A stretch of 64,000 nucleotides of DNA from Candidatus Tectimicrobiota bacterium (GCA_026005175.1 BPKO01000001.1:248001-312000); one strand, 5' to 3'. Positions 1-64,000 are shown, counted from the first letter of the stretch. Translations and numbers: made by a program. Notes: generated by a model not told the origin, from the sequence alone.

Positions 1-726
1 TTTTACCCCCGACGTCTGGTAGCCGATGCCCGAGTAGCCGATACCGCCCAGGTCGCTGGCCACCCCCTGCACCACCGACGACGACCCGGGCTGCTCTTTC
101 ACCGTGTCTTTGAAGTCACCGCCCAGCAGGGCGTGCTCTTTGAAAAAGCCGTACGTGCCCGAGGCGCTGTTGCGGCCGTAAAGCGACAGCGGCCGCGTCG
201 CCCAGGCCCCCGTGAGGCCCAAGTCGCCCCAGGTGCGCACCGGCTTGCCGCCGCGCTTGTAAGTCTTGGAAAAGATGCTGTCCACCTGGGTGAGGGTAAG
301 GCAAGTGAGGGGGTTGTCTTTGTGCACGAAGACCGCCAGGGCGTCGATGGCGGCGCGAAATGCCGTGGGCTTGTAGCCGAAGGCTTTCTCGAACTTGTCG
401 ATTTCTGCCGCCTTCATCGGCCGGCTCATGGGGCCGAGCTGCGCGGTGCCCTCGATGAGCGCCGGCGGCGCCGTGGACGAGCCTTTGCCTTCGATCTGGA
501 TGTGGACGTTGGGATAAAAGGCGCGAAACCCCTCGGCCCACAGGGTCATGAGGTTGTTCATGGTATCGGAGCCGATGCTGTTGAGGTTGCCGGCCACCCC
601 GCCCACCGGCCGGTAGGAAGGCAGCTGCGGGTCGACGGGCACCTGCGCGGGGGCCCGCAGGGCCAAGAGCAAGACCCCGAAGCCAACAAGCGTCGCTATC
701 AAGAACCCTGCTCTGAATCGTGGCAT
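1..726 (-). CDS. pstS: PstS-like phosphate ABC transporter substrate-binding protein (3' end outside window)
   Basis: Periplasmic phosphate-binding protein of a Pst-type importer. The start is the ATG at 726-724, followed by a basic-hydrophobic signal peptide ([19 protein letters not shown]) ending near an APAQ cleavage site. Family landmarks are IGSDTMNN near residue 55, the [16 protein letters not shown] binding loop, and further on [15 protein letters not shown]. The reading frame is open to base 1, so the C-terminus is missing. GAGAG upstream of the start may act as ribosome binding site. The nearby phoX-like and arsC genes suggest a phosphate/arsenate cluster. The family is clear; specificity for phosphate rather than another oxyanion is inferred. 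Confidence 0.88.
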
Positions 727-761
727 GGCACTCTCCTTCTTCAGGCAGCCTATCGCGGTAG

Positions 762-859
762 GGTTAAGGTTCGGTTAAGCTCGCGTGAGCTTTTGGTAAG
801 GACCTTCCCAGTCCTTCCTGGGAAAGAGTATGCTCTAGCGGCGTTAGGATGCGGTTAGG
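762..859 (-). promoter_or_regulatory. Candidate Pho-type operator: 11-bp-spaced direct repeats upstream of pstS
   Basis: Upstream of the pstS-like start the plus strand has GGTTAAG at 762-768 and 773-779, exactly 11 bp apart. A second pair, GTTAGG at 843-848 and 854-859, has the same spacing, with GGTAAG between them at 795-800. Direct half-sites one helical turn apart are the pattern bound by PhoB/OmpR-family regulators. The half-site differs from the E. coli consensus, so the regulator is inferred. Confidence 0.45.
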
Positions 860-955
860 GCTCTGTCAAAAGGGCGTGAGGCTTCCCCGGGCCGCCCCGG
901 CAGGGGGACTCCCGGAGCGGGAAGGGAGCGCGGTTGGCAAGAGGAGGGCGGGCAC

Positions 956-1360
956 ATGCAGCGCGTGTTGTTTGTGTGCGTAGAAAACGCCTGTCGCAGC
1001 CAGATGGCAGAGGGTTTTGCTCGCCACTATGGCGGCGGCCGCTGGCAGGTCTTCAGTGCCGGCTCCCGTCCGGCCGCCGCCGTCGATCCGCAGGCCATCG
1101 CCGTGATGCGCGAGCGCGGCATTGCACTGGGTACGCCGCGTCCCAAGGGGTTGGCCGAGCTTCCCGACGTCGAATACGACGTGGTGGTCACCATGGGCTG
1201 CGGCGAGGCCTGCCCGGCGGTGCGGGCCAAGCGCCACGAGGCCTGGACGATTCCAGACCCCAAAGGCATGCCGCTGGAAGGCTACCGGCAGGTACGCGAC
1301 ACGATTGAACGCCACGTGCGTGACTTGCTGGCGCGCGAGGCCCCCCGCCAGGAAAGGTGA
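956..1360 (+). CDS. arsC: Arsenate reductase, low-molecular-weight phosphatase fold (thioredoxin-coupled type)
   Basis: Predicted to reduce arsenate to arsenite in the cytoplasm. The N-terminal phosphatase loop VCVENACRSQMAEGF fits the CX5R signature of LMW-PTP-like ArsC. VVTMGCGEACP near residue 80 carries the second cysteine pair of the thioredoxin-dependent class, and WTIPDPKG follows. The length of 134 residues is usual. GAGGAG lies just upstream of the ATG. It converges with the phoX-like gene, with only 8 bp between the stops. No ArsR or arsenite pump is visible in the window. Confidence 0.92.
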   Translation: MQRVLFVCVENACRSQMAEGFARHYGGGRWQVFSAGSRPAAAVDPQAIAVMRERGIALGTPRPKGLAELPDVEYDVVVTMGCGEACPAVRAKRHEAWTIPDPKGMPLEGYRQVRDTIERHVRDLLAREAPRQER

Positions 1361-1368
1361 CCGTTGCC

Positions 1369-3265
1369 CTAGCCACCCACCTTGCCGCCATCCTCGCGGG
1401 TGATGGCCACCACGCTGGGCCGCGGCGGCATGTCGTCGCGAAAGTCGGGCCAGCGGCTCAGCGGCGCGGCAAAGTGCGAGCCCTTGCCTTCCCCGGGGTG
1501 CTGGATGGCCACAAAGAACGTCGTGTTGTCGGGGGGTAAAGGCGGGGCCGCACACCTCGCACCCCCGGGGGCCGCTCAGGAACATGCGGCAGCGGCCGCG
1601 GTAGGGCCCTTCGGTGTCGATGACGTAAACGGCGTCGTTGGCGCCAATTGAGCGCGGCTGGCCGTCGGTGGCCACCCACAGGCGTCCGGCTTCGTCAAAG
1701 GCGAGGTTGTCGGGATTGGCCAGCCAGCTCACCGTGGGGTAGCCCTGGTAGGCGGCCTGGTGGGCCGGGGTGGCGGGATCGCCGCAGGCGATAAAGAGCG
1801 ACCAGTGAAAGCGCGTGGCGGTGGGGTCCTCGCCAGCCTCGGCAATTTCGAGGATGTGGCCGTAAGCGTTGGCCGGGCGCGGGTTGGCGGCGTCGACTTG
1901 CTGCGGCTGGCGCTTGGTGTTGTTGGTGAGCACGGCGTAGACCTTGCCGGTGACGGGGCTGGCCTCCACGTCCTCGGGGCGATCCATCTTGGTGGCCCCC
2001 AGCAAGTCGGCAGCCCGCCGCGCGTTGATCAGCACCTCGGCCTGGGAGCGAAAGCCGTGTTCGGGGGTGAGGGGGCCTTGCCCGAAGACCAGCGGCAACC
2101 AGGTGCCCGTGCCGTCGTCGTGAAAGCGTGCCACGTAGAGGGTGCCGGCATCGAGGAGGTGCAGGTTGGCCGCGCGGCTGTAGGGGTTGTAGCGGCCGCT
2201 GCTGACGAACTTGTAGATGTACTCGAACCGCTCGTCATCGCCGCTGTAGACCACCACTTGGCCGCCGGGAGCCACGACCACGGTGGCCGCTTCGTGCTTG
2301 AAGCGGCCTAGGGCGGTGCGCTTCACCGGGATGGCGTGCGGGTCATAGGGATCGAGTTCCACCACCCAGCCAAAGCGCAGCATCTCGTGGGGCTCCTGGG
2401 CCACGTCGAAGCGCGCGTGGTACTGTCCCCAGCCGTAGCGGTCCCGCAGGCCGTAGCGCTCGTGCACGGCGCGGATGGCCCTGTCGCGCACCGCCTCGAG
2501 GCTACCGTGGAAGTAGAAGTGGAAGTTTTCTTCGCACGTCAGCACCGTCCCCCAGGGGGTGACGCCGCCGGCGCAGTTGTTCAGGGTGCCGCGCACCAGG
2601 CGGCCGCTGGCGTCCTCGCTGGTCTGCAGCCAGGGATGGCCGGCGGCCGGGCCGCTGAGGCGCATGAGGCTGTTGCCGGTGAGCCGCCGGTTGTAGGCAC
2701 TGCCGCGCACGTAGTGCCAGGCGCCTGACGCCTCGCGCCGCACTTCGACCACCGACACGCCGTGTGCGGCCAGCTCGATGGCCACCATCTCGCGCGACTT
2801 GCCGGCCAGGGTGCCGTCCCACTCCGGGAACATGAGCTCAGAGTTGGCGTATTCGTGGTTGACCACCAGCAAGCCATGGCTTGCGTTGGAAGTTCCTGGC
2901 GGCAGCGGCAAAAAGCCGATGAAGTCGCAGTTGTAGCCAAACTGCCGCGCCTGTTTCCAGGCCGTCTGCGCCCGCGGGTCGAAATCGGGCGCATCGGGCC
3001 GCAGCGGGTCGCCCCAGCGGATGAGCACCTGCTGGCGGTAGCCGGCCGGCACCTGCAGCTGATCGGCGGTGCTGTGTTGCACGGGGAGAAAGTCGGCCGC
3101 GCCCGCCGCGCTTTGGGGGTCAAGCCAGAAGGGGTGGCCCGCCCAGAGGGCGAGGCCGGCCAGGCCGCCACGCAGCACGGCGCGCCGCGACAGGTAGCGC
3201 GCCAGCACGGCGGCAAAGGGTTCGTTGGCGCTGGGGTTGGTCACGGTGTCGTGCTGCTCTCGCAT
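1369..3265 (-). CDS. phoX: PhoX-family (DUF839) secreted alkaline phosphatase, one frameshift near the C-terminus
   Basis: Predicted Tat-exported Ca/Fe-type PhoX phosphatase releasing phosphate from organic esters. The start ATG (3265-3263) has GAGGAG upstream; an SRRAVLRGG twin-arginine-like signal and hydrophobic stretch follow. Family blocks include VVNHEYANSELMFP, NNCAGGVTPWGTVLTCEEN, LGRFKHEAA and VYSGDDERFEYIYKFV. Near position 1531-1536 (six G on the plus strand) the frame slips. Upstream reads CGPAFTP; downstream continues in another frame with DNTTFFVAIQHPGEGKGSHF, the expected C-terminal sequence, to the stop at 1371-1369. One extra base in the homopolymer explains the break. It may be a sequencing error or a real lesion. 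Confidence 0.87.
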
Positions 3266-3404
3266 GGCCGTGCTCCTCTGCTTGCGGCGGCTGGCCCCCT
3301 GTGGGGAGCCGCCGCGCCGGGTCCGCTGCAAGAAAATACCCCCTTCGTGTGAAGGCACCGTTAGGAAGCCATCAAGATGGCGTCAGGACGGCTCTGGCGA
3401 TGCA

Positions 3405-3433
3405 CCCTGTGGCGACAATATGGCGCCACAGGG
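3405..3433. other. Perfect 10-bp-stem inverted repeat
   Basis: CCCTGTGGCG (3405-3414) and its exact complement CGCCACAGGG (3424-3433) flank a 9-nt loop, followed on the plus strand by CGCTTTTG. It could be a weak terminator or a regulator-binding palindrome in the divergent intergenic region. The T run is short, so terminator function is uncertain. Confidence 0.35.
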
Positions 3434-3590
3434 CGCTTTTGTCAATAAGGTCAGGGCTGTCTGCGGCGCTGCCTTGCCGGGGGATGTCCCCGATGCGCCA
3501 TGAAAACGCCCGCACCGGCAGGGCTGCTGCGCGCCGCGCGCAGGTCGCCTACACGGCAAAGCGTCCAGGCCCCGCTTCTCGCAAGCCCCC

Positions 3591-3620
3591 TTGACATGCG
3601 AAATAAATTTCCTGTATTAC
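3591..3620 (+). promoter_or_regulatory. Candidate sigma70-type promoter upstream of the winged-helix regulator
   Basis: A consensus TTGACA at 3591-3596 is followed after 18 bp by TATTAC at 3615-3620, in an AT-richer pocket of GC-rich DNA. It points toward the regulator gene 228 bp downstream. Assignment is by motif only. Confidence 0.4.
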
Positions 3621-3847
3621 GTTACGCATGTGCTGGCGCCGCGCGGGCTCCCTCCTGGCGGTCGCCGGCCAGGCAGCGGCGGCGGGTCTTGCCTGCCAGG
3701 TCGCCTGTCGTCCCTGACGCATCACGGTGACCAGGGCTGTGGGGAGTGCGGCCGTAAAAGGCTTCCGCGGCGGGCCGTGCGGCTTTGGCCGACGGCAAGC
3801 GGCTTCATCGGTCGTGGCTTGGCGGCGACGGATGAGGAGGCTCGGCG

Positions 3848-4147
3848 ATGCACAAAGGCAAGGCGGACGCTCCTGAGTGGACGTTCCTGACGAACCACGC
3901 GCATGTCCTCTTGTGTCTGGCCAGAGACCCTACGATGCGCGTGCGCGACATCGCGGCAGCGGTGGGCATCACGGAGCGGGCCGTCCAGCGCATCATCGCG
4001 GCGTTGGAAGCCGCGGGATACGTCGAGCGCGTGCGCACCGGAAGGCGCAACGCCTATCGCATTCACGGCGCGCTGTCGCTGCGGCATCCCCTCGAGCAGC
4101 ACCGGCGCATCGAGGATCTGATTCGCCTCGTTCATGGAGAATCGTGA
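3848..4147 (+). CDS. Small winged helix-turn-helix (MarR/ArsR-like) transcriptional regulator
   Basis: Protein of 99 residues, essentially one winged-helix domain. The N-terminal helix TFLTNHAHVLLCLARDP leads to the helix-turn-helix MRVRDIAAAVGITERAVQRIIAALEAAGYVERVR, with a basic wing TGRRNAYRIHG. Cytoplasmic DNA-binding is expected. GAGGAGG lies about 10 bp before the ATG. It is 237 bp upstream of sbtA on the same strand, so control of the sbtA-sbtB-purE-purK operon is an inference from position only. The ligand is unknown. Confidence 0.75.
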   Translation: MHKGKADAPEWTFLTNHAHVLLCLARDPTMRVRDIAAAVGITERAVQRIIAALEAAGYVERVRTGRRNAYRIHGALSLRHPLEQHRRIEDLIRLVHGES

Positions 4148-4384
4148 AAACATGTAGCGCTTCCGCCATCGGGGTGGTAAAGGCGGTCGCCCGTGGAGCC
4201 GAGGTGCTACGTGCCGGTGGGCGCGTGGCCTTTTCGGCCGAGACGGCCTGCGGGCTGAGGGCGCGAAGGTCCAAGCAGAGGTGGAATGATGGAGATGGAC
4301 GAAATGGTTTGGCACGCCTCCCCCCGGCGCTTGCGGGGAACGCAGGCGTCCCGGCAAGCTGCGGTGTGAGGAGGCCAGCAAAGA

Positions 4385-5329
4385 ATGAGCGTGCTTGATC
4401 CGGTGATTCTCTTTTTCCTGCTTGGCGTCGCTGCAGGCCTGGCGCGTTCGGATATCCGGATTCCCGCGGCCATCTACGATTTCCTGAGCCTGTATCTCCT
4501 TTTGGCCATTGGCCTAAAGGGTGGCGTCGAGCTGGCCAAATACCCGCTGGTTCCGCTGCTTCCGAAGATGGTTGCCGTCTTTTTGCTGGGGCTCGTCTTG
4601 CCGGTCATTGCTTATCCCATTCTGCGGCGAGCCGGCAAGTTCAAGCGCGCCGACGCCGCTTCGATCGCCGCCCACTACGGTTCGGTGAGCGCGGGCACCT
4701 ATGCCGTGGCGCTGGCCTATCTCGGCACCCAGAATGTCATGTACGAGTCTTATACCACGCTGTTCCTTGCGCTTCTGGAAATGCCGGCGATTATCGTCGG
4801 GGTGCTGCTGGCCCGCGGCATCACGGGCCAAACCCAATGGGGCCGGCTCCTGCACGAGGTGTTCGCCGGAAAAGCGATGGTCTGTCTTCTGGGCGGCCTG
4901 GCCATTGGCTGGGTCGCCGGCGAAGACGGATTGACCTCGATCCATGGCTTCTTTTTCGACCTCTTCCGCGGGATGCTCGCGCTGTTTCTTCTCGAGATGG
5001 GGCTGCTGGCCGCGGCACAGATGAGCGCGCTGCGCCGCTACGGGCTGTTCCTGGTCGCGTTTGGCGTCTTCATGCCGCTCTTTGCTGCAGTGCTGGGCTG
5101 TGGCGTGGGGCGCCTGCTGGGCCTGTCGCTCGGCGGCACGGCCCTCCTGACGGTGCTTGCCGCGAGCGCCTCGTATATCGCCGTTCCGGCCGCCATGCGG
5201 ATTTCCGTGCCAGAAGCGAATCCGACGCTGTCGCTTGCAGCGTCTCTGGGCGTGACGTTTCCGTTCAATGTCACGCTAGGGATTCCGCTTTATCTGCAGA
5301 TGGCACGCTGGATTCATGAACTGCTGTGA
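4385..5329 (+). CDS. sbtA: SbtA-family sodium-dependent bicarbonate transporter
   Basis: Inner-membrane protein of 314 residues with about ten hydrophobic segments, matching the SbtA (DUF897) family. Landmarks include IYDFLSLYLLLAIGLKGGVELA in the first third, IAAHYGSVSAGTYAVALAYL, and near the C-terminus ASASYIAVPAAMRI followed by NPTLSLAASLGVTFPFN. SbtA imports HCO3- with Na+. The gene immediately downstream encodes an SbtB-like PII protein, the known partner of SbtA, which supports the call. It heads an operon with purE and purK. A GGAGG-type ribosome site lies upstream of the ATG. Confidence 0.9.
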   Translation: MSVLDPVILFFLLGVAAGLARSDIRIPAAIYDFLSLYLLLAIGLKGGVELAKYPLVPLLPKMVAVFLLGLVLPVIAYPILRRAGKFKRADAASIAAHYGSVSAGTYAVALAYLGTQNVMYESYTTLFLALLEMPAIIVGVLLARGITGQTQWGRLLHEVFAGKAMVCLLGGLAIGWVAGEDGLTSIHGFFFDLFRGMLALFLLEMGLLAAAQMSALRRYGLFLVAFGVFMPLFAAVLGCGVGRLLGLSLGGTALLTVLAASASYIAVPAAMRISVPEANPTLSLAASLGVTFPFNVTLGIPLYLQMARWIHELL

Positions 5330-5338
5330 GGTGAAGCG

Positions 5339-5665
5339 ATGCAGACGTTTTCCCGAAAACTCGTCACCATCATCACCGAAGCGGTGCTTGAAAAAGAACT
5401 CATCGCCACGCTTGAGAAGCTTGGCGTATCTGGGTACACGATAACCGAGGCACGTGGCAAAGGGCACCGAGGGGTGCGCAACACGGGATGGGAACATGGG
5501 GCCAATATTCGCGTCGAGGTCGTCTGTGCCGACCCGCTGGCCAGGACGATTGCGAGCCATCTCAAAGAACACTACTACGACAACTACGCCATGATCCTGT
5601 TTATGAGCGACGTGGAGGTCCTGCGGCCTGAGAAGTTCACAAGCGGAGGAGGCGCGACGCCATGA
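5339..5665 (+). CDS. sbtB: SbtB-like PII-family regulator of the bicarbonate transporter
   Basis: Small 108-residue PII-like protein. [29 protein letters not shown] is the first beta-alpha-beta unit of the PII fold; the [23 protein letters not shown] stretch is the T-loop region, and the second unit ends with [16 protein letters not shown]. It starts 9 bp after sbtA and its stop overlaps the purE start (ATGA). SbtB proteins bind adenyl nucleotides and gate SbtA. The C-terminus here lacks the cysteine-containing extension of some cyanobacterial SbtB proteins, so redox control is not indicated. Confidence 0.85.
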
Positions 5666-6159
5666 ACCCCCTTGTTGGCATCATCATGGGCTCGACCTCG
5701 GACTGGGAGACGATGCGCCACGCGGCAGAAACCCTCGAAACGCTGGGGATCCCGTACGAAGTCGAAGTCGTTTCTGCCCACCGCACGCCGGACAAGCTGT
5801 TTCGCTACGCCGAAGCGGCGGCGGCCCGGGGACTGGAAGTCATCATCGCCGGGGCGGGCGGGGCAGCGCACCTGCCGGGGATGACGGCGGCCAAGACACT
5901 TCTCCCCGTGCTGGGCGTGCCCGTCCAGTCCCAGGCGCTTCAGGGGCTCGATTCCCTCCTGTCGATCGTGCAAATGCCGGCGGGCGTCCCGGTGGGGACC
6001 CTTGCCATCGGCCGGGCGGGGGCGGTCAATGCCGCTCTGCTGGCGGCCGCCATCTTGGGCAACAAGTACCCGGAGATCCGCAAGGCCCTGGAAGCGTATC
6101 GCCAAAAACAAACGCAGGCGGTGCTCGACCACCCCGACCCGCGGGAGGCTCGCCGGTGA
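5662..6159 (+). CDS. purE: N5-carboxyaminoimidazole ribonucleotide mutase
   Basis: Converts N5-CAIR to CAIR in de novo purine synthesis. The class I PurE signature is at the N-terminus, [13 protein letters not shown], followed by [12 protein letters not shown] with the catalytic histidine, then [13 protein letters not shown] and [17 protein letters not shown]-like sequence (here [18 protein letters not shown]). Length 165 residues is typical. The start overlaps the sbtB stop by 4 bp, and its stop overlaps the purK GTG start, indicating translational coupling across the four-gene operon. Confidence 0.96.
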
Positions 6160-7247
6160 TTGTCGGGATTCTTGGCGGGGGACAGCTGGCGCGGATGCTG
6201 GCGCTGGCCGGCTTTCCCTTGGGCTTAACGTTTCGCTTTCTGGACCAGGCGGCCGACGCCTGTGCGTTCCCGCTTGGCGAGGCACTGGTCGGGCGGTTCG
6301 ACGACCCCCGCTTGCTGGAGCGGCTGGCGGCGGGCGCCGCGGTGGTCACCTACGAGTTTGAAAACATCAGCCTCCGGGGCGTCGAGTCCCTGGCGCCGCG
6401 CGTCCCCCTGCACCCTGCGCCCCGGGCGCTGGCGGTGAAGCAGGATCGGCTGCGGGAAAAGCAGCTCTTTGCCGAGCTTGGCATTCCGACCGCCGCGTTT
6501 GCGCCTGTCACGAGCGAGGACGAGCTGCGGCAGGCGGCAAAGCGGCTTGGCTTTCCGATGGTCCTCAAGACCCGCTCGCAAGGGTACGACGGCAAGGGGC
6601 AATGGATTATCGGTGAGGAAGGCGCCCTCGGGCAGGCCTGGCGACGGCTTCCCCGTGTCCCCTTGCTGGCCGAGCAATTTATCGGCTTTGACCGCGAGGT
6701 GTCGATCGTCGCGGTGCGCGGGGCCAGCGGCGAGGAGGCTTACTACCCGCTTGCGGAGAACGTGCACCGGCAAGGCATTCTTCTGACCTCCAGGAGCCGC
6801 CCTGCCGATCCCGCGGCCACCATCGCCCAGGCATACGCGCAGCGGCTGCTGGCCCATTTCGATTATGTGGGGGTGCTGGCCCTGGAGCTCTTCCAGGTCG
6901 GCGGCAGACTGCTGGCCAACGAGTTTGCGCCGCGCGTCCATAACACCGGCCACTGGACGATCGAAGGCGCAGAAACCAGCCAGTTCGAAAACCACCTGCG
7001 CGCCATCCTGGGGTTCCCGCTGGGCGCTACGGCCCCCGTGGGCGCGGTGGCCATGGTGAATTGCCTCGGCAAGCTTCCCGACCCGCGGCGCCTTTTGGGC
7101 ATTCCCGGCGTGCACCTCCACCTCTACGGCAAGGCGGTGCGGCCACGCCGTAAGGTGGGGCACGTGACCATCCGCGCAGCGGACGAGGGCGACCTCGAGG
7201 CAAAGCTGCGAGAAGTTGAGGCAGTGCTGGCGGCGTGCGAAGCTTGA
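6156..7247 (+). CDS. purK: N5-carboxyaminoimidazole ribonucleotide synthase (ATP-grasp)
   Basis: Uses ATP, AIR and bicarbonate to make N5-CAIR, feeding PurE. The protein of 363 residues shows [12 protein letters not shown] at the start, TYEFENI in the pre-ATP domain, the ATP-grasp blocks [15 protein letters not shown] and [13 protein letters not shown], and [18 protein letters not shown] near residue 255, the AIR/metal site. GTG start overlaps the purE stop. Because the substrate is HCO3- itself, co-transcription with a bicarbonate importer has a plain functional logic. Confidence 0.96.
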
Positions 7248-7607
7248 CCAGAGGGGCCGGCCCAGGGGAAGAGGTCGCCGGCCGAGATACCGCCGAGCAA
7301 GCCCTTGGGGAAGCCAAGCGCGTACAGCAAGCAAGACTGCGGCGCCTCCAACAGCATGCGGCCGGCCGTCTATCGTGCGGGGTTCGCTGCTTGTGCCGCC
7401 CGGGGTCTGCCAGGAATTGCGCCGGCGTTTTGTGGCGGCTGCAAAGGTCAGTACTGACAAGACCTCCGTTGCCAAGTACAATTGCGGGCAGCCCGCGCGC
7501 CATGCGCCTGGCGATGCTCCCGGAGACCGCGGGGCATCGGCTCCGTCGCACGCGGGCAGGGCGACGTCAGGATAGTGAAATCCCCTTGATTCGAGAGAAG
7601 AGAGCCA
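7248..7607 (+). other. Intergenic region with a 12-bp perfect palindrome
   Basis: No recognised gene. GTCAGTACTGAC at 7447-7458 is a perfect palindrome and may be an operator for the ATPase gene 150 bp downstream. A minus-strand open stretch overlapping the purK 3' end gave no recognisable family. This gap marks the border between housekeeping genes and the defence island. Confidence 0.35.
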
Positions 7608-8869
7608 ATGATCTTGCACCGCATCGAGGTGCTCAACTACAAGTGCCTGCGGTACGTTGACCGGGAACTGCGGCCGTTTCACATTCTGGTCGGTGCCAAC
7701 GCCAGCGGGAAGAGCACCTTTCTGGATGTCTTGGTCCTCCTGCAGGACCTTCTTCGGGATGGCCTCCAGGCAGCGGTGGCAAAACGGGCGCGCTCCGTTC
7801 GCGAACTGCTCTGGAAGATGGCGTCGGATAGCTTTGAGGTTGCGGTGGTGTTTCACCTTCCCGACCCTGTTCGAAAGCGCCTGAAGGAGCCGTATTCCCA
7901 CGTCCGATACGAAATTCGGGTGGGAACCGACAGGGCAGGCGTCCTGAGCCTTTGAGCCTTGTAGAGAATCTCTGGCTCCTTCGGGAGGAAGGCAAGACGG
8001 CTTCCCGTTCCAGGGATTCCCTCTTCCCAAAAGAGCCTTCTCCGCCGGGAAGTATCGTCAAAGAACCGCGAAAGCGCGCACCGGCTGGCTACCGAAGAGT
8101 CATGTCCCGCACGGAAGAAGGACGATTGTATGTCCGGTCGGAAACGACGGATTGGAACTTCCCTCTGGCCGTAGGGTATGAGCGAGCGGGGTTACACATG
8201 GTTCCCGAGGAAGAAGCGCGGTTTCCGGCAAGCACCTGGTTGCGCCAGACGCTTACGAAAGGGGTGCAATTTTTGATGCTCAACAGCCAGGCGATGCGCT
8301 GGCCATGTCGTCCCGACGCCCCACGGACCTTCCAGCCGGACGGCTCCAACCTGCCCCTGGTCGTGGATAGCCTCCAGAAAAGTAGCCCGCGTCAGCTAGA
8401 GCGCTGGGTGCAGCACCTCCGGACGGTTCTCCCTGAAATCAAGACGGTAACGGTAAAGGAGCGAGAGGAGAACCGCTACCGCTACCTTGCCGTAGAGACC
8501 CGGGACGGATGGCAGCTTCCGTCGTGGCTCCTCTCCGACGGCACCTTGCGCTTATTTGCCCTGACCCTGCTGGCTTACCTGCCGGAGGAAAAGGGGATCT
8601 CCATGGTGGAAGAGCCGGAAAATGGCATCCATCCCCGCGCCCTGGAGGCGGTCTACCAATCCCTCTCTTCCGTTTACGAGGGGCAGGTCCTCTGCGCCAC
8701 CCATTCGCCGATCCTGCTGACCCTGGCCAGGCCGGAAGAACTGCTCTGCTTTGCCCGTACCGAAAGCGGCGCTACCGACATCGTGCCGGGCGATCAGCAC
8801 CCCAGGCTGAAAGAATGGAGAGAAGGCGTGGTCCTGGGAGACCTCCTGGCCAGCGGGATCCTGGGATGA
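7608..8869 (+). pseudogene. OLD-like AAA ATPase, disrupted by an exact 8-bp tandem duplication
   Basis: SMC/OLD-type ATPase. The N-terminal part has ILVGANASGKSTFLDVL (Walker A); the C-terminal part has LLSDGTLRLFALTLLAYLP, then EEPENGIHPRALEAVYQSL (signature and Walker B) and CATHSPILL. The two parts are in different frames. At the break TGAGCCTT is present twice in tandem, 7945-7952 and 7953-7960. Removing one copy restores VLSLVENL across the junction and gives one protein of about 418 residues. The downstream gene overlaps in ATGAATG fashion and looks like its TOPRIM-like partner, so this was probably a split-OLD (PARIS-like) anti-phage pair. Slippage could in principle reverse the lesion. 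Confidence 0.8.
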
Positions 8870-9364
8870 ATGGGCCGTAAAGACCCGGTCATCCTCGTGG
8901 CGGATGCCGATATGGAGCACGCCATGCGGGGACTGCTCTCGCGCCCCCAGGCTTTGGGAATTCGTGAGGGGATCACTTTTGACATGTTCAGACACCCCCG
9001 GCGGGACCCCGGCGTGTTTCACACCGCCCATGACTTTCTGAGGCCCTTGCAGGACCAGTATGGGCACGCCCTCGTGCTGCTGGACCGAGAGGGGTCTGGA
9101 CAGGAAAGGCGAACCCCGCAAGAAATCGAGGCCGATATCCAACGACGTCACCCTGAGCACCCATCAGGTGTCGAGCCAGGGAAAGGCGGTGCGACCCAAA
9201 GAGGCCATGGAGGCGATCCTTCGAGGAAAGCGCATCCCGCGGTCCTCTGGATTTATAAGGCGTTGGCCGAGCGCGTCAGCCTCTTACGGTGTCAGGACTT
9301 GGCCTTTCAACGATTCCGAAGGGAAAAACGCCGCTTAAAACCATGCACTTGGCGGTTCCCCGAT
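8870..9364 (+). pseudogene. Degraded TOPRIM-like (DUF4276-type) partner of the AAA ATPase
   Basis: Begins right after the ATPase stop. The first 90 residues read well: DPVILVADADMEHAMRGLL, then HALVLLDREGSG with acidic motifs typical of TOPRIM-like folds. Conserved blocks then appear in two different frames: GKAVRPKEAMEAILRGKRIP in one and KALAERVSLLRCQDLAFQRF in the other. At least two frameshifts and a central deletion separate them. No complete protein can be made. Its position and sequence suit the nuclease half of an AAA/TOPRIM pair; the family name is a judgement from memory, without a profile search. Confidence 0.6.
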
Positions 9365-9674
9365 GCAGATCGTTGTCTCAAAGCACGGCATTCCGATACG
9401 ATTGACCGAGGAGCGGATGGCTCACATCCGCCGGAGACACCCGGAGATGGACGGTCTGGAAACCACGATCTTGGAGACGGTCGCATCGCCTGACCTGGTT
9501 CAGGAAGGAGACGCGGGAACCCGGATCGCGCTCAAACACTACCCGGACTCTCCCTTGACGGAGAAGTTCTGTGCGGTCGTGTATCGAGAAACGTCTGAAC
9601 TGGATGGCTTCGTGGTGACAGCCTATTTCTGTTCCCGCTATGCGGCTTCGAGGAGGATCTTGTGGAAGCGGTGA
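9363..9674 (+). CDS. Small putative toxin-like protein paired with a DUF2283 protein
   Basis: Protein of 103 residues. RLTEERMAHIRRRHPEM near the start, then KHYPDSPLTEKFCAVVYRETSELDGFVVTAYF, recalls small RelE/BrnT-like or PBECR-type nucleases that act as toxins. It overlaps by 13 bp with a DUF2283 gene downstream, an arrangement often seen in two-gene toxin-antitoxin loci. The fold assignment is tentative and no catalytic residue can be fixed from sequence alone. Confidence 0.5.
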   Translation: MQIVVSKHGIPIRLTEERMAHIRRRHPEMDGLETTILETVASPDLVQEGDAGTRIALKHYPDSPLTEKFCAVVYRETSELDGFVVTAYFCSRYAASRRILWKR

Positions 9675-9890
9675 AGCTATTCGAAAAAAAAGACGTACCG
9701 CTCGACTGGGAATACGACGGCGAAGCGGACACGCTGTACCTCAGCTTTGGCCCACCCAGGGCAGCTATCGGCATCGATGTGGGGGATGGGGTGATTGTTC
9801 GCTACGACGAGCAGGCCCCGCGAGGTCGTCGGCTTGACCATCATTGGCATAGGCCGACGCCTTGAAGCGCATATACGGAAAGGCGTGTGA
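9662..9890 (+). CDS. DUF2283 protein, probable antitoxin, with one frameshift
   Basis: GTG start overlapping the upstream gene. VPLDWEYDGEADTLYLSFG and IGIDVGDGVIVRYDEQ are DUF2283 hallmarks (D.eaD.lY...; G.i..yde). In the run of four C at 9816-9819 the frame shifts; with one C fewer the usual end follows, REVVGLTIIGIGRRLEAHIRK in part, to a TGA at 9888-9890. Such proteins sit beside small toxin-like proteins. As read, the protein would end early with an unrelated tail. Confidence 0.6.
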
Positions 9891-10077
9891 AGAGCCCAAT
9901 CTCCGCAGGGGCTCCCGGGGGCGTCTGCTTTCTCCCCCAGCTGTTCGCGCGGCGGGAGTCCCCCTTCTCACCGCCGCTCGCAGTGCGGCTGCGGGTACCT
10001 CACACCGCAAGAGCACCGCTCGGGGGCCGCCGCCAGCTGCCCCTGAAGGGATGCGAGGGACAGCGCGCAGCGATTTC

Positions 10078-10107
10078 TTGACATCAACTGGCGCTAACTG
10101 GTAAATG
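10078..10107 (+). promoter_or_regulatory. Promoter with AACTGG direct repeats, copy A
   Basis: TTGACA (10078-10083), 18-bp spacer, TAAATG (10102-10107). Inside the spacer AACTGG occurs twice, 11 bp apart, a plausible operator for the HTH protein encoded 40 bp downstream. Copy B has the same layout at 15380-15409. Confidence 0.45.
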
Positions 10108-10146
10108 AGGCAAGAATTGTGCCTTGCGGTCAGAGAGGGGCTTGCG

Positions 10147-10353
10147 ATGTCTCAAAGACCAGGCGACGTCCTGACCATCGACGAGTTGTCTGCCTACTTG
10201 AAGATACCCAAATCGACGCTCTACAAGCTCGTGCGGGAAGGCAAAGTCCCATGCCAGAAGATTGGCCGCCACTGGCGCTTCCGCAAGGAAGCCATCGACC
10301 GCTGGTTGGAAGAGACGCCCGGCGATACGAAAGACGGAAGACAGGAGGCATGA
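10147..10353 (+). CDS. Excisionase/AlpA-type helix-turn-helix regulator, copy A
   Basis: Protein of 68 residues, almost all one MerR-like helix-turn-helix: [20 protein letters not shown], then [20 protein letters not shown] and [10 protein letters not shown]. An upstream in-frame ATG at 10105 lacks a ribosome site, while GAGAGGGG precedes 10147, so 10147 is preferred. Such proteins often head BREX, DISARM-like and type I RM operons as transcriptional regulators. The encoded protein is identical to copy B at 15449. Its stop overlaps the next ATG (ATGA). Confidence 0.8.
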
Positions 10354-10575
10354 CGGAGTCCTTCAACCCGGACGACCGGCAGTTTTACCTCGATCTCAAG
10401 AAGACCAACGACTTCGACGCCCTGATCGCAAAGCGTGCCGAGCGATACCTGCCAGCTCGACCGGTACTCCTGCGAGGCATTGAGGCGGGCCATGGAGTGC
10501 ACCAACCAGACCCACGTCACCGGCTATCGTGTCTGGCAGCACGGGCTGGAATGGCTGGGGCACAAGGCGGCTTGA
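10350..10575 (+). pseudogene. 3'-terminal scrap of a DUF6079/BrxC-like ATPase gene
   Basis: The ATG is fused by a large internal deletion to the extreme C-terminus of a BrxC-like protein: [21 protein letters not shown], then after a frameshift [21 protein letters not shown] and [15 protein letters not shown] to a TGA. The same C-terminal sequence occurs in the longer remnant at 22140-22368, which proves the identity of this scrap. It sits between the HTH gene and hsdM, so copy A once had the same gene order as copy B. Confidence 0.75.
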
Positions 10576-10592
10576 CCGGAAGGAGTTGCAGG

Positions 10593-12210
10593 ATGGCAAA
10601 GAAGGGAAAGATTCAAAGAAAAGCCAGCGATCCAGGGAAGAACTCCGGCGCCAATCTGGGCTTCGAGGCTCAGCTCTGGCAGGCCGCCGATGCCCTGCGG
10701 GGGCAGCATGGACGCGGCCGAGTACAAGCACGTGGTCCTCGGCCTGATCTTTCTCAAGTACATCTCCGATGCCTTCGAGGAGCTGCGCGCGCGCCTCGAA
10801 GCCGAGCGGGAGCAGGGCGCCGACCCCGAGGACCCCGACGAGTACCGCGCCGAGAACGTCTTCTGGGTTCCGCCCGAGGCACGCTGGGCCTACCTGAAGA
10901 ACCATGCGAAGCAACCCACGGTGGGGCAGCTCGTAGATGACGCGATGGAGGCGGTCGAGCGCGACAACCCCTCGCTCAAGGGCGTGCTCCCCAAGGACTA
11001 CGCCCGGCCAGTACTCGACAAGACCCGGCTCGGCCAGCTCATCGACCTGATCTCGAACATCCGGGTCGGCGACGGGGAAAGCCGCTCCAAGGATATCCTT
11101 GGCCGCGTCTACGAATACTTCCTCTCCCAGTTCGCCAGCGCCGAAGGCCGAAAGGGCGGCGAGTTCTACACGCCCCGCTGCATCGTCCGGTTGCTCGTCG
11201 AGATGCTGGAGCCCTACAAGGGGCGGGTCTACGACCCCTGCTGCGGTTCGGGAGGCATGTTCGTGCAGTCCATGGAGTTCATCCAGGCCCACGCGACCGG
11301 CAACAACAACGGCGGGAAGGCGAAGGGCGACATCTCGATCTACGGCCAAGAATCCAACTACACCACCTGGCGCTTGGCTCGCATGAACCTGGCCATCCGC
11401 GGCATCGCCGGCCAGATCGCCCACGGCGACAGCTTCCACAACGACCGTTTCCCCGACCTCAAGGCCGACTACATCCTCGCCAATCCGCCTTTCAACATGA
11501 AGGCGTGGGGCGGCGAGCGCCTGCGCGAGGACAAGCGCTGGAAATTCGGCATCCCGCCTGTGGGCAACGCCAACTTCGCCTGGGTCCAGCACATCATCCA
11601 TCACCTGGCGCCCACGGGCTACGCCGGCTTCGTCTTGGCCAACGGCTCGATGTCCTCCAACCAGTCGGGCGAAGGCGAGATCCGCAAGAAGATCATCGAG
11701 GCCGATTTGGTGGACTGCATGGTGGCCTTGCCGGGGCAGCTCTTCTACTCGACCCAGATTCCGGCCTGTCTCTGGTTCTTGGCCCGCGACAAGAGCGGGC
11801 GGCCGCCGGCCGGGCAGAAGAAGGCCCTGCGCGGCCGCCGCGGCGAGGTCCTCTTCATCGACGCCCGCGGGATGGGTGTCATGATCGACCGCACCCACCG
11901 GGAGCTCACCGACGAGGAGATCGAGAAGATCGCGCGGACGTATCACGCCTGGCGGGGCGAGCCCGAGGCGGGCGAGTACCAAGACGAGCCGGGCTTCTGC
12001 AAGAGCGCCACGCTCGAGGAGATCCGAAAGCACGGCTACGTGCTCACGCCGGGCCGCTACGTGGGTGCCCCGCCCCAAGAGGAGGACGACGAGCCCTTCC
12101 AGGAGAAGATGCGCCGGCTGGTGGCGCAGCTTAAGGAGCAGCAGGCCGAGGCCCGCCGCTTGGACGAGAGGATCTGGAAGAACCTGGAGGAGCTGGGCTG
12201 TGGCCGCTAA
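10593..12210 (+). CDS. hsdM: Type I restriction-modification DNA methyltransferase subunit, one frameshift
   Basis: N6-adenine methyltransferase subunit of a type I RM system. N-terminal HsdM domain: [21 protein letters not shown], then after a shift [20 protein letters not shown]. The five-G run at 10699-10703 has one base too many for a continuous frame. The AdoMet motif [13 protein letters not shown] lies near 11232 and the catalytic [11 protein letters not shown] near 11484; KGGEFYTPR precedes them. Everything after 10704 is intact. The downstream DUF1016 gene starts inside its last codons, and only an N-terminal hsdS scrap follows; no hsdR is present. A second N-terminal hsdM scrap lies at 22387. 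Confidence 0.88.
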
Positions 12211-12466
12211 GCGAAAAGGGCAACCACCCGTTGCCCCCTTGCCTGCGGGCTACAAGGAGCTTTTGGAGTCTCTCAAGGCCCGCATTCGCTCGGCCCAGGT
12301 GCGGGCGGCCCTCGCGGCGAACCGGGAGCTGGTGCTGCTCTACTGGCAGATCGGCCGGGAGATCCTCCAGCGCCAGCAGCAAGAGGGCTGGGGGGCCAAG
12401 GTCGTCGAGCGCTTGGCGCGGGACCTCAAGCGGGAGTTCCCCGAGATGAAGGGCTTTTCGCCGCGG

Positions 12467-13995
12467 GTAACCGTTCAGGTGGGGCAAAGGATTATGCCGC
12501 TGCCCCCTGGCATGCTGAGGCTTCTGCGGGCAGCAAGGAGGGTGCCCCTTCGCCCCGCAAAGCCGCCTCACACGCCCTGGTGAGATAAGCAAGGGGATTG
12601 CGACGTTGCTGCTTCAGCGTGGTAACCACCGTCATCATGGACTCGACAAAGCGCGACCCCTGCGCACTCTGCGTCCCAAAGCTACCCTTGCGCCAAAGCA
12701 CCCCAGGACGCAGCGCCCGCTCGGCCGCGTTGTTCGTTGGCTCCACCCCCTCCAGGTGCACAAACGTCCACAAGGCCTGATGCAGCTTCAGCAGCTCCCG
12801 GCAGACCCCTGCGGTCTTGGGGTGGCCACAGCGGGTGCCAGCTTCCAGCAGCTCTTCGACTTTGCGCCGCACCGGGGTCATGTAATTGCGAAAGCTCGAG
12901 CGCTTCAGCGTCCCGTCGCGCACCCGGTGCCACCAGTGAAACATCCGATGGGCCTCGTCGCGCAGGGCTTCACCAAGCTCCTGGGAGCGGCCACCGCGTG
13001 CAATCATCGCTTCGATATCGCGCAGCAGATGCGCCCAGCACAGCTGCCGCCAGCGCACCGGGTACCAATTGTAAGCGCTAAAGCGATCCGTCACCAGGAT
13101 GCCTCGAAACGGCTTGCCCAGCAGCTCGCGCACCACTTGCCCCCCACGCGACAAGCGCACCAAGAACACCGTCACCCCCTCTGTCACGGCCGCCCACAGC
13201 CAAGCTCGCTGCCGCCCCTGGCGCCAGCCCGTTTCGTCCATCGACACGCTGGCCTGCTGCTGCACATAAGCCCGCGCTTCTGCCACGGGCACCGCCACGG
13301 CCTGGGCAGTGGCCGCCTCCAGGGAAGGGATGGTCCCCAAGCTCATCGACACGCCATAGAGTCGCAGCAGCTGCTGCGTGGTGCGCTTGGAGAGGCGATA
13401 GGCCCCCGTACACAGCGCCACGAGGGCCTGCACCCGCGGCCCATAGACCCCGCTTGGGACTCCCTCAGGCCATGCCGCCCGCGTGGTGGCTCCGCAGGCC
13501 GCACACACCAACTGATGCACCTGATACTCGGTCACCACCGGCTTGAGGGGAGGAATTTCGACAACTTGATGCCGCTGCGGCTGCGGGTCTTCGCCCGCCA
13601 GGGGCTGCTGACAACGGGCGCATGCCTTGGGCTTGAGCGGGATCACCACATCCACGTCTTCCATGGGCACCAGCGTCCGGGTCTGCCCCGGGTGACCGGG
13701 CTGTCCCCCGCGACGCCGTCCACTGGGCTGGCGACGTGGTCGCTGGCGCGCGGGCGGATCACTCGAAGGTGGCCGCGACGAGGTGCGCGAGTCCTGCTGC
13801 ACGCGCTCCCGCAGCTCCTGCACGGTGGCCTCCAGTGCCGCCACACGGGCTTCGAGCGCGAGGATATAGTCCTGCGCTTCGCGCGGTGTACGATGCCAGA
13901 TCTCAGGAGGCAAAGGTAAATGCATTGCCATGGAGCGATCATACGGCATCAACAACGGGTGTGACAAGACGAATTTTGGGAACCTGAACGGTTAC
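12467..13995. mobile_element. IS66-family insertion sequence (1529 bp) with perfect terminal repeats
   Basis: Ends are exact inverted repeats, GTAACCGTTCAGGT at 12467-12480 and its complement at 13982-13995. TCGCCGCGG is duplicated at both flanks (12458-12466 and 13996-14004) as target site duplication; 8 bp is usual for IS66, and the ninth base may be coincidental. It carries a single transposase gene on the minus strand. Both ends and the gene look intact, so insertion is recent. Confidence 0.92.
12492..13949 (-). CDS. tnpC: IS66-family transposase (TnpC)
   Basis: Complete transposase of about 485 residues. Domains in order: N-terminal coiled coil (ALEARVAALEATVQELRERV), an SSRPPSSDPP linker, a zinc finger with CARCQQPL and CAACGAT cysteine pairs, and the DDE domain with SMDETGW, ILVTDRFSAYNW and the C-terminal EPTNNAAERALRP. 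No tnpA or tnpB is present, as in the single-gene branch of IS66. I place the start at ATG 13949; ATG 13931 or 13925 are alternatives. Confidence 0.92.
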   Translation of the reverse strand: MPYDRSMAMHLPLPPEIWHRTPREAQDYILALEARVAALEATVQELRERVQQDSRTSSRPPSSDPPARQRPRRQPSGRRRGGQPGHPGQTRTLVPMEDVDVVIPLKPKACARCQQPLAGEDPQPQRHQVVEIPPLKPVVTEYQVHQLVCAACGATTRAAWPEGVPSGVYGPRVQALVALCTGAYRLSKRTTQQLLRLYGVSMSLGTIPSLEAATAQAVAVPVAEARAYVQQQASVSMDETGWRQGRQRAWLWAAVTEGVTVFLVRLSRGGQVVRELLGKPFRGILVTDRFSAYNWYPVRWRQLCWAHLLRDIEAMIARGGRSQELGEALRDEAHRMFHWWHRVRDGTLKRSSFRNYMTPVRRKVEELLEAGTRCGHPKTAGVCRELLKLHQALWTFVHLEGVEPTNNAAERALRPGVLWRKGSFGTQSAQGSRFVESMMTVVTTLKQQRRNPLAYLTRACEAALRGEGAPSLLPAEASACQGAAA

Positions 13996-14804
13996 TCGCC
14001 GCGGAATCTCAAATACATGAGGGCGTTTGCCGAAGCCTATCCCGATGAGCAATTTGTGCAAGAGGTGCTTGCACAAATCACCTGGTATCACAACATCACG
14101 CTGCTGGACAAGGTGAAGGACCCGCAGGAGCGCCTCTGGTACATCCAGCAGACGATCGAGCACGGCTGGAGCCGCAACGTGCTGGTGCATCAGATCGAGA
14201 GCGGGCTCTACCGGCGCCAGGGTCAGGCGATCACGAACTTCGAGCGCACGCTGCCCGCCCCCCAGTCCGACCTGGCGCGCTCGTTGGTGAAAGACCCTTA
14301 CGTCTTCGACTTTCTCACCCTGGGACCGCAGGCCCAAGAGCGCGACCTGGAGCGCGCTTTGTTAGAGCACCTGCGCGACTTCCTGCTGGAGCTGGGGACG
14401 GGATTCGCCTTTGTGGGCAGCCAATACCGCTTGGAGGTGGGAGGGGAGGAGTTTTACATCGACCTGCTCTTCTATCAGCTGCGCCTGCGCTGCTACGTGG
14501 TGATCGACCTCAAGATCGGGGAGTTTCGGCCCGAGTACGCGGGCAAGATGAATTTCTACCTCTCCGCGGTGGACGATCTTTTGCGCCATCCCGAGGACCG
14601 GCCCAGCATCGGGCTGATCTTGTGCAAGAGCAAGAACCGTCTGGTGGCCGAGTACGCGCTGCGGGATCTCAGCAAGCCGATGGGCGTGGCCACCTACCGC
14701 GTGACCGAGGCCCTGCCTTCTGAGCTGCAAGAGGGCCTGCCGAGCCTGGAGGAGCTGGAAGCGGAGTTGGGCGAGATTAAGTGAGAACCTGAAGGAGCTG
14801 GGCG

Positions 14805-15010
14805 ATGGTGGGTGAGTGGCGGGAACTTTGCTGGGGTGATCTTGCCACGCTTGAGGATGAAAAGGGGCCTTCGTGGTTATGAGAATTGTTCCGGCCCATT
14901 CCGTGTTTTTGGTACCAACGGGCCGATCGGTTGGCACACAGAGCCCTTGTGCGATCCCCAACTGTTGTAATTGGACGGAAGAGGGCTTATCGAGGAATTC
15001 ACCTGACTTT
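14805..15010 (+). pseudogene. hsdS: N-terminal remnant of a type I specificity subunit
   Basis: ATG at 14805, 20 bp after the DUF1016 gene. It begins MVGEWRELCWGDLATLE, then after a frame change GPFRVFGTNGPIGWHTEPLC and, in a further frame, PTVVIGRKRAYRGIH, which are conserved HsdS target-recognition-domain sequences. The rest of the gene is gone; an IS fragment follows. The type I system therefore lacks a working specificity subunit in this window. Confidence 0.7.
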
Positions 15011-15146
15011 TCCGCATCGTGATCGCGGGTTGTATTCACGCGGCCTTCCGCCCAAGATGCCATGGAGGTGCTTCTCATTCAAGTGGTTCGGAATGGACAA
15101 AACGCCAGTGATGCTTCACGCTGAATATCAGCTCCGCTATGGTTAC

Positions 15147-15340
15147 CTACCGCTTGCAGACCACGCGGGTGGGATAGAACAGGACCACGTCGCCCATGAG
15201 GCGCAGCACCAGATGGCCCCACCAGGCCGCTTCGCTCTGCACCTGGCAGGCTTCCGTGGCCAGCAGATGCTTCAGCGTCCGCCAGCACGGCTCAATCCAG
15301 TGGCGCTGCGGCCAGGCCCGCATCAGCCCTCGGGAGCCGG
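15147..15340 (-). pseudogene. C-terminal fragment of a DDE transposase
   Basis: A minus-strand frame reads RGLMRAWPQRHWIEPCWRTL, then LKHLLATEACQVQSEAAWWG and HLVLRLMGDVVLFY, the ending of a DDE transposase with an RHWIE-type C-terminal motif. No N-terminus or catalytic domain is present. It abuts the left edge of repeat copy B, so an insertion event probably shaped this boundary. Confidence 0.6.
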
Positions 15341-15379
15341 GACTTCTGGCGGCGGCGAGGGACAGCGAGCAGCGATTTC

Positions 15380-15409
15380 TTGACACCAACTGGTGCTAAC
15401 TGGTAAATG
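15380..15409 (+). promoter_or_regulatory. Promoter with AACTGG direct repeats, copy B
   Basis: TTGACA (15380-15385), 18-bp spacer with two AACTGG half-sites, TAAATG (15404-15409). Two bases differ from copy A in the spacer, both outside the AACTGG units, which supports selection on the half-sites. Confidence 0.45.
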
Positions 15410-15448
15410 AAGCGGGAAATTTGCCTTGCGGCCAGAGAGGGGCTTGCG

Positions 15449-15655
15449 ATGTCTCAAAGACCAGGCGACGTCCTGACCATCGACGAGTTGTCTGCCTACT
15501 TGAAGATACCCAAATCGACGCTCTACAAGCTCGTGCGGGAAGGCAAAGTCCCATGCCAGAAGATAGGCCGCCACTGGCGCTTCCGCAAGGAAGCCATCGA
15601 CCGCTGGTTGGAAGAGACGCCCGGCGATACGAAAGACGGAAGACAGGAGGCATGA
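15449..15655 (+). CDS. Excisionase/AlpA-type helix-turn-helix regulator, copy B
   Basis: The encoded 68-residue protein is identical to copy A; the one base change (ATT to ATA) keeps isoleucine. It heads the longer, BREX-3-like version of the cassette and its stop overlaps the brxF-like start (ATGA). Two identical regulators with matching promoters would be expected to control both cassettes together. Confidence 0.8.
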   Translation: MSQRPGDVLTIDELSAYLKIPKSTLYKLVREGKVPCQKIGRHWRFRKEAIDRWLEETPGDTKDGRQEA

Positions 15656-16116
15656 CAGAGCCCTTGGCCGATCAGGTCCTGCAAAAGCTCGGAGAGGCTC
15701 GCGCGCTTTACTACCGCCTGCTTCTGGTAGTGGCCCTGGCGGGAAGTGGCAAGACCTCCGCCCTGCAGGCGGTGTCGGCCTTGACTTCTGCCCCGCTCCT
15801 CAACGTCAATCTCGAGCTCTCTCGCCGCATGCTGGACCTGCCCGAACGAAGGCGGGCTCTGCAGCTGCCGCGGCTGTTACAGGATCCGTTGCGGTTGCTG
15901 CAAAAAATATCCCGCTATAAGACCATCGTGGCGGCGTGGCCGGGCGAAGTCGTCGATCCCGACGTGGCGTGTGGAAGAGAAGACACACGACGCACGACAC
16001 CTGACGCGGGACGGTATTTGACCTACGCCGCGGCAGACCACCCCGAAGACCGCCGCTACCCGATTCGTGATGTTCTGGTGGTGAGTCCGGGTGGGCTTTC
16101 CGGCAGACAGGGGTGA
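15652..16116 (+). CDS. brxF: BrxF-like small P-loop ATPase (BREX-3 type), internally altered
   Basis: ADQVLQKLGEARALYYRLLL, then ALAGSGKTSALQAV (Walker A), APLLNVNLELSRRMLDLPER and RRALQLPRLL, then QDPLRLLQKISRYKTIVAAW, YLTYAAADHPE and a RRYPIRDVLVVSPGG ending match BrxF of BREX type 3. Compared with my recollection of the family, a stretch of about 25 residues that should hold Walker B is missing between PRLL and QDPL. A stretch of about 19 residues (PDVACGREDTRRTTPDAGR) is extra after GEVVD. The Walker A first glycine is alanine here. The frame is open for 154 residues, but ATP hydrolysis is doubtful. Confidence 0.7.
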   Translation: MTEPLADQVLQKLGEARALYYRLLLVVALAGSGKTSALQAVSALTSAPLLNVNLELSRRMLDLPERRRALQLPRLLQDPLRLLQKISRYKTIVAAWPGEVVDPDVACGREDTRRTTPDAGRYLTYAAADHPEDRRYPIRDVLVVSPGGLSGRQG

Positions 16117-16123
16117 CGACGGT

Positions 16124-19100
16124 ATGACTCCAAACCACGAGAAGACGCAGGCACTACTTCAATTTCTTTTGGACATTGCTACGCTGCGTAAAAAGCGCGT
16201 CCCGAATTACGGGAGCGGCGACAAGCTTCTGTGGCTCGCTGACCTTCCTCGGGATCTGCCTCAAGCCTGGAAGGACGCATGCAGGTCGGCATTTGTTGCG
16301 GACAACCCGGCAGATATCCCCGATCTCTGGCTTGAGGTTCGTAAGAAGCGCAAGCCGACATTCCCACCGCTCTCCAAGGAACTTCAAGACTGGGTCCCTC
16401 AGAAATTTCAGGACCATCCTGATGAGTACATTGACAGAGAACCAGACGAACTCCTCAACCTTCTTAACCGACAGATTACTGTGCTTGTGGAAACACGGGT
16501 GTCCGATCCCAACGCATTGCCCGAAGAATACCGCACAAAAGTGCCAGAAGTACGGCGATTAGAAGATCACCCCCAGGTAGAGGATGCTTGGCTCGAGTAC
16601 CTTGAGAGCAAGTGGAAGCCCTGGGCGCAAGAGATGTGTCGGTGGAAACAGGTTCAGGACGTCTATGAGTCTGTGGACTTCATGCGCCGGCGGCTCGAAG
16701 AGGCCGAGGAGCGCTACGAACTCCTCTTGGGGGTAGGGCTCCTGCAGTGGCGCGATTCGACTGGTACGACCGTCGAAGCGGCACTTGCTCACGGCTCCTG
16801 CTGAAATCAGTCTCGATGCGGCGCGAGGCGTCCTTACCGTAGGTCCGGCGGCATCCTTTGAGAAGTTTCGCGTTGAACTGGACATGCTGGAACGCCAGGA
16901 GCGGCCCCCGGCTGGAGGGGACCGACCTTGAAGATCGGCTTGAGGAACTTGACGTTCGTGCCTGGGACAGGGCAAGCGTGGCCGAGATCCTCCGCATCGT
17001 CGCGAACAAAGCGAGCGCAGATGCGCCAGGTCAGCGAAGACGCCTGGACGCCCCTCGAACGCGCAGACGAAATATTCCGAGTCAGCTATGCACCTGCGCT
17101 CGTCCTCCGCGAGCGGCGACCGACGGCGTACGAAGAGCTGACCAGCCGTTTTCTGAAGGCTTCCGAGGATGAGTCGGCTTTCGCAACGACCGTACCGTGG
17201 GAGCGCTTCGTCAGCGAGGGGTGACACGTCAGGAGATGTCGGCCACGATGCAGCCAATGACTCCGATGGTGACCTTGACGATGTAGACGGTCGCCTCTAC
17301 TTCCCTCTGCCAACGAACGACGAACAGCGTCAGATCGCCGAGCGTCTAAGAAGGCGACCCTATGTCCTCGTCAAGGGGCCGCCCGGCACGGGTAAGAGCC
17401 ATACCATCGCCAATCTGATTTGCCACCTTCTCGCAATTGGGCAACGCGTTCTTATCACGGCACACGCCCCTAAGGCTTTGAGTGTGTTGCGTGATCTGTT
17501 GCCAGGCGGTGTCCGCAACCTCTGCGTCACCGCCTTTGGCTCATCGCGTGAGGATCATCGGCTCCTGGAGGAGAGTGTCCGGGGTATCCTTTCGCGCAAG
17601 AACGAATGGAAGGGAGAAGAATGGGCGCAGCGAGAGATTGAGCGGTTAGAAAAGGAGTTGCGCAACCTTGAAGACAAGAGTGCGAGCGTAGACCGACAGC
17701 TGCGTGAGTGTCGTGAGGCGGAGACCCACTCACATTCCCTCCCGGGCGGTTACACGGGGACTGCTGGCCAGATCGCCAGACAAATCGAGAAAGAACAGGA
17801 GACGCACGGCTGGTTCCCGGAGTTGGCCGAGGATGAAAGGCGTTTCCCTTTGCAGCCCGAAGAGGTGGCGTTCCTCGCAGAGATTCATGCCTCGTTAACT
17901 CAGGAGCGGCTGAACGAGCTTCGCCTGGAAATAGGCACTTTCGATCTTCCAGACCCTACCGAGTTCGCGCTTGCAGTCAAAAAGCTGAACGCTGCAACAG
18001 ACGCAGCCAAGACCGCCCTTGAAGGGCTGCAGGAAGAGGAGCTCAACGCCTTGCGGCCGTTTTCCGATACACAACTGGACGCATGCAGGGCCTTTCTGCA
18101 GCAATTGGAAGAGCAGGTGACGCGAGCGAGTCGCGCCCTTGGTAGCCTGACAGGCGAAATCTTGAAGGATTTGTTGGTTGGCCGTACTGCCCGGTGGAAC
18201 CACCTGGAACGGGAAGCTGCTGACCTCTTTGAAAAGATTGAGCTGGCCCGCCAACGTGCGGGTACCGCGAGGGTTGACATACCGTCTGACCTCGAGGATG
18301 CGCAACTATTGGCCGATACCCGGCGACGCCTTGAGCATTTTAAGAACGGCGGCTGGCGAGGTTGGGGGGTTCTCGCCCCTCGCGTCGTGCGCGAGACTCG
18401 CTACATCGAGGAACGCTGCCGCGTTAATGGAGAAGCACCTCGTGACCAGCCGGCGCTCGAAATGCTCCTCGGATTCGTCGAGGCAAGGGAGCATCTTCAA
18501 CGGCTTTATGCCCTATGGCCCACCGCTTCAGCCACAAAGCCTGATCACTCGATGCAGGCGGCAACTGTGGTGTATGACATAATCGAGCAGTTCCGCCAGT
18601 TGCTGGAATTCTTCCGAGCTAACCGAGCCGCTCTGTATGTTGTTCCTATCGAGCAAAGAGAGGCGTTGGCAGAACGCCATGAGCGTGGAGCGTGGCGTCG
18701 CTTGATTGAAGCTGAACTATCTCGCCGGCTTGCCGATTCACGCAAGGAGCCGCTCGAAGCGTGGCTCCGTACGATCCGTGGGACCGACCCTGAAAATCAG
18801 CATCCCTGTATAGGGGAGTTCGCGAAAGCCATTGAAGACCGCGACCCCGACCGGTGGCGCAGGGCATGGGAGCAACGGAAGAATCTGGCAAGAGAGAAGG
18901 ATAGCTTTCAGCGATACGAGAAACTGCTTGGTAAGATTCAGGCCGCACACCCCGAGCTTGCCGCCTTGGTTCGGTCAACCCAAGGCGATCTCAACTGGAC
19001 AGATCGCTTGCGTCACCTTCAACAAGCCTGGCATTGGGCCGCGGCGAGAGCGTGGCTCCGCAAGGTTACTGCTCCAGAACACTATGCGAGGCTCACCGAG

Positions 19101-21273
19101 GAGCGGCACCGACTGCAAGGCAGCCTCGAGAAGAAGCTCGAAAAGCTAGCGACTCTCAAGGCTTGGCAGGCATTCTTCCGGCGGTTGGACGACCGGACGG
19201 AGCAAAGCCTCACAGCTTGGACGAAAGCAGTTGCCCGTATCGGAAAGGGAACGGGCAAGTCCGCCTATCGGCACCGGCGCACAGCCCGTCAGTATCTCAT
19301 GTCCTGCATTCCGAGGATACCGGCCTGGATCATGCCCCTGCATAAGCTCTGGGAGACGACGGATCCGACCCCGGGTGTATTCGATACCGTAATCGTGGAT
19401 GAGGCTTCCCAGGCCGGAATCGAGGCGCTGGTGCTATTGCTTCTGGCGAAACGAATTATCGTTGTCGGCGACGATAAACAGAACAGCCCCGAGGCAGTGG
19501 GCGTGCTCGAAGACGACATCGCGGGTCTCGCGCGCGATCATCTTGGGCAGTTTCGATTCCGCGCCGAGTTTCGGCCTGATACAAGTCTCTATGATCATGC
19601 CGAACGCGCCTTCGGGAACCTGATCTCGCTTCGTGAGCACTTCCGCTGCGTACCCGAGATCATTCGTTTTAGTAACGACCTGTGTTATACAGATGCGCCC
19701 TTGATCCCGTTGCGCCAGCCTCCTCCCAACAGATTGCCGCCGCTGCAAGCTGAATTCGTGGCGGGAGGCAAGTGCGAAGGCGAAGGCCAGCGAATCCTCA
19801 ACCGTGCTGAGGCAGAGGTAATCGTGGAGAGAATTCGAGTGTGCCTCGATGACGAGGCTTACGAAGGCAAGACCATGGGGGTCATCGTCCTACAGGGTCA
19901 CGCCCAGGCCGAGCTGATTGAAAAGAGACTTGCCGAAGTACTTGACCCGAGGGTTCGTGCGGAGAGGAAACTCCGCTGCGGAGTGCCTGCTACTTTCCAG
20001 GGCGACCAGAGGGACGTGATCTTCTTGTCGCTCGTCGTCGCGCCTAACCACCATTTTAGAGCGTTGACAGGGTTACCCGATCAGCGTCGCTTCAACGTTG
20101 CCATGAGCCGCGCGAGAGACCAGGTGTGGCTGTTTCACAGCGTTCAACAGCACGACCTCAGCCAGGAAGATCTGCGCTGGCGACTTCTGAACTTCTTTTA
20201 CGGGGCAGGTCAGCAAGAACTTGGGGTGCTTTACGAGGAAGTAGATCGCTTGGAGCGGGAAGCAAAACGCCGTTCGCGACAGCCAGGCGAGCAACCAGAT
20301 CCTTACGAAAGCTGGTTTGAGGTGGACGTTGCGCTTGAGTTATTACGGAGAAGGTTCCGGATCCGACCGCAAGTTGACGTAGCGGGCTATCGTATTGACC
20401 TGGTAGTCGAAGGACTCGTCAATCGGCTGGCCGTGGAGTGTGATGGCGAAGCCTGGCACGGACCCGAGAGATTTGAGCAGGACATGGCCCGCCAGCGGCA
20501 GCTTGAGCGCGCCGGGTGGACGTTCGTGCGCATCCGGGAGTCGGAGTTCTATGCGGACCGAGAAAGTGCGGTACGGCGGATTGTCGAGGCATGTGAGGAA
20601 CTGGGTATTCGGCCGATCGGAGAGGAAGAACGGGAGATAGACGAGGAACCAGAGGAACGCGCGAAAGAAAAGGAACAAGGCGAATCTGGGAAAGCTGAAG
20701 AGGAAGCTCTGGATAAGACTAAAGGGGACCGCGGACCTATGGCCTTAGCGGAGTATTCCGCGGAATTGGCCTACCCTGACCCACGGGAAGCTTCTGCCAC
20801 CAACATTCAGGCGGCTCTGCGGCGGATAATCGAAAGGGAAGGGCCCACTGACGAAACGCTTCCTTATCAAGCTTTACGTCGCGGGCTGTCCCGCTTTGAA
20901 CCGTGCTGGCAAAGCCGTGAGGAGCCTGCTGAATAGAGCCTTGTACAGTATGCAAAGGGCGGGAGAGATTGTCGTTGAGGACGAGCTTGGTGATCGGTCG
21001 CTTGAATCACAGGTCGTGAGGCTTGCAGGGACGCCTAGGGTCAGAGAGAGGCCTGCGGGCGAGCGGGACTTGTTGGAGATCCCTCCTTCAGAAATTTTGT
21101 CTGTACTTGCACGCTTATCTCCGCGCTCAGATTGTGGGGTTCAGTACGATGAGGATTTGGCAAGGAAATTGCTCGAACACTATGGTTTTACGAAATTGAC
21201 TCAGCGTCGCCGAGAATACATACAACGAGTTATGCGGATTCGTAGATTACAAGCTACTCCGTCCGGAGAATAA
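16124..21273 (+). CDS. COG1112-type SF1 helicase with Vsr/DUF559-like nuclease domain; several +1 frameshifts
   Basis: Huge protein of about 1,710 residues. Order: N-terminal region of unknown fold; AAA_11 with [15 protein letters not shown] (near 17380); long coiled-coil insert; motif [11 protein letters not shown] (near 19395); [12 protein letters not shown]_12 with [14 protein letters not shown] and [10 protein letters not shown]; a PD-(D/E)XK Vsr-like domain, [20 protein letters not shown] and [13 protein letters not shown] (20340-20560); an acidic linker; and a C-terminal winged-helix-like part. Frame breaks at about 16766, 16905-16909, 17030, 17218-17221 and 20895-20897 are all single extra bases, and each removal restores continuous sequence. 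It lies 8 bp after the brxF-like stop and 20 bp before the brxC-like start. Confidence 0.8.
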
Positions 21274-21292
21274 TGCGAAGGGGCCAGATGCA

Positions 21293-22368
<1,076 letters not shown>

Positions 22369-22386
22369 TCAATCCGGAGGTTGTGG

Positions 22387-22503
22387 ATGGTCAAGGAAGC
22401 AAGGAGACCGAGAGCGCCAGCGAGAGGGAATTCTGACGCCAACGTCGGCTTCAGGGTCCACCTTTGGAAGGCTGCGGATGCTCTGCGCCGGAGCATGGAT
22501 GCC
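22387..22503 (+). pseudogene. N-terminal scrap of a second hsdM gene
   Basis: ATG at 22387 with GGAGG upstream. MVKEARRPRAPARGNSDANV continues to GFRVHLWKAADALRRSMDA, which parallels the intact hsdM at 10593 ([24 protein letters not shown]). Homology stops after about 38 residues and the sequence then runs into unrelated DNA before the helicase. As in copy A, this hsdM start directly follows the brxC-like C-terminus, showing that the two cassettes are paralogous. Confidence 0.7.
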
Positions 22504-22598
22504 GGCGATTGTGTCCACACGTGCGGCTGGACGTTCCGCCTCTTGCTCGCCATGATGAGAGAAAGAGCTTCGTCCGCAGTGGGAGGGCTTCTCCGGCG

Positions 22599-25500
22599 AT
22601 GATGCAGAACGATCAACATCTCGCTCCGGGCAGACGTGGTCGCGGGCTTGGAACCCTCCGAGCTGGTCGAGGTTCGGCGTGTCGCCCCCTTCGGCAACAA
22701 GACGCTGGTCGAAGGGGTCGGGCTCCAGTCCCGCCGGGTGGTGAAGCGGCCCCTCGCCGCTGAGGAGCTGGCCGCGCTCGTCAAGGTGCGGGGCCAGCAG
22801 CATACGTTCGATGGCGATGCCCAGCTCTTCCTCCTCGGCGCCGAGGCGGAGCGCATCCGCATCGCGCACCAGTTCGACCCGCTTTTCGCGGTCAACTCCA
22901 GCATCGTCGATCCGCTTCCTCACCAGGTCGAGGCGGTCTATCGCTATCTCCTCCCCCTTCCGAGAATCCGGTTCCTGCTCGCCGACGACACGGGGGCAGG
23001 CAAGACCATCATGACCGGCCTTCTGATCAAGGAGCTGCTCTTCCGGGGAGTCGATCCAGAAGATCCTCATCATCACACCGGGCGGCCTGACGAAGCAGTG
23101 GAAAGAAGAGGAGCTCCAGGAGAAGTTCGGCCTCCACGCGCGGCTCGTCAATCGCGCCTCTTTCGAAGCGGAGCCCGGCCAGTTCTCCCGCTACGAAGAG
23201 GGCATCTTCGTCACGTCCATCGATTTCCTGGCGCGCAATGAGGGCTGTCTCAAGGCCGCTTCCGAGACGCAGTGGGACCTCGTGGTGGTCGACGAGGCCC
23301 ACAAGCTCTCGGCCTACGAGTACGGCACCAAGCTCGAGGAGAGCGAGCGCTACAAGGCGGTGAAGGCGCTCGCCCGCAAGACCGATCATCTGCTCTTCCT
23401 CACGGCGACGCCGCACCGAGGAAGAAAGGACACGTTCCGCCGGCTCCTTTTGCTCCTCGATGAAGACCTGTTCCAGAAAGACGAACACGTCGCTGACCGC
23501 GTTCGCGAGCAGGCCGCGCCCTACGGAGCTTCGGGACGAGGATTTCGAGAACGAGCGCCCGATCAGCAAGGCGCGCAACCGATTCTTCCTGCGTCGCCTG
23601 AAGGAGGAGATGGTCGACTGGGACGGGCAACCCCTCTTCAAGCCACGCCACACCAAGACCATCGGCTACGACCTCACCCCGGAAGAGAAGATCCTCTACG
23701 ACGAGGTGACGCGCTACGTCCGCTCGAAGCGCAAAGAGGCCAAGGCGAAGAAGAACCGCAACGTCGAGCTCACCCTCATGGTCATGCAGCGCCGGCTGGC
23801 CTCGCAGCCTCTATGCGATCACGCGGACGCTGGAAAACCGGCTGCGCGCCCTCAACGAGGTCCTCGCCATCCTGCGGGATCCGAGCCGATCGGAGGCGGA
23901 GAAGAAGCGGCTTCTGCGGGGAACCCCCGATCCCAGCGACCCGCGGGACATCACGGAATACGAGGACCTGACCGAAGAGGAACGCGAGCGGATCGATCAG
24001 CGGATCTTCCGTCAGGTCCTCACCGACGACCCGGACAAGGTCGAGGAGGAACGGGACGAAGTCGAGCGCCTCTTCCGCCTGGCCGAGAGCCTGAAGCACC
24101 ACACGGAAGCGAAGTTCGCCGAACTGCTCGCCGTGCTCGACTCCTCCGACGTCATCCGGGCCGAGCACGAGAAGCTCCTGATCTTCACCGAGCATCGCGA
24201 CACGCTCGAGAGCCTCGCCAGACGGCTCGAGGAGAAGGGATACACCGTCGCCACGATCCACGGCGGCATGGACGTGGACTCCCGCAAGCAGGCCCAGCGG
24301 CAGTTCCGGACGCGCGCCAAGATCATGGTCGCCACCGACGCGGCTGGCGAAGGCATCAACCTCCAGTTCTGCCGCTACCTCATCAACTGGGACATCCCGT
24401 GGAACCCGAACCGGCTCGAACAGCGGATGGGGCGCATCCACCGGTACGGTCAAACCGGCGACGTCTGGGTCTACAACTCTGGTCGCCCAGAACACCCGCG
24501 AGGGCGCGGTTCTGCAGAAGGTTCTCTCGAAGCTGGACGTCATGCGGGAGCAGATGGGGTCCGACCGGGTTTACGACGTGATCGACGAGTGGCTGGAGGA
24601 CGTGCCGCTGGTGCGGCTGATCGAGAGCGCCATCGACAGCGACGACGAGTCCGCAGGGGCCAGGGAAACGGACGCCGCCCTCGCGGCGGCCTCGAGCGAG
24701 AAGGCGGAGCGGCTCATGGCCCTCCAGAAGAAGACCTCTCTCGCCTCGCGGCTGGATTTGACGGGCGGCGCGCGAGCTACGCGACGCATCGGACGAGCGC
24801 CGGCTGCAGCCCCTTTTCATCCAGCGGTTCTTCGAGCGGGCGTGGACGGCTTGCGGCGGCACGCTCCGCAAGGACGACCACTTCCCGGTCTGGCACATCG
24901 GCCCGACGCCGACCGCCCTTCTCGAACTCGCCCGCGAGCGCCGGCAGCCTCTGTCCGAGTCCTACGACACCCCCTTCGTCTTCGACAAGCAGCTCGTCAG
25001 CGTCGCGAGCAAGGTGCGCGTCCCGGAGCGCACCAAGCTCATGGGCCCCGGACATCCCCTGTTCGACACCTTGATCGAGTGGGCGATCCGGGAGGCGCGG
25101 CAGGCTTTCGCCAAGGGGGCGACCCTCGTGGACCCGAACATCGCCAAGCCCCAACGGGTGTGGCTCGTCCGTTCGACGATCGAGGACAGTCGGGGCGGCA
25201 GGCTTCCAGCCTGCGAGCTCAAACCAGAGTCGCCACGAGCGGCTGGCTGTCGTCGTTCAAGACCACATGGGCCTTCGCACGACCTCGCCCTCGTACCTGC
25301 TCAACTGCCTCGCCCCCGAGACGGCCGTGCCGGTACCCGATATGGAGTCGCGAACGGTCGAAGAGATCCAGGCGTGGGCCTACGAGCAGATCACCGAGCG
25401 GCAGCTCGAGCAGGTCAAGGCCATCCGAGCCGAGGAGTGCGAGCTGCGGCGGGAATACCTGAACACCGCGTTCACGGATCTCATCCTCGAGCTGCAGGAG

Positions 25501-26132
25501 GAGCTGAACGACCTCCAGCAGGCTCAGCTCTTCGGCGAGGAACAACAGCGACGAGGTCGAGCGCCTGCGCCGCCGGATCGAGGAGTTGAAGGCACGTAAG
25601 GCGGATCGCCTGAAAGAGCTGGAGCTCATGATGAAGCTGACGGCGAACCTCCCGGACATTCTGACGGAGGCGGTGATCGTCCCCGCCCCTGTGGCCACGG
25701 TCGAGACGGATGAGGCCGCCGAAAGGCGTCCCGATGCGCCGCGACGACGAGGTCGAGGCCATCGCGATGGACGTGGCCATGCGCTACGAGCGCAGCCGCG
25801 GCTGGACGCCTGTGGACGTGAGCCATGAGGGCGAACACTACGACATCCGCTCGGAAGGGCCGAACGGAGAAAAGCGTTTCATCGAGGTCAAGGGCCGTGC
25901 CCGCTCGGGCGCCATCGTCCTCACCGGCCCCGAGGTGGACAAGCTGCGCCAGCTCGGCGAGCGGGCCTGGCTCTACATCGTCACCTTCTGCAAGGGCGAA
26001 CGCCCCCGGCTGCGCATCATCCAGGACCCCATTGCCAGGCTCAACCCGGAGGTGTTGTACCGGCAGGTCCAGTTCCTCGTCGGAAGAGGCGACTGGTCGC
26101 GACAAGGCGACTTCATCGGAGAGATTCCATGA
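22599..26132 (+). pseudogene. SNF2-like helicase with C-terminal DUF3883 (BrxH/DISARM-type), many frameshifts and a REP insertion
   Basis: From ATG 22599 the protein can be followed across frames: LADDTGAGKTIMTGLL (Walker A), ILIITPGGLTKQWKEEELQE, VVVDEAHKLSAYEYG, LFLTATPHRGRKDTFRR, RNRFFLRRLKEEMVDWDGQP, LLIFTEHRDTLESLARRLEE, MVATDAAGEGINLQFCRYLI, RLEQRMGRIHRYGQ. The C-terminal DUF3883 reads GEHYDIRSEGPNGEKRFIEV KGRARSG. I count at least seven frame changes, e.g. a four-G run at 23045-23048, plus a REP-like palindrome at 25198. BREX-3 carries such a helicase beside brxC and pglX. The locus encodes no full-length protein as written. Confidence 0.8.
25198..25214. repeat. REP-like palindrome inside the helicase gene
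   Basis: GCAGGCT-TCC-AGCCTGC, a perfect 7-bp stem, identical in its core to the palindrome at the left end of the RAYT element at 28609. It interrupts conserved helicase sequence between STIEDSR and RHERLAVV, so it is an insertion. Confidence 0.7.
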
Positions 26133-27290
26133 GCAGAACAAGTAGAGACGCGGTGCGGTTCAGCAAGATCACGCTTCGGAACTGGAAGAATTTTCCCGAC
26201 GTGGACGTTGCGCTTCAGGGGCGTGTGTTTCTGGTAGGACCGAACGCCTCAGGCAAGTCCAATCTGCTTGATGTGTTTCGATTCCTGCGCGACCTGGCCT
26301 CGCCGGGGGGTGGTTTTCGCGAGGCGGTGAACCGTCGCGGCGGAGTGAGCGCCATCCGTTGTTTGGCGGCGCGCCGGTATGCAGATATCAGCATACGAGT
26401 TGTTGTTGAGGGATCGGAGAGCACTCCAAAGTGGGAGTACGAACTGACATTTTTCCAGGACAATCAGCGCCGACCGCTTATCAGACGTGAACACCTATTA
26501 CGCAATGGGAGCGTGATGTTCGAACGGCCCAATGAAGAGGATAAAAGGATCCGGAACGTCTCACCCAGACCTATCTTGAACAGGTAAACGTGAATCGCGA
26601 GTTTCGCGACCTGGTTGCCTTCTTCGGCTCGATACGGTACCTCCACATTGTCCCACAACTGGTGCGCGAACCGGATCGGTCTGTGGGTCGGATACAAGAT
26701 CCGTATGGGGGAGATTTTCTCGAACAGATCGCCAAGACACCAGAACGCACGCGGAATGCGCGGTTGAAAAAAATTCGCGACGCCCTTCGCGTGGCTGTCC
26801 CGCAGCTTCAGGAGATTGAACTATGGCGTGACGTCCGCGGCACCCCGCATCTGAGAGGGAAGTATGAACACTGGCGGCCGCAGGGGGCCTGGCAGACGGA
26901 AGAGCAGTTTTCGGACGGTACCCTGCGTCTGATGGGGCTGCTGTGGGCAGTCATGGAAGGAGGTGGTCCGCTCCTGCTCGAAGAGCCGGAACTTTCGCTG
27001 CACCCGGAAGTGGTTCGCTTTATCCCCCAGATGTTCGCGCGCGTACAAAGACGGACAGGTAGGCAGATCATTCTGAGCACTCATTCAGCGGAATTGCTAG
27101 GTGACGAGGGCATTGGTCTCGACGAGGTGCTCTTACTGCGTCCGAGTTCAGAGGGCACCCAAGTGACCCTTGCCCGCGATCTGGAGGAGATTTCGGAACT
27201 CTTGAAAGGAGGAGTCACGCTGCCCGAGGTGGTCATGCCAAAACGCGCCCGGAAAAGGCCGACCAGCTGGCGTTGTTTGGAGACCTGTGA
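26129..27290 (+). CDS. AAA ATPase of the OLD/SMC type (AAA_21), frameshifted
   Basis: Start overlaps the helicase stop (ATGA). ITLRNWKNFPDVDVALQGRV and FLVGPNASGKSNLLDVFRFL (Walker A) open the protein; EEQFSDGTLRLMGLLWAVME, LLLEEPELSLHPEVV (signature/Walker B) and ILSTHSAELL follow. A frame change near 26545 links EEDK to DPERLTQTYLEQVNVNREFR; a second near 27250 restores a normal ending EKADQLALFGDL at the TGA 27288. The TOPRIM-like gene starts 4 bp later. The pair resembles split OLD systems such as PARIS, in which the ATPase senses a trigger and controls the nuclease. Confidence 0.8.
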
Positions 27291-27293
27291 GAT

Positions 27294-27911
27294 ATGCCCG
27301 GGGGTTTGGTCATTACTGCCGCCGTTGAGGGAATCGTAGACGAGGCCGTGGTTCGAAGGCTTGTCCAACATGTGGGTGCCATCCCGGGAGCGATTTATGG
27401 CAGGAACGGCAAGCAAAGCCTCCGCCGAAAGATTCACGGCTACAACAACGCAGCCCAGCACTCTCCTTGGGTGATCTTGGTGGATCTCGATCAGGAAGCC
27501 GAATGCGCTCCACCCTTGCGTGCGGCATGGTTGGCCCGTCCGGCCCCGTGGCTTTGTTTCCGGATCGCCGTCCGCAAAGTGGAAGCCTGGTTGCTGGCGG
27601 ATCGCCGCGGCATCGCCTCGTTTCTGCGGGTGGCTCTCCGAAAAGTCCCGGTCGATCCTGAAAGCCTGACCGATCCGAAACAAACCATGGTTAACTTGGC
27701 AGGCCAATCGCGAAACCGCGAAATCCGGGAAGATATGGTTCCGCGTCCCGGAAGCGGAAGGTCGATAGGCCCTGCCTATTCCTCCCGACTCATCGAGTTC
27801 GCTACGAAGCATTGGTGTCCGGAAAAAGCCGCCGCGCATTGCGAAAGCTTGCGACGAGCGATCGCGTGCCTGGAACGGCTCAAGAAGTCCTTTGGAGGAA
27901 GACATGCTTGA
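27294..27911 (+). CDS. DUF4276-type TOPRIM-like protein, intact partner of the ATPase
   Basis: Protein of 205 residues in one frame. LVITAAVEGIVDEAVVRRLV carries the conserved glutamate of a TOPRIM-like fold, and PWVILVDLDQEAEC the DxD. FRIAVRKVEAWLLADRRGIA follows, the usual DUF4276 core. GYNNAAQHSPW lies between. These residues would bind metal for nucleic-acid cleavage. The start follows the ATPase stop by 3 bp and its end overlaps the methylase ATG by 8 bp. Unlike the similar pair at 7608-9364, this nuclease gene shows no lesion. Confidence 0.8.
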   Translation: MPGGLVITAAVEGIVDEAVVRRLVQHVGAIPGAIYGRNGKQSLRRKIHGYNNAAQHSPWVILVDLDQEAECAPPLRAAWLARPAPWLCFRIAVRKVEAWLLADRRGIASFLRVALRKVPVDPESLTDPKQTMVNLAGQSRNREIREDMVPRPGSGRSIGPAYSSRLIEFATKHWCPEKAAAHCESLRRAIACLERLKKSFGGRHA

Positions 27912-28608
27912 ACACTGCCCCTGCCTCATCGAGGTGGCGCTGCCCATTCGGGAGATCTCGGCGGAAAGCGTTCGGGACAAGAGCCTTCGGCACGGGCACA
28001 TCTCGACGCTGCATCTCTGGTGGGCGCGGCGGCCGCTGGCGGCGTCGCGCGCGGTGGTGTTCGCGTCGCTGGTGCCGGATCCGGACGATCCGCGCTGTCC
28101 GGCGGAGTTCCGGGCGGCGGTGGAGCGGCATCTCAAGACGCAGGTGCCGGCGGAACTCAAGTATTACCGGCGCGGGCGGCAGGTCCATCGGGACGAGGAC
28201 CCGTACCGCCCGTACGAGGGCATGCCGGACACGCTTCGCAACCGGCTCCTCATGTTCATCGCCAAGTGGTCGCCGGAGTCGCTGGCGTTCGAGGCGGGCA
28301 AGGCCAAGAGGGAGCCCGACCCGAAATACCTTCTGGACGATCGCTCGCTGGTGAAGTGGGAGACATCGGATCCCGAGAACCCCCAGGGGCGGGAGGTGCT
28401 GCGCATCGCGCAGGAGCTCGTGAAGGCCGCCTACGGCGGCGAGACGCCGACCGTGCTCGACCCCTTCGCCGGCGGCGGGGCGATCCCGCTGGAGGCCGGC
28501 CGGCTCGGGTGCCAGGCGATCGCCAACGACTACAACCCGGTGGCCTACCTCATTCTGAGGGCCACGTGCGAGTTCCCGCAGAAGTACGGCAAGCCGGGGT
28601 GGAGGAGA

Positions 28609-29156
28609 GTTGGGGGGGCAGGCTTCCAGCCTGCCGAGCCTCGAACCAGTTTCGACAGCCTCCCTGTTCGATCATCCTGCCCTAAAAGCTACGCGACGCA
28701 ATTTCCCGCACTGGGAGTTGGACGGTCGCATTTATTACGTCACGTTTTCAACTTGGGATCGATTCGTCATCCCGGAAGCGCAACGCTGGATTGTGCTCAA
28801 GGCTTTACAGCACTGGAATGGTGACAGGCTCCGGCTTCATCAGACTGTGGTGATGCCGGATCACGTTCACGCGTTGATCGAACCGCTCAAGGGGTATGAG
28901 CTTTCTAAGGTTCTTCATTCCATCAAGAGTTTCACGGCGAACGAAATCAACAGGGAACTGGGTAGAACCGGCCCTTTGTGGCAGCCTGAGAGCTTTGACC
29001 GGATCGTGCGAGATCGAGAGGACTACCTCAAAAAGTGGGAGTATATCCGGACAAATCCCGTGAAAGACGGATTGTGCGAACGACCTGAAGAGTGGGCGTG
29101 GCTATTTGAGGATCTGGTCGTGAAGCAGTGCAGCCTGGAAGGCTGCCCCCCAACTT
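28609..29156 (+). mobile_element. RAYT transposon with REP-like inverted ends inserted in the methylase gene
   Basis: Left end GTTGGGGGGGCAGGCTTCC followed by AGCCTGCC; right end GCAGCCTGGAAGGCTGCC followed by CCCCAACTT. The ends are inverted copies of one REP type (GTTGGGGGGCAG plus a hairpin). The element of 548 bp contains a single HUH/Y1 transposase gene. It shifts the methylase frame by one. Confidence 0.8.
28610..29154 (+). CDS. REP-associated tyrosine transposase (RAYT), no stop codon of its own
   Basis: Y1_Tnp-family protein. ATRRNFPHWELDGRIYYVTF starts the catalytic domain; VVMPDHVHALIEPLKGYEL holds the HxH metal motif, and LWQPESFDRIVRDREDYLKK WEYIRTNPVK the region with the nucleophilic tyrosine. 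A TTG at 28610 is the first start; CTG/other starts after the REP are possible. The frame has no stop at the right REP and runs straight on into the C-terminal half of the methylase, giving a 542-codon chimera. Domesticated RAYTs move or maintain REP sequences; several cognate REPs lie nearby. Confidence 0.8.
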
Positions 29157-29855
29157 GGGTTCCGAACGTTTTGGTCCACGACGTCGAGAAGTGGGCGAAC
29201 TGGATCCTCGAGCGGGCGCGGGAGAGAATCGCGCACCTCTACCCGCCCGGAAAAGATGGCCGGCCCGTGGTGGGCTACCTCTGGGCGCGCACCGCGCCGT
29301 GCTCGAACCCCTCCTGCCGGGCCGAGATCCCTTTGCTTCGCAGCCTGCTCGTCTGCAACAAGAAGGACAAGAAGGTCGCGCTCACGATGGAGGTGGACAA
29401 GGAGCGCAAGACGGTTCGGTTCGGGATCGCGGAAGGCAAGGCGATCAAAAGGACCGAGGGCACGAAACGGGAGCGGGGCCCAGCGATCTGTCCCTTCTGC
29501 GAGCAGCCGACTTCCGAGGCAGAGCTACGCCGAGCCGGTCAGGCGGGCCAGATGGGCGAGCGGATGGTGGCGGCCATCGTGGAGGGCAAGGGGGGCAAGC
29601 AATACCGCCCGGTGGAGGAGAGCGACCTCGCGGCGTTTCGAGAGGCAGCGAAGATCGAGGTCGAGCGGCCCGGCGAACTCATTCTGCCGGAGATCAATGC
29701 CGAGGATGCCGACGACGTGGCGAACTCGACCGGCATCCGGGTCCATCTCTACGGCATGAAGACGTGGGGCTCGCTCTTCAACCCGCGCCAGCTTGTGGCC
29801 ATGCAGACCTTCGTCACCTGCCTGCACGAGGCGCTGGAGGCCATGAAGCAGGAGA

Positions 29856-29912
29856 GTTGGGGGGCAGCCTTCCAGGCTGCTGATTGTGCAGGCAAGATGC
29901 CTGCCCCCCAAC
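29856..29912. repeat. REPIN: paired inverted REPs inserted in frame in the methylase gene
   Basis: GTTGGGGGGCAGCCTTCC at the left and GCCTGCCCCCCAAC at the right form an inverted pair of 57 bp with internal hairpins (GCAGCCT/AGGCTGC and GCAGGCA/TGCCTGC). Its length is exactly 19 codons without a stop, so the methylase frame is kept; it adds about 19 residues between EAMKQE and EEYRKAVG. Confidence 0.82.
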
Positions 29913-31443
29913 TTGATGAGGAGTACCGGAAGGCGGTGGGGGTGTATCTGGGATTGTGGGTGAGCCGCAACGCCATGCGGATGACGTCGGTGGGGCGCTG
30001 GGATATGGGTCGTGAAACGTTTCAAACGCCATTTGACGCTCAGGCTATCCCCATGAAGTGGGACTATCCGGAGGCCAATCCATTTACGGGGGCAACCGGC
30101 GGGTTCGAGAACCAGCTCGAATGGATTCTTCACTATCTTAGACACGAAAGTGTACCACTGGTACCCACGGAAGTTCTTCAAGGTGATGGTGCCCATCTGA
30201 GGCTTAATCATGGGACCCGCCGATGTCATAATAACTGACCCTCCATACTTCGATGCCATTGCTTATTCCGATCTTTCTGACTTTTTCTACGTTTTGGCTC
30301 AAACGCGCGATCGCTGACCTGGTGCCGGAGGTGATGGCGACGCCACTGGTTCCCAAGGCGGATGAGGCGACCGCACTCAAGCACCGTCACGGCGGGGACG
30401 CACTAGCTGCTGACATGCACTTCACCAAGAAGCTCGCCCAGGTGTTCGCCGAGGCGAAACGTGTGACGAGATCGGACGGACTCATCACGGTGATGTTCGC
30501 CCATCAATCTACCAAGGCCTGGACAGCACTCGTGAACGCGTTATTTGAAGCGGGTCTGACTGTTGACGCGACCTGGCCGATCGATACCGAACTGAAGAAC
30601 CGCTCCATTGCCCTCGGAACTTCCGCTCTTGAATCTTCCATTACAGTTGTCTGCCGCCCTCGGATCGTCGGCAGCGCCGCATCCTTCAAGCAGGTCCGCA
30701 AGGAGATCGAGCAGGTCGTGCAGGACTCGGTGAAGCGCTTCTGGTCCTACGGCTTTCGTGGCGCAGACCTCATCGTGGCCTGTTACGGCCCGGCCGTGGG
30801 CGTGTTTGGCAAGTACGAGCGGGTGGAAAAGGCCGACGGCACCCCCGTCGGGATTCCGGAGCTTCTGGACCTCGCCAGGCAGCGCGTGACGCCATCGCCG
30901 GCGAGTTCCGGGCCGACAATCTCTCGACGCTCTACTACGTCTGGGCTAACCTATACGGCGTGAGCGAACAGGCCTGGGACGACGCCCGGCTGGTCGTGCA
31001 GATCGGCGGCGACGAAGACAACGCCATGGAGGTCGCCCGCGGGCACGGCATCTTCGTGGTGGACGGCTCCAGGTGCCGCCTCGCGCTGCTCGAGGACCGG
31101 GCCGGCCGCAGGGGACTGGGCATGGACCCGAACCCGCCCCTCATCGACGCCCTCCACCGGGCCATGCTACTCTGGAAGCAGGAGAAGCGCGGCGAGCTGG
31201 TCGGGTACCTCGCGGAACGGGGTCTCCTGGAGGACGGCCCGTTCTGGAAGCTCGTGCAGGCGCTTTTCGAGGTGCTGCCGCGGCACCTCGAGGACTGGAA
31301 GCTGGTGAACGCCCTGCTCGGCGAGCGCCCGACGCTGCGCGCGGAGGGCAAGCAGACGGCGTACAGAGATGCACAGCCGGCTCTGTTTGACAGGGAGGGA
31401 TGAATGCGAGCCGTACGAGCGTAGCGACAGGAGGGCTGGGTCC

Positions 31444-32611
31444 ATGGGCGAGACGAACATGAGCGCCAGGCGTGTGGAGAAGCTCGCGCTTCTGGTCGGG
31501 TCGAACCCACTGCCCAACTACCTGGCGGCTGTGATCCTCAGGCCCCCGCGAGGTCGTCCTGCTCTATTCGCCGGAGACGCGAGAGCCGGCGGACCACCTG
31601 CGTGCGGCACTGAGAGAGCGGGACAGCACCATCGACCTGAGGGACGTGTGCATTGCCGATGCCACCGATGTCCGCAAGATCCGCGATGCTTGCTCTACCC
31701 TCAGGGTGGATCACCTCCACTACAGCGGGGGCACGAAACCTATGGCGGCGCACGCACTGCAAGCCTGTGGGCTCTGCGATTCTCAGCTCTCCTACCTCGA
31801 CGAGCGAAAAGGGCTCCTGCGGTTCGACGATGGTTACGACATCCAGCTCGATCGGGAGGACCTCGGGCTGACGCTCGAACTCCTGCTCAAGCTCCACGGG
31901 ATTGAACGCGTGGTATCCGACGGAGATAGTTCGGGAACGCCCACCGAGCACGACGCGACCGCGGTGGCACGCTACGTCCTGAACCGGCCCGAGGCCGCCG
32001 ACGAGCTGCGGACCGCGCTTCGGCCCAACGATCGGCGCCGAAACATCACACAAGCGAGGCGGGACCCCTGGCGCCCGCCTCCCGAGTTATCGCTTACCGT
32101 TTCCGTGGTTCCTGACCACGACTGGACGAACGACCGGTACAAGAAGTGGGACGCTTTCCTCTGCGGCGGGTGGCTTGAGCGCTGGATCGCGGCGCTGATC
32201 CGCACCTGCCTCGACGGAGCACCCGGCGTCGTGGACGTGGGTGTTCACTGTAAGCGCGCGCGGCCGTCCCCGGCCGAGTTCGAGATCGACGTGGCGGTGG
32301 TTCGCCGCCATCGTCTATACGTGGTCTCTTGTACGACCGACCGCAAGAAAGCGCTGTGCAAGTCCAAGCTCTTCGAGGTGTCGATGCGTGCCCGTCAGAT
32401 GGGAGGCGATTTGGCTCGCAGCGCCCTGGCCTGTCTCGTCGACCGAGGAGATGAGAAGGGTCCTTTCGTAGAGCAGCTCCGCGCGGACATCGCCAGCATC
32501 TGGGATGCGCCGAACATCCCTCGCGTCTTCGGCCTCGCGGATCTGCGCGAATGGGCAGGGGTGAGCGGCGATGTGAACCTGAGTACCTTGAAGGAGTGGC
32601 TCGACTCATGA
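31444..32611 (+). CDS. CARF-domain nuclease (Card1/Can2-like, DUF1887 type), one frameshift
   Basis: Probable cyclic-oligoadenylate-activated effector of the type III operon. AGGAGG precedes ATG 31444. The N-terminal CARF-like part reads KLALLVGSNPLPNYLAAVIL, REVVLLYSPETREPADHLRA and VDHLHYSGGTKPMAAHA. The run of five C at 31543-31547 has one base too many for a continuous frame. The C-terminal PD-(D/E)XK-like domain reads WLERWIAALIRTCLDGAPGV, FEIDVAVVRRHRLYVVSCTT, LCKSKLFEVSMRARQMGGDL. The aspartate of EIDV is present, but the usual ExK after the last strand reads SCT. It ends 13 bp before cas10. Confidence 0.72.
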
Positions 32612-32624
32612 GGAGAGGTATGGC

Positions 32625-34181
32625 ATGCCGGTTCTGACGGGCATTGACGTGCTGGGCGTGCAACGGTACGTGTTCGCTTCGAACCGCCTGCGCGACACAG
32701 TAGCAGCATCGTGGCTGGTTCAGTGGGCCACGGCGCGAGACGGGGCGCTCGACGGCAGCGGCGGGGACGTGCTCCAGGCGAGCGGCGGGGTGGCGATCCT
32801 GAGCTTCCCGGACGAAGCGCGGGCGCGCGACTTCGCCACTCGTTACACGCGCCGGCTGTACGACGTGGCCCCCGGTCTGGAAGTCGCGGTGGCGCACCGA
32901 AGCTATTCCTCGGGCGGGCTCGCCAGGGCGATGGAGCAGCTTCAGATCGATCTCGCCGTCGCTAAGCTCGAGCGCGTGCCATCTTCCCCACAGCTCGGGC
33001 TCTCGGTAACGGCATCCTGTCGCATCACGGGATTGCCGGCCAGCGGCTGCGACCCCCAGGATCCGACCGTTCCGTTGGCGCGCATGGTTCTCCGCTGGCG
33101 TGACTCCGATGTGCGCGCGAACGCGACAAGCCGATGGGACGCCTATCTCGATGGCGACGCTCGCTACGCCTTCCCGGCCGAGATCGACGACATGGGCAGG
33201 ACGCGGGGAGAGACCAGCCTTCTGGGTGTGGTCCACGTGGACGGAAACGGCGTGGGGAGGCGGATCGCGTCTTGGTTGCGGCAGTGCGTCGAGAAAGGGC
33301 GGTCGGACGACGACGTTCGTCGTGGCGTGGCCGCCTGGTCCTCGGCCCTCGACGAGTGCGGGAGGCGCGCCCTCCGGGCCGTCGTGCACCGCGTGGTTGC
33401 TGCGACGAAGCAAAACGACCAGGGAACGTGGTGCCTGGTCGGAGCCGTCCCGCAGCTCGCGTTCCAGCTCAAGAGCCAGAATGACCGGGTACTATTGCCT
33501 CTTCGCCCGGTCCTGCTGGGCGGAGACGACCTTACGTTCCTCTGCGACGGGAGGATCGCCCTCGACCTCGCGGAAACGGCGCTGGAGGTCTTTACCGGCG
33601 ATGCTCCGTCTCTGGGTCGGGTGACTGCCTGCGCCGGTGTGGCGGTGGTTCCCTCGCACACCCCATTCGAGCGAGCCTACGCCCTCGCCGAAGCACTCTG
33701 CAACCACGCAAAGCAGCGCCGCCGCGAGCGCAACGACGACGGGAGTTGGATTGACTGGCACATCGGGGCGCCGCGTCCCGGAGAAGGTATTCGCGAGCTC
33801 AGGGCCCGCGCCTATTCGCACCGTACTGCTGCCACCTTCCTCAAGCTGACGTGCCGTCCGTACCGCCTCGGTTCAGGCCCCGAGGATCCAGAGACATGGC
33901 GGTGGCTGTCGCGGAACGTCCTCGGGACGGGCGCGAACGGCTTTCGGGGGCCGCGCTGGGCGCAGCATCGCAACAAATTGAAGCAGCTCGCGTGGGTTGT
34001 GCGCGAGGGCCCGGACGGCGTGCAGCGCGCTCGCGAGGCATGGACTGCAGCGGCGGACATTCCTTGGCCCAGTGATCTCGACAAGACTAACGGCTTCTTT
34101 GATGGAGTTCGGACGCCACTTTTGGACGCGCTAGAGCTGCTGGGCATCCATCTGCCCCTCGATAGGGAGGCGCACATATGA
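32625..34181 (+). CDS. cas10: Cas10-like large subunit, short form without HD nuclease domain
   Basis: Protein of 518 residues. The N-terminus, LTGIDVLGVQRYVFASNRLR DTVAAS, resembles the first palm/Cmr2-type start. GVVHVDGNGVGRRIASW gives the first-palm acidic site, and VLLGGDDLTFLC places GGDD at residues 299-302, the cyclase signature for making cyclic oligoadenylate. No HD motif precedes the palm and the protein is well below the usual 700-1000 residues, so single-strand DNA cleavage by Cas10 is not expected. The stop overlaps the next start (ATGA). The neighbouring CARF nuclease is the natural receiver of its signal. Confidence 0.82.
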   Translation: MPVLTGIDVLGVQRYVFASNRLRDTVAASWLVQWATARDGALDGSGGDVLQASGGVAILSFPDEARARDFATRYTRRLYDVAPGLEVAVAHRSYSSGGLARAMEQLQIDLAVAKLERVPSSPQLGLSVTASCRITGLPASGCDPQDPTVPLARMVLRWRDSDVRANATSRWDAYLDGDARYAFPAEIDDMGRTRGETSLLGVVHVDGNGVGRRIASWLRQCVEKGRSDDDVRRGVAAWSSALDECGRRALRAVVHRVVAATKQNDQGTWCLVGAVPQLAFQLKSQNDRVLLPLRPVLLGGDDLTFLCDGRIALDLAETALEVFTGDAPSLGRVTACAGVAVVPSHTPFERAYALAEALCNHAKQRRRERNDDGSWIDWHIGAPRPGEGIRELRARAYSHRTAATFLKLTCRPYRLGSGPEDPETWRWLSRNVLGTGANGFRGPRWAQHRNKLKQLAWVVREGPDGVQRAREAWTAAADIPWPSDLDKTNGFFDGVRTPLLDALELLGIHLPLDREAHI

Positions 34182-34813
34182 CCCTTCGCCCTGAGAGCCT
34201 CGTTGTCGAGCTCCTCTCCGACACGACGTTCGGGCGTGGAGAGGGCACGCCGGGCGTCGTCGATGTGGAGGTCGAGCACGACAACCATGGCCTGCCCATG
34301 CTGGGTGGCAAGGCGCTGCGAGGCCTTCTACGCGACTCGTGGCTGTCGATGCAGGCGTACTTTCCGGACCTGCACGGCGCGGCCTGCCGGGTGTTCGGCC
34401 CTCACGGCGACCTCGATGAGACGGCTATCCTCCGCATCGGCGATGCGATAGTGGAACCCGCCGCCCGCGCCTACTTCGTCGCCGCCTCCGAGCGTGAGCA
34501 CCATCCGCTGGATCGGGCGACCATTCTCGAAGCGCTCACCGATATTCGGTCGCAGACTGCGGAGGAGCGCTCCACGGGTGCGCCAGCCCGCAGGACGTTG
34601 CGGACGGTTCGCGTCGTACTGCGCGGGTTGAAGCTTGTCGCGCCTCTTTTGTGGCTTGCGAAACCAGACGCGAAGGACTGTCAGTGCCTGGCCCTCGCGG
34701 CTCTGGCCACGCGACATGGCGGTCTCGGCCGCAATCGGGGCCGAGGCCACCTACGCATCACGGTGGATGGGAACTTGGATCGAACCCGGGCGCTCGCGCG
34801 AGGTACAGCATGA
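34178..34813 (+). CDS. Cas7-like RAMP protein (Csm3-type)
   Basis: Backbone subunit of a type III effector, 211 residues. DTTFGRGEGTPGVVDVEVEH, DNHGLPMLGGKALRGLLRDS is the RAMP opening with an aspartate before the GLP.L.G..LRG.LRD signature, placed like the RNA-cleaving aspartate of Csm3. RHGGLGRNRGRGHLRI is the C-terminal glycine-rich loop of the RAMP fold. Four-base overlaps link it to cas10 and csx10. One of three Cas7-type units in the operon. Confidence 0.78.
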   Translation: MTLRPESLVVELLSDTTFGRGEGTPGVVDVEVEHDNHGLPMLGGKALRGLLRDSWLSMQAYFPDLHGAACRVFGPHGDLDETAILRIGDAIVEPAARAYFVAASEREHHPLDRATILEALTDIRSQTAEERSTGAPARRTLRTVRVVLRGLKLVAPLLWLAKPDAKDCQCLALAALATRHGGLGRNRGRGHLRITVDGNLDRTRALARGTA

Positions 34814-36468
34814 TTTGCCGCTACCTGCCCTACACATTGACGTTGCACGCTCCGGCGGTCCTGACCGCGCTCGGCGGGGACCCCAACAGCTCGCGCACAC
34901 TACCGTTCATTCCGGGGTCTGCGATTCGCGGTGCCGCCGCTCGTGCGCTCGGAGACCCCGGTACGGATCCGCAACGACTGCGGACCTTCCGGGCGCTTAT
35001 CCTCGATGGTAGCGTCCGCTTTCTCAATGCCTACCCGCGTGTGGCGGGCAGGAGAGCGCTACCGACGCCGGTGTCACTCCGCGTGGACAAGACGGCGGTG
35101 CTTGGGCCGGACGGGGAACTGGAGGCCTGGGACCTGGCGGCCTTTGCTGGCGTGCGGGAGGATGACGAAAACGACTGGCCCGAAGTCACATTCTCTCCGG
35201 TCCCGGAGCCTTTCGTGACGATCAGCGCGGCACAGCCAGTGCGCGTTGGCCCCGCTCGCGGCAGTCGCATTCATCAGCAGCGCGACCGGCAGCGGGGACG
35301 TGCGTGGAAGGATCCGACGACCGAGGAGCCGCACGGAACGATCTTCGTCTTCGAGTTCCTGGAAGCGGGCCAAGAGTTCGATGGGCTCGTTCAGGTCTTC
35401 GGGGAAGATGAGGCGGCGTGCGAAGCCTTGGAGCGCCAAGTCAAGGCGGCGCTCGAGCCCCCAATCCTCATCGGGAGATCCCGGCGTGGTGGCTATGGCG
35501 GCGACGCCACGATTTCGTGGGCTCAGGCACGGGACAGGGAGGTGATTGGTCAGGGTTTAGTCGGCGCGGATCTTCCCGCGGGCAGGCAGTTCCGCGCCGT
35601 CCTCACATCGCCGTATATCGGCCGCGACCCCCACACTGGGCAGCTCGACCCTTCACGCTTCGCGGAGGAGATTGTGGAAAGACTCCGGGGTCGCGCGAGG
35701 ATCGTGCGGCGACGGTGGAGCTTCGACCTCGCCGGAGGCTTCAATCGGAAGTGGCGGCTGGAGATCCCTCAGGCCCTTGCGTGCGCGGCCGGGTCCGTGC
35801 TGGTGCTGGAGACGACGAAGCCGATTCGCCTGGCCGACCTGCTGGAGGTGGAGCACAGCGGACTCGGTGAGCGGCGCGTGGACGGGTTCGGCCGTTTGAC
35901 GTTCCTCGAAGCGCCCTCCCAAAGGCTGGTGCTCCGCGTGCCCTCGCCGACGCCCGTGAAGGCGCCGGCAGAAGGCGAGGTTCCCGAGCTGGTTCGATTT
36001 GCCGAGGCTCGCATCGTGGACGCAGCCGTAGAACGTGCCATTCGAGAGGAAGCTGCGCGCCTCGCTCGAAGCGCGACGAGGATCCCGACGCCAAGCCTCC
36101 TCGGTCGTCTTCGCAACGCCATGAGACCGGAGCCGGAGACGGCGCTCGCGACGATCCGGACCTGGCTCGGGCACGACGGACCCTCGGAGACCCGGCTTAG
36201 GCGTCCAGCCCTGGATCAGCTGGAGCGCTGCCGACTGGACAAGGGACAGCGACTTTCTGACTGGCTACGCGAGATGGCTGCCACTGATGGCGGGCAGCAG
36301 CTCGCGGAAACACTGAGGCTCGATGCCCTCGTCCAGAGATTCCACATCATCTCCGAAGCCACGGCGCGCGAGCATCTCGGGAGCCTTGAACTTTCTTTGC
36401 GCGCGCGGTTCATCGACAACGTGCTTGCTGCTCTCTCCCGGACAAAACGCCAACGGAGGTCATCGTGA
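34810..36468 (+). CDS. csx10: Csx10-family RAMP protein (type III-D)
   Basis: Protein of 552 residues. The start, YLPYTLTLHAPAVLTALGGD followed by SRTLPFIPGSAIRGAAARAL, and the block FLNAYPRVAGRRALPTPVSL fit Csx10, the Cas5-like subunit of subtype III-D. RIHQQRDRQRGRAWKD and IGRSRRGGYGGDATISW follow; the second holds the glycine-rich loop. ERRVDGFGRLTFLEAP is a second such loop. The C-terminal 180 residues are helical and charged and may include a fused small-subunit-like part. ATG overlaps the upstream stop; its own stop overlaps a GTG. Confidence 0.8.
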   Translation: MICRYLPYTLTLHAPAVLTALGGDPNSSRTLPFIPGSAIRGAAARALGDPGTDPQRLRTFRALILDGSVRFLNAYPRVAGRRALPTPVSLRVDKTAVLGPDGELEAWDLAAFAGVREDDENDWPEVTFSPVPEPFVTISAAQPVRVGPARGSRIHQQRDRQRGRAWKDPTTEEPHGTIFVFEFLEAGQEFDGLVQVFGEDEAACEALERQVKAALEPPILIGRSRRGGYGGDATISWAQARDREVIGQGLVGADLPAGRQFRAVLTSPYIGRDPHTGQLDPSRFAEEIVERLRGRARIVRRRWSFDLAGGFNRKWRLEIPQALACAAGSVLVLETTKPIRLADLLEVEHSGLGERRVDGFGRLTFLEAPSQRLVLRVPSPTPVKAPAEGEVPELVRFAEARIVDAAVERAIREEAARLARSATRIPTPSLLGRLRNAMRPEPETALATIRTWLGHDGPSETRLRRPALDQLERCRLDKGQRLSDWLREMAATDGGQQLAETLRLDALVQRFHIISEATAREHLGSLELSLRARFIDNVLAALSRTKRQRRSS

Positions 36469-37910
36469 ACCCCGCATTGACCACCGTTCTGAGCGATTCG
36501 GGCGGCGTTCGGTCCGTCGTCGCCCGCTGGACGATCGAAGCGGACCTGGTCCTCGAGAGCGCGACCCATCTCGGAGGTGAGTCTTTGGAGCCGACGGACA
36601 TGATGCTTCTACGGGACCCGCGCACCGGTCGGCCGCTCCTTCCCGGAACGTCGCTGGCAGGTGCCCTGCGGTCGCACCTGGCGGATGTGCTGGGCGGTTA
36701 TCGAACGGCGGAGGATGCGCGCGTGGCTCGGCTGTTCGGCGGTGCGCGTGGGGATGACGTAGGGCCGCAGAGTCCGGTGATCGTGTTCGACAGCTTGGGT
36801 GAATTGCCAGCCAACTACCCGGTCGAGATTAGGGACGGGGTTCAAATCGATGCCGCGCGGGGCATCGCGGAGGATCGGAAGAAGTTCGACTTCGAGGTTC
36901 TGCCGACAGGCACGCGGTTCCCGCTACGGTTCGATCTACTGATTCCCAGCGCAAATCAGGAAGAGGAACTCCTGAGCCTTCTGGTGACGGCGCTCGGCGG
37001 ACTCTCCTCGGGCGATATTGTGCTGGGAGCTCGACGCTCACGGGGACTCGGGGCTGTGCGCACCGAAGGTTGGCGCAGCGTCCGATATGACCTTTCCTCG
37101 CGCGACGGCTGGATGTCGTGGATCCTTTCTGATGCCGAGTCTCCAACCGCACGCGACGGGAAGGACCATCATGATGCGGCGGCTGCCTGCCAGGCTGCCC
37201 GGCCTGGCTTGATGTTGCAGCGCTACGACGACCGGCGGCGGCGAATCGTTGCCGAACTCGCTCTCTGCTTGAAGCGTCCCCTGCTTGTTCGCAGCGCGCC
37301 AGTGACCCCTGACGCGCCGGACGCTGCGCACATGCAGTCGGCTGGACGGTCCGTCCTACCGGGAACCAGCCTAGCCGGGGTACTTCGTAAGGAAGCCCTG
37401 CGCGTGGCGCGCATCGTGCGACAAACTCAGGGCGACGCCGCCCTATGGGTGGAGCGGCTCTTCGGGGCGAGAATGGAGGGAACCGAGAACATTGTCTCCA
37501 CGCAACTTAAGGCCTCACGGCTTCGCATCAGCGAGAGCGCTATCGAGCATGGCACGCGCACCCGGCCCGCGCGTGTCCGCATCGATCGCTTCACGCAGGG
37601 CGTCGTGCCAGGCGCGCTGTTCGATGAGGAGGTGGAGCACGCCGGCACGGTCCGAGTGCGCATGGAGCTTCGCAATCCTGAGCCCGGGGAGCTGGGCCTT
37701 CTCGTTCTGCTGCTCAAGGATCTTCTAAGCGGCGATCTCCCCGTCGGCGGGACGTCGGCCGTTGGTCGCGGAGTCATGCAGGGAACGGCGACCCTACGCT
37801 TGGAGGACGCGGCTGAAGTGTCTCTGGATCCTGAAAAACCTGTGGACCCACGAATTGACCGCGCCATCGAGGAGTTCTGGAACTTGCCTGCAATGGGAGG
37901 TAGCACGTAA
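36465..37910 (+). CDS. Double RAMP protein: two fused Cas7-like domains
   Basis: Protein of 481 residues with two RAMP units. Unit one: IEADLVLESATHLGGESLEP, LLRDPRTGRPLLPGTSLAGA, and LGARRSRGLGAVRTEGW. Unit two: PDAPDAAHMQSAGRSVLPGT SLAGVLRKEA and GGTSAVGRGVMQGTATL. Each has the D...LPGTSLAG.LR opening and a glycine-rich loop, the standard Cas7 layout. Fusion of backbone subunits is known in III-D and III-E systems. GTG start overlaps csx10; the stop overlaps csx19 (TAATG). Confidence 0.78.
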   Translation: MNPALTTVLSDSGGVRSVVARWTIEADLVLESATHLGGESLEPTDMMLLRDPRTGRPLLPGTSLAGALRSHLADVLGGYRTAEDARVARLFGGARGDDVGPQSPVIVFDSLGELPANYPVEIRDGVQIDAARGIAEDRKKFDFEVLPTGTRFPLRFDLLIPSANQEEELLSLLVTALGGLSSGDIVLGARRSRGLGAVRTEGWRSVRYDLSSRDGWMSWILSDAESPTARDGKDHHDAAAACQAARPGLMLQRYDDRRRRIVAELALCLKRPLLVRSAPVTPDAPDAAHMQSAGRSVLPGTSLAGVLRKEALRVARIVRQTQGDAALWVERLFGARMEGTENIVSTQLKASRLRISESAIEHGTRTRPARVRIDRFTQGVVPGALFDEEVEHAGTVRVRMELRNPEPGELGLLVLLLKDLLSGDLPVGGTSAVGRGVMQGTATLRLEDAAEVSLDPEKPVDPRIDRAIEEFWNLPAMGGST

Positions 37911-38479
37911 TGCGTATCGAAGGCTGCCGGATCGAGCTGCTCGACCATTCCGCCTGCACAGCTTGGCTCGACCACGTGCTCGGCCGCGCCCCCGCGCCCG
38001 CGGACCTCGGTGATCCGGCGTGGTTGCTTTGCCACAGCGACGACGGCGTGACCTGGGGTCACCGCGATGGCGGTGTGTGGCGGTTGGCGTCGGCCTTTTT
38101 CCCGGAGCCATGCCCAGTGCCGTCGGAGATCAGGGTCCAGGAGATGCGTGTGTTCTCGTCAAAGGCGGAGGTACTGATTTGGCGTACCGACAATGGCCTG
38201 CGCGGACGTATGCTGGTTGATGACGATCACGGCCAGGTCGAAGACTCGCTCCGACCTGACGACGAGGAGCGCCTCCTGCTTTCAGGGCAGGTACACGACG
38301 AGCGGGACGGGTTCACGTGCGTCAGCGACGGCGGTGGGGGGATGCAGGTCTTGCCCCTACGGGTCCCGAAGAGGGACTCGTCCCGCTGGCCGCGGCTTCG
38401 TGTCCGCCACTACTTCGCGCGGGAAGAGAACACCGGCTCCATCCGGGTCGTTGCTACACGCCTCGTGGAGGTGAAATGA
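37910..38479 (+). CDS. csx19: Csx19-family CRISPR-associated protein
   Basis: Protein of 189 residues. The pattern WLLCHSDDGVTWGHRDGGVW, FPEPCPVPSEIRVQEMRVFS and KAEVLIWRTDNGLRGRML matches the Csx19 (TIGR03984) family found with type III-D genes; its molecular role is unknown. RLRVRHYFAREENTGSIRVV ends the protein. It is sandwiched between two RAMP genes with overlapping start and stop codons, so it is part of the same operon. Confidence 0.75.
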   Translation: MRIEGCRIELLDHSACTAWLDHVLGRAPAPADLGDPAWLLCHSDDGVTWGHRDGGVWRLASAFFPEPCPVPSEIRVQEMRVFSSKAEVLIWRTDNGLRGRMLVDDDHGQVEDSLRPDDEERLLLSGQVHDERDGFTCVSDGGGGMQVLPLRVPKRDSSRWPRLRVRHYFAREENTGSIRVVATRLVEVK

Positions 38480-40922
38480 TGCCTCGGCACGTGAATCCAA
38501 CCACACCGGACCGCACCGCGATTGCACCGTACAACTTCGTGCCACTGCCAGAGCGTGTCTTCACCGTGGAGAACGGGATCGAAGTCGGCGGCGAGAGGGT
38601 CAAGCCCTGGGAGATGCACGACCAGTACATACCCGGCACCCACAGCGGCTGGATCGACCTCAGGATCGAGACTCTCACGCCACTCTACATCCGTGGCGCC
38701 ACGGTCACGGACGTCCAAGAAAAGTGGGACGCCCGTGACGCGCGGCTTCGTCCCGATCCCTACAGGTACCCCGACGGCACCCCGGCCATCCCGGGGTCGA
38801 GCCTCCGGGGCATGGTACGGACTCTGGTCGAGATTCTCTCTTTCGGGAAGATCCAGCCTGTGAGTCCGGCGAAGCCGTTCTTTCGCGACATAAGCCCTGG
38901 CCGGATCAGCACTGAGTACCGTCGCCATTTCATCGAGGACCTCGGAACGATCCACAAAGGGACCGACATTCAAACCGGTCGGCCGGTGCAACGGTCGGCA
39001 CCGGGCTATCGAGCGCGAGTGCGGGCAGGGTTTATCGATCTGCGCAGCCAGACGATCCGCGAGTGTGTGTTTGCTCGGATCGAACACGATCTCATCAGTA
39101 AAACCTTCGCAGCCCCTATCCTCTGCGGATCGGGCCCGATGGCGACACCGAACTGGGCTTTTCAGCACTCTCGGATCTGGGTTCGGGTCGATCCGGTTGA
39201 GCGAGACTACTTTTTTAAGCGCAAGAGCACTGCACGGGGCCGCCAGCGACATCCCGACCTGTATCTCAGGTTCCGGAAAATCCAAGCGGCGTTGCCTTCC
39301 GAAAGGGACGGATATCAGCCAGCTACTCTTGTGATCACTGGCGGCGTTCCACACAAGCATCTTGAGTTCGTCTTCCTTGACCCGCCTCGAGAGGGCCCCG
39401 CATGGTCCGGATTCCAGACGACGTTTTGGATCGCTTTCACAGCGAAGATCAAATCACCCAGTGGCAGCAGAAGGCATTTCCGACCGACCAGCCGAAGGCG
39501 GGATGTCGAACGGCGCCCGGGCACCTGCGCGACGGCGAACCCGTGTTTTTTCTCACTGATGACGCTGGAAATCTCGTCTTTCTCGGCCGCGCTCAGATGT
39601 TCCGGTTTCCTTACGACCTGAGTCCGGAGGATCTTGTCCCTGAGGAGATACGCAGCGCGCGACTAGACTTTGCCGAAGCGATCTTCGGCAAGGTGGACGA
39701 AAACGGCGCGATCAAGGGGCGCGTTCAATTCGAAGATGCAGTGGCGGTTGAAGGCGGGCCAGAGTGGTACGAATCGTTACTCGTTCCCCAGATCCTATCG
39801 GCTCCGAAGCCGACAACCTTTCAACACTACCTCGCGCAGGACGGGAGGAAGGACAAGGACGAACTCACCACCTACCTGGAGGGGGACCGCACGACGATCC
39901 GCGGCCACAAGCTGTACTGGCACCGCTGGGATGAGCGGAGCGGCATTGCGCAGGTCAAGGAGCCCAACGACCACGACAGACGCCTCGAGGACCTACAACA
40001 GGTGAGCCCCGCGGACACGCAGCATACTATCATTCGCCCGGTGAAAGCGGGGGTCGTCTTCGCTGGCCGTGTCCGCTTCGAGAACCTGACCGACTTGGAG
40101 CTCGGTGCCCTGCTAGCAGCGCTCGAGCTGCCCGAAGGGTGCTGCCACCGCCTCGGAATGGGCAAACCGCTCGGGCTCGGAAGCGTCCGGATCAAGACTC
40201 GGCTCTGTCTTGTGGATCGGGCCGCCCGCTACCGAGCGTGGCAACCTACAGGCGAGATCGCCGGGGAAGATGGGAGTCGCTTCCGCACGGCCTTCGAGAA
40301 CGCAATGCTTCAGCACGCCCGATCGTCGGGCGAAACATTGCTGACTGACCAGCAAGGCCTTCGGCAGATCGCCCGTCTTGATGCTCTCTACCAGATGCTC
40401 TCGTGGGTGAACCGGCCGTCGCGCGACGCCACCCGCTACATGGTGATCGAAGGAGGCGACGCCACCCGTTACCCCAAGGATAACCGGGGGAATGTGAACG
40501 AGTTTCGAACCCGTCCGGTGCTCCCGACGCCGCACGCCGTGGCGGGTCGCACAGAGCCCGCGTGGCCGCCCGATCCCCCGCAGCCACGCTCGGCAGGTGG
40601 AAGTGTGGGTGTACCGACGCCGCCCAGTTCTCACGGCCCGGGCACGAGCGCTTCGCCCTCGCCCCGGTCACACTCTCCGACCGCCAGTGCGCCACCGGCC
40701 AAAGCGAAGCCTGTGCAGAAGGGACAGACGCGCACAGGAACCCTTAAGCGCAGCGCCGAAGGGTGGGTCGCCATGTTCGAGGGTGACCCACGGGAGGCCC
40801 GCATCGTCAATCCGGCCGATCTGCCGGAGACCGCCGCGGAGGGGTTGAGGGCGGAGTTTTTCATCACGGAGCAGAGCAAGCGCGGCGGGATCAAGGCGCG
40901 CTTCGAACGCGTCGAGGAGTGA
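38476..40922 (+). CDS. TIGR03986-type RAMP protein of the III-D operon, one frameshift
   Basis: Large RAMP protein of about 815 residues. Opening: YNFVPLPERVFTVENGIEVG, then DLRIETLTPLYIRGA and TPAIPGSSLRGMVRTLVEIL. In the four-C run at 39396-39399 one base seems missing; after it the frame continues VRIPDDVLDRFHSEDQITQW, EPVFFLTDDAGNLVFLGRAQ MFRFPY, and the glycine-rich HRLGMGKPLGLGSVRI. A proline/serine-rich linker (40560-40720) leads to a C-terminal S1/cold-shock-like tail, GTLKRSAEGWVAMFEGDPRE. The ATG overlaps csx19. It is the last gene of the operon; the next start is 8 bp downstream. Confidence 0.78.
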
Positions 40923-40929
40923 CAACGCC

Positions 40930-41264
40930 ATGAGGGATCTGCTGAAGCCCTCGCACGCCATCGCGACGCCTCATGAGGACATTCGCGAGGGACGCCCCGC
41001 CGAGGCGGTGTTCGCCGCCAACCTCTGGGCGGTTGTCGAAGGGACGGCCCCCCGAGGTTTACCGCGACGCCGATGGGTTTTTTCGGAAGACGTACCTGAC
41101 GACGGGGCTCTCATCGGTGCTGCGCCGGGTCGCGGGGGCTTTGTCTGGTCGCGGCGAATCGGGCGAGTGGATCATCAGCCTGCAGACCGCGCCCGACGCT
41201 GCGCGCGGAGGGCAAGCGCACGGCGTTCACGGACGCGCAGGAGTCGCTGTTTCAGACAGATTGA
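40930..41264 (+). pseudogene. DUF499 N-terminus fused to the 3' tail of a second DUF1156 methylase
   Basis: SHAIATPHEDIREGRPAEAV, FAANLWAVVEGTAP, then after a one-base shift in six C (41048-41053) EVYRDADGFFRKTYLTTGLS and IISLQTA, which is a DUF499 start. At about 41188 it jumps to RPTLRAEGKRTAFTDAQESL FQTD and a stop, a diverged copy of the last codons of the methylase at 31328-31403; 27 bp are identical. A deletion between a DUF499 gene and a second methylase gene made this joint. No function is expected. Confidence 0.75.
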
Positions 41265-41274
41265 AGGAGGCGAG

Positions 41275-41601
41275 ATGAACCAATCTCACCGCGTCAGACA
41301 GATCGTTGAAGAATATCGCGCTCGATTGGCGGAGACCCTTGGTGGAGAGCTCGAAGCGGTCGTGCTCTTCGGCTCCCAGGCGCGCGGAGATGCCGAAGCG
41401 GGTTCCGATATCGATGTGCTGTGCGTCCTGCGCGGCCCGTTCGACTACGGCGCCCTTATCCGGAGGACGGCGGAGGCAGCGGCGGAAATCAGCCTGAAGT
41501 ACGACGTAGTGATCTCCACCGCCTTCGTGACATCCGAGGACTATCGAAGGCGAAATACCCCGTTTCTCATGAATGTCCGGCGCGAGGGCGTGGCCGTATG
41601 A
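41275..41601 (+). CDS. mntA: MNT-type nucleotidyltransferase antitoxin (MntA-like)
   Basis: Protein of 108 residues with GGELEAVVLFGSQARGDAEA GSDIDVLCVL, the GSxARGxxxxxSDID signature of minimal nucleotidyltransferases. In HEPN-MNT systems it AMPylates and silences the HEPN ribonuclease. GGAGG precedes the ATG by 7 bp. The stop overlaps the HEPN start (ATGA). The gene is intact while its partner is broken. Confidence 0.85.
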   Translation: MNQSHRVRQIVEEYRARLAETLGGELEAVVLFGSQARGDAEAGSDIDVLCVLRGPFDYGALIRRTAEAAAEISLKYDVVISTAFVTSEDYRRRNTPFLMNVRREGVAV

Positions 41602-41989
41602 GCGAGAGCGAAGCCTTGTTGCAAAAGGCAAGGGACAGCGTTGCTGCGGCGCGAGTCCTACTGAGGAACGGCTACACGGATTTTGCCGCGTCGCGCGCAT
41701 ACTACGCCTGTTCTATGTGGCAGAAGCCCTCCTCGCTGTCCTGGGCGAATCGTATTGAAAGCATTCTGCTGTCATCGCTGCGTTCGGCCGAGCGTACGCG
41801 AAGCCGGGCAAGCTCGATCCCAAGTTTCATCGCTGGTTGATCGCGGCACAGAACTACCGCAACGTGGGCGACTACGGGATCGAAGCGCACGTATCGAACG
41901 TCGATGCCGAAGCGGTATGTTCGTGGGCCCAGGAGTTCATCGAGGCCGCCGAGGCTTGGCTTTCGAAGAAGGGAGGCGATCAGCCGTGA
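41598..41989 (+). pseudogene. HEPN-domain toxin, inactivated by a frameshift and a stop codon
   Basis: LLQKARDSVAAARVLLRNGY, TDFAASRAYYAC is the start of a HEPN protein. One T appears to be missing near 41713, after which the frame reads FYVAEALLAVLGESY, a TGA at about 41756, and then KHSAVIAAFGRAYAKPGKLD, RWLIAAQNYRNVGDYGIEAH and a normal end. So two lesions separate three recognisable parts. The HEPN ribonuclease would not be made. Its stop overlaps the next GTG start. Confidence 0.8.
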
Positions 41990-42417
41990 CAGAGCTCAAC
42001 CCCTGGTACGCCATCGCGACACCTCACGAGGACATCCGCGAGGGACGCCTGGCCGAGGCGGTGTTCGCCACGAACCTCTGGGCCGTCGTCCAGGGGACGG
42101 CTCCCGAGGTCTACCTCGACCCCGAGGAGTTCTTTCGGAAGACGTACCTCACGACCGGGCTGTCCACGGTGCTGCGCCGGGTCGCGGAGGCGTTGTCTGG
42201 TGGGGGAGAATCGGGCGACCGAATCATCAGCCTGCAGACCGCCTTTGGCGGCGGCAAGACGCACACGCTGCTCGCCCTGTGGCACTTTGGCGAAACACGC
42301 AAAGCGATTGAAGGACTCGCCGCACGCCGAGGGGCTTAGAAAGGCCATCGGCGGGCGGTTCCCTGAGAACGTGAAAGACGTTGCCGTCTTCACGAACCAG
42401 ACCTGCGACGCGACGCA
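41986..42417 (+). pseudogene. DUF499 ATPase N-terminal fragment, truncated by IS110 DNA
   Basis: GTG start overlapping the HEPN stop, with GGGAGG upstream. YAIATPHEDIREGRLAEAVF, LDPEEFFRKTYLTTGLSTVL and LQTAFGGGKTHTLLALWHF (Walker A) are classic DUF499. After a one-base shift near 42285 the sequence continues AKHAKRLKDSPHAEGLRKAI, PENVKDVAVFTNQTCDATQ. IS110-like sequence then begins. DUF499 ATPases accompany DUF1156 methylases and SNF2 helicases in defence loci; this copy is nearly identical in design to the chimera at 40930. Confidence 0.8.
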
Positions 42418-42857
42418 GGTCCGTCAGGTCGAAGACGGCGTTCGCCCCCTGGTCCTCCTGGAAGCCTCGGGGGGCCTGGAGCTGCCCGTGGCCGCCGTCC
42501 TGGCCGCCGCCGCCCTGCCCGTAAAGGTGGTCAACCCGCGCCAGGTGCGCCACTTTGCCTGCGCCGCCGGCAAGCTGGCTAAAACCGATGCCCTGGACGC
42601 CCAGCTCCTGGCCCACTTTGCCGCGGCAGTCCGCCCCGCGTCCCTTGCCCGAGCAAATGACCCAGGCCCCTGGTGACCCGGCGCCACCAGGGGGTCGCCA
42701 TGCTGGTGGCAGAGAAAAATCGCCTGGGCTCCGCCTCTAGCGCCATCCGCCCCCGCATCCGGGCCGCCCTCTATATGGGCACGCTGGTGGCCACCCGCGC
42801 GGGTGCAGTGATCAACGGCCTCTACGCGCGGCTGGTGAATCGCGCCGGATGGAGAAA
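42418..42857 (+). pseudogene. IS110-family transposase remnant
   Basis: LVLLEASGGLELPVAAVLAA, VKVVNPRQVRHFACAAGKLA, KTDALDAQLLAHFAAAVRP is the DEDD domain of IS110 transposases. A frame change and deletion follow, then MLVAEKNRLG, IRAALYMGTLVATRAGAVIN GLYARLV from the C-terminal domain. About half of the roughly 330-residue protein is lost. It interrupts the DUF499 fragment. Confidence 0.78.
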
Positions 42858-42880
42858 TGGGGTCAGGTCTTGAATCATGA
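42858..42880 (+). repeat. 23-bp repeat, copy 1 (left end of inverted pair)
   Basis: Contains GGGGTCAGGTCTTGAATC; four copies occur in the window. This one faces 44717-44739 across 1.9 kb holding an alpha/beta-hydrolase scrap and a DUF433/PIN pair. Confidence 0.75.
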
Positions 42881-42914
42881 TTTACCCTGAGCGGGTCATC
42901 GTTCGGGATTCACC

Positions 42915-43151
42915 AACACCGCCGCGGTGCTAGCCGATGCCGCTAGTACCGCGGCGTGTCAGCGAGTCAAGGACAACCGCGTGCCGACGCTGCTTGTCTG
43001 CGGGCAGCGCGAGACACGCTTTATGCCGCTGCGGGCCTTTGCCGCGGGCGAGCAAGTGGTCGATACCCCTGCCGGCCATGCCGTCGACCTTGAAGCGGCC
43101 GCGGCCTTCAACGCCGCCACGTGCCCTTTCCTGCGGCAGCACCGGGAATGA
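42915..43151 (+). pseudogene. C-terminal fragment of an alpha/beta hydrolase
   Basis: CQRVKDNRVPTLLVCGQRET RFMPLRAFA and VVDTPAGHAVDLEAAAAFNA are the C-terminal third of alpha/beta hydrolases, with the catalytic-histidine motif GHAV. The nucleophile elbow and the N-terminus are missing, cut by the repeat-bounded junction upstream. No function is expected. Confidence 0.65.
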
Positions 43152-43247
43152 GGCAAAGTAACAGCAAGGGCGCTCTGGAGAAATCCGTCCCTGCTGTGTT
43201 ATGGTGACAGCGCATGAAGAGCAACGGCACACACGACAGAGGCACTT

Positions 43248-43973
43248 ATGCAGCGCAAAAGCATCTACGGTGACCAGGACCCTCGCGAGATGCCCGCATA
43301 TAGTCTCGCCGAGGCGGCGCATTATCTCCAGATCCCGCTCTCGACGCTGCGCTCATGGGTAAAGGGACGTGATTATCCTACAAAAACTGGACGGAAGCGC
43401 TTTCAGCCGCTGCTAACTCCCCCTCATACGCCTGCGGGGCAACCGTTGGCCCTTTCTTTCTTCAATATGGTGGAAGCGCACGTCCTGGACGCTTTGCGCC
43501 GCCAACACCGTCTCTCCATGCGCAAGGTCCGTGAAGCCCTTACCTCTGTGCAAAAGCATTTCCCCTCCCGGCATCCGCTCGCAGAACAGCGGTTCGTCAC
43601 CGACGGCCTGAATCTCTTTATCGAGGCGTACGGCCAGTTGCTCAACCTTACTCAGGATGGGCAGTTGGCCATGAAAGAGGTGCTCCAGAGCTATCTGAGC
43701 CGCATTGACTATGACCCGCTTGGGATGCCGGCAAAACTCTACCTCTTTACCCGGGCACGGCGCCCTGATGAACCTCGTGTGGTGGTCATCGACCCCTATG
43801 TTTCTTTTGGTCGTCCCGTCTTGGTGGGCACGGGGATCACCACTGCCGCCATTGCCGAGCGCTATAAGGCAGGAGAGTCGATTGAAGAGCTGGCTCATGA
43901 CTATGAGCTCCCCCCTGAAGCTATCCAAGAAGCCATCCGGTGCGAGCTCGATCTCCAGCTCCGGGCCGCATAA
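43248..43973 (+). CDS. DUF433 protein with MerR-like HTH (antitoxin of a PIN-like pair)
   Basis: Protein of 241 residues. N-terminal HTH: AYSLAEAAHYLQIPLSTLRS WVKGRDYP. The C-terminal DUF433 domain reads VVVIDPYVSFGRPVLVGTGI, TTAAIAERYKAGESIEELAH and DYELPPEAIQEAI. DUF433 proteins commonly pair with PIN-like DUF5615 proteins in type II toxin-antitoxin loci, and here the partner starts inside the 3' end. Likely an autoregulated antitoxin. The gene looks intact. Confidence 0.82.
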   Translation: MQRKSIYGDQDPREMPAYSLAEAAHYLQIPLSTLRSWVKGRDYPTKTGRKRFQPLLTPPHTPAGQPLALSFFNMVEAHVLDALRRQHRLSMRKVREALTSVQKHFPSRHPLAEQRFVTDGLNLFIEAYGQLLNLTQDGQLAMKEVLQSYLSRIDYDPLGMPAKLYLFTRARRPDEPRVVVIDPYVSFGRPVLVGTGITTAAIAERYKAGESIEELAHDYELPPEAIQEAIRCELDLQLRAA

Positions 43974-44392
43974 CGCCTCTGGTCTTTTTTCTGGACCGCA
44001 ATCTTGGCCGGTATACGATTGCTGCGGCGCTCCGACAAGCGGGGGTTGAGGTGCAGATCCATGATGACCACTTTCCCCGAGATGCGCCCGACGAGGGGTG
44101 GCTGCGGGAAGTGAGTCGCCGTGGGTGGATCATTCTGACAAAGGACAAGCGCATCCGGTATCGCACCACTGAGCGCACGGCATTGCTGCACGCAGGAGGC
44201 CGCGCCTTTGTGATCGTTGCCCGCGGGGATCTGTCTGCTCAGACGGTAGCGGAGATCCTCGTCCGCGCTTTGCAAGCCATCACCCGGTTCGTGGCGTGGC
44301 ATGCCGCGCCCTTCATCGCGAAGGTGACCCGGGATGGGGCGGTGTCTATGCTACTCAAAGTTGACAGGTTGAGGGATGGGGAAGCAGAGTAG
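43940..44392 (+). CDS. PIN-like (DUF5615-type) toxin, 3' end replaced by an IS
   Basis: GTG start overlapping the DUF433 gene by 34 bp. VFFLDRNLGRYTIAAALRQA GVEVQIHDDHFP holds the first conserved aspartate; GWLREVSRRGWIILTKDKRI the second acidic block; the family acts as an RNase. The natural sequence seems to end after PFIAKVTRDGAVSM; the last dozen residues, from LLKVDRLRDG on, come from the left end of the IS at 44351. Core PIN residues are upstream of the junction, so activity may survive. Confidence 0.75.
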   Translation: MRARSPAPGRITPLVFFLDRNLGRYTIAAALRQAGVEVQIHDDHFPRDAPDEGWLREVSRRGWIILTKDKRIRYRTTERTALLHAGGRAFVIVARGDLSAQTVAEILVRALQAITRFVAWHAAPFIAKVTRDGAVSMLLKVDRLRDGEAE

Positions 44393-44716
44393 CCCTTTAC
44401 CGTCCAGGCCCTCCTGAAGATACGCGATCCCCAACGCCCCACAGATCGCGTCTCCCACAGCAGGCCCGCACCATGCGGCTTGGGGTTTTCCCGCGCGCCT
44501 TGCGGCAGAAACGGGGCCAAGGCTGCTTAGGCAGCCCAGTGGCGTGCCAGCGCCGCACAGCAAGCCGAGGACAGCGAGCGCGCGGAGGGCTGGCAGCCAG
44601 TGCGCGAGGGCGTCAAGGACAACCGCTCCCCTCGGCCAGGACACGCCGCCATGTCGCCCTCTGGCGGTCGCCTCAGGCCTCCTGGCAGCGCCATTCCCCG
44701 CGATTCTCTACCCCCT

Positions 44717-44739
44717 TCACGATTCAAGACCTGACCCCA
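44717..44739 (-). repeat. 23-bp repeat, copy 2 (inverted partner of 42858-42880)
   Basis: The complement reads GGGGTCAGGTCTTGAATC followed by GTGA; copies at 62909 and 63262 have the same ending, while copy 1 has ATGA. Confidence 0.75.
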
Positions 44740-44774
44740 TCTTCTACACCGCGTATCCCACAGGAGGCCCAGAC

Positions 44775-45961
44775 CATGCGGCTCACGTGTCTGCCCCCGC
44801 GCGTCTCCCAGGCCTTGCGCGTGCGCAAGCCCTGCTTTCGCCACCATCTGGTGTTGTGCTGGCTCCTGGTGCTCTATATCCTCTACGGCCAGCGGGCCAA
44901 CCTACAAGCCCTCGCCCGTTATGGCCCCGCCCACCTGGCCTACCAGCATTACCGTCGCCTGCTCTGTGCCGCCTATTGGTGCACCAAAGCCTTGCGGTGG
45001 TGGTTCGCCCACCAGGCCATGCAGGCCTTGCCCCCGCCCCAAGACGGCCTGCTTTATCTCGTGGTGACAGCACCCTCAAGGGCAAGCGCGGGCACAAGCA
45101 TCCTCTGGACACCCGCCTCAGCCGGCATCCTCCCTCCGGGCTTTGGCTTCCGCGTGGTGTTTTTGATGGCCCAGGGGGGCGTCTATGGGGCTGGGGTGGA
45201 TGTTGTCCTGCTTTGCCGCAAGGACGACCCGGGCTACCAGAAATGCCCTGTTTCGGCAGATGCTGCGGGATTTTCGCCCGCCGTCCTGGTGCCGCGAAGT
45301 CATCGTGGTGGCCGATGCCGCCTAGTGCGGCACGGGACACCCTGAAACTCATTCAGAAACTGGACGGGTGGTACTGCCCTGCCGCGCACCTGGAAGCTGG
45401 CCAACGGCAAGCACCTCAAGGACCTGGTGCGGCATTTGCGCGCTGGCTGTACCACGCATCTGGCTGCCCGCGCTCACACCGGGCGCGGCGCCCCTTCTGG
45501 GTCTTTTCCAAGCGCGCGCCGCTGCGCCACTTGGGAAAGGCCCGGCGGGCCTACCGCCCACGGGCGGAGAGGACGTCACGAGCGTCCTGAGCAAGCCTGG
45601 GCGCAACGAGGGGCCCAAACAGACCCGCATCCTCGTGACCCATCTGCCCAAGACGCCGGCGGCACGCCAGATCGTCGGAGTATACCTGCGCCGGTGGGCC
45701 ATAGCGCTGCTACACAGAGAACGGAAGGGCGTCGTGGGGCTGGGGCAACACCAGGTGAGCGGCAAAGCCGAGCGCGTGGAGCGCTCGGTGGCCGTGGCGT
45801 ATCTGCTCTTGCTCAGGGGGCAAGCGCGGGGCATCCCTGCCGATCGTCCCTGGAGCGCCTTTGGCACGGGCGGGCGTTTTCCTGGGAGGGGAGGCAGGGG
45901 CAGGGCGTGCGCCCCGCGGCAGATAGCCCGACAGGGGCTTCAGAGGGGCAAGGCCGCGTGA
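44775..45961 (+). pseudogene. DDE transposase gene with multiple frameshifts
   Basis: VRKPCFRHHLVLCWLLVLYI LYGQ opens the protein; across frames GDSTLKGKRGHKHPLDTRLS carries the first DDE aspartate, then GFRVVFLMAQGGVYG, REVIVVADAA (second Asp), SRDTLKLIQKLD, RTWKLANGKHLKDLVRHL, KQTRILVTHLPKTP and RQIVGVYLRRW.IALLHRER. At least four frame changes and a small palindromic insertion interrupt it, so it cannot make a transposase. Family is IS4-superfamily by DSTLKGKRG-type motif; the exact IS family is uncertain. Confidence 0.7.
45538..45567. repeat. Double-hairpin miniature palindrome, copy 1
   Basis: AGGCCCGGCGGGCCT (45538-45552) followed by CCGCCCACGGGCGG (45554-45567). It splits the transposase sequence between LRHLG and DVT, so it was inserted. 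A similar unit lies at 47590-47623. Confidence 0.6.
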
Positions 45962-46012
45962 TCCCATGACCCATACCGGTCAACTTTGAGAGTAACATTC
46001 TGCGTTAGGCCT

Positions 46013-46222
46013 TCACTCCTCCTCTACGTCCCCTGACCGCCCTGCTACCGTCGGCCAAGCCAGTTCGAGGCCGTACTGCTTGGCCAACTCTTTTGCTTCT
46101 TCATGTGAAAGAGGCTGGAGGGGCTGCCCGGCTCGCTCTTGCTGCCGTTCCCATCGGACCCGGTGAATCCATTCGAGCGAAGGGGTTTCCCACCGCTCCT
46201 CCTCCGGCTCAGCTTTCTGCAT
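46013..46222 (-). CDS. Small putative antitoxin upstream-paired with a PIN toxin
   Basis: ATG at 46222; 69 residues: ERWETPSLEWIHRVRWERQQ, then SHEEAKELAKQYGLELAWPT. Charged, with no membrane segment. It overlaps the end of the PIN-domain gene upstream on the minus strand by 14 bp. The size and pairing with a VapC-like protein suggest an antitoxin, although the toxin-first gene order is the reverse of most VapBC operons. No family is firmly recognised. Confidence 0.5.
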   Translation of the reverse strand: MQKAEPEEERWETPSLEWIHRVRWERQQERAGQPLQPLSHEEAKELAKQYGLELAWPTVAGRSGDVEEE

Positions 46223-46683
46223 AGCTAACCTCCCACGGCGAAACAAGATCGACCAACGGATATCCTTCTCGGAGATTGACGCTGTTGATCTTCCGTTTCC
46301 GCTCGATGTTGACCATGTGTCGAAAGTTCCACGACACGATCACCCGTATATCGCTAACCGTAGCAATGGCGATGTGCCGCGCATCATCCTCATAAGCCGG
46401 TGGAATGGCATGGGCCTCCACATAGGCTCGGGCCAAGGCAAGGCTTTCAAATGTACTCTTCTAACACCTTGAGCGGGCTCCCCCGGAGTTCCTGGGCAAT
46501 CACCTGCCGGATCGACTCAGGGGCTCTTGACACCTCTTCGAGGACAAGGATTGAGATAAACCCCTCCCACCAACCTTTCCGCAGACCATCCAAGAGATGC
46601 CGAGTGGCCATGAGCCGTTCTTCAGGACCAGGGTCACACAACGCCCCCAGCACTGAGGTGTCTAAGTAGAGTTTGATCCTCAC
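46209..46683 (-). CDS. PIN-domain (VapC-like) ribonuclease, one frameshift
   Basis: KLYLDTSVLGALCDPGPEER gives the first PIN aspartate. After EEYI the frame must shift by one at three A (46449-46451 on the plus strand) to continue ESLALARAYVEAHAIPPAYE DDARHIAIATVSDIRVIVSW NFRHMVN, with the conserved acidic and asparagine positions of PIN proteins. With one base removed the protein is about 158 residues. As read, it stops early; it may be a dead toxin or a read error. Confidence 0.72.
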
Positions 46684-46744
46684 AGATCACCTCTTCGGGA
46701 CCATCAGGGGCATGGCGTCGAGAAGGCGTTCCTCCCCTTTTCTA

Positions 46745-46960
46745 TACAATACTGAGGGCACATTGGCCAGTCTCAGAGAGTCCGGAGGAGGGATGAGGGT
46801 GACCCACATGGTGAGGAGGGTACCGGGGGAGCCAGCGGAAGTTGCTCCGGCCTTCTCTCTCCAGCCGCCCGAGTCGATCCTCTAGGCCGGCAAACCGGGT
46901 GGTGATCTGGGACTCCAGGCTGGCAAAGCGGGCCATGACCTGGGCTTCAAGGCTAGTCAA
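46745..46960 (-). pseudogene. Truncated coiled-coil protein
   Basis: LEAQVMARFASLESQITTRF, AGLEDRLGRLEREGRSNFRW is a coiled coil of the kind that precedes a C-terminal membrane helix. A probable frameshift near 46830 leads to TLLTMWVTLIP in another frame, the likely start of that helix. The 5' end abuts IS256 DNA, so the gene is cut at both ends. No function assigned. Confidence 0.45.
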
Positions 46961-46962
46961 GT

Positions 46963-47490
46963 CGCGCTTTGTGTGTAAAGGGCCTTAAGGGGTGTCATGT
47001 CCATGTACCTCCTGAGGGCCCAGCCCTCGCTGGCCCGCAGGAGGACGGCCGTTGCCAGGTCTAGGGCGCTCTCCTGGTTGGGGAACACGCCCACCACTCG
47101 GGTGCGCCGCTTCAGCTCCCGGAAGAGCCGCTCCAGCAGATTGGTGGTCCTGAGGAGGCGGTGGTGAGGGCCTGGGAAGTGCAGGTAGGTGAGGGCGTCG
47201 TCTAGGCCCGCACAAGGGTCTCCACTGCCCTGGGGTAGCGCCACCCGTAGCGCTCCTGGAAGGCCTGGGCCAGGGCCCTGGCCGTCTCCTCGCGGCGTAC
47301 CCCGAAGATGGCCCAGAAGTCGGCTGCCCCCTCTCCGGCCTCGCTTATGGGCACATGGGCCAGCACGCCCTGCTGGAAGTGGGCCAGGCAGCGCTGCCAT
47401 CTCGCCTCGGGCAGCTCGCTGGCCACCGCCTGCTTGATGGCCTCATGGTCGTCGCTCACCACCAGCAGCACACCCCTATGTCCAGGAGCC
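46963..47490 (-). pseudogene. C-terminal half of an IS256-family transposase
   Basis: VVSDDHEAIKQAVASELPEA, RWQRCLAHFQQGVLAHVPIS hold the second catalytic Asp region and the CxxH motif; after a frame change near 47212, LRTTNLLERLFRELKRRTRV VGVFPNQESALDLATAVLLR is the C-terminal E-containing block of IS256. The N-terminal half with the first aspartate is gone. The right end lies near 46963. Confidence 0.8.
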
Positions 47491-48011
47491 CCCAAGCTGC
47501 CGGTAGGCCTCCCGCCTCTCCCCGCCCGCCCGGGCCGTCTCCGTCGCCCGGCTTCAGCCCTGGCGGGCTTGCGCAGCGGGCTTGGGGAAAGGCCCTGCGG
47601 GCCTACCGCCGACGCCGTCGCGGAGAAGCCGGCCCACCCCGTCCGCCCCCCAGGGGGCTCCCGGGTGACAAGGGAGAGCAGGGACACGCTGCGGGAGGCG
47701 CTGGGAGCTAGCGACGCTGCTTACCGGGCCGCGGTGCGCGACGAGCACTGCGCGCTGCCAGCCAGGCACTAGCGCCCTCTTGCGCACCCTGGAGGTGCGT
47801 CCACAAGGACACCGGCAAATGCGCTTGACCTGTCTTTGGAAGGGAAGGAATAATCCCAATTAGCGCGGTTGCTCGCGGGCCCCCTTGCGATCTGGAACCC
47901 GGGCGGGCCTCCCGAGGGCATCCGGCTGGAGCAACTCCCTCCGGCACGACGCGGAGGCTGGGGTGCGAAGGCGGCTGCAAGAGAAGGGCACAGCCATGAG
48001 GAGGAGCAGGG
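47491..48011. other. Gene-poor stretch with a second double hairpin
   Basis: About 520 bp without a recognisable gene. AGGCCCTGCGGGCCT (47590-47604) plus a palindromic CCGCCGACGCCGTCGCGG (47606-47623) is a second copy of the miniature palindrome at 45538. GAGGAG before 48012 is the ribosome site of the DUF499 gene. Confidence 0.5.
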
Positions 48012-49707
48012 ATGCAACGCGTCTGGGAAACCTGTGAGCCGCGACCAGAAGTGCGCACCGGAGAGCTCAAGGAGGAGAGCTTTGCGGCACGCCTTGGCCA
48101 GGTCGCAGAGGGCAACGCCGACGCCGTCTACGGCGACCCCGAGGTGTTCTTCGGGCGCACCTACCCAACTGCCGGGCTGCGTACCCTCCTGCGAGAAGCG
48201 CTGGGCCGGCTGTCAGGCCACGACCCCACAGCGGCTGCCGTGCTGCGCCTGGAGACGGGCTTTGGCGGTGGCAAAACCCACAACCTGATTGCCATCTACC
48301 ACGCGGCGTCTGGCCGCACCCCCGCGCAGCTGCTACAGCGCTTCGTGATCCGGCCTGCGTGCCCACCACGGGATGCCGCATCGCTGCGGTGGTTGGCGAA
48401 GACCTGGATCCGGTGAACGGAATGGCGCACCCAGACGGCGTCACCACCTTCACGCCCTGGGGCGAAATTGCCTACCAGCTGGCTGGCCCCGAAGGCTACC
48501 AGCGCCTGGCGCGCAGCGACCAGGCACGCGTTCCCCCGGGGGTGCGCCTGTGGCAGGAACTCTTCGGCACGCAGCCCGTGCTCATCCTCCTGGACGAGCT
48601 GGCACCGTACCTGCGCACCCTCAAGCAAGCAAAGAGCTTCTCTGGCATGGCCGAGCAGATGGCCGCTTTCCTCAAGGGCCTGCTAGAGGCCGTGGCTGCC
48701 GCGCCCCGCGCCGTGTGCGTGCTCACCCTGGCCGAGGCCTCGGATGCCTTTGGCCGGGAAACCGAGGAGATCGCCCAGGCGCTCAACGCCATCCTTGCCG
48801 AGCTCAAGGGCATCTCTGCCCGCATGGAGCGCACCCTGAGCCCGACGGCTGGCGAGGAGGAGATCGGCCAGATCCTGGTGCATCGCCTCTTTGCCCGGGT
48901 GGATCGCGCGGCGGCGGCGGCCACCGCCGCCGCGTATTGCGCCGGCTTTGAGCGCTTGCAAAAGCAGGGCGCGGCGCTGCCGGCCACCGCCTTGCAGGCG
49001 GACTACGCGGCGCTCATCGAAAAGAGCTATCCCTTTCACCCCGAGCTGCTCATCACCCTGAATCGCAAGACCTCTACGATTCCCAACTTCCAGCGCACCC
49101 GCGGCGCGCTGCGGCTGCTCGCCCGCGCTGTGCGCCGCCTCTGGCAGCAGCGGCCCCCAGATGCCTGGCTCTTCCACATCCACCACCTGGACCTTGGCGA
49201 TCCTGCCATGGCCGACGAGCTGACCAGCCGGCTTGACCGCCCGCGCTACCGGCAGGTGATCGAGGCCGACATTGCCAGCGGGGTGGCCGAAGCCCCGGCG
49301 CACGCAGAAGTCATTGATCGCGCATGGCGGGATCGGAAGCGGCCGCCCATGGCAAAGAAAGCGGCCACGACGATTTTTCTCCACAGCCTCACCCAGCAGA
49401 CTGCCGCAGGCGCACGCCCCGAAGAGGTCGCCCTGGCCGTTCTCGCCCCAGGCGAGGATCCCTCTCTGCTGGAGCAAGCCCTCAAAGAGCTGGAGCGGCG
49501 CTGCTGGCACCTGGAGTACGAAGGGGAGCGCTGGCGCTTTCAGCCCGAGCCCTCGCTCAACAAGATGATCGCCGATGAAGCCCAGTACGTGGGCATTACG
49601 ATGGCCAAGACCGTCCTGGACGAGCGCCTCAGAGGCATCTGGCAGCCAGGCATCTTCGATGTTCGGCGCTTTCCAGCCGAGCCTTCTGACATTCCCGACG
49701 ACGCCGG
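48012..49707 (+). pseudogene. DUF499 ATPase gene, C-terminally truncated and fused to a helicase
   Basis: VFFGRTYPTAGLRTLLREAL, RLETGFGGGKTHNLIAIYHA (Walker A); after a frame change near 48370, AAVVGEDLDPVNGMAHPDGV TTFTPWGEIAYQLAG; then VLILLDELAPYLRTLKQAKS (Walker B), ALNAILAELKGISARMERTL, EKSYPFHPELLITLNRKTST. It stays in one frame to FDVRRFPAEPSDIPDDA and there runs into a helicase Walker A. About 560 of the usual 1,000 or more residues remain. DUF499 partners DUF1156 methylases in phage-defence loci. It diverges from the other two DUF499 fragments, so it is a third, older copy. Confidence 0.8.
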
Positions 49708-50531
49708 CAAGACCATCATGACCGGCCTTAAGGACTCAAGCTCCGGGGGCTGGTCTCCCGCACCCTCATCGTCACTCCTGCGAACCTGATGTTCCAGTGG
49801 CAACGGGAGATGCGCGACCGCTTTCGGAGGCGATTCGATATCGTCCGCAGCGTGGACCTGAAATATGCCTACGGCATCAACCCTTGGCAGGACAAGCCCC
49901 AGGTCACCGTGGACTTCGCCAAGCGCGAGGATGTATTGGAGAGCCTCAAGGGACCTGGTTATCGTGGACGAAGCCCACCGGATGAGTGCCAGCGACCCGG
50001 AGCATAAGACGGAGCGTTACAGGCTCGGCGAGCTGCTCTCCCGGCGGACGCACCATCTGCTCCTGTTGACCGGCACCCCTCATAAAGGGGACGAGGCGCT
50101 GGTGACCTTCCCCGATCCAGAAACGGGAAAAGTCCGGCGGCCGTTCACCAACCGGGAGGTGCGCACGGTCCGCTTCGAGCTGGACAGCCAGGAGTTCGCC
50201 TTCTATGAGGCCCTGACCCGCTACGTGCAGGACCAGTCCATCTGTGCCGCCGACTCCTCCGCCCGCGGGCCCTCGGGTTCACCATTGTATCAGCGCCGGT
50301 TTGCCTCCAGCCTTCACGCCGTCCGCCGGAGCCTCGAGCGGCGCCTGGAAAAGCCGGAAGACCGCCTGCGTCGCCCCCGGCCGGAGCCGATGAGGAGGAA
50401 GTCGAAGAGGCCTCTCTGCCCTCCGAATCCCAGGCCATCCGTCAGGAGATCCAGGCGCTGCGGGCGCTGCTGCAACAGGCCTGGGCCCTAGAGGAGCGAG
50501 AGGTCTCTTCTAAGAAGGAGGAGCCAAGATG
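49695..50531 (+). pseudogene. SNF2-like helicase remnant, internally deleted
   Basis: DDAGKTIMTGL (Walker A) sits at the joint with DUF499. In changing frames: GLVSRTLIVTPANLMFQWQR EMRDRF, LKYAYGINPWQDKPQVTVDF, LVIVDEAHRMSASDPEHKTE RYRLGELLSRRTHHLLLLTG TPHKGD, then EALVTFPDPETGKVRRPFTN REVRTVRFEL, EALTRYVQDQS, and EEREVSSKKEEP at the end. Over half of the protein, including the second RecA lobe, is missing. It belongs to the same helicase type as 22599-26132. Confidence 0.78.
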
Positions 50532-53268
50532 AACGGGAGCACGCACGCGCATTTTGCCGGAGCACGCTGGGTGCGGGTAGACCTCCACCTCCATTCGCCT
50601 GGGAGCCATACATTTGCTTTTCCCCAGGGAATGAGTACTGCCCAACGGGATCAGGTGGTCGAAGCATATGTCCAGCAACTCAACGATCAAGGCATAGAGA
50701 TCTGCGCCATCACGGACTACCAGCAAATTCCGGAGGATTGGTACATCGGTGTTCGGGAAGGGGCTCGGGAAAAAGGCATCTATGTCTATCCTGGTGTGGA
50801 ATTGTCTTTCGCGGGGGGAAAGGCAGGAAAGTATGGACTTCATGTCTTGGCAATTTTCCCATATGAAGAGGACATCTCTAGGATCAATGCCGTCATTCGC
50901 AATCTGGATGACCGTCCTAGTGAACAACTCATCGATAAAATTGGAAAACATCGGGATCTTATACCAAAGGATGGAGTGGATAAATTCCTACTGCGTCTCC
51001 GACAGGAAACTAACTGCATACTAATCTTTCCTCACCCTAATGACGATAAAGGGTTGCTCAAGACCTATAAACCGAAGGAAGCTGCTGAGATCCTTGCACA
51101 GGTGCGGCCTGAAGCCATTGAGGATTTTAGCCAAGAAGAGTGGAATCGCCTTTTGAACACTGCCCAAATTCAAAAAGACTTCCTCGCTCGAATTGCGACC
51201 GTATACAGCAGTGACAACCATCGCATCGAAGAAATCGGGACCAAAACGTTACCGAGCGGTGCTATCCGAGCCACCTATCTAAAGCTGAGCGCGCCCGATC
51301 AAATCCAGGCCCTTCGTTTGGCCCTCCGGGATTCGGAGATTCTGGTACGCCTGGCTCAGAAGCCAGAACCAGCGTATACCCGGATCGAAGCCCTGGCGGT
51401 GGATGGAAATGGCTTCCTGGAAAACCTCCGTTTGACCTTCAGCCCGGATCTCAACGTGTTCATTGGCGGCCGTGGCGTGGGGAAATCGGCCGTGCTGGAG
51501 GTGATCCGGTATGTCCTGGACCTGCCGGTGTATGGCCCAACGGAATACCGTGAGGGACTGGTTCGACATGCCCTTGGAAGTGGCGGGAAGGCGATCCTTC
51601 ATTTATGCCAGGTCGTGAAGTCCGGCGTGGAACGGCGGTATCGGGTGGAACGCGTCTGGGGGGAGCCCCCTCGTGTCTACGAACTGACCGCTCAGGGTGA
51701 ACACCTGGTGGAATTGCCTCCACAAGAGCTTTTTGCTGAAAATGACCAGCCTCTATTTTTCGGCCAACGGGGAAATTTGTGAGATCACCCAGTCCACCCG
51801 CTTGCGCCGCGACCTGCTCGATGATCTCGTCGGCCGGCCAGCACGCGACAAGCTCCGAGAGGCGGAGAAAATCCAGCAGGAACTGCGCCGTAACGCCCGG
51901 ACGCTTCTGGAGTACCGCCACTATGAAGAACGGCTGGAGGAAGTGGAAAGGCGCCTCAGGGAGATCGAACATGAGATCCGCCTCTTCGAACGTGAGGGCA
52001 TAGCCGAGAAACTCAAGGAAGAGACCTCCCTTGCCCGGGATCAGGAGCGCTTGAACCGTTTAGAGGAGACCCGTGGCTGGTCAGCGCAGGACTGGGAGGA
52101 GATGCGCACTCGCTGGCAGGAGCGCTGGGAAACCACGCTCGCCGATCTGGCGCAAGCGCAAAGCCGACAGAAAGACCTCCTGCAGCAAGAGGCCGCGGAG
52201 GCCGCACGACAGCTACAGCGCGCCTTTGAAAGCCTTTTCAAGCAGGGCGAAGCGCACTTGCGACATTTTAAAGAGACGCTGAGGTCCATTCGCGAGCGCT
52301 GGCAGAAGGCCCGCCGATCCCTGGATGAAGAACTGCGGCGCATTCGGCAGCAACTGGGAGACACCGCCCTCGATCCGGATCGCCTCTCCAAGCTCACCGT
52401 CGAGCAGGAGCGGTTAAAGCGTGAACGTGACCTGCTGGAGAAAAAGGCAGAGGAAGCCCGGAAGGCCCGTGAGGAACGAACGAAACTGCTCCATCGTCTC
52501 CGGGATGTGCGGCGTGAAGCCTTTCGGCTGCGTCAGAGCCGGGCTGGGGAAATCACCAAGCAGATCCAGGGTCGAGTACACGTGGAGGTCGTTTATCGTG
52601 GACAGCGGAAGGAATACGCCGAACGTTTGAAGTCTTTTTTCAGCGGCTCGCGAATCCCAGGGAAAGACCTGGAAAACCTGGCTCTGAAGGAGAGTATCCC
52701 TGATGGGTGGGCGCTGGCCGAACTGGCCCGTAAGGGCAAGGAGGCGCTGGTGCAGGAGTCAGGTTTGAGCGAGGCCTGGGCTCAGCGGTTGATCGATTTT
52801 CTCAATCAGGATGAAGGACGCTGGTTTGAACTCGAGCTGCTGGCACCGGAAGATGAGGTGCGGGTCTCGTTGAAGGTGAACGAGCGCTGGGGAGATCTGG
52901 ATACCCTGTCCGCTGGGCAACGGGCCACTGCCATGCTTCTCATCCTTCTTACTCAGACGCCCCGGCCACTCCTGGTAGACCAGCCCGAAGACGATTTAGA
53001 CAATCGCTTCATCTTCGAAGACGTAGTCCGGCTCCTTCGTGCTCAGAAAGACAGCCACCAATTGATTGTGGCAACCCATAACGCCAACATCCCTGTGCTG
53101 GCGCATGGCGAGTTGATCATCGCCCTGGAAGCCGAGGCGGAGAAGGCCCGCATCGCTGTTCAGGGAGGACTGGACCGTCCAGAGGTCCAAGGGATGGTGC
53201 GTCGGGTGATGGAAGGGGGCGACGAAGCCTTCCGCCGTCGGGCGGAAAAATACGGGCTGGAGGTTTAG
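50529..53268 (+). CDS. TrlF-family PHP-domain/SMC-like ATPase, one frameshift
   Basis: N-terminal PHP domain: VDLHLHSPGSHTFAFPQG, GIEICAITDYQQIPEDW, IYVYPGVELSF, FPHPNDDKGLL, YSSDNHRIEEIG. An SMC-like ATPase follows: LNVFIGGRGVGKSAVLEVIR (Walker A), long coiled coils (51850-52550), DTLSAGQRATAMLLILLTQT (signature), LLVDQPEDDLDNRFI (Walker B), VATHNANIPVLAHGE. The four-G run at 51769-51772 has one base too many; removal gives FFGQREICEITQS and one protein of about 912 residues. TrlF-type proteins are predicted nucleases in defence islands. The stop is 3 bp before the next ATG. Confidence 0.85.
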
Positions 53269-53271
53269 TTC

Positions 53272-54429
53272 ATGGACGAACTGGAACTCTTGGGGCGCAT
53301 CCGGCGGGGGGAGGATCTGCACACGGAATTTAAACAGGAAGAGGTCCATTCAGACGACATCGCCGCTGCCCTCGTGGCGTTCGCCAACACCGACGGCGGC
53401 ATGATCCTCTTTGGCGTGGCCAACGACGGGCGGATTGTCGGTGTCTCAGACCCCGACCGGCTCATGCAGCGGGTGGATCAGATCGCCTATCAGAACTGCG
53501 AGCCCCCGCTGACCGTGGTACAGGAAACCGTCCAGACCCATGAAGGTACGGTGGTGGTCGTTCACGTTCCCAAAGGCGACCAGCGTCCCTATCGCACCCA
53601 TCGGGGTGATTACTTCATTCGGACGACGACGGGGCGGCGCAGGGCCTCCCGGCAGGAACTCTTGCGGCTCTTCCAGGCCGTGGAGAGCCTGTTCTACGAG
53701 GAAACGCTGCTCCTCAGGGCCGGGCTGGAAGACCTCGATGTGGCCGCGTTTGTGCAATTTTGTGCTCGGATTTTAGGAGAAACCGAAGCCGAGCCGCATA
53801 CCCTGTTGCTCAACTGGGGCCTGGTCAAAGAGCGGGAGGGCCGAAAGTGCCCGACGGTCGCGGCGTTGCTCCTATTCGGCCGGGAGCCTCAGAAGTATCT
53901 CCCCTACGCTTACCTCACGGCGGCACGCATCCCGGGACGAGATGTCTCGGGTGAGCCGTCCGATAGAAAACGCATGGATGGACCCCTCTTCCAGATGCTG
54001 GAGGAGACCGCCCGTTTTCTGAACATCCACCTGCGCACCGCCCACCGGATTCGAGGGTTTGAACCGGAGATCTACCCGGAACTGCCGGAAAAAGCCCTGC
54101 GGGAGTTTGTGGTCAACGCCCTGGTTCATCGGGACTATACCGTTCATGCTCCGATTCGCCTGTTTATCCTGGACGACCGAGTAGAGGTACGAAGTCCAGG
54201 ACTCCTCCCCAACACCGTCACCGTGGAGATGATCCGGCACGGGCTGGCCCATGTGCTTCGGAATCCCCTCCTGTATGCATTCTTCCTCCGGGCAGGGTTT
54301 GTGACCGATACCGGAAATGGCTTCCGGCGCGCGATGTTGCTGGTGCGGGAAGCCGTCGGCCGGGAGCCGATCATCCGGGAAGAGGGCAACGAGACGGTCG
54401 TGGTCATTCCCAGAAAAAAGGAGGAGTAG
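53272..54429 (+). CDS. AlbA_2 (Schlafen-like)/HATPase_c_4 protein
   Basis: Protein of 385 residues, intact. N-terminal AlbA_2 domain: DLHTEFKQEEVHSDDIAAAL, FANTDGGMILFGVANDGRIV, then PYRTHRGDYFIRTTTGRRRA. Middle region VAALLLFGREPQKYLPYAYL. The C-terminal HATPase_c_4 reads ALREFVVNALVHRDYTVHAP, RVEVRSPGLLPNTVT, GFVTDTGNGFRRAMLLVREA. Such proteins are annotated as ATP-binding transcriptional regulators and are common in defence islands. It follows trlF by 3 bp, which suggests one transcript. Confidence 0.85.
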   Translation: MDELELLGRIRRGEDLHTEFKQEEVHSDDIAAALVAFANTDGGMILFGVANDGRIVGVSDPDRLMQRVDQIAYQNCEPPLTVVQETVQTHEGTVVVVHVPKGDQRPYRTHRGDYFIRTTTGRRRASRQELLRLFQAVESLFYEETLLLRAGLEDLDVAAFVQFCARILGETEAEPHTLLLNWGLVKEREGRKCPTVAALLLFGREPQKYLPYAYLTAARIPGRDVSGEPSDRKRMDGPLFQMLEETARFLNIHLRTAHRIRGFEPEIYPELPEKALREFVVNALVHRDYTVHAPIRLFILDDRVEVRSPGLLPNTVTVEMIRHGLAHVLRNPLLYAFFLRAGFVTDTGNGFRRAMLLVREAVGREPIIREEGNETVVVIPRKKEE

Positions 54430-54628
54430 CTGTATGGTATTCGCTGCCGGATTCCAGTCGCCGAAAGAGGGCGGAGGATACTGCATCAACTGGTTACTCA
54501 CCTTGGAAACGGTATCCTGCGGGCCAACCGGGCAAGGTGCCGACAAGAAATTGGATCTCCGCTAAACCAAGACCTAATGATTAGCAACAAGGGCCATGAC
54601 AAGACGTTATGACAGTAGAAGGAAAGAC

Positions 54629-55312
54629 ATGCACAAACCCCATTACCTAGGCCACCGCCGTCGGCTGCGCGAGCGGTTTCTTAAGTCTGGTCTGGAAGGA
54701 TTTGCCGACTACGAGGTCGTGGAGCTGCTTCTCACGCTGGCGATCCCGCGCTCCGACGTCAAGGTCCCTGCGAAAGCGTTGATCGACCGCTTCGGCAACC
54801 TCCGCGGAATCCTCGATGCCCCGATCGAGGAGCTCCAAGCCGTAAAGGGCTTGGGTAGCGTGGCTCCCGTGGCCCTCAAGATCATCAAGGCGGCCGCCAC
54901 GCTCTATCTGCAGCAGAGCACCGAGGGGAAAGACTGCCTCGCAGAGCCGAACCGACTTGCCGACTTCTGGCGCCTGCGCATCGGCGCCCTCCCCAACGAA
55001 GTCTTCGAGGTCGCTTATCTCGACTCGGGATACCGCCTCCTCCGAGACGGCGTGGAACGTTTGGAGGAGGGCACCTTGGACCGGGCCGTGGTGTTCCCTC
55101 GACGTGTGGTAGAAGCCGCCCTGAGAAGGGGAGCCTATGCGGTGGTGCTGGCCCACAACCACCCCAACGGGCGTGTGGAGCCCAGCGAGCAAGACAAAAC
55201 CCTCACCCGAGCCATCGTCCTGGCCGCCGAGGCCGTCGGGGTCAAAGTGCTGGATCATCTGGTCGTCTCCGTGAACGAGGTCTTCAGCTTCCGGAAGGCG
55301 GGTCTCTTATGA
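54629..55312 (+). CDS. RadC/JAB-domain (MPN) family protein
   Basis: Protein of 227 residues. N-terminal UPF0758 helix-hairpin-helix domain: RLRERFLKSGLEGFADYEVV ELLLTLAIPR, LQAVKGLGSVAPVALKIIKA. The C-terminal JAMM motif AHNHPNGRVEPSEQD (near residue 175) keeps the zinc-binding His, His and Asp. RadC-like proteins of mobile and defence regions are not true repair RadC and the role is unknown. A 200-bp gap with no clear gene precedes it; its TGA overlaps the helicase ATG. Confidence 0.85.
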   Translation: MHKPHYLGHRRRLRERFLKSGLEGFADYEVVELLLTLAIPRSDVKVPAKALIDRFGNLRGILDAPIEELQAVKGLGSVAPVALKIIKAAATLYLQQSTEGKDCLAEPNRLADFWRLRIGALPNEVFEVAYLDSGYRLLRDGVERLEEGTLDRAVVFPRRVVEAALRRGAYAVVLAHNHPNGRVEPSEQDKTLTRAIVLAAEAVGVKVLDHLVVSVNEVFSFRKAGLL

Positions 55313-58200
55313 CAGGGAGGGGGATCGGAACGAGGATGAGTACGATTGCACCCGTGATCCTGGAGCGCTTCCCCGACTTGAACGAAGCACAGCGGGCTGT
55401 TGTGGGCCATCTCGACGGGCCCCTGCTCATGGTGGCCGGTCCCGGCTCGGGAAAGACGTACTGCATCGTGCTCAGAGCCCTCAACCTGCTGCTATTGGGA
55501 AAAGCGAATCCCCAAGAGCTGGTGCTCTGCACCTTCACGGAGAAGGCGGCCTACGAGATGCGGGACCGGCTGGCGGCCGCAGCCCGGAAGGTGGGCTACG
55601 ATGGCGATCTCTCACAGCTGCGCGTCTCCACCATTCATGCGTTCTGCAACGGCCTCCTCCAGCAGTACCGGCATCGGACGCCGCTCGGCCACAACTACGA
55701 GACGCTCGATGACCTCACCCAACTGCTCTTTATCTTCGAGCACTTCGACGCGATCGTGGGCGAGCCGGAGAACGGCCGATATCTCCACCGGTGGAGGACC
55801 CGTTGGACCGCCATCCAAGGGAGTCGCGACTACTTCAACAAGATCACCGAAGAGCTTATTGAGCCGCAAGACCTGATAAACTCTGGCAACTCGTTCCTCG
55901 AGGCCCTGGGCCGTGCGTATTGCGCATATCGACGTTGCCTCTTTGAGAACAACCGGGTGGACTTCGCCCACCTGCAGCGTCTCGTCTATGACCTGCTCAT
56001 GGATCCTGAGCTGGTGGACAGCATTAGGAAAGGGATCCGCTACGCTCTCGTCGATGAGTACCAGGACACCAACTACATCCAGGAGCAGCTCCTGCTGAAG
56101 CTGACCGAGCGAACGGGTAACCTCTGTGTGGTGGGCGACGAGGATCAGAGCCTGTACCGCTTCCGCGGCGCCACCGTTCGAAACATTCTGGAGTTTCCCG
56201 ACAGAGTGCCTGGGTGCAAGATCGTCTGGCTTACAACCAACTACCGCTCACACAAGAAGATCGTCGGGCGCTACGACCGCTGGATGCGCTCCATCGACTG
56301 GTCTAACCCGAATCCGAAGGGACGACCCTTCCGCTACGACAAAACCATCGAGCCCGATCCGAACGGGGATCATCCCGACTACCCGGCGGTGTTTGCCATC
56401 TGGGGGCGCAACGTGGAGGACGAGACGGAGCGCTTTGCGGACTTGGTGGCTTGGCTTAAGGAAAACGGCGTTATCCAGGACTACAGCCAGGTGGCGCTCC
56501 TCCTCCACAGCGTGCGGCAGGAGCACAGCGGGCCCTACTTGAGGGCCCTCGATCGGCGGGGGATTCCCGCGTTTTGTCCCCGGGCGCGGGCCTACTTCGA
56601 TAACCCGGAAGTTCGGGACCTGGTCGCCTGCCTGGCCATCATTTTCGGATGGCACGGCGGCGGGCGCGGCGAGACGGCGGGCGCGGTTGCCGAGCTGGGG
56701 CAGTATGTCGATGAGGGCATCGTGGAGCTGGCCAAGCGCTTCCGGCAGCCCCACCCGCTGGCGAAGGCTCTTGCTCAGTGGCGCGCCGAGATCGACGGCC
56801 TGCGGGAGGGTGAGACTCTTGACACGCGTCCGGCGGATTACTTCTACCGCCTCCTGGCCCTCGAACCCTTTAAGAGCTACGTCAAGAACGAGAACGCCGC
56901 CCGCAACCTGGCGATCTTCTCCCAGTTGCTCAACGCCTTCCAGACGTACTACCACTACACGGTCGTCACCCACCGCAACCGCGAGGCACTGCGCCTGCAC
57001 CTCTTTAGCAGCTTCCTCCGCCTGCTCTATGAGGGGGGAATCAACGAATACGAGGACCCCGATCAACCCCTCCCCAAGGGCCACGTTCAGGTGATGACCA
57101 TCCACCAGGCCAAGGGGCTGGAGTTCCCCGTGGTCGTGGTCGGCTCGCTCAGCGTGCAGCTCTCCAGCCCCAAGCGCATTGACCGCGATCTGGGACCCTT
57201 CTACCATCGCCCGCCCTTCGAGCCCGAAGAGCGCATCACCCTCTTCGACCGCATGCGCCTGCATTACGTCGCCTTCTCCCGGGCGCAAAAGGTGCTGGTG
57301 CTCACGACGCACGAGCATCCCAAGGATTACTTTGCGCCTATCTGGGAGGGCCTGCCCCAGTGGCCTTACGTGCAAAAGGATCTGCTCGCGGCCCAGCGCT
57401 TTGCGCTGCGGGAGCGCATGCCGGTCAAGAAGAGCTACAGCTTCACCGGGGATCTTAAGATCTACGAGACCTGCCCGCGCCAGTACCAGTTCTTCCGCTA
57501 CTACGACTTCACACCCTCGCGCTCGGCGGTGATCTTCTTCGGCCTGCTGGTGCACCAGACCATCGAGGAGATCCACCGCATCGTCCTCGACGGCGGGCTT
57601 GAGACCCTCGACAGGGAGCGTATTCGCGAGATCTTTGAGAGAACGTACCGTTTCCTCTCGATGAGCGACGTGCGACCCATCGGGGCAGCGGCCAAGGAGG
57701 CGGCCTTCGAGCAGGTGATGAGCTACTTCGAGCAGAACCGTGAGGAGATGCGCCGGATCGTGGCCATCGAAGTGGACGTTTCGCTGGAGAAGGACGACTA
57801 CATCTTGGTGGGGAAGGTCGATCTCCTCCTGGGCGGCGATGGTAAGCTGGAGCTGCTCGACTTCAAGACCTCCCCCAAGCCCAAGGAAGACCCCGAACTC
57901 TTGGCCGCCTACGAGCGACAGCTCCACACCTACGCCCACATCCTGGAGAAGCGACACGGCAGACGCGCCGACCGGCTGCTCCTGTACTGGACCTCGGAGC
58001 CGCGCAAGGAGGACGCCCTGATGGTGCTGCCCTACGACCCGGCGCGGGTGGAGGAAGCCGGGCGGCACTTCGACGCCGTGGTGCGCCGCATCCAGGCCAG
58101 GGATTTCATCGTGCGAAAGCCGCCGGAGCCGGGGATCTGCAAGGAATGCGACCTCCGGCTCTTGTGCCATGCGGAGGGGATCATCGCAAAACCCGAGTAG
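55309..58200 (+). CDS. UvrD/PcrA-like SF1A helicase with C-terminal PD-(D/E)XK (RecB/Cas4-like) nuclease
   Basis: Protein of 963 residues, intact. Q motif and Walker A: LNEAQRAVVGHLDGPLLMVA GPGSGKTYCIVLRAL; motif Ia CTFTEKAAYEMRDRL; motif II YALVDEYQDTNYIQEQLLL; motif III VVGDEDQSLYRFRGA; motif V VQVMTIHQAKGLEFPVVVV; motif VI LHYVAFSRAQKVLVLTT. The C-terminal nuclease reads SYSFTGDLKIYETCPRQYQF, ILVGKVDLLLGGDGKLELLD FKTSPKP, and a cysteine cluster GICKECDLRLLC that may hold an Fe-S cluster with the cysteine at CPRQY. The ATG overlaps the RadC stop; ATG 55336 is an alternative. It precedes mod-res in one strand run. Confidence 0.9.
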   Translation: MTGRGIGTRMSTIAPVILERFPDLNEAQRAVVGHLDGPLLMVAGPGSGKTYCIVLRALNLLLLGKANPQELVLCTFTEKAAYEMRDRLAAAARKVGYDGDLSQLRVSTIHAFCNGLLQQYRHRTPLGHNYETLDDLTQLLFIFEHFDAIVGEPENGRYLHRWRTRWTAIQGSRDYFNKITEELIEPQDLINSGNSFLEALGRAYCAYRRCLFENNRVDFAHLQRLVYDLLMDPELVDSIRKGIRYALVDEYQDTNYIQEQLLLKLTERTGNLCVVGDEDQSLYRFRGATVRNILEFPDRVPGCKIVWLTTNYRSHKKIVGRYDRWMRSIDWSNPNPKGRPFRYDKTIEPDPNGDHPDYPAVFAIWGRNVEDETERFADLVAWLKENGVIQDYSQVALLLHSVRQEHSGPYLRALDRRGIPAFCPRARAYFDNPEVRDLVACLAIIFGWHGGGRGETAGAVAELGQYVDEGIVELAKRFRQPHPLAKALAQWRAEIDGLREGETLDTRPADYFYRLLALEPFKSYVKNENAARNLAIFSQLLNAFQTYYHYTVVTHRNREALRLHLFSSFLRLLYEGGINEYEDPDQPLPKGHVQVMTIHQAKGLEFPVVVVGSLSVQLSSPKRIDRDLGPFYHRPPFEPEERITLFDRMRLHYVAFSRAQKVLVLTTHEHPKDYFAPIWEGLPQWPYVQKDLLAAQRFALRERMPVKKSYSFTGDLKIYETCPRQYQFFRYYDFTPSRSAVIFFGLLVHQTIEEIHRIVLDGGLETLDRERIREIFERTYRFLSMSDVRPIGAAAKEAAFEQVMSYFEQNREEMRRIVAIEVDVSLEKDDYILVGKVDLLLGGDGKLELLDFKTSPKPKEDPELLAAYERQLHTYAHILEKRHGRRADRLLLYWTSEPRKEDALMVLPYDPARVEEAGRHFDAVVRRIQARDFIVRKPPEPGICKECDLRLLCHAEGIIAKPE

Positions 58201-58225
58201 CGAGTGAGTGAGTAGGGAGGGAGCG

Positions 58226-60106
58226 ATGGCGAAGATCGAGATCAACAAGGTCGAGCTGGTCTGGCCGGGCAAGTACAACGAGGACGGCACCCTCAAAGAA
58301 GTCCCCCGGGTGAGCCTGCCCTTCCAGGTGATCGAGCGCGTCAACGAAAGCCGGGCCACCCGTGAGGCCCGCAAGACGGGCATCCAGCAGACGCTCTTCG
58401 ACGTCTGGGAGGGCAAGGAAGGCGAGACCTTCGAGGAGGGCTGGCGGAACAAGCTCATTTGGGGGGACAACCTCCTCGTGATGGGCTCGCTCCTGGAGAA
58501 ATTTGCCGGCAAGATCGACCTCATCTACATCGACCCGCCGTTCGCCACGGGCGCGGATTTTTCCTTCACGGCGCCGATCGGGGAGGAGGGGGAGGAGGTT
58601 TACAAGGAACAGTCGATCCTTGAGGAAAAGGCGTATCGCGATACGTGGGGGAGGGGATTGCAATCGTATCTACAAATGATGTACCAGCGCCTGGCGTTTA
58701 TGCGTGACTTGCTGACGGAGCATGGGAGCATCTATGTGCACCTAGACGCAACGGTTGGTCACTACATAAAGACCGTTATGGATGAGATATTCGGTCAAGA
58801 CTCGTTTCAGCGCGAGATTATATGGAGGATCGGGTGGGTTTCCGGCTATAAGAGTGCGGCCAAGAATTGGATCCGAAACCACGACATGATTCTTTTCTAC
58901 GTCAAAACTCCGGGGAGCTTCGTGTTCAATAAGGAGTACATTCCCTATGCCCCTGGCTACAAACGACGTGGAGGAGAGGAACCGACAGGCCAGGGCTATC
59001 CGATCGAAGATGTTTGGAATGCTAATCCCTTTGAGTTCGCACTTACAGGTGAGGATAGCCTTGACTCCATTCAGATAAAGAGCTTTTCGACGGAGAAAAC
59101 GGGGTTCGCAACACAGAAAAATGAAAGTATCCTACGGCGCATTATCAATGCATCATCCAACCCCGGCGATCTCGTGGCCGATTTCTTCTGCGGCTCGGGC
59201 ACGACGCTGGCGGTGGCGGAGAAGCTCGGTCGCCGCTGGATCGGGTGTGACCTCTCCCGCTGAGCCATTCACGTCACGCGAAAGCGGCTGCTGGAGATCG
59301 AGGGCTGCAAGCCCTTCGAGGTGCTCAACCTGGGCAAGTACGAGCGGCAGTACTGGACCGGGGTCACCTTCGGCGACAAGAAGGACAAGAGCCGCGCCGA
59401 GCAGGTCTGGTACGAATATCTCGCCTTCATGCTCAAGCTCTACGGCGCGCAGCCCATCTCCGGCATGGCCCACCTCCACGGCAAGAAGGGCAAGGCCATG
59501 GTCCACATCGGCGCGGTGGACGCCCCGGTGACCGTCGAGGAGATCAACGCGGCGCTCGATGAGTGCGTCCGAGTGGGTCAGAAGGAGCTGCACGTCTTGG
59601 GGTGGGAGTGGGAGATGGGCCTGGCGGGTCCGAACAACGACGTGCGCCGCGGCGGGCTCATGCACGAAATCGCCCGACAGAGGGGTGTCAAACTGGTGCT
59701 CCTCCAGGTCCCCCGCGAGGTCATGGAGGAGCAGGCCGTCGAGAAGGGCGACGTCAAGTTCTTCGAGCTGGCCTACTTCGAGGCTGAGATCAAGCGGAAT
59801 GAGCGCACCGTCCAAGTGGAACTCAAGGACTTCGCCTCGCCCAACATGGACGAGCTCATCCCCGAGGAGATTCGGGCCAAGATCAACAAGTGGTCGGACT
59901 ACATCGACTACTGGGCCATTGATTGGGACTTCCAGAACGACACCTTCATGCAGGGCTGGGTGGCCTATCGCACCCGCGGGAACCGCAAGCTGCCCCTGGT
60001 GTCCGACCCGCACACCTACGAGAAGCCCGGCCGATATCGCATCGTCGTGAAGGTCATCGACATCTTCGGCAACGACACCTCACAGGCCTACGACGTGGAG
60101 GTATAG
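58226..60106 (+). CDS. mod: Type III (beta-class) DNA methyltransferase Mod, interrupted by one in-frame TGA
   Basis: [36 protein letters not shown] (motif IV near residue 101), [20 protein letters not shown], and [20 protein letters not shown] (motif I near residue 320), so the order is IV then I. WIGCDLSR is followed by TGA (59261-59263, codon 346) and then, in the same frame, [20 protein letters not shown]; the family has tryptophan there, so TGG became TGA. The C-terminal part runs to 60106 and includes [19 protein letters not shown]. Predicted N6-adenine or N4-cytosine methylation. The stop would remove the C-terminal 45 percent. Confidence 0.88.
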
Positions 60107-60108
60107 CC

Positions 60109-62931
60109 ATGGCCAGGGCAATCATCCACTACGACAAGGACCTCCCCGAGGTCCCCGGGCGGAGGCCCTGGGAGAAGCCCACCCAGCACCTCGTCAAGGA
60201 CGAGAGCAGCCCGACGGGCTGGCGGGTGGCCGAGGGGCGGCGGCCGAGCAAACTGCTCTTGGTGCCCAAGATCCGGGAGGCCGTGGATCGCTGGCGAGAC
60301 GCGGGGTATCCGGGAGCTTCGGACGTGACGAGGCGGCTCTTCGAGTACTGGTTCGAGGAGGACCACGAGGTCCCAAGCTTTGACGTGCCCCTGCGTTACT
60401 GGTTCTGCCAGCGGGAGGCTATCGAGACGCTGGCCTGGCTGGTGGAAATCACGGGCATCACGGACACCGTAGAGCTGATCCGGGCCCACGCGCAAGTCCA
60501 AAAGCGCGGTCTGGTTACGGACACCCTCACGTTCCAGACCACGATGGACGGGACGCGCCAGATCCGCCGCTGGGTGCCGGAGCGGGAAGCGGAGGGGGTG
60601 CAGGACCTGCCCCCGGAGAACCTTAGGCGCTACGCCTTCAAGCTGGCCACCGGCGCGGGCAAGACGTGGGTGATGGCCATGGCCGTCGTCTGGTCGTACT
60701 TCCACAAGCGCAAGGTGACGGACTCGCCCCTCTCGACGAACTTTCTCATCGTGGCCCCCAACGTCATCGTCTACCAGCGGCTGGAGAAGGACTTCGCCAG
60801 CAACCGCATCTTCCATGAGCTCCCGCTGGTCCCGCCCGAGTGGCGCGGGCAGTTTGCGCTCAAGGTGATCCTCCGGGGCGAGGCCACCGAGCCCGACCCC
60901 TCGGGCAACCTCTTCTTGACGAACATCCAGCAGCTCTACGAATCCCGCGAGGAAGAGTGGACGCCGGAGAACGCCATTGAGGCCATCCTCGGGCCGAAGC
61001 CCAAGCAGGATTTGGCCGCCTCGGGCCAGCGCTCCATGCTGGAGCGGCTCAAATCACTCCCTGATCTGGTGGTGATGAACGACGAGGCGCACCACGTCCA
61101 CGACGAAGACTTGGCTTGGAGCAAGGCGCTGCTTTCCATCCACCGGGCCCTGCCGAAGGGGCTTTCTCTGTGGCTGGATTTTTCGGCCACGCCCAAGGAT
61201 CAAAACGGGATGTACTTCCCCTGGACGGTGGTGGACTACCCGCTCGCCCAGGCTGTCGAGGATCGCATCGTCAAGGCGCCGCTCATCGTCACCAAGGAGG
61301 ACGACCCGAAGCGGCCCGCCCAGGATCCCGATCACGTGACCAAGGACAACATCGGCGAAAAGTACGGCTACTGGCTGCGGGCCGCGGTCCAGCGGTGGAG
61401 GGAGCACTACGAGGTGTACCGCAAGCTGGGCGTCCGTCCCGTGCTGTTCATCACGGCCGAGAAGAACGCCTATGCGGATGCCATCGGCAAATATCTCATC
61501 GAAACTAAGGAGTTCGGCTTCAAGGAGTCGGAGGTGCTGGTCATTCACACCGACAACACGGGGGAGGTCAGAAAGGGGGATCTGGAGAAGGCTCGCGAGG
61601 TCGCACGGGACATCGACAAGGCTCAGAGCAAGATCAAGGTCATCGTGAGCGTGCTGATGCTGCGCGAGGGGTGGGACGTGCGCAACGTCACGGTGGTGTT
61701 GGGTCTCCGCCCGTTTACCGCGAAGGCGGAAATCCTGCCGGAGCAGGTCATCGGCCGCGGGCTGCGGCTGATGACCCAGGTCAGCCCGGACCGCCTGCAA
61801 ACACTGGAGGTGCTAGGCAACCCGAACCTGCTGAAGGTCTTACGCGACCAGCTGGAAACCGAGGGCGTGGGGGTTGCGAGCACGCGGACCGACCCGCCGC
61901 AGCCTGTGATCATCGCCCCCCTGCGAGAACGCCTGCAGTATGACATTACGATTCCCCTCACCAAGCCGAGCCTGGTGCACGACATTCGCAAGGTGTCAGA
62001 GCTTGACGTGAGCGTTCTTGAGCCGATCTACGATCAGGAGGAGCTGGCGGAGCCGTTCCGGCTGAGGCTCAAGATGGAGTTTGCCACCACGGGGACGAAA
62101 ATCCATCAGGCCGACATCGCGGCGGGGGAGCTGCCCGATGCCCAGGTGCTGCTCTCCAGCATCACCAACAAGGTCCTGGCCCGGGCGAAGCTGCCCGGCC
62201 ACTTCGCCGAGCTGTATCCCAAGGTGCGGGCGTACGTCGCGGCCCGCTGCTTCGGCCAGGAGGTAAATCTAGAAGACCAGACGATACGCTCCCACCTGGC
62301 CCGGCTCGAGTTGCAGGAGGGCATTGCCAAGTACCTGGCCCGCAAGATCGGCGAACTCACCGTGGAGCGGCGTGCCATCGAGTTCGAGAGGGCCGACTTC
62401 AAGCTCTCGGAGACAAAGCCATTCAGCTGGCGACGCAACCTGCCGCCGCCCTTGGAAGCCGAGAAGACCGTCTTCAACTACGTAGCGACCTACAACGACT
62501 TTGAGCGGCGCTTTGCTGAATTCCTCGACCGAGCGCCGGACGTGCTCCGCTTCGCTTCTCTGGCAACCACCGAGCAGGGCGAATCGGGAACGCAGTTCCG
62601 CGTTGACTATCTGAAACCTAACGGGGCGATAGGTTTTTACCATCCGGACTGGGTCGTGGTGCAAGATGCAGAGGACGGCGAGATTCACTGGATCGTTGAG
62701 ACGAAAGGGAGGGTTTGGGAGGACACGAAAGCCAAGGACAAAGCGATGTGCGAGTGGTGTGAGCGGGTATCGGAACTGACGGGCACCAGCTGGAGGTACG
62801 TCCGGGTGGATCAGAAGATCTTTGAAGCGAGGCAACCTGCAACGTTCGCTGAGCTGGTCCTCGACGCCAGCGGCCCTCTTCGAGTCTGTGGGGCATGGGG
62901 TCCAGGCCTGGGGTCAGGTCTTGAATCGTGA
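60109..62931 (+). CDS. res: Type III restriction enzyme Res subunit (DEAH helicase plus nuclease)
   Basis: Starts 2 bp after mod; 940 residues. Walker A FKLATGAGKTWVMAMAVVWS near residue 180; LIVAPNVIVYQRLEKDF; motif II VVMNDEAHHVHDEDLAW near residue 323; LWLDFSATPKDQNGMYF; SVLMLREGWDVRNVTVVLGL; EQVIGRGLRLM (motif VI). The C-terminal PD-(D/E)XK nuclease reads GFYHPDWVVVQDAEDGEIHW IVETKGRVWEDTKAK. The native end is near FAELVLDAS; the last 20 or so residues and the stop derive from the 23-bp repeat element starting at 62909. Catalytic motifs are intact. Confidence 0.92.
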   Translation: MARAIIHYDKDLPEVPGRRPWEKPTQHLVKDESSPTGWRVAEGRRPSKLLLVPKIREAVDRWRDAGYPGASDVTRRLFEYWFEEDHEVPSFDVPLRYWFCQREAIETLAWLVEITGITDTVELIRAHAQVQKRGLVTDTLTFQTTMDGTRQIRRWVPEREAEGVQDLPPENLRRYAFKLATGAGKTWVMAMAVVWSYFHKRKVTDSPLSTNFLIVAPNVIVYQRLEKDFASNRIFHELPLVPPEWRGQFALKVILRGEATEPDPSGNLFLTNIQQLYESREEEWTPENAIEAILGPKPKQDLAASGQRSMLERLKSLPDLVVMNDEAHHVHDEDLAWSKALLSIHRALPKGLSLWLDFSATPKDQNGMYFPWTVVDYPLAQAVEDRIVKAPLIVTKEDDPKRPAQDPDHVTKDNIGEKYGYWLRAAVQRWREHYEVYRKLGVRPVLFITAEKNAYADAIGKYLIETKEFGFKESEVLVIHTDNTGEVRKGDLEKAREVARDIDKAQSKIKVIVSVLMLREGWDVRNVTVVLGLRPFTAKAEILPEQVIGRGLRLMTQVSPDRLQTLEVLGNPNLLKVLRDQLETEGVGVASTRTDPPQPVIIAPLRERLQYDITIPLTKPSLVHDIRKVSELDVSVLEPIYDQEELAEPFRLRLKMEFATTGTKIHQADIAAGELPDAQVLLSSITNKVLARAKLPGHFAELYPKVRAYVAARCFGQEVNLEDQTIRSHLARLELQEGIAKYLARKIGELTVERRAIEFERADFKLSETKPFSWRRNLPPPLEAEKTVFNYVATYNDFERRFAEFLDRAPDVLRFASLATTEQGESGTQFRVDYLKPNGAIGFYHPDWVVVQDAEDGEIHWIVETKGRVWEDTKAKDKAMCEWCERVSELTGTSWRYVRVDQKIFEARQPATFAELVLDASGPLRVCGAWGPGLGSGLES

Positions 62932-63284
62932 AGGCGCCAGCGAAGTCCCCCTTGAGGGCCCAGGCGCCGCAGGCCGCGGCTATGTCAGGAGAGCCGTCAG
63001 GTGCAGGTGTGGACAAAAGCCGCCGTGGCGCCAGGACAGCAGGGCTCTGGGACCTGGTTCTCGAGCCGCTGCGCCTGCACTTGCTGGGCGTGGTCCATGG
63101 CATGCCTCCTGTTGAAGACGACAACGGGTAGTGTATCCAAAAGGATACGTCATGGACCTCCTCCTTACCATTTGGAGGCACACCCCTGTGCCACCCAGGC
63201 GGCCTCGGCCAGCGCCGAGGCGGTGCTGGTGAAGAGCTGGGCAATGACCCCTCGGGGCAAGTCACGATTCAAGACCTGACCCCA
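62909..63284. mobile_element. 376-bp non-autonomous element with 23-bp terminal inverted repeats
   Basis: Perfect inverted ends containing GGGGTCAGGTCTTGAATC at 62909-62931 and 63262-63284. No transposase inside. A small hairpin GTATCC-AAAA-GGATAC lies near 63133. The same repeat bounds 42858-44739, so two paired units exist in the window. A MITE-like element is the simplest reading. Confidence 0.7.
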
Positions 63285-63315
63285 TCGCTTCGGGAATCCA
63301 GAAGGACATAAGCTA

Positions 63316-64000
63316 TGCAGGCCATCGACACGCCCAAGGCAAACCCGGAGAACCTGCTTGCCCTTGTCCGCGAGGCCTACAATGCCAAAATCGTCGTCCC
63401 CGAGTTTCAGCGCTCCTTTGTCTGGGGGCGAGAAGAGATCGAAGAGTTCCTGGCCTCGCTCCTTCAGGGCTACTTTGTCGGCACGTTCCTCATGCTCGAC
63501 ACCCAGACCGCGGCCCCCATGTTTCCCTTTCGCACTGTGGAAGGGCTAGCGCAGGTAAACGGTCAGGCCCGCCCGGATCAGCACCAGACGGTGCGCCTCA
63601 TCCTGGATGGCCAGCAGCGGCTCACCTCGACGTTTTACGCCCTCTATGCCCCCGACATCCCCCTGCGCGGCGCAAAATCCCCCCACAAGTTCTATCTGCG
63701 GCTCGATGCGGCCCTGGCAGGCGACCTGGACGAGGCCGTCGTGGGGGTGTCCACCCGGGATCGCCGCCGGATGGCCGAGCTCCAGCAGCTGGTCGCGGCC
63801 CATCGCGCCTTGCCCTTTCAGCGTCTGCGGGACTCCAGCGCCTTTTATCGGTGGTTTTACCAAGAGCAGGACCGCTGGCAGGGCGAAGCGCAGCACCATA
63901 TCGAACGGCTCTACCATCGCCTGGAAAAGTTCATGGTGCCCGTGGTGTCCCTGGCACCAGAGACCGGCAGGGACAATATCGTCAACATCTTCGAGCGGAT
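63316..64000 (+). CDS. DUF262 (GmrSD/ParB-like) protein, 5' part only
   Basis: ATG 63316 with AAGGA upstream. KIVVPEFQRSFVWGREEIEE FLASLLQGYFVGTFLML and VRLILDGQQRLTSTFYALY are the DUF262 ParB-like nucleotide-binding core with DGQQR. GmrSD-type enzymes cut modified phage DNA using NTP hydrolysis. The frame is open to the window end, so any DUF1524 HNH nuclease domain would lie outside. It starts 32 bp after the inverted-repeat element. Confidence 0.88.

Follow-up and report, generated by a model that had tools for sequence, protein, structure and literature searches.

Seven genes in a single strand make up a type III-D1 CRISPR effector operon at positions 31444-40922 of the window, the 64,000-nucleotide stretch of a Candidatus Tectimicrobiota genome analysed here. 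Their order is CARF/PD-DExK nuclease, Cas10, Cas7, Cas5-Cas11 (Csx10), Cas7-2x, Csx19 and Cas7-insertion; they and the Hma parts between 22636 and 42393 described below lie on the plus strand. The first gene (31444..32611) encodes a Card1/Can2-like CARF protein with a PD-DExK nuclease, named Csx1 in PADLOC (1e-49); it also matches Pfam Card1_endonuc (7e-6, just below the cut-off) and the DUF1887 protein of PDB 8q44 (4e-13). Cas10d (32625..34181; PADLOC Cas10d 8e-101; PDB 8s9t Cas10 6e-25) carries a GGDD motif and is without an HD domain. Cas7 is a separate gene (34178..34813; PADLOC Cas7_IIId 3e-56) and aligns to residues 6-208 of 8s9t_A. Csx10, which combines Cas5 and a Cas11-like part (34810..36468), matches PADLOC Cas5_IIId (5e-96) and, below the curated cut-off, TIGR02674 (6e-25). 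It is followed by the double Cas7, Cas7-2x (36465..37910; PADLOC double Cas7_IIId 3e-112; PDB 8s9t_D 4e-28), and by Csx19 (37910..38479), which reaches 81 bits with NCBIfam TIGR03984 against a curated cut-off of 35 (7e-23). The last gene, Cas7-insertion (38476..40922), matches TIGR03986 once in each half (1e-32 and 1e-80), with 272 bits for the C-terminal half; in relatives it is an uninterrupted single ORF. A search of the window against Rfam gave no match.

The genes are tightly packed. CARF and Cas10 are separated by 13 nt; Cas10/Cas7, Cas7/Csx10, Csx10/Cas7-2x and Csx19/TIGR03986 overlap by 4 nt, and Cas7-2x/Csx19 by 1 nt. The initial annotation had described a type III-D-like effector operon of seven genes, six of them joined by overlaps or tiny gaps, and both points hold, every gene being identified by profile. 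The search against Cas families that it called for matched all core proteins, and assigned each gene to III-D or to its CARF effector.

The active sites expected of such a system are conserved. GGDD occupies residues 299-302 of Cas10 and is invariant across ten relatives; a Pfam search found no HD nuclease domain in this protein. Cas7 corresponds by homology to the Cas7 portion of the Cas7-Cas5-Cas11 fusion, and its GVVD motif aligns with D26 of III-Dv, so that the catalytic-type aspartate is kept. The Cas10 clade conserves the aspartates of Cas7-2x which align with the catalytic ones of III-Dv, as well as the PD-DExK motif region in the CARF nuclease. An AlphaFold2 model of Csx10 (pLDDT 89.5) shows a Cas5 domain (1-380) and, at the C-terminus, a helical Cas11-like domain (393-551), connected by a linker modelled with low confidence; its best fold match in the PDB is the Cas7-Cas5-Cas11 chain 8s9t_A (E 2e-24, about 600 columns). 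For Cas10, Cas7 and Cas7-2x the match to the Synechocystis III-D complex 8s9t is one of sequence, for Csx10 one of fold; the operon is therefore the Synechocystis III-Dv set with an unfused Cas7. Compared with the Nitrosovibrio copy, the window copy differs at the third position in 54-61% of codons and at the second in 17-32%. As far as codon positions can tell, this is purifying selection over a shared history; it does not imply selection at the present day.

Two genes are frame-broken in the deposited sequence: CARF in a CCCCC run at 31543 and Cas7-insertion in a CCCC run at 39396. A codon-usage frame model applied to 400 kb around the window gives 8-13.5 apparent frameshifts per 100 kb, about ten times the density in a related Entotheonella genome under the same model (0.5-1.5 per 100 kb). 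With this density, and at 77% completeness in 14 contigs, the assembly probably carries indel errors, which bears on any pseudogene claim in the window. The operon density (2 in 9.5 kb) is not clearly above this background. Decay of the operon, as a reading of the two breaks, was rejected because both lie in C-runs and the background is high. The two one-base shifts had been noted before and are confirmed; the earlier argument that so few shifts signify selection is weakened by the many apparent indels across the whole assembly, although its other half, the decay of the flank, stands for HmaA. The frameshift model places five to six breaks in the roughly 3.4 kb of this remnant, well above background, and HmaA upstream of the operon is truly decayed.

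The surroundings, previously labelled BREX/DUF499, can be named more precisely as Hma (type-1 BR). The order in the window is HmaA, HmaB, the seven III-D genes and an HmaC stub; the insertion into a DUF1156/DUF499 locus proposed earlier is thus borne out by Hma genes on both sides. The HmaA helicase remnant lies at 22636..25988 (tblastn with Chloroploca HmaA; frameshift model) and HmaB, a DUF1156 methylase, at 27892..31404 (PADLOC HmaB 1e-29; tblastn with Chloroploca HmaB). Only about 40 nt separate the 3' end of HmaB from the CARF gene downstream. HmaB is interrupted by a Y1 (IS200-like/RAYT) transposase gene at 28610-29130 (Pfam Y1_Tnp), which is flanked by short palindromes of the GCAGGCTTCCAGCCTGC type; related short repeats are found at 25182, 29128 and 29886. 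Downstream of the operon, a 5' stub of HmaC (40930..41190; direct repeats and tblastn) is cut at about codon 86 and fused to a second hmaB 3' tail (41189..41274). This tail is a direct repeat (D5), 77% identical to 31325-31410, and the methylase tail reported on either side of the operon is therefore real. The 5' end of HmaC is duplicated as well (40941-41190 and 41994-42242). Between the second tail and the second HmaC 5' part (41983..42393; PADLOC HmaC 3e-36; tblastn), that is, in a second hmaB-hmaC gap, sits a pair (41275..41980) formed by an MNT nucleotidyltransferase (41275-41601; Pfam NTP_transf_2 3e-10) and a frame-broken ORF that is HEPN-like as judged from its translation. HmaA, HmaB and HmaC are all recognisable in the window and all broken. 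Loss of the DNA between two Hma copies would explain the junction of stub and tail and what follows it; given the layout of the Chloroploca locus described below, it would also have taken away cas6, cas1, cas2 and the array. The array may have been lost in this way, but the nearest relatives are array-less without it.

Remains of a further Hma locus are present at 48027-50387, where an additional HmaC body, with 30-42% identity to its Chloroploca counterpart, is followed by HmaA-like helicase fragments. The short motif GATTCAAGACCTGACCCCA occurs at 42858, 44717, 62909 and 63262 in both orientations, as the ends of a dispersed element would.

No cas6 or adaptation genes lie beside the operon, and an array scan of the window and of about 464 kb around it found no CRISPR array within about 200 kb of the operon, in agreement with the initial annotation. 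The scan also took in the CRISPR loci of the genome, and a scan of the same type did detect the real arrays there. These are three in number, with 46, 52 and 57 repeat copies matched, at a type I-B locus (contig C9), a I-B plus III-C locus (start of C4) and a III-A locus (C4, 260-275 kb). Each array has its own Cas6, the third being at the I-B/III-C locus of C4; cas1, like cas6, occurs on C4 and C9. The repeats end in ATTGAAAC, TTTGAAAC and ATTAAGAC, like those of arrays adjoining other III-D loci, a likeness that may serve as a weak pointer to the source of crRNA. In the III-A locus, an inserted ORF interrupts cas1 (C4, about 265-268 kb; L010:15294-17722) and leaves it in several fragments. 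The N-terminal sequence of this ORF is the same as that of a transposase-like ORF at 12492-13967 of the window; it is apparently the same insertion element.

The suggestion that crRNAs are borrowed from an array elsewhere is strengthened by these three arrays and three Cas6 genes, and an operon without any guide source in the cell was rejected on the same grounds. According to passages of the 2025 classification (PMC12669027), the majority of type III loci seem to rely on Cas6 in trans, and most III-B, III-C and III-F loci are without arrays. Given the lack of a local array, the arrays and Cas6 elsewhere and this published norm, crRNAs borrowed in trans are both the ordinary and the best explanation for the array-less operon.

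Relatives of the Cas10 were sought in one genome per species, which gave 80 Cas10 loci. The window Cas10 belongs to a ten-member clade, supported by an SH-aLRT of 100, that spans about nine phyla; its nearest kin come from Nitrosovibrio, at 67% identity, and from a Bacillota MAG, at 64%. Most of the clade has no nearby array of its own, a point which, like the intact interleaving described below, the initial annotation had missed. For the copies from Nitrosovibrio, Schekmanbacteria, Hydrogenedens and Myxococcales, tens of kb of surrounding sequence contained no array; one member adjoins a type I-E-like array and two adjoin type I-G genes. cas1 is present elsewhere in the genome in 10 of the 11 genomes searched. 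An Entotheonella genome of the same family as the window genome has a III-D system of another clade, with array and Cas6 nearby. Viral contigs yielded no relative of the clade, and plasmids only distant Cas10s (28-32% identical). A second close member was not found in 400 sampled genomes of Chloroflexota or in 41 genomes of the Chloroploca family.

Chloroploca sp. Khr17 (NZ_RYFF01000039.1), of another phylum, carries an intact form of the locus. HmaA, a toxin-antitoxin-like pair and HmaB come first; the same seven genes follow, then HmaC, Cas6, Cas1 and Cas2, and finally an array. All lie on a single strand with open frames, and the HmaA, HmaB and HmaC ORFs are intact. The array (L185:4816-9679) has at least 53 repeats; the end of its repeat, ATCAGAGAGACCTCCCCGCAGTGCAGGGGATGACGAC in the orientation as read, differs from the usual GAAAC. 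The initial annotation had asked whether the seven-gene order recurs in other genomes and whether arrays are absent there too: the order is intact in Chloroploca, and an array is present there. The Chloroploca Cas10 is about 50% identical to the window Cas10 in alignment, and the Cas10 tree does not place the two as sisters; for these reasons one recent transfer behind both Hma-embedded copies was rejected. Either III-D genes entered this gap twice, or the association is old and has been lost in the others.

Among about 46 Hma loci surveyed, the hmaB-hmaC gap is mostly vacant or occupied by small modules: it is often 115 nt or less, and elsewhere it holds cargo. The cargo includes a PIN toxin, an ATPase with DUF3226, a four-helix-bundle protein, HicB/RelE-type genes and a McrBC-like pair with an AbiEii-type ATPase. 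III-D was found in the gap only in Chloroploca; the nearest plasmid Hma relatives (Meiothermus, Thermus, Gloeocapsa) have no III-D genes there. Since unrelated TA, ATPase and McrBC-like genes occupy the same gap, it seems to serve as a cargo site in which III-D is a rare and large passenger.

We consider it very probable that the operon is a type III-D1 effector module which uses crRNA in trans, belongs to a mobile, mostly array-less clade and was placed in the hmaB-hmaC gap of an Hma locus that has since decayed. By homology, and presuming that the operon is expressed, Cas10, Cas7, Cas5-Cas11, Cas7-2x, Csx19 and Cas7-insertion would assemble into one surveillance complex on a processed crRNA, supplied in trans by the other CRISPR loci of the host. 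Pairing with a target RNA would trigger cleavage by Cas7 and synthesis of cyclic oligoadenylate by the GGDD Cas10; crRNA binding and target-dependent cOA synthesis are predictions for this complex. The second messenger would then activate the CARF/PD-DExK nuclease encoded by the first gene. The Cas10 of III-Dv makes cOA, which activates Csx1 (PMC11026444). The module would have lodged between hmaB and hmaC, and Hma would have decayed afterwards. Counted against this reading are the frame breaks in two genes and the incompleteness of the assembly.

Three other readings were weighed against the trans-supplied module. Hma and III-D might together make up a single co-transcribed, composite defence, preserved in Chloroploca and in decay in the window genome, in which, for example, Hma restricts DNA while the III-D complex senses transcripts. 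The order HmaA-HmaB-[seven genes]-HmaC, on one strand in both genomes with Cas10s of only about 50% identity, speaks for such a partnership; with just two cases among the 80 Cas10 loci and about 46 Hma loci, Cas10s that are not sisters and a gap filled elsewhere by unrelated genes, caution is due and we regard it as unlikely. The operon could instead be a dying remnant that came with Hma, lost its array and cas6-cas1-cas2 through the deletion that cut hmaC, and now consists of pseudogenes. The two frame breaks and the joining of the cut hmaC to an hmaB tail at 41189-41190 fit this course, and in Chloroploca it is precisely the stretch behind the effector that carries the remainder of hmaC together with cas6, cas1, cas2 and the array. 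The close Nitrosovibrio relative is likewise array-less, and the loss of an array is therefore not necessarily a sign of decay; with the breaks in C-runs at near-background density, the remnant is quite unlikely.

The third alternative, raised in the initial annotation, is independence from CRISPR RNA; the operon could then be, for example, a defence module that senses RNA or signals by nucleotides, with a non-CRISPR trigger for the Cas10 complex. It would account for the lack of an array within 200 kb and near most relatives, and a stand-alone miniature Cas10 enzyme that gives immunity by oligonucleotide signalling is reported in a passage of PMC12657230. The operon nevertheless keeps all backbone, crRNA-binding subunits, Csx19 and the catalytic aspartates of Cas7, three arrays and as many Cas6 genes are present in the host, some relatives adjoin I-G or I-E genes, and the Chloroploca copy shares a co-directional gene run with Cas6-Cas1-Cas2-array. 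The proposal is thus unsupported and highly improbable.

The Cas10 clade exemplifies a type III effector of the plug-in kind, which passes from phylum to phylum and mostly leaves its guide store behind; whether unrelated CRISPR types share crRNAs thereby becomes directly testable. The intact Chloroploca locus is a natural system where restriction-like defence and RNA-guided signalling may be co-expressed; the interleaving is worth an experiment, although functional coupling is putative. The Hma gap, as a cargo site, is a concrete place to seek further defence modules.

The known systems closest to the operon include the III-Dv/III-D1 effector of Synechocystis PCC 6803 (PDB 8s9t; PMC11026444). 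The two share subunit set and order, an HD-less GGDD Cas10 and upstream CARF effector(s). They differ in that Cas7 and Cas5-Cas11 of the window are separate ORFs with a 4-nt overlap instead of a fusion, that cas6, adaptation genes and array are not adjacent, that the CARF protein is a PD-DExK nuclease, and that the Cas10 sequences are only distantly similar. All window core proteins score strongly with the III-D models of PADLOC (Cas10d, Cas5_IIId, Cas7_IIId). PADLOC already has unfused Cas7 and roughly 500-aa Cas5 models, so an unfused Cas7 alone is not new; the window differs by its hmaB-hmaC context. The features that define III-D1 are present: HD-less GGDD Cas10, Csx10-type Cas5, Csx19, Cas7-2x, Cas7-insertion and the Cas7 aspartates. 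An adjacent array and cas6, common in III-D but not defining, are absent. Array-less type III loci (most III-B, III-C and III-F, and III-G) likewise have an effector and crRNAs presumed to act in trans, as described in parts of PMC12669027; as a III-D the operon lies outside the usual array-less subtypes named there. The window has homologues of HmaA, HmaB and HmaC in the usual order of the Hma/type-1 DUF499 BREX-related system (as given in passages of PMC8565338 and PMC12839542), but its Hma genes are broken and a 9.5-kb CRISPR effector operon stands between hmaB and hmaC. Those passages do not mention III-D in this position, and literature text searches, which mostly covered papers free of subscription, gave no other report of it. 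The Chloroploca locus has the same Hma/III-D interleaving as the window, but intact and continued by Cas6-Cas1-Cas2 and an array. The III-D effector by itself belongs to a known kind of system; its interleaving with Hma, intact in one genome and decayed in that of another phylum, is a new arrangement.
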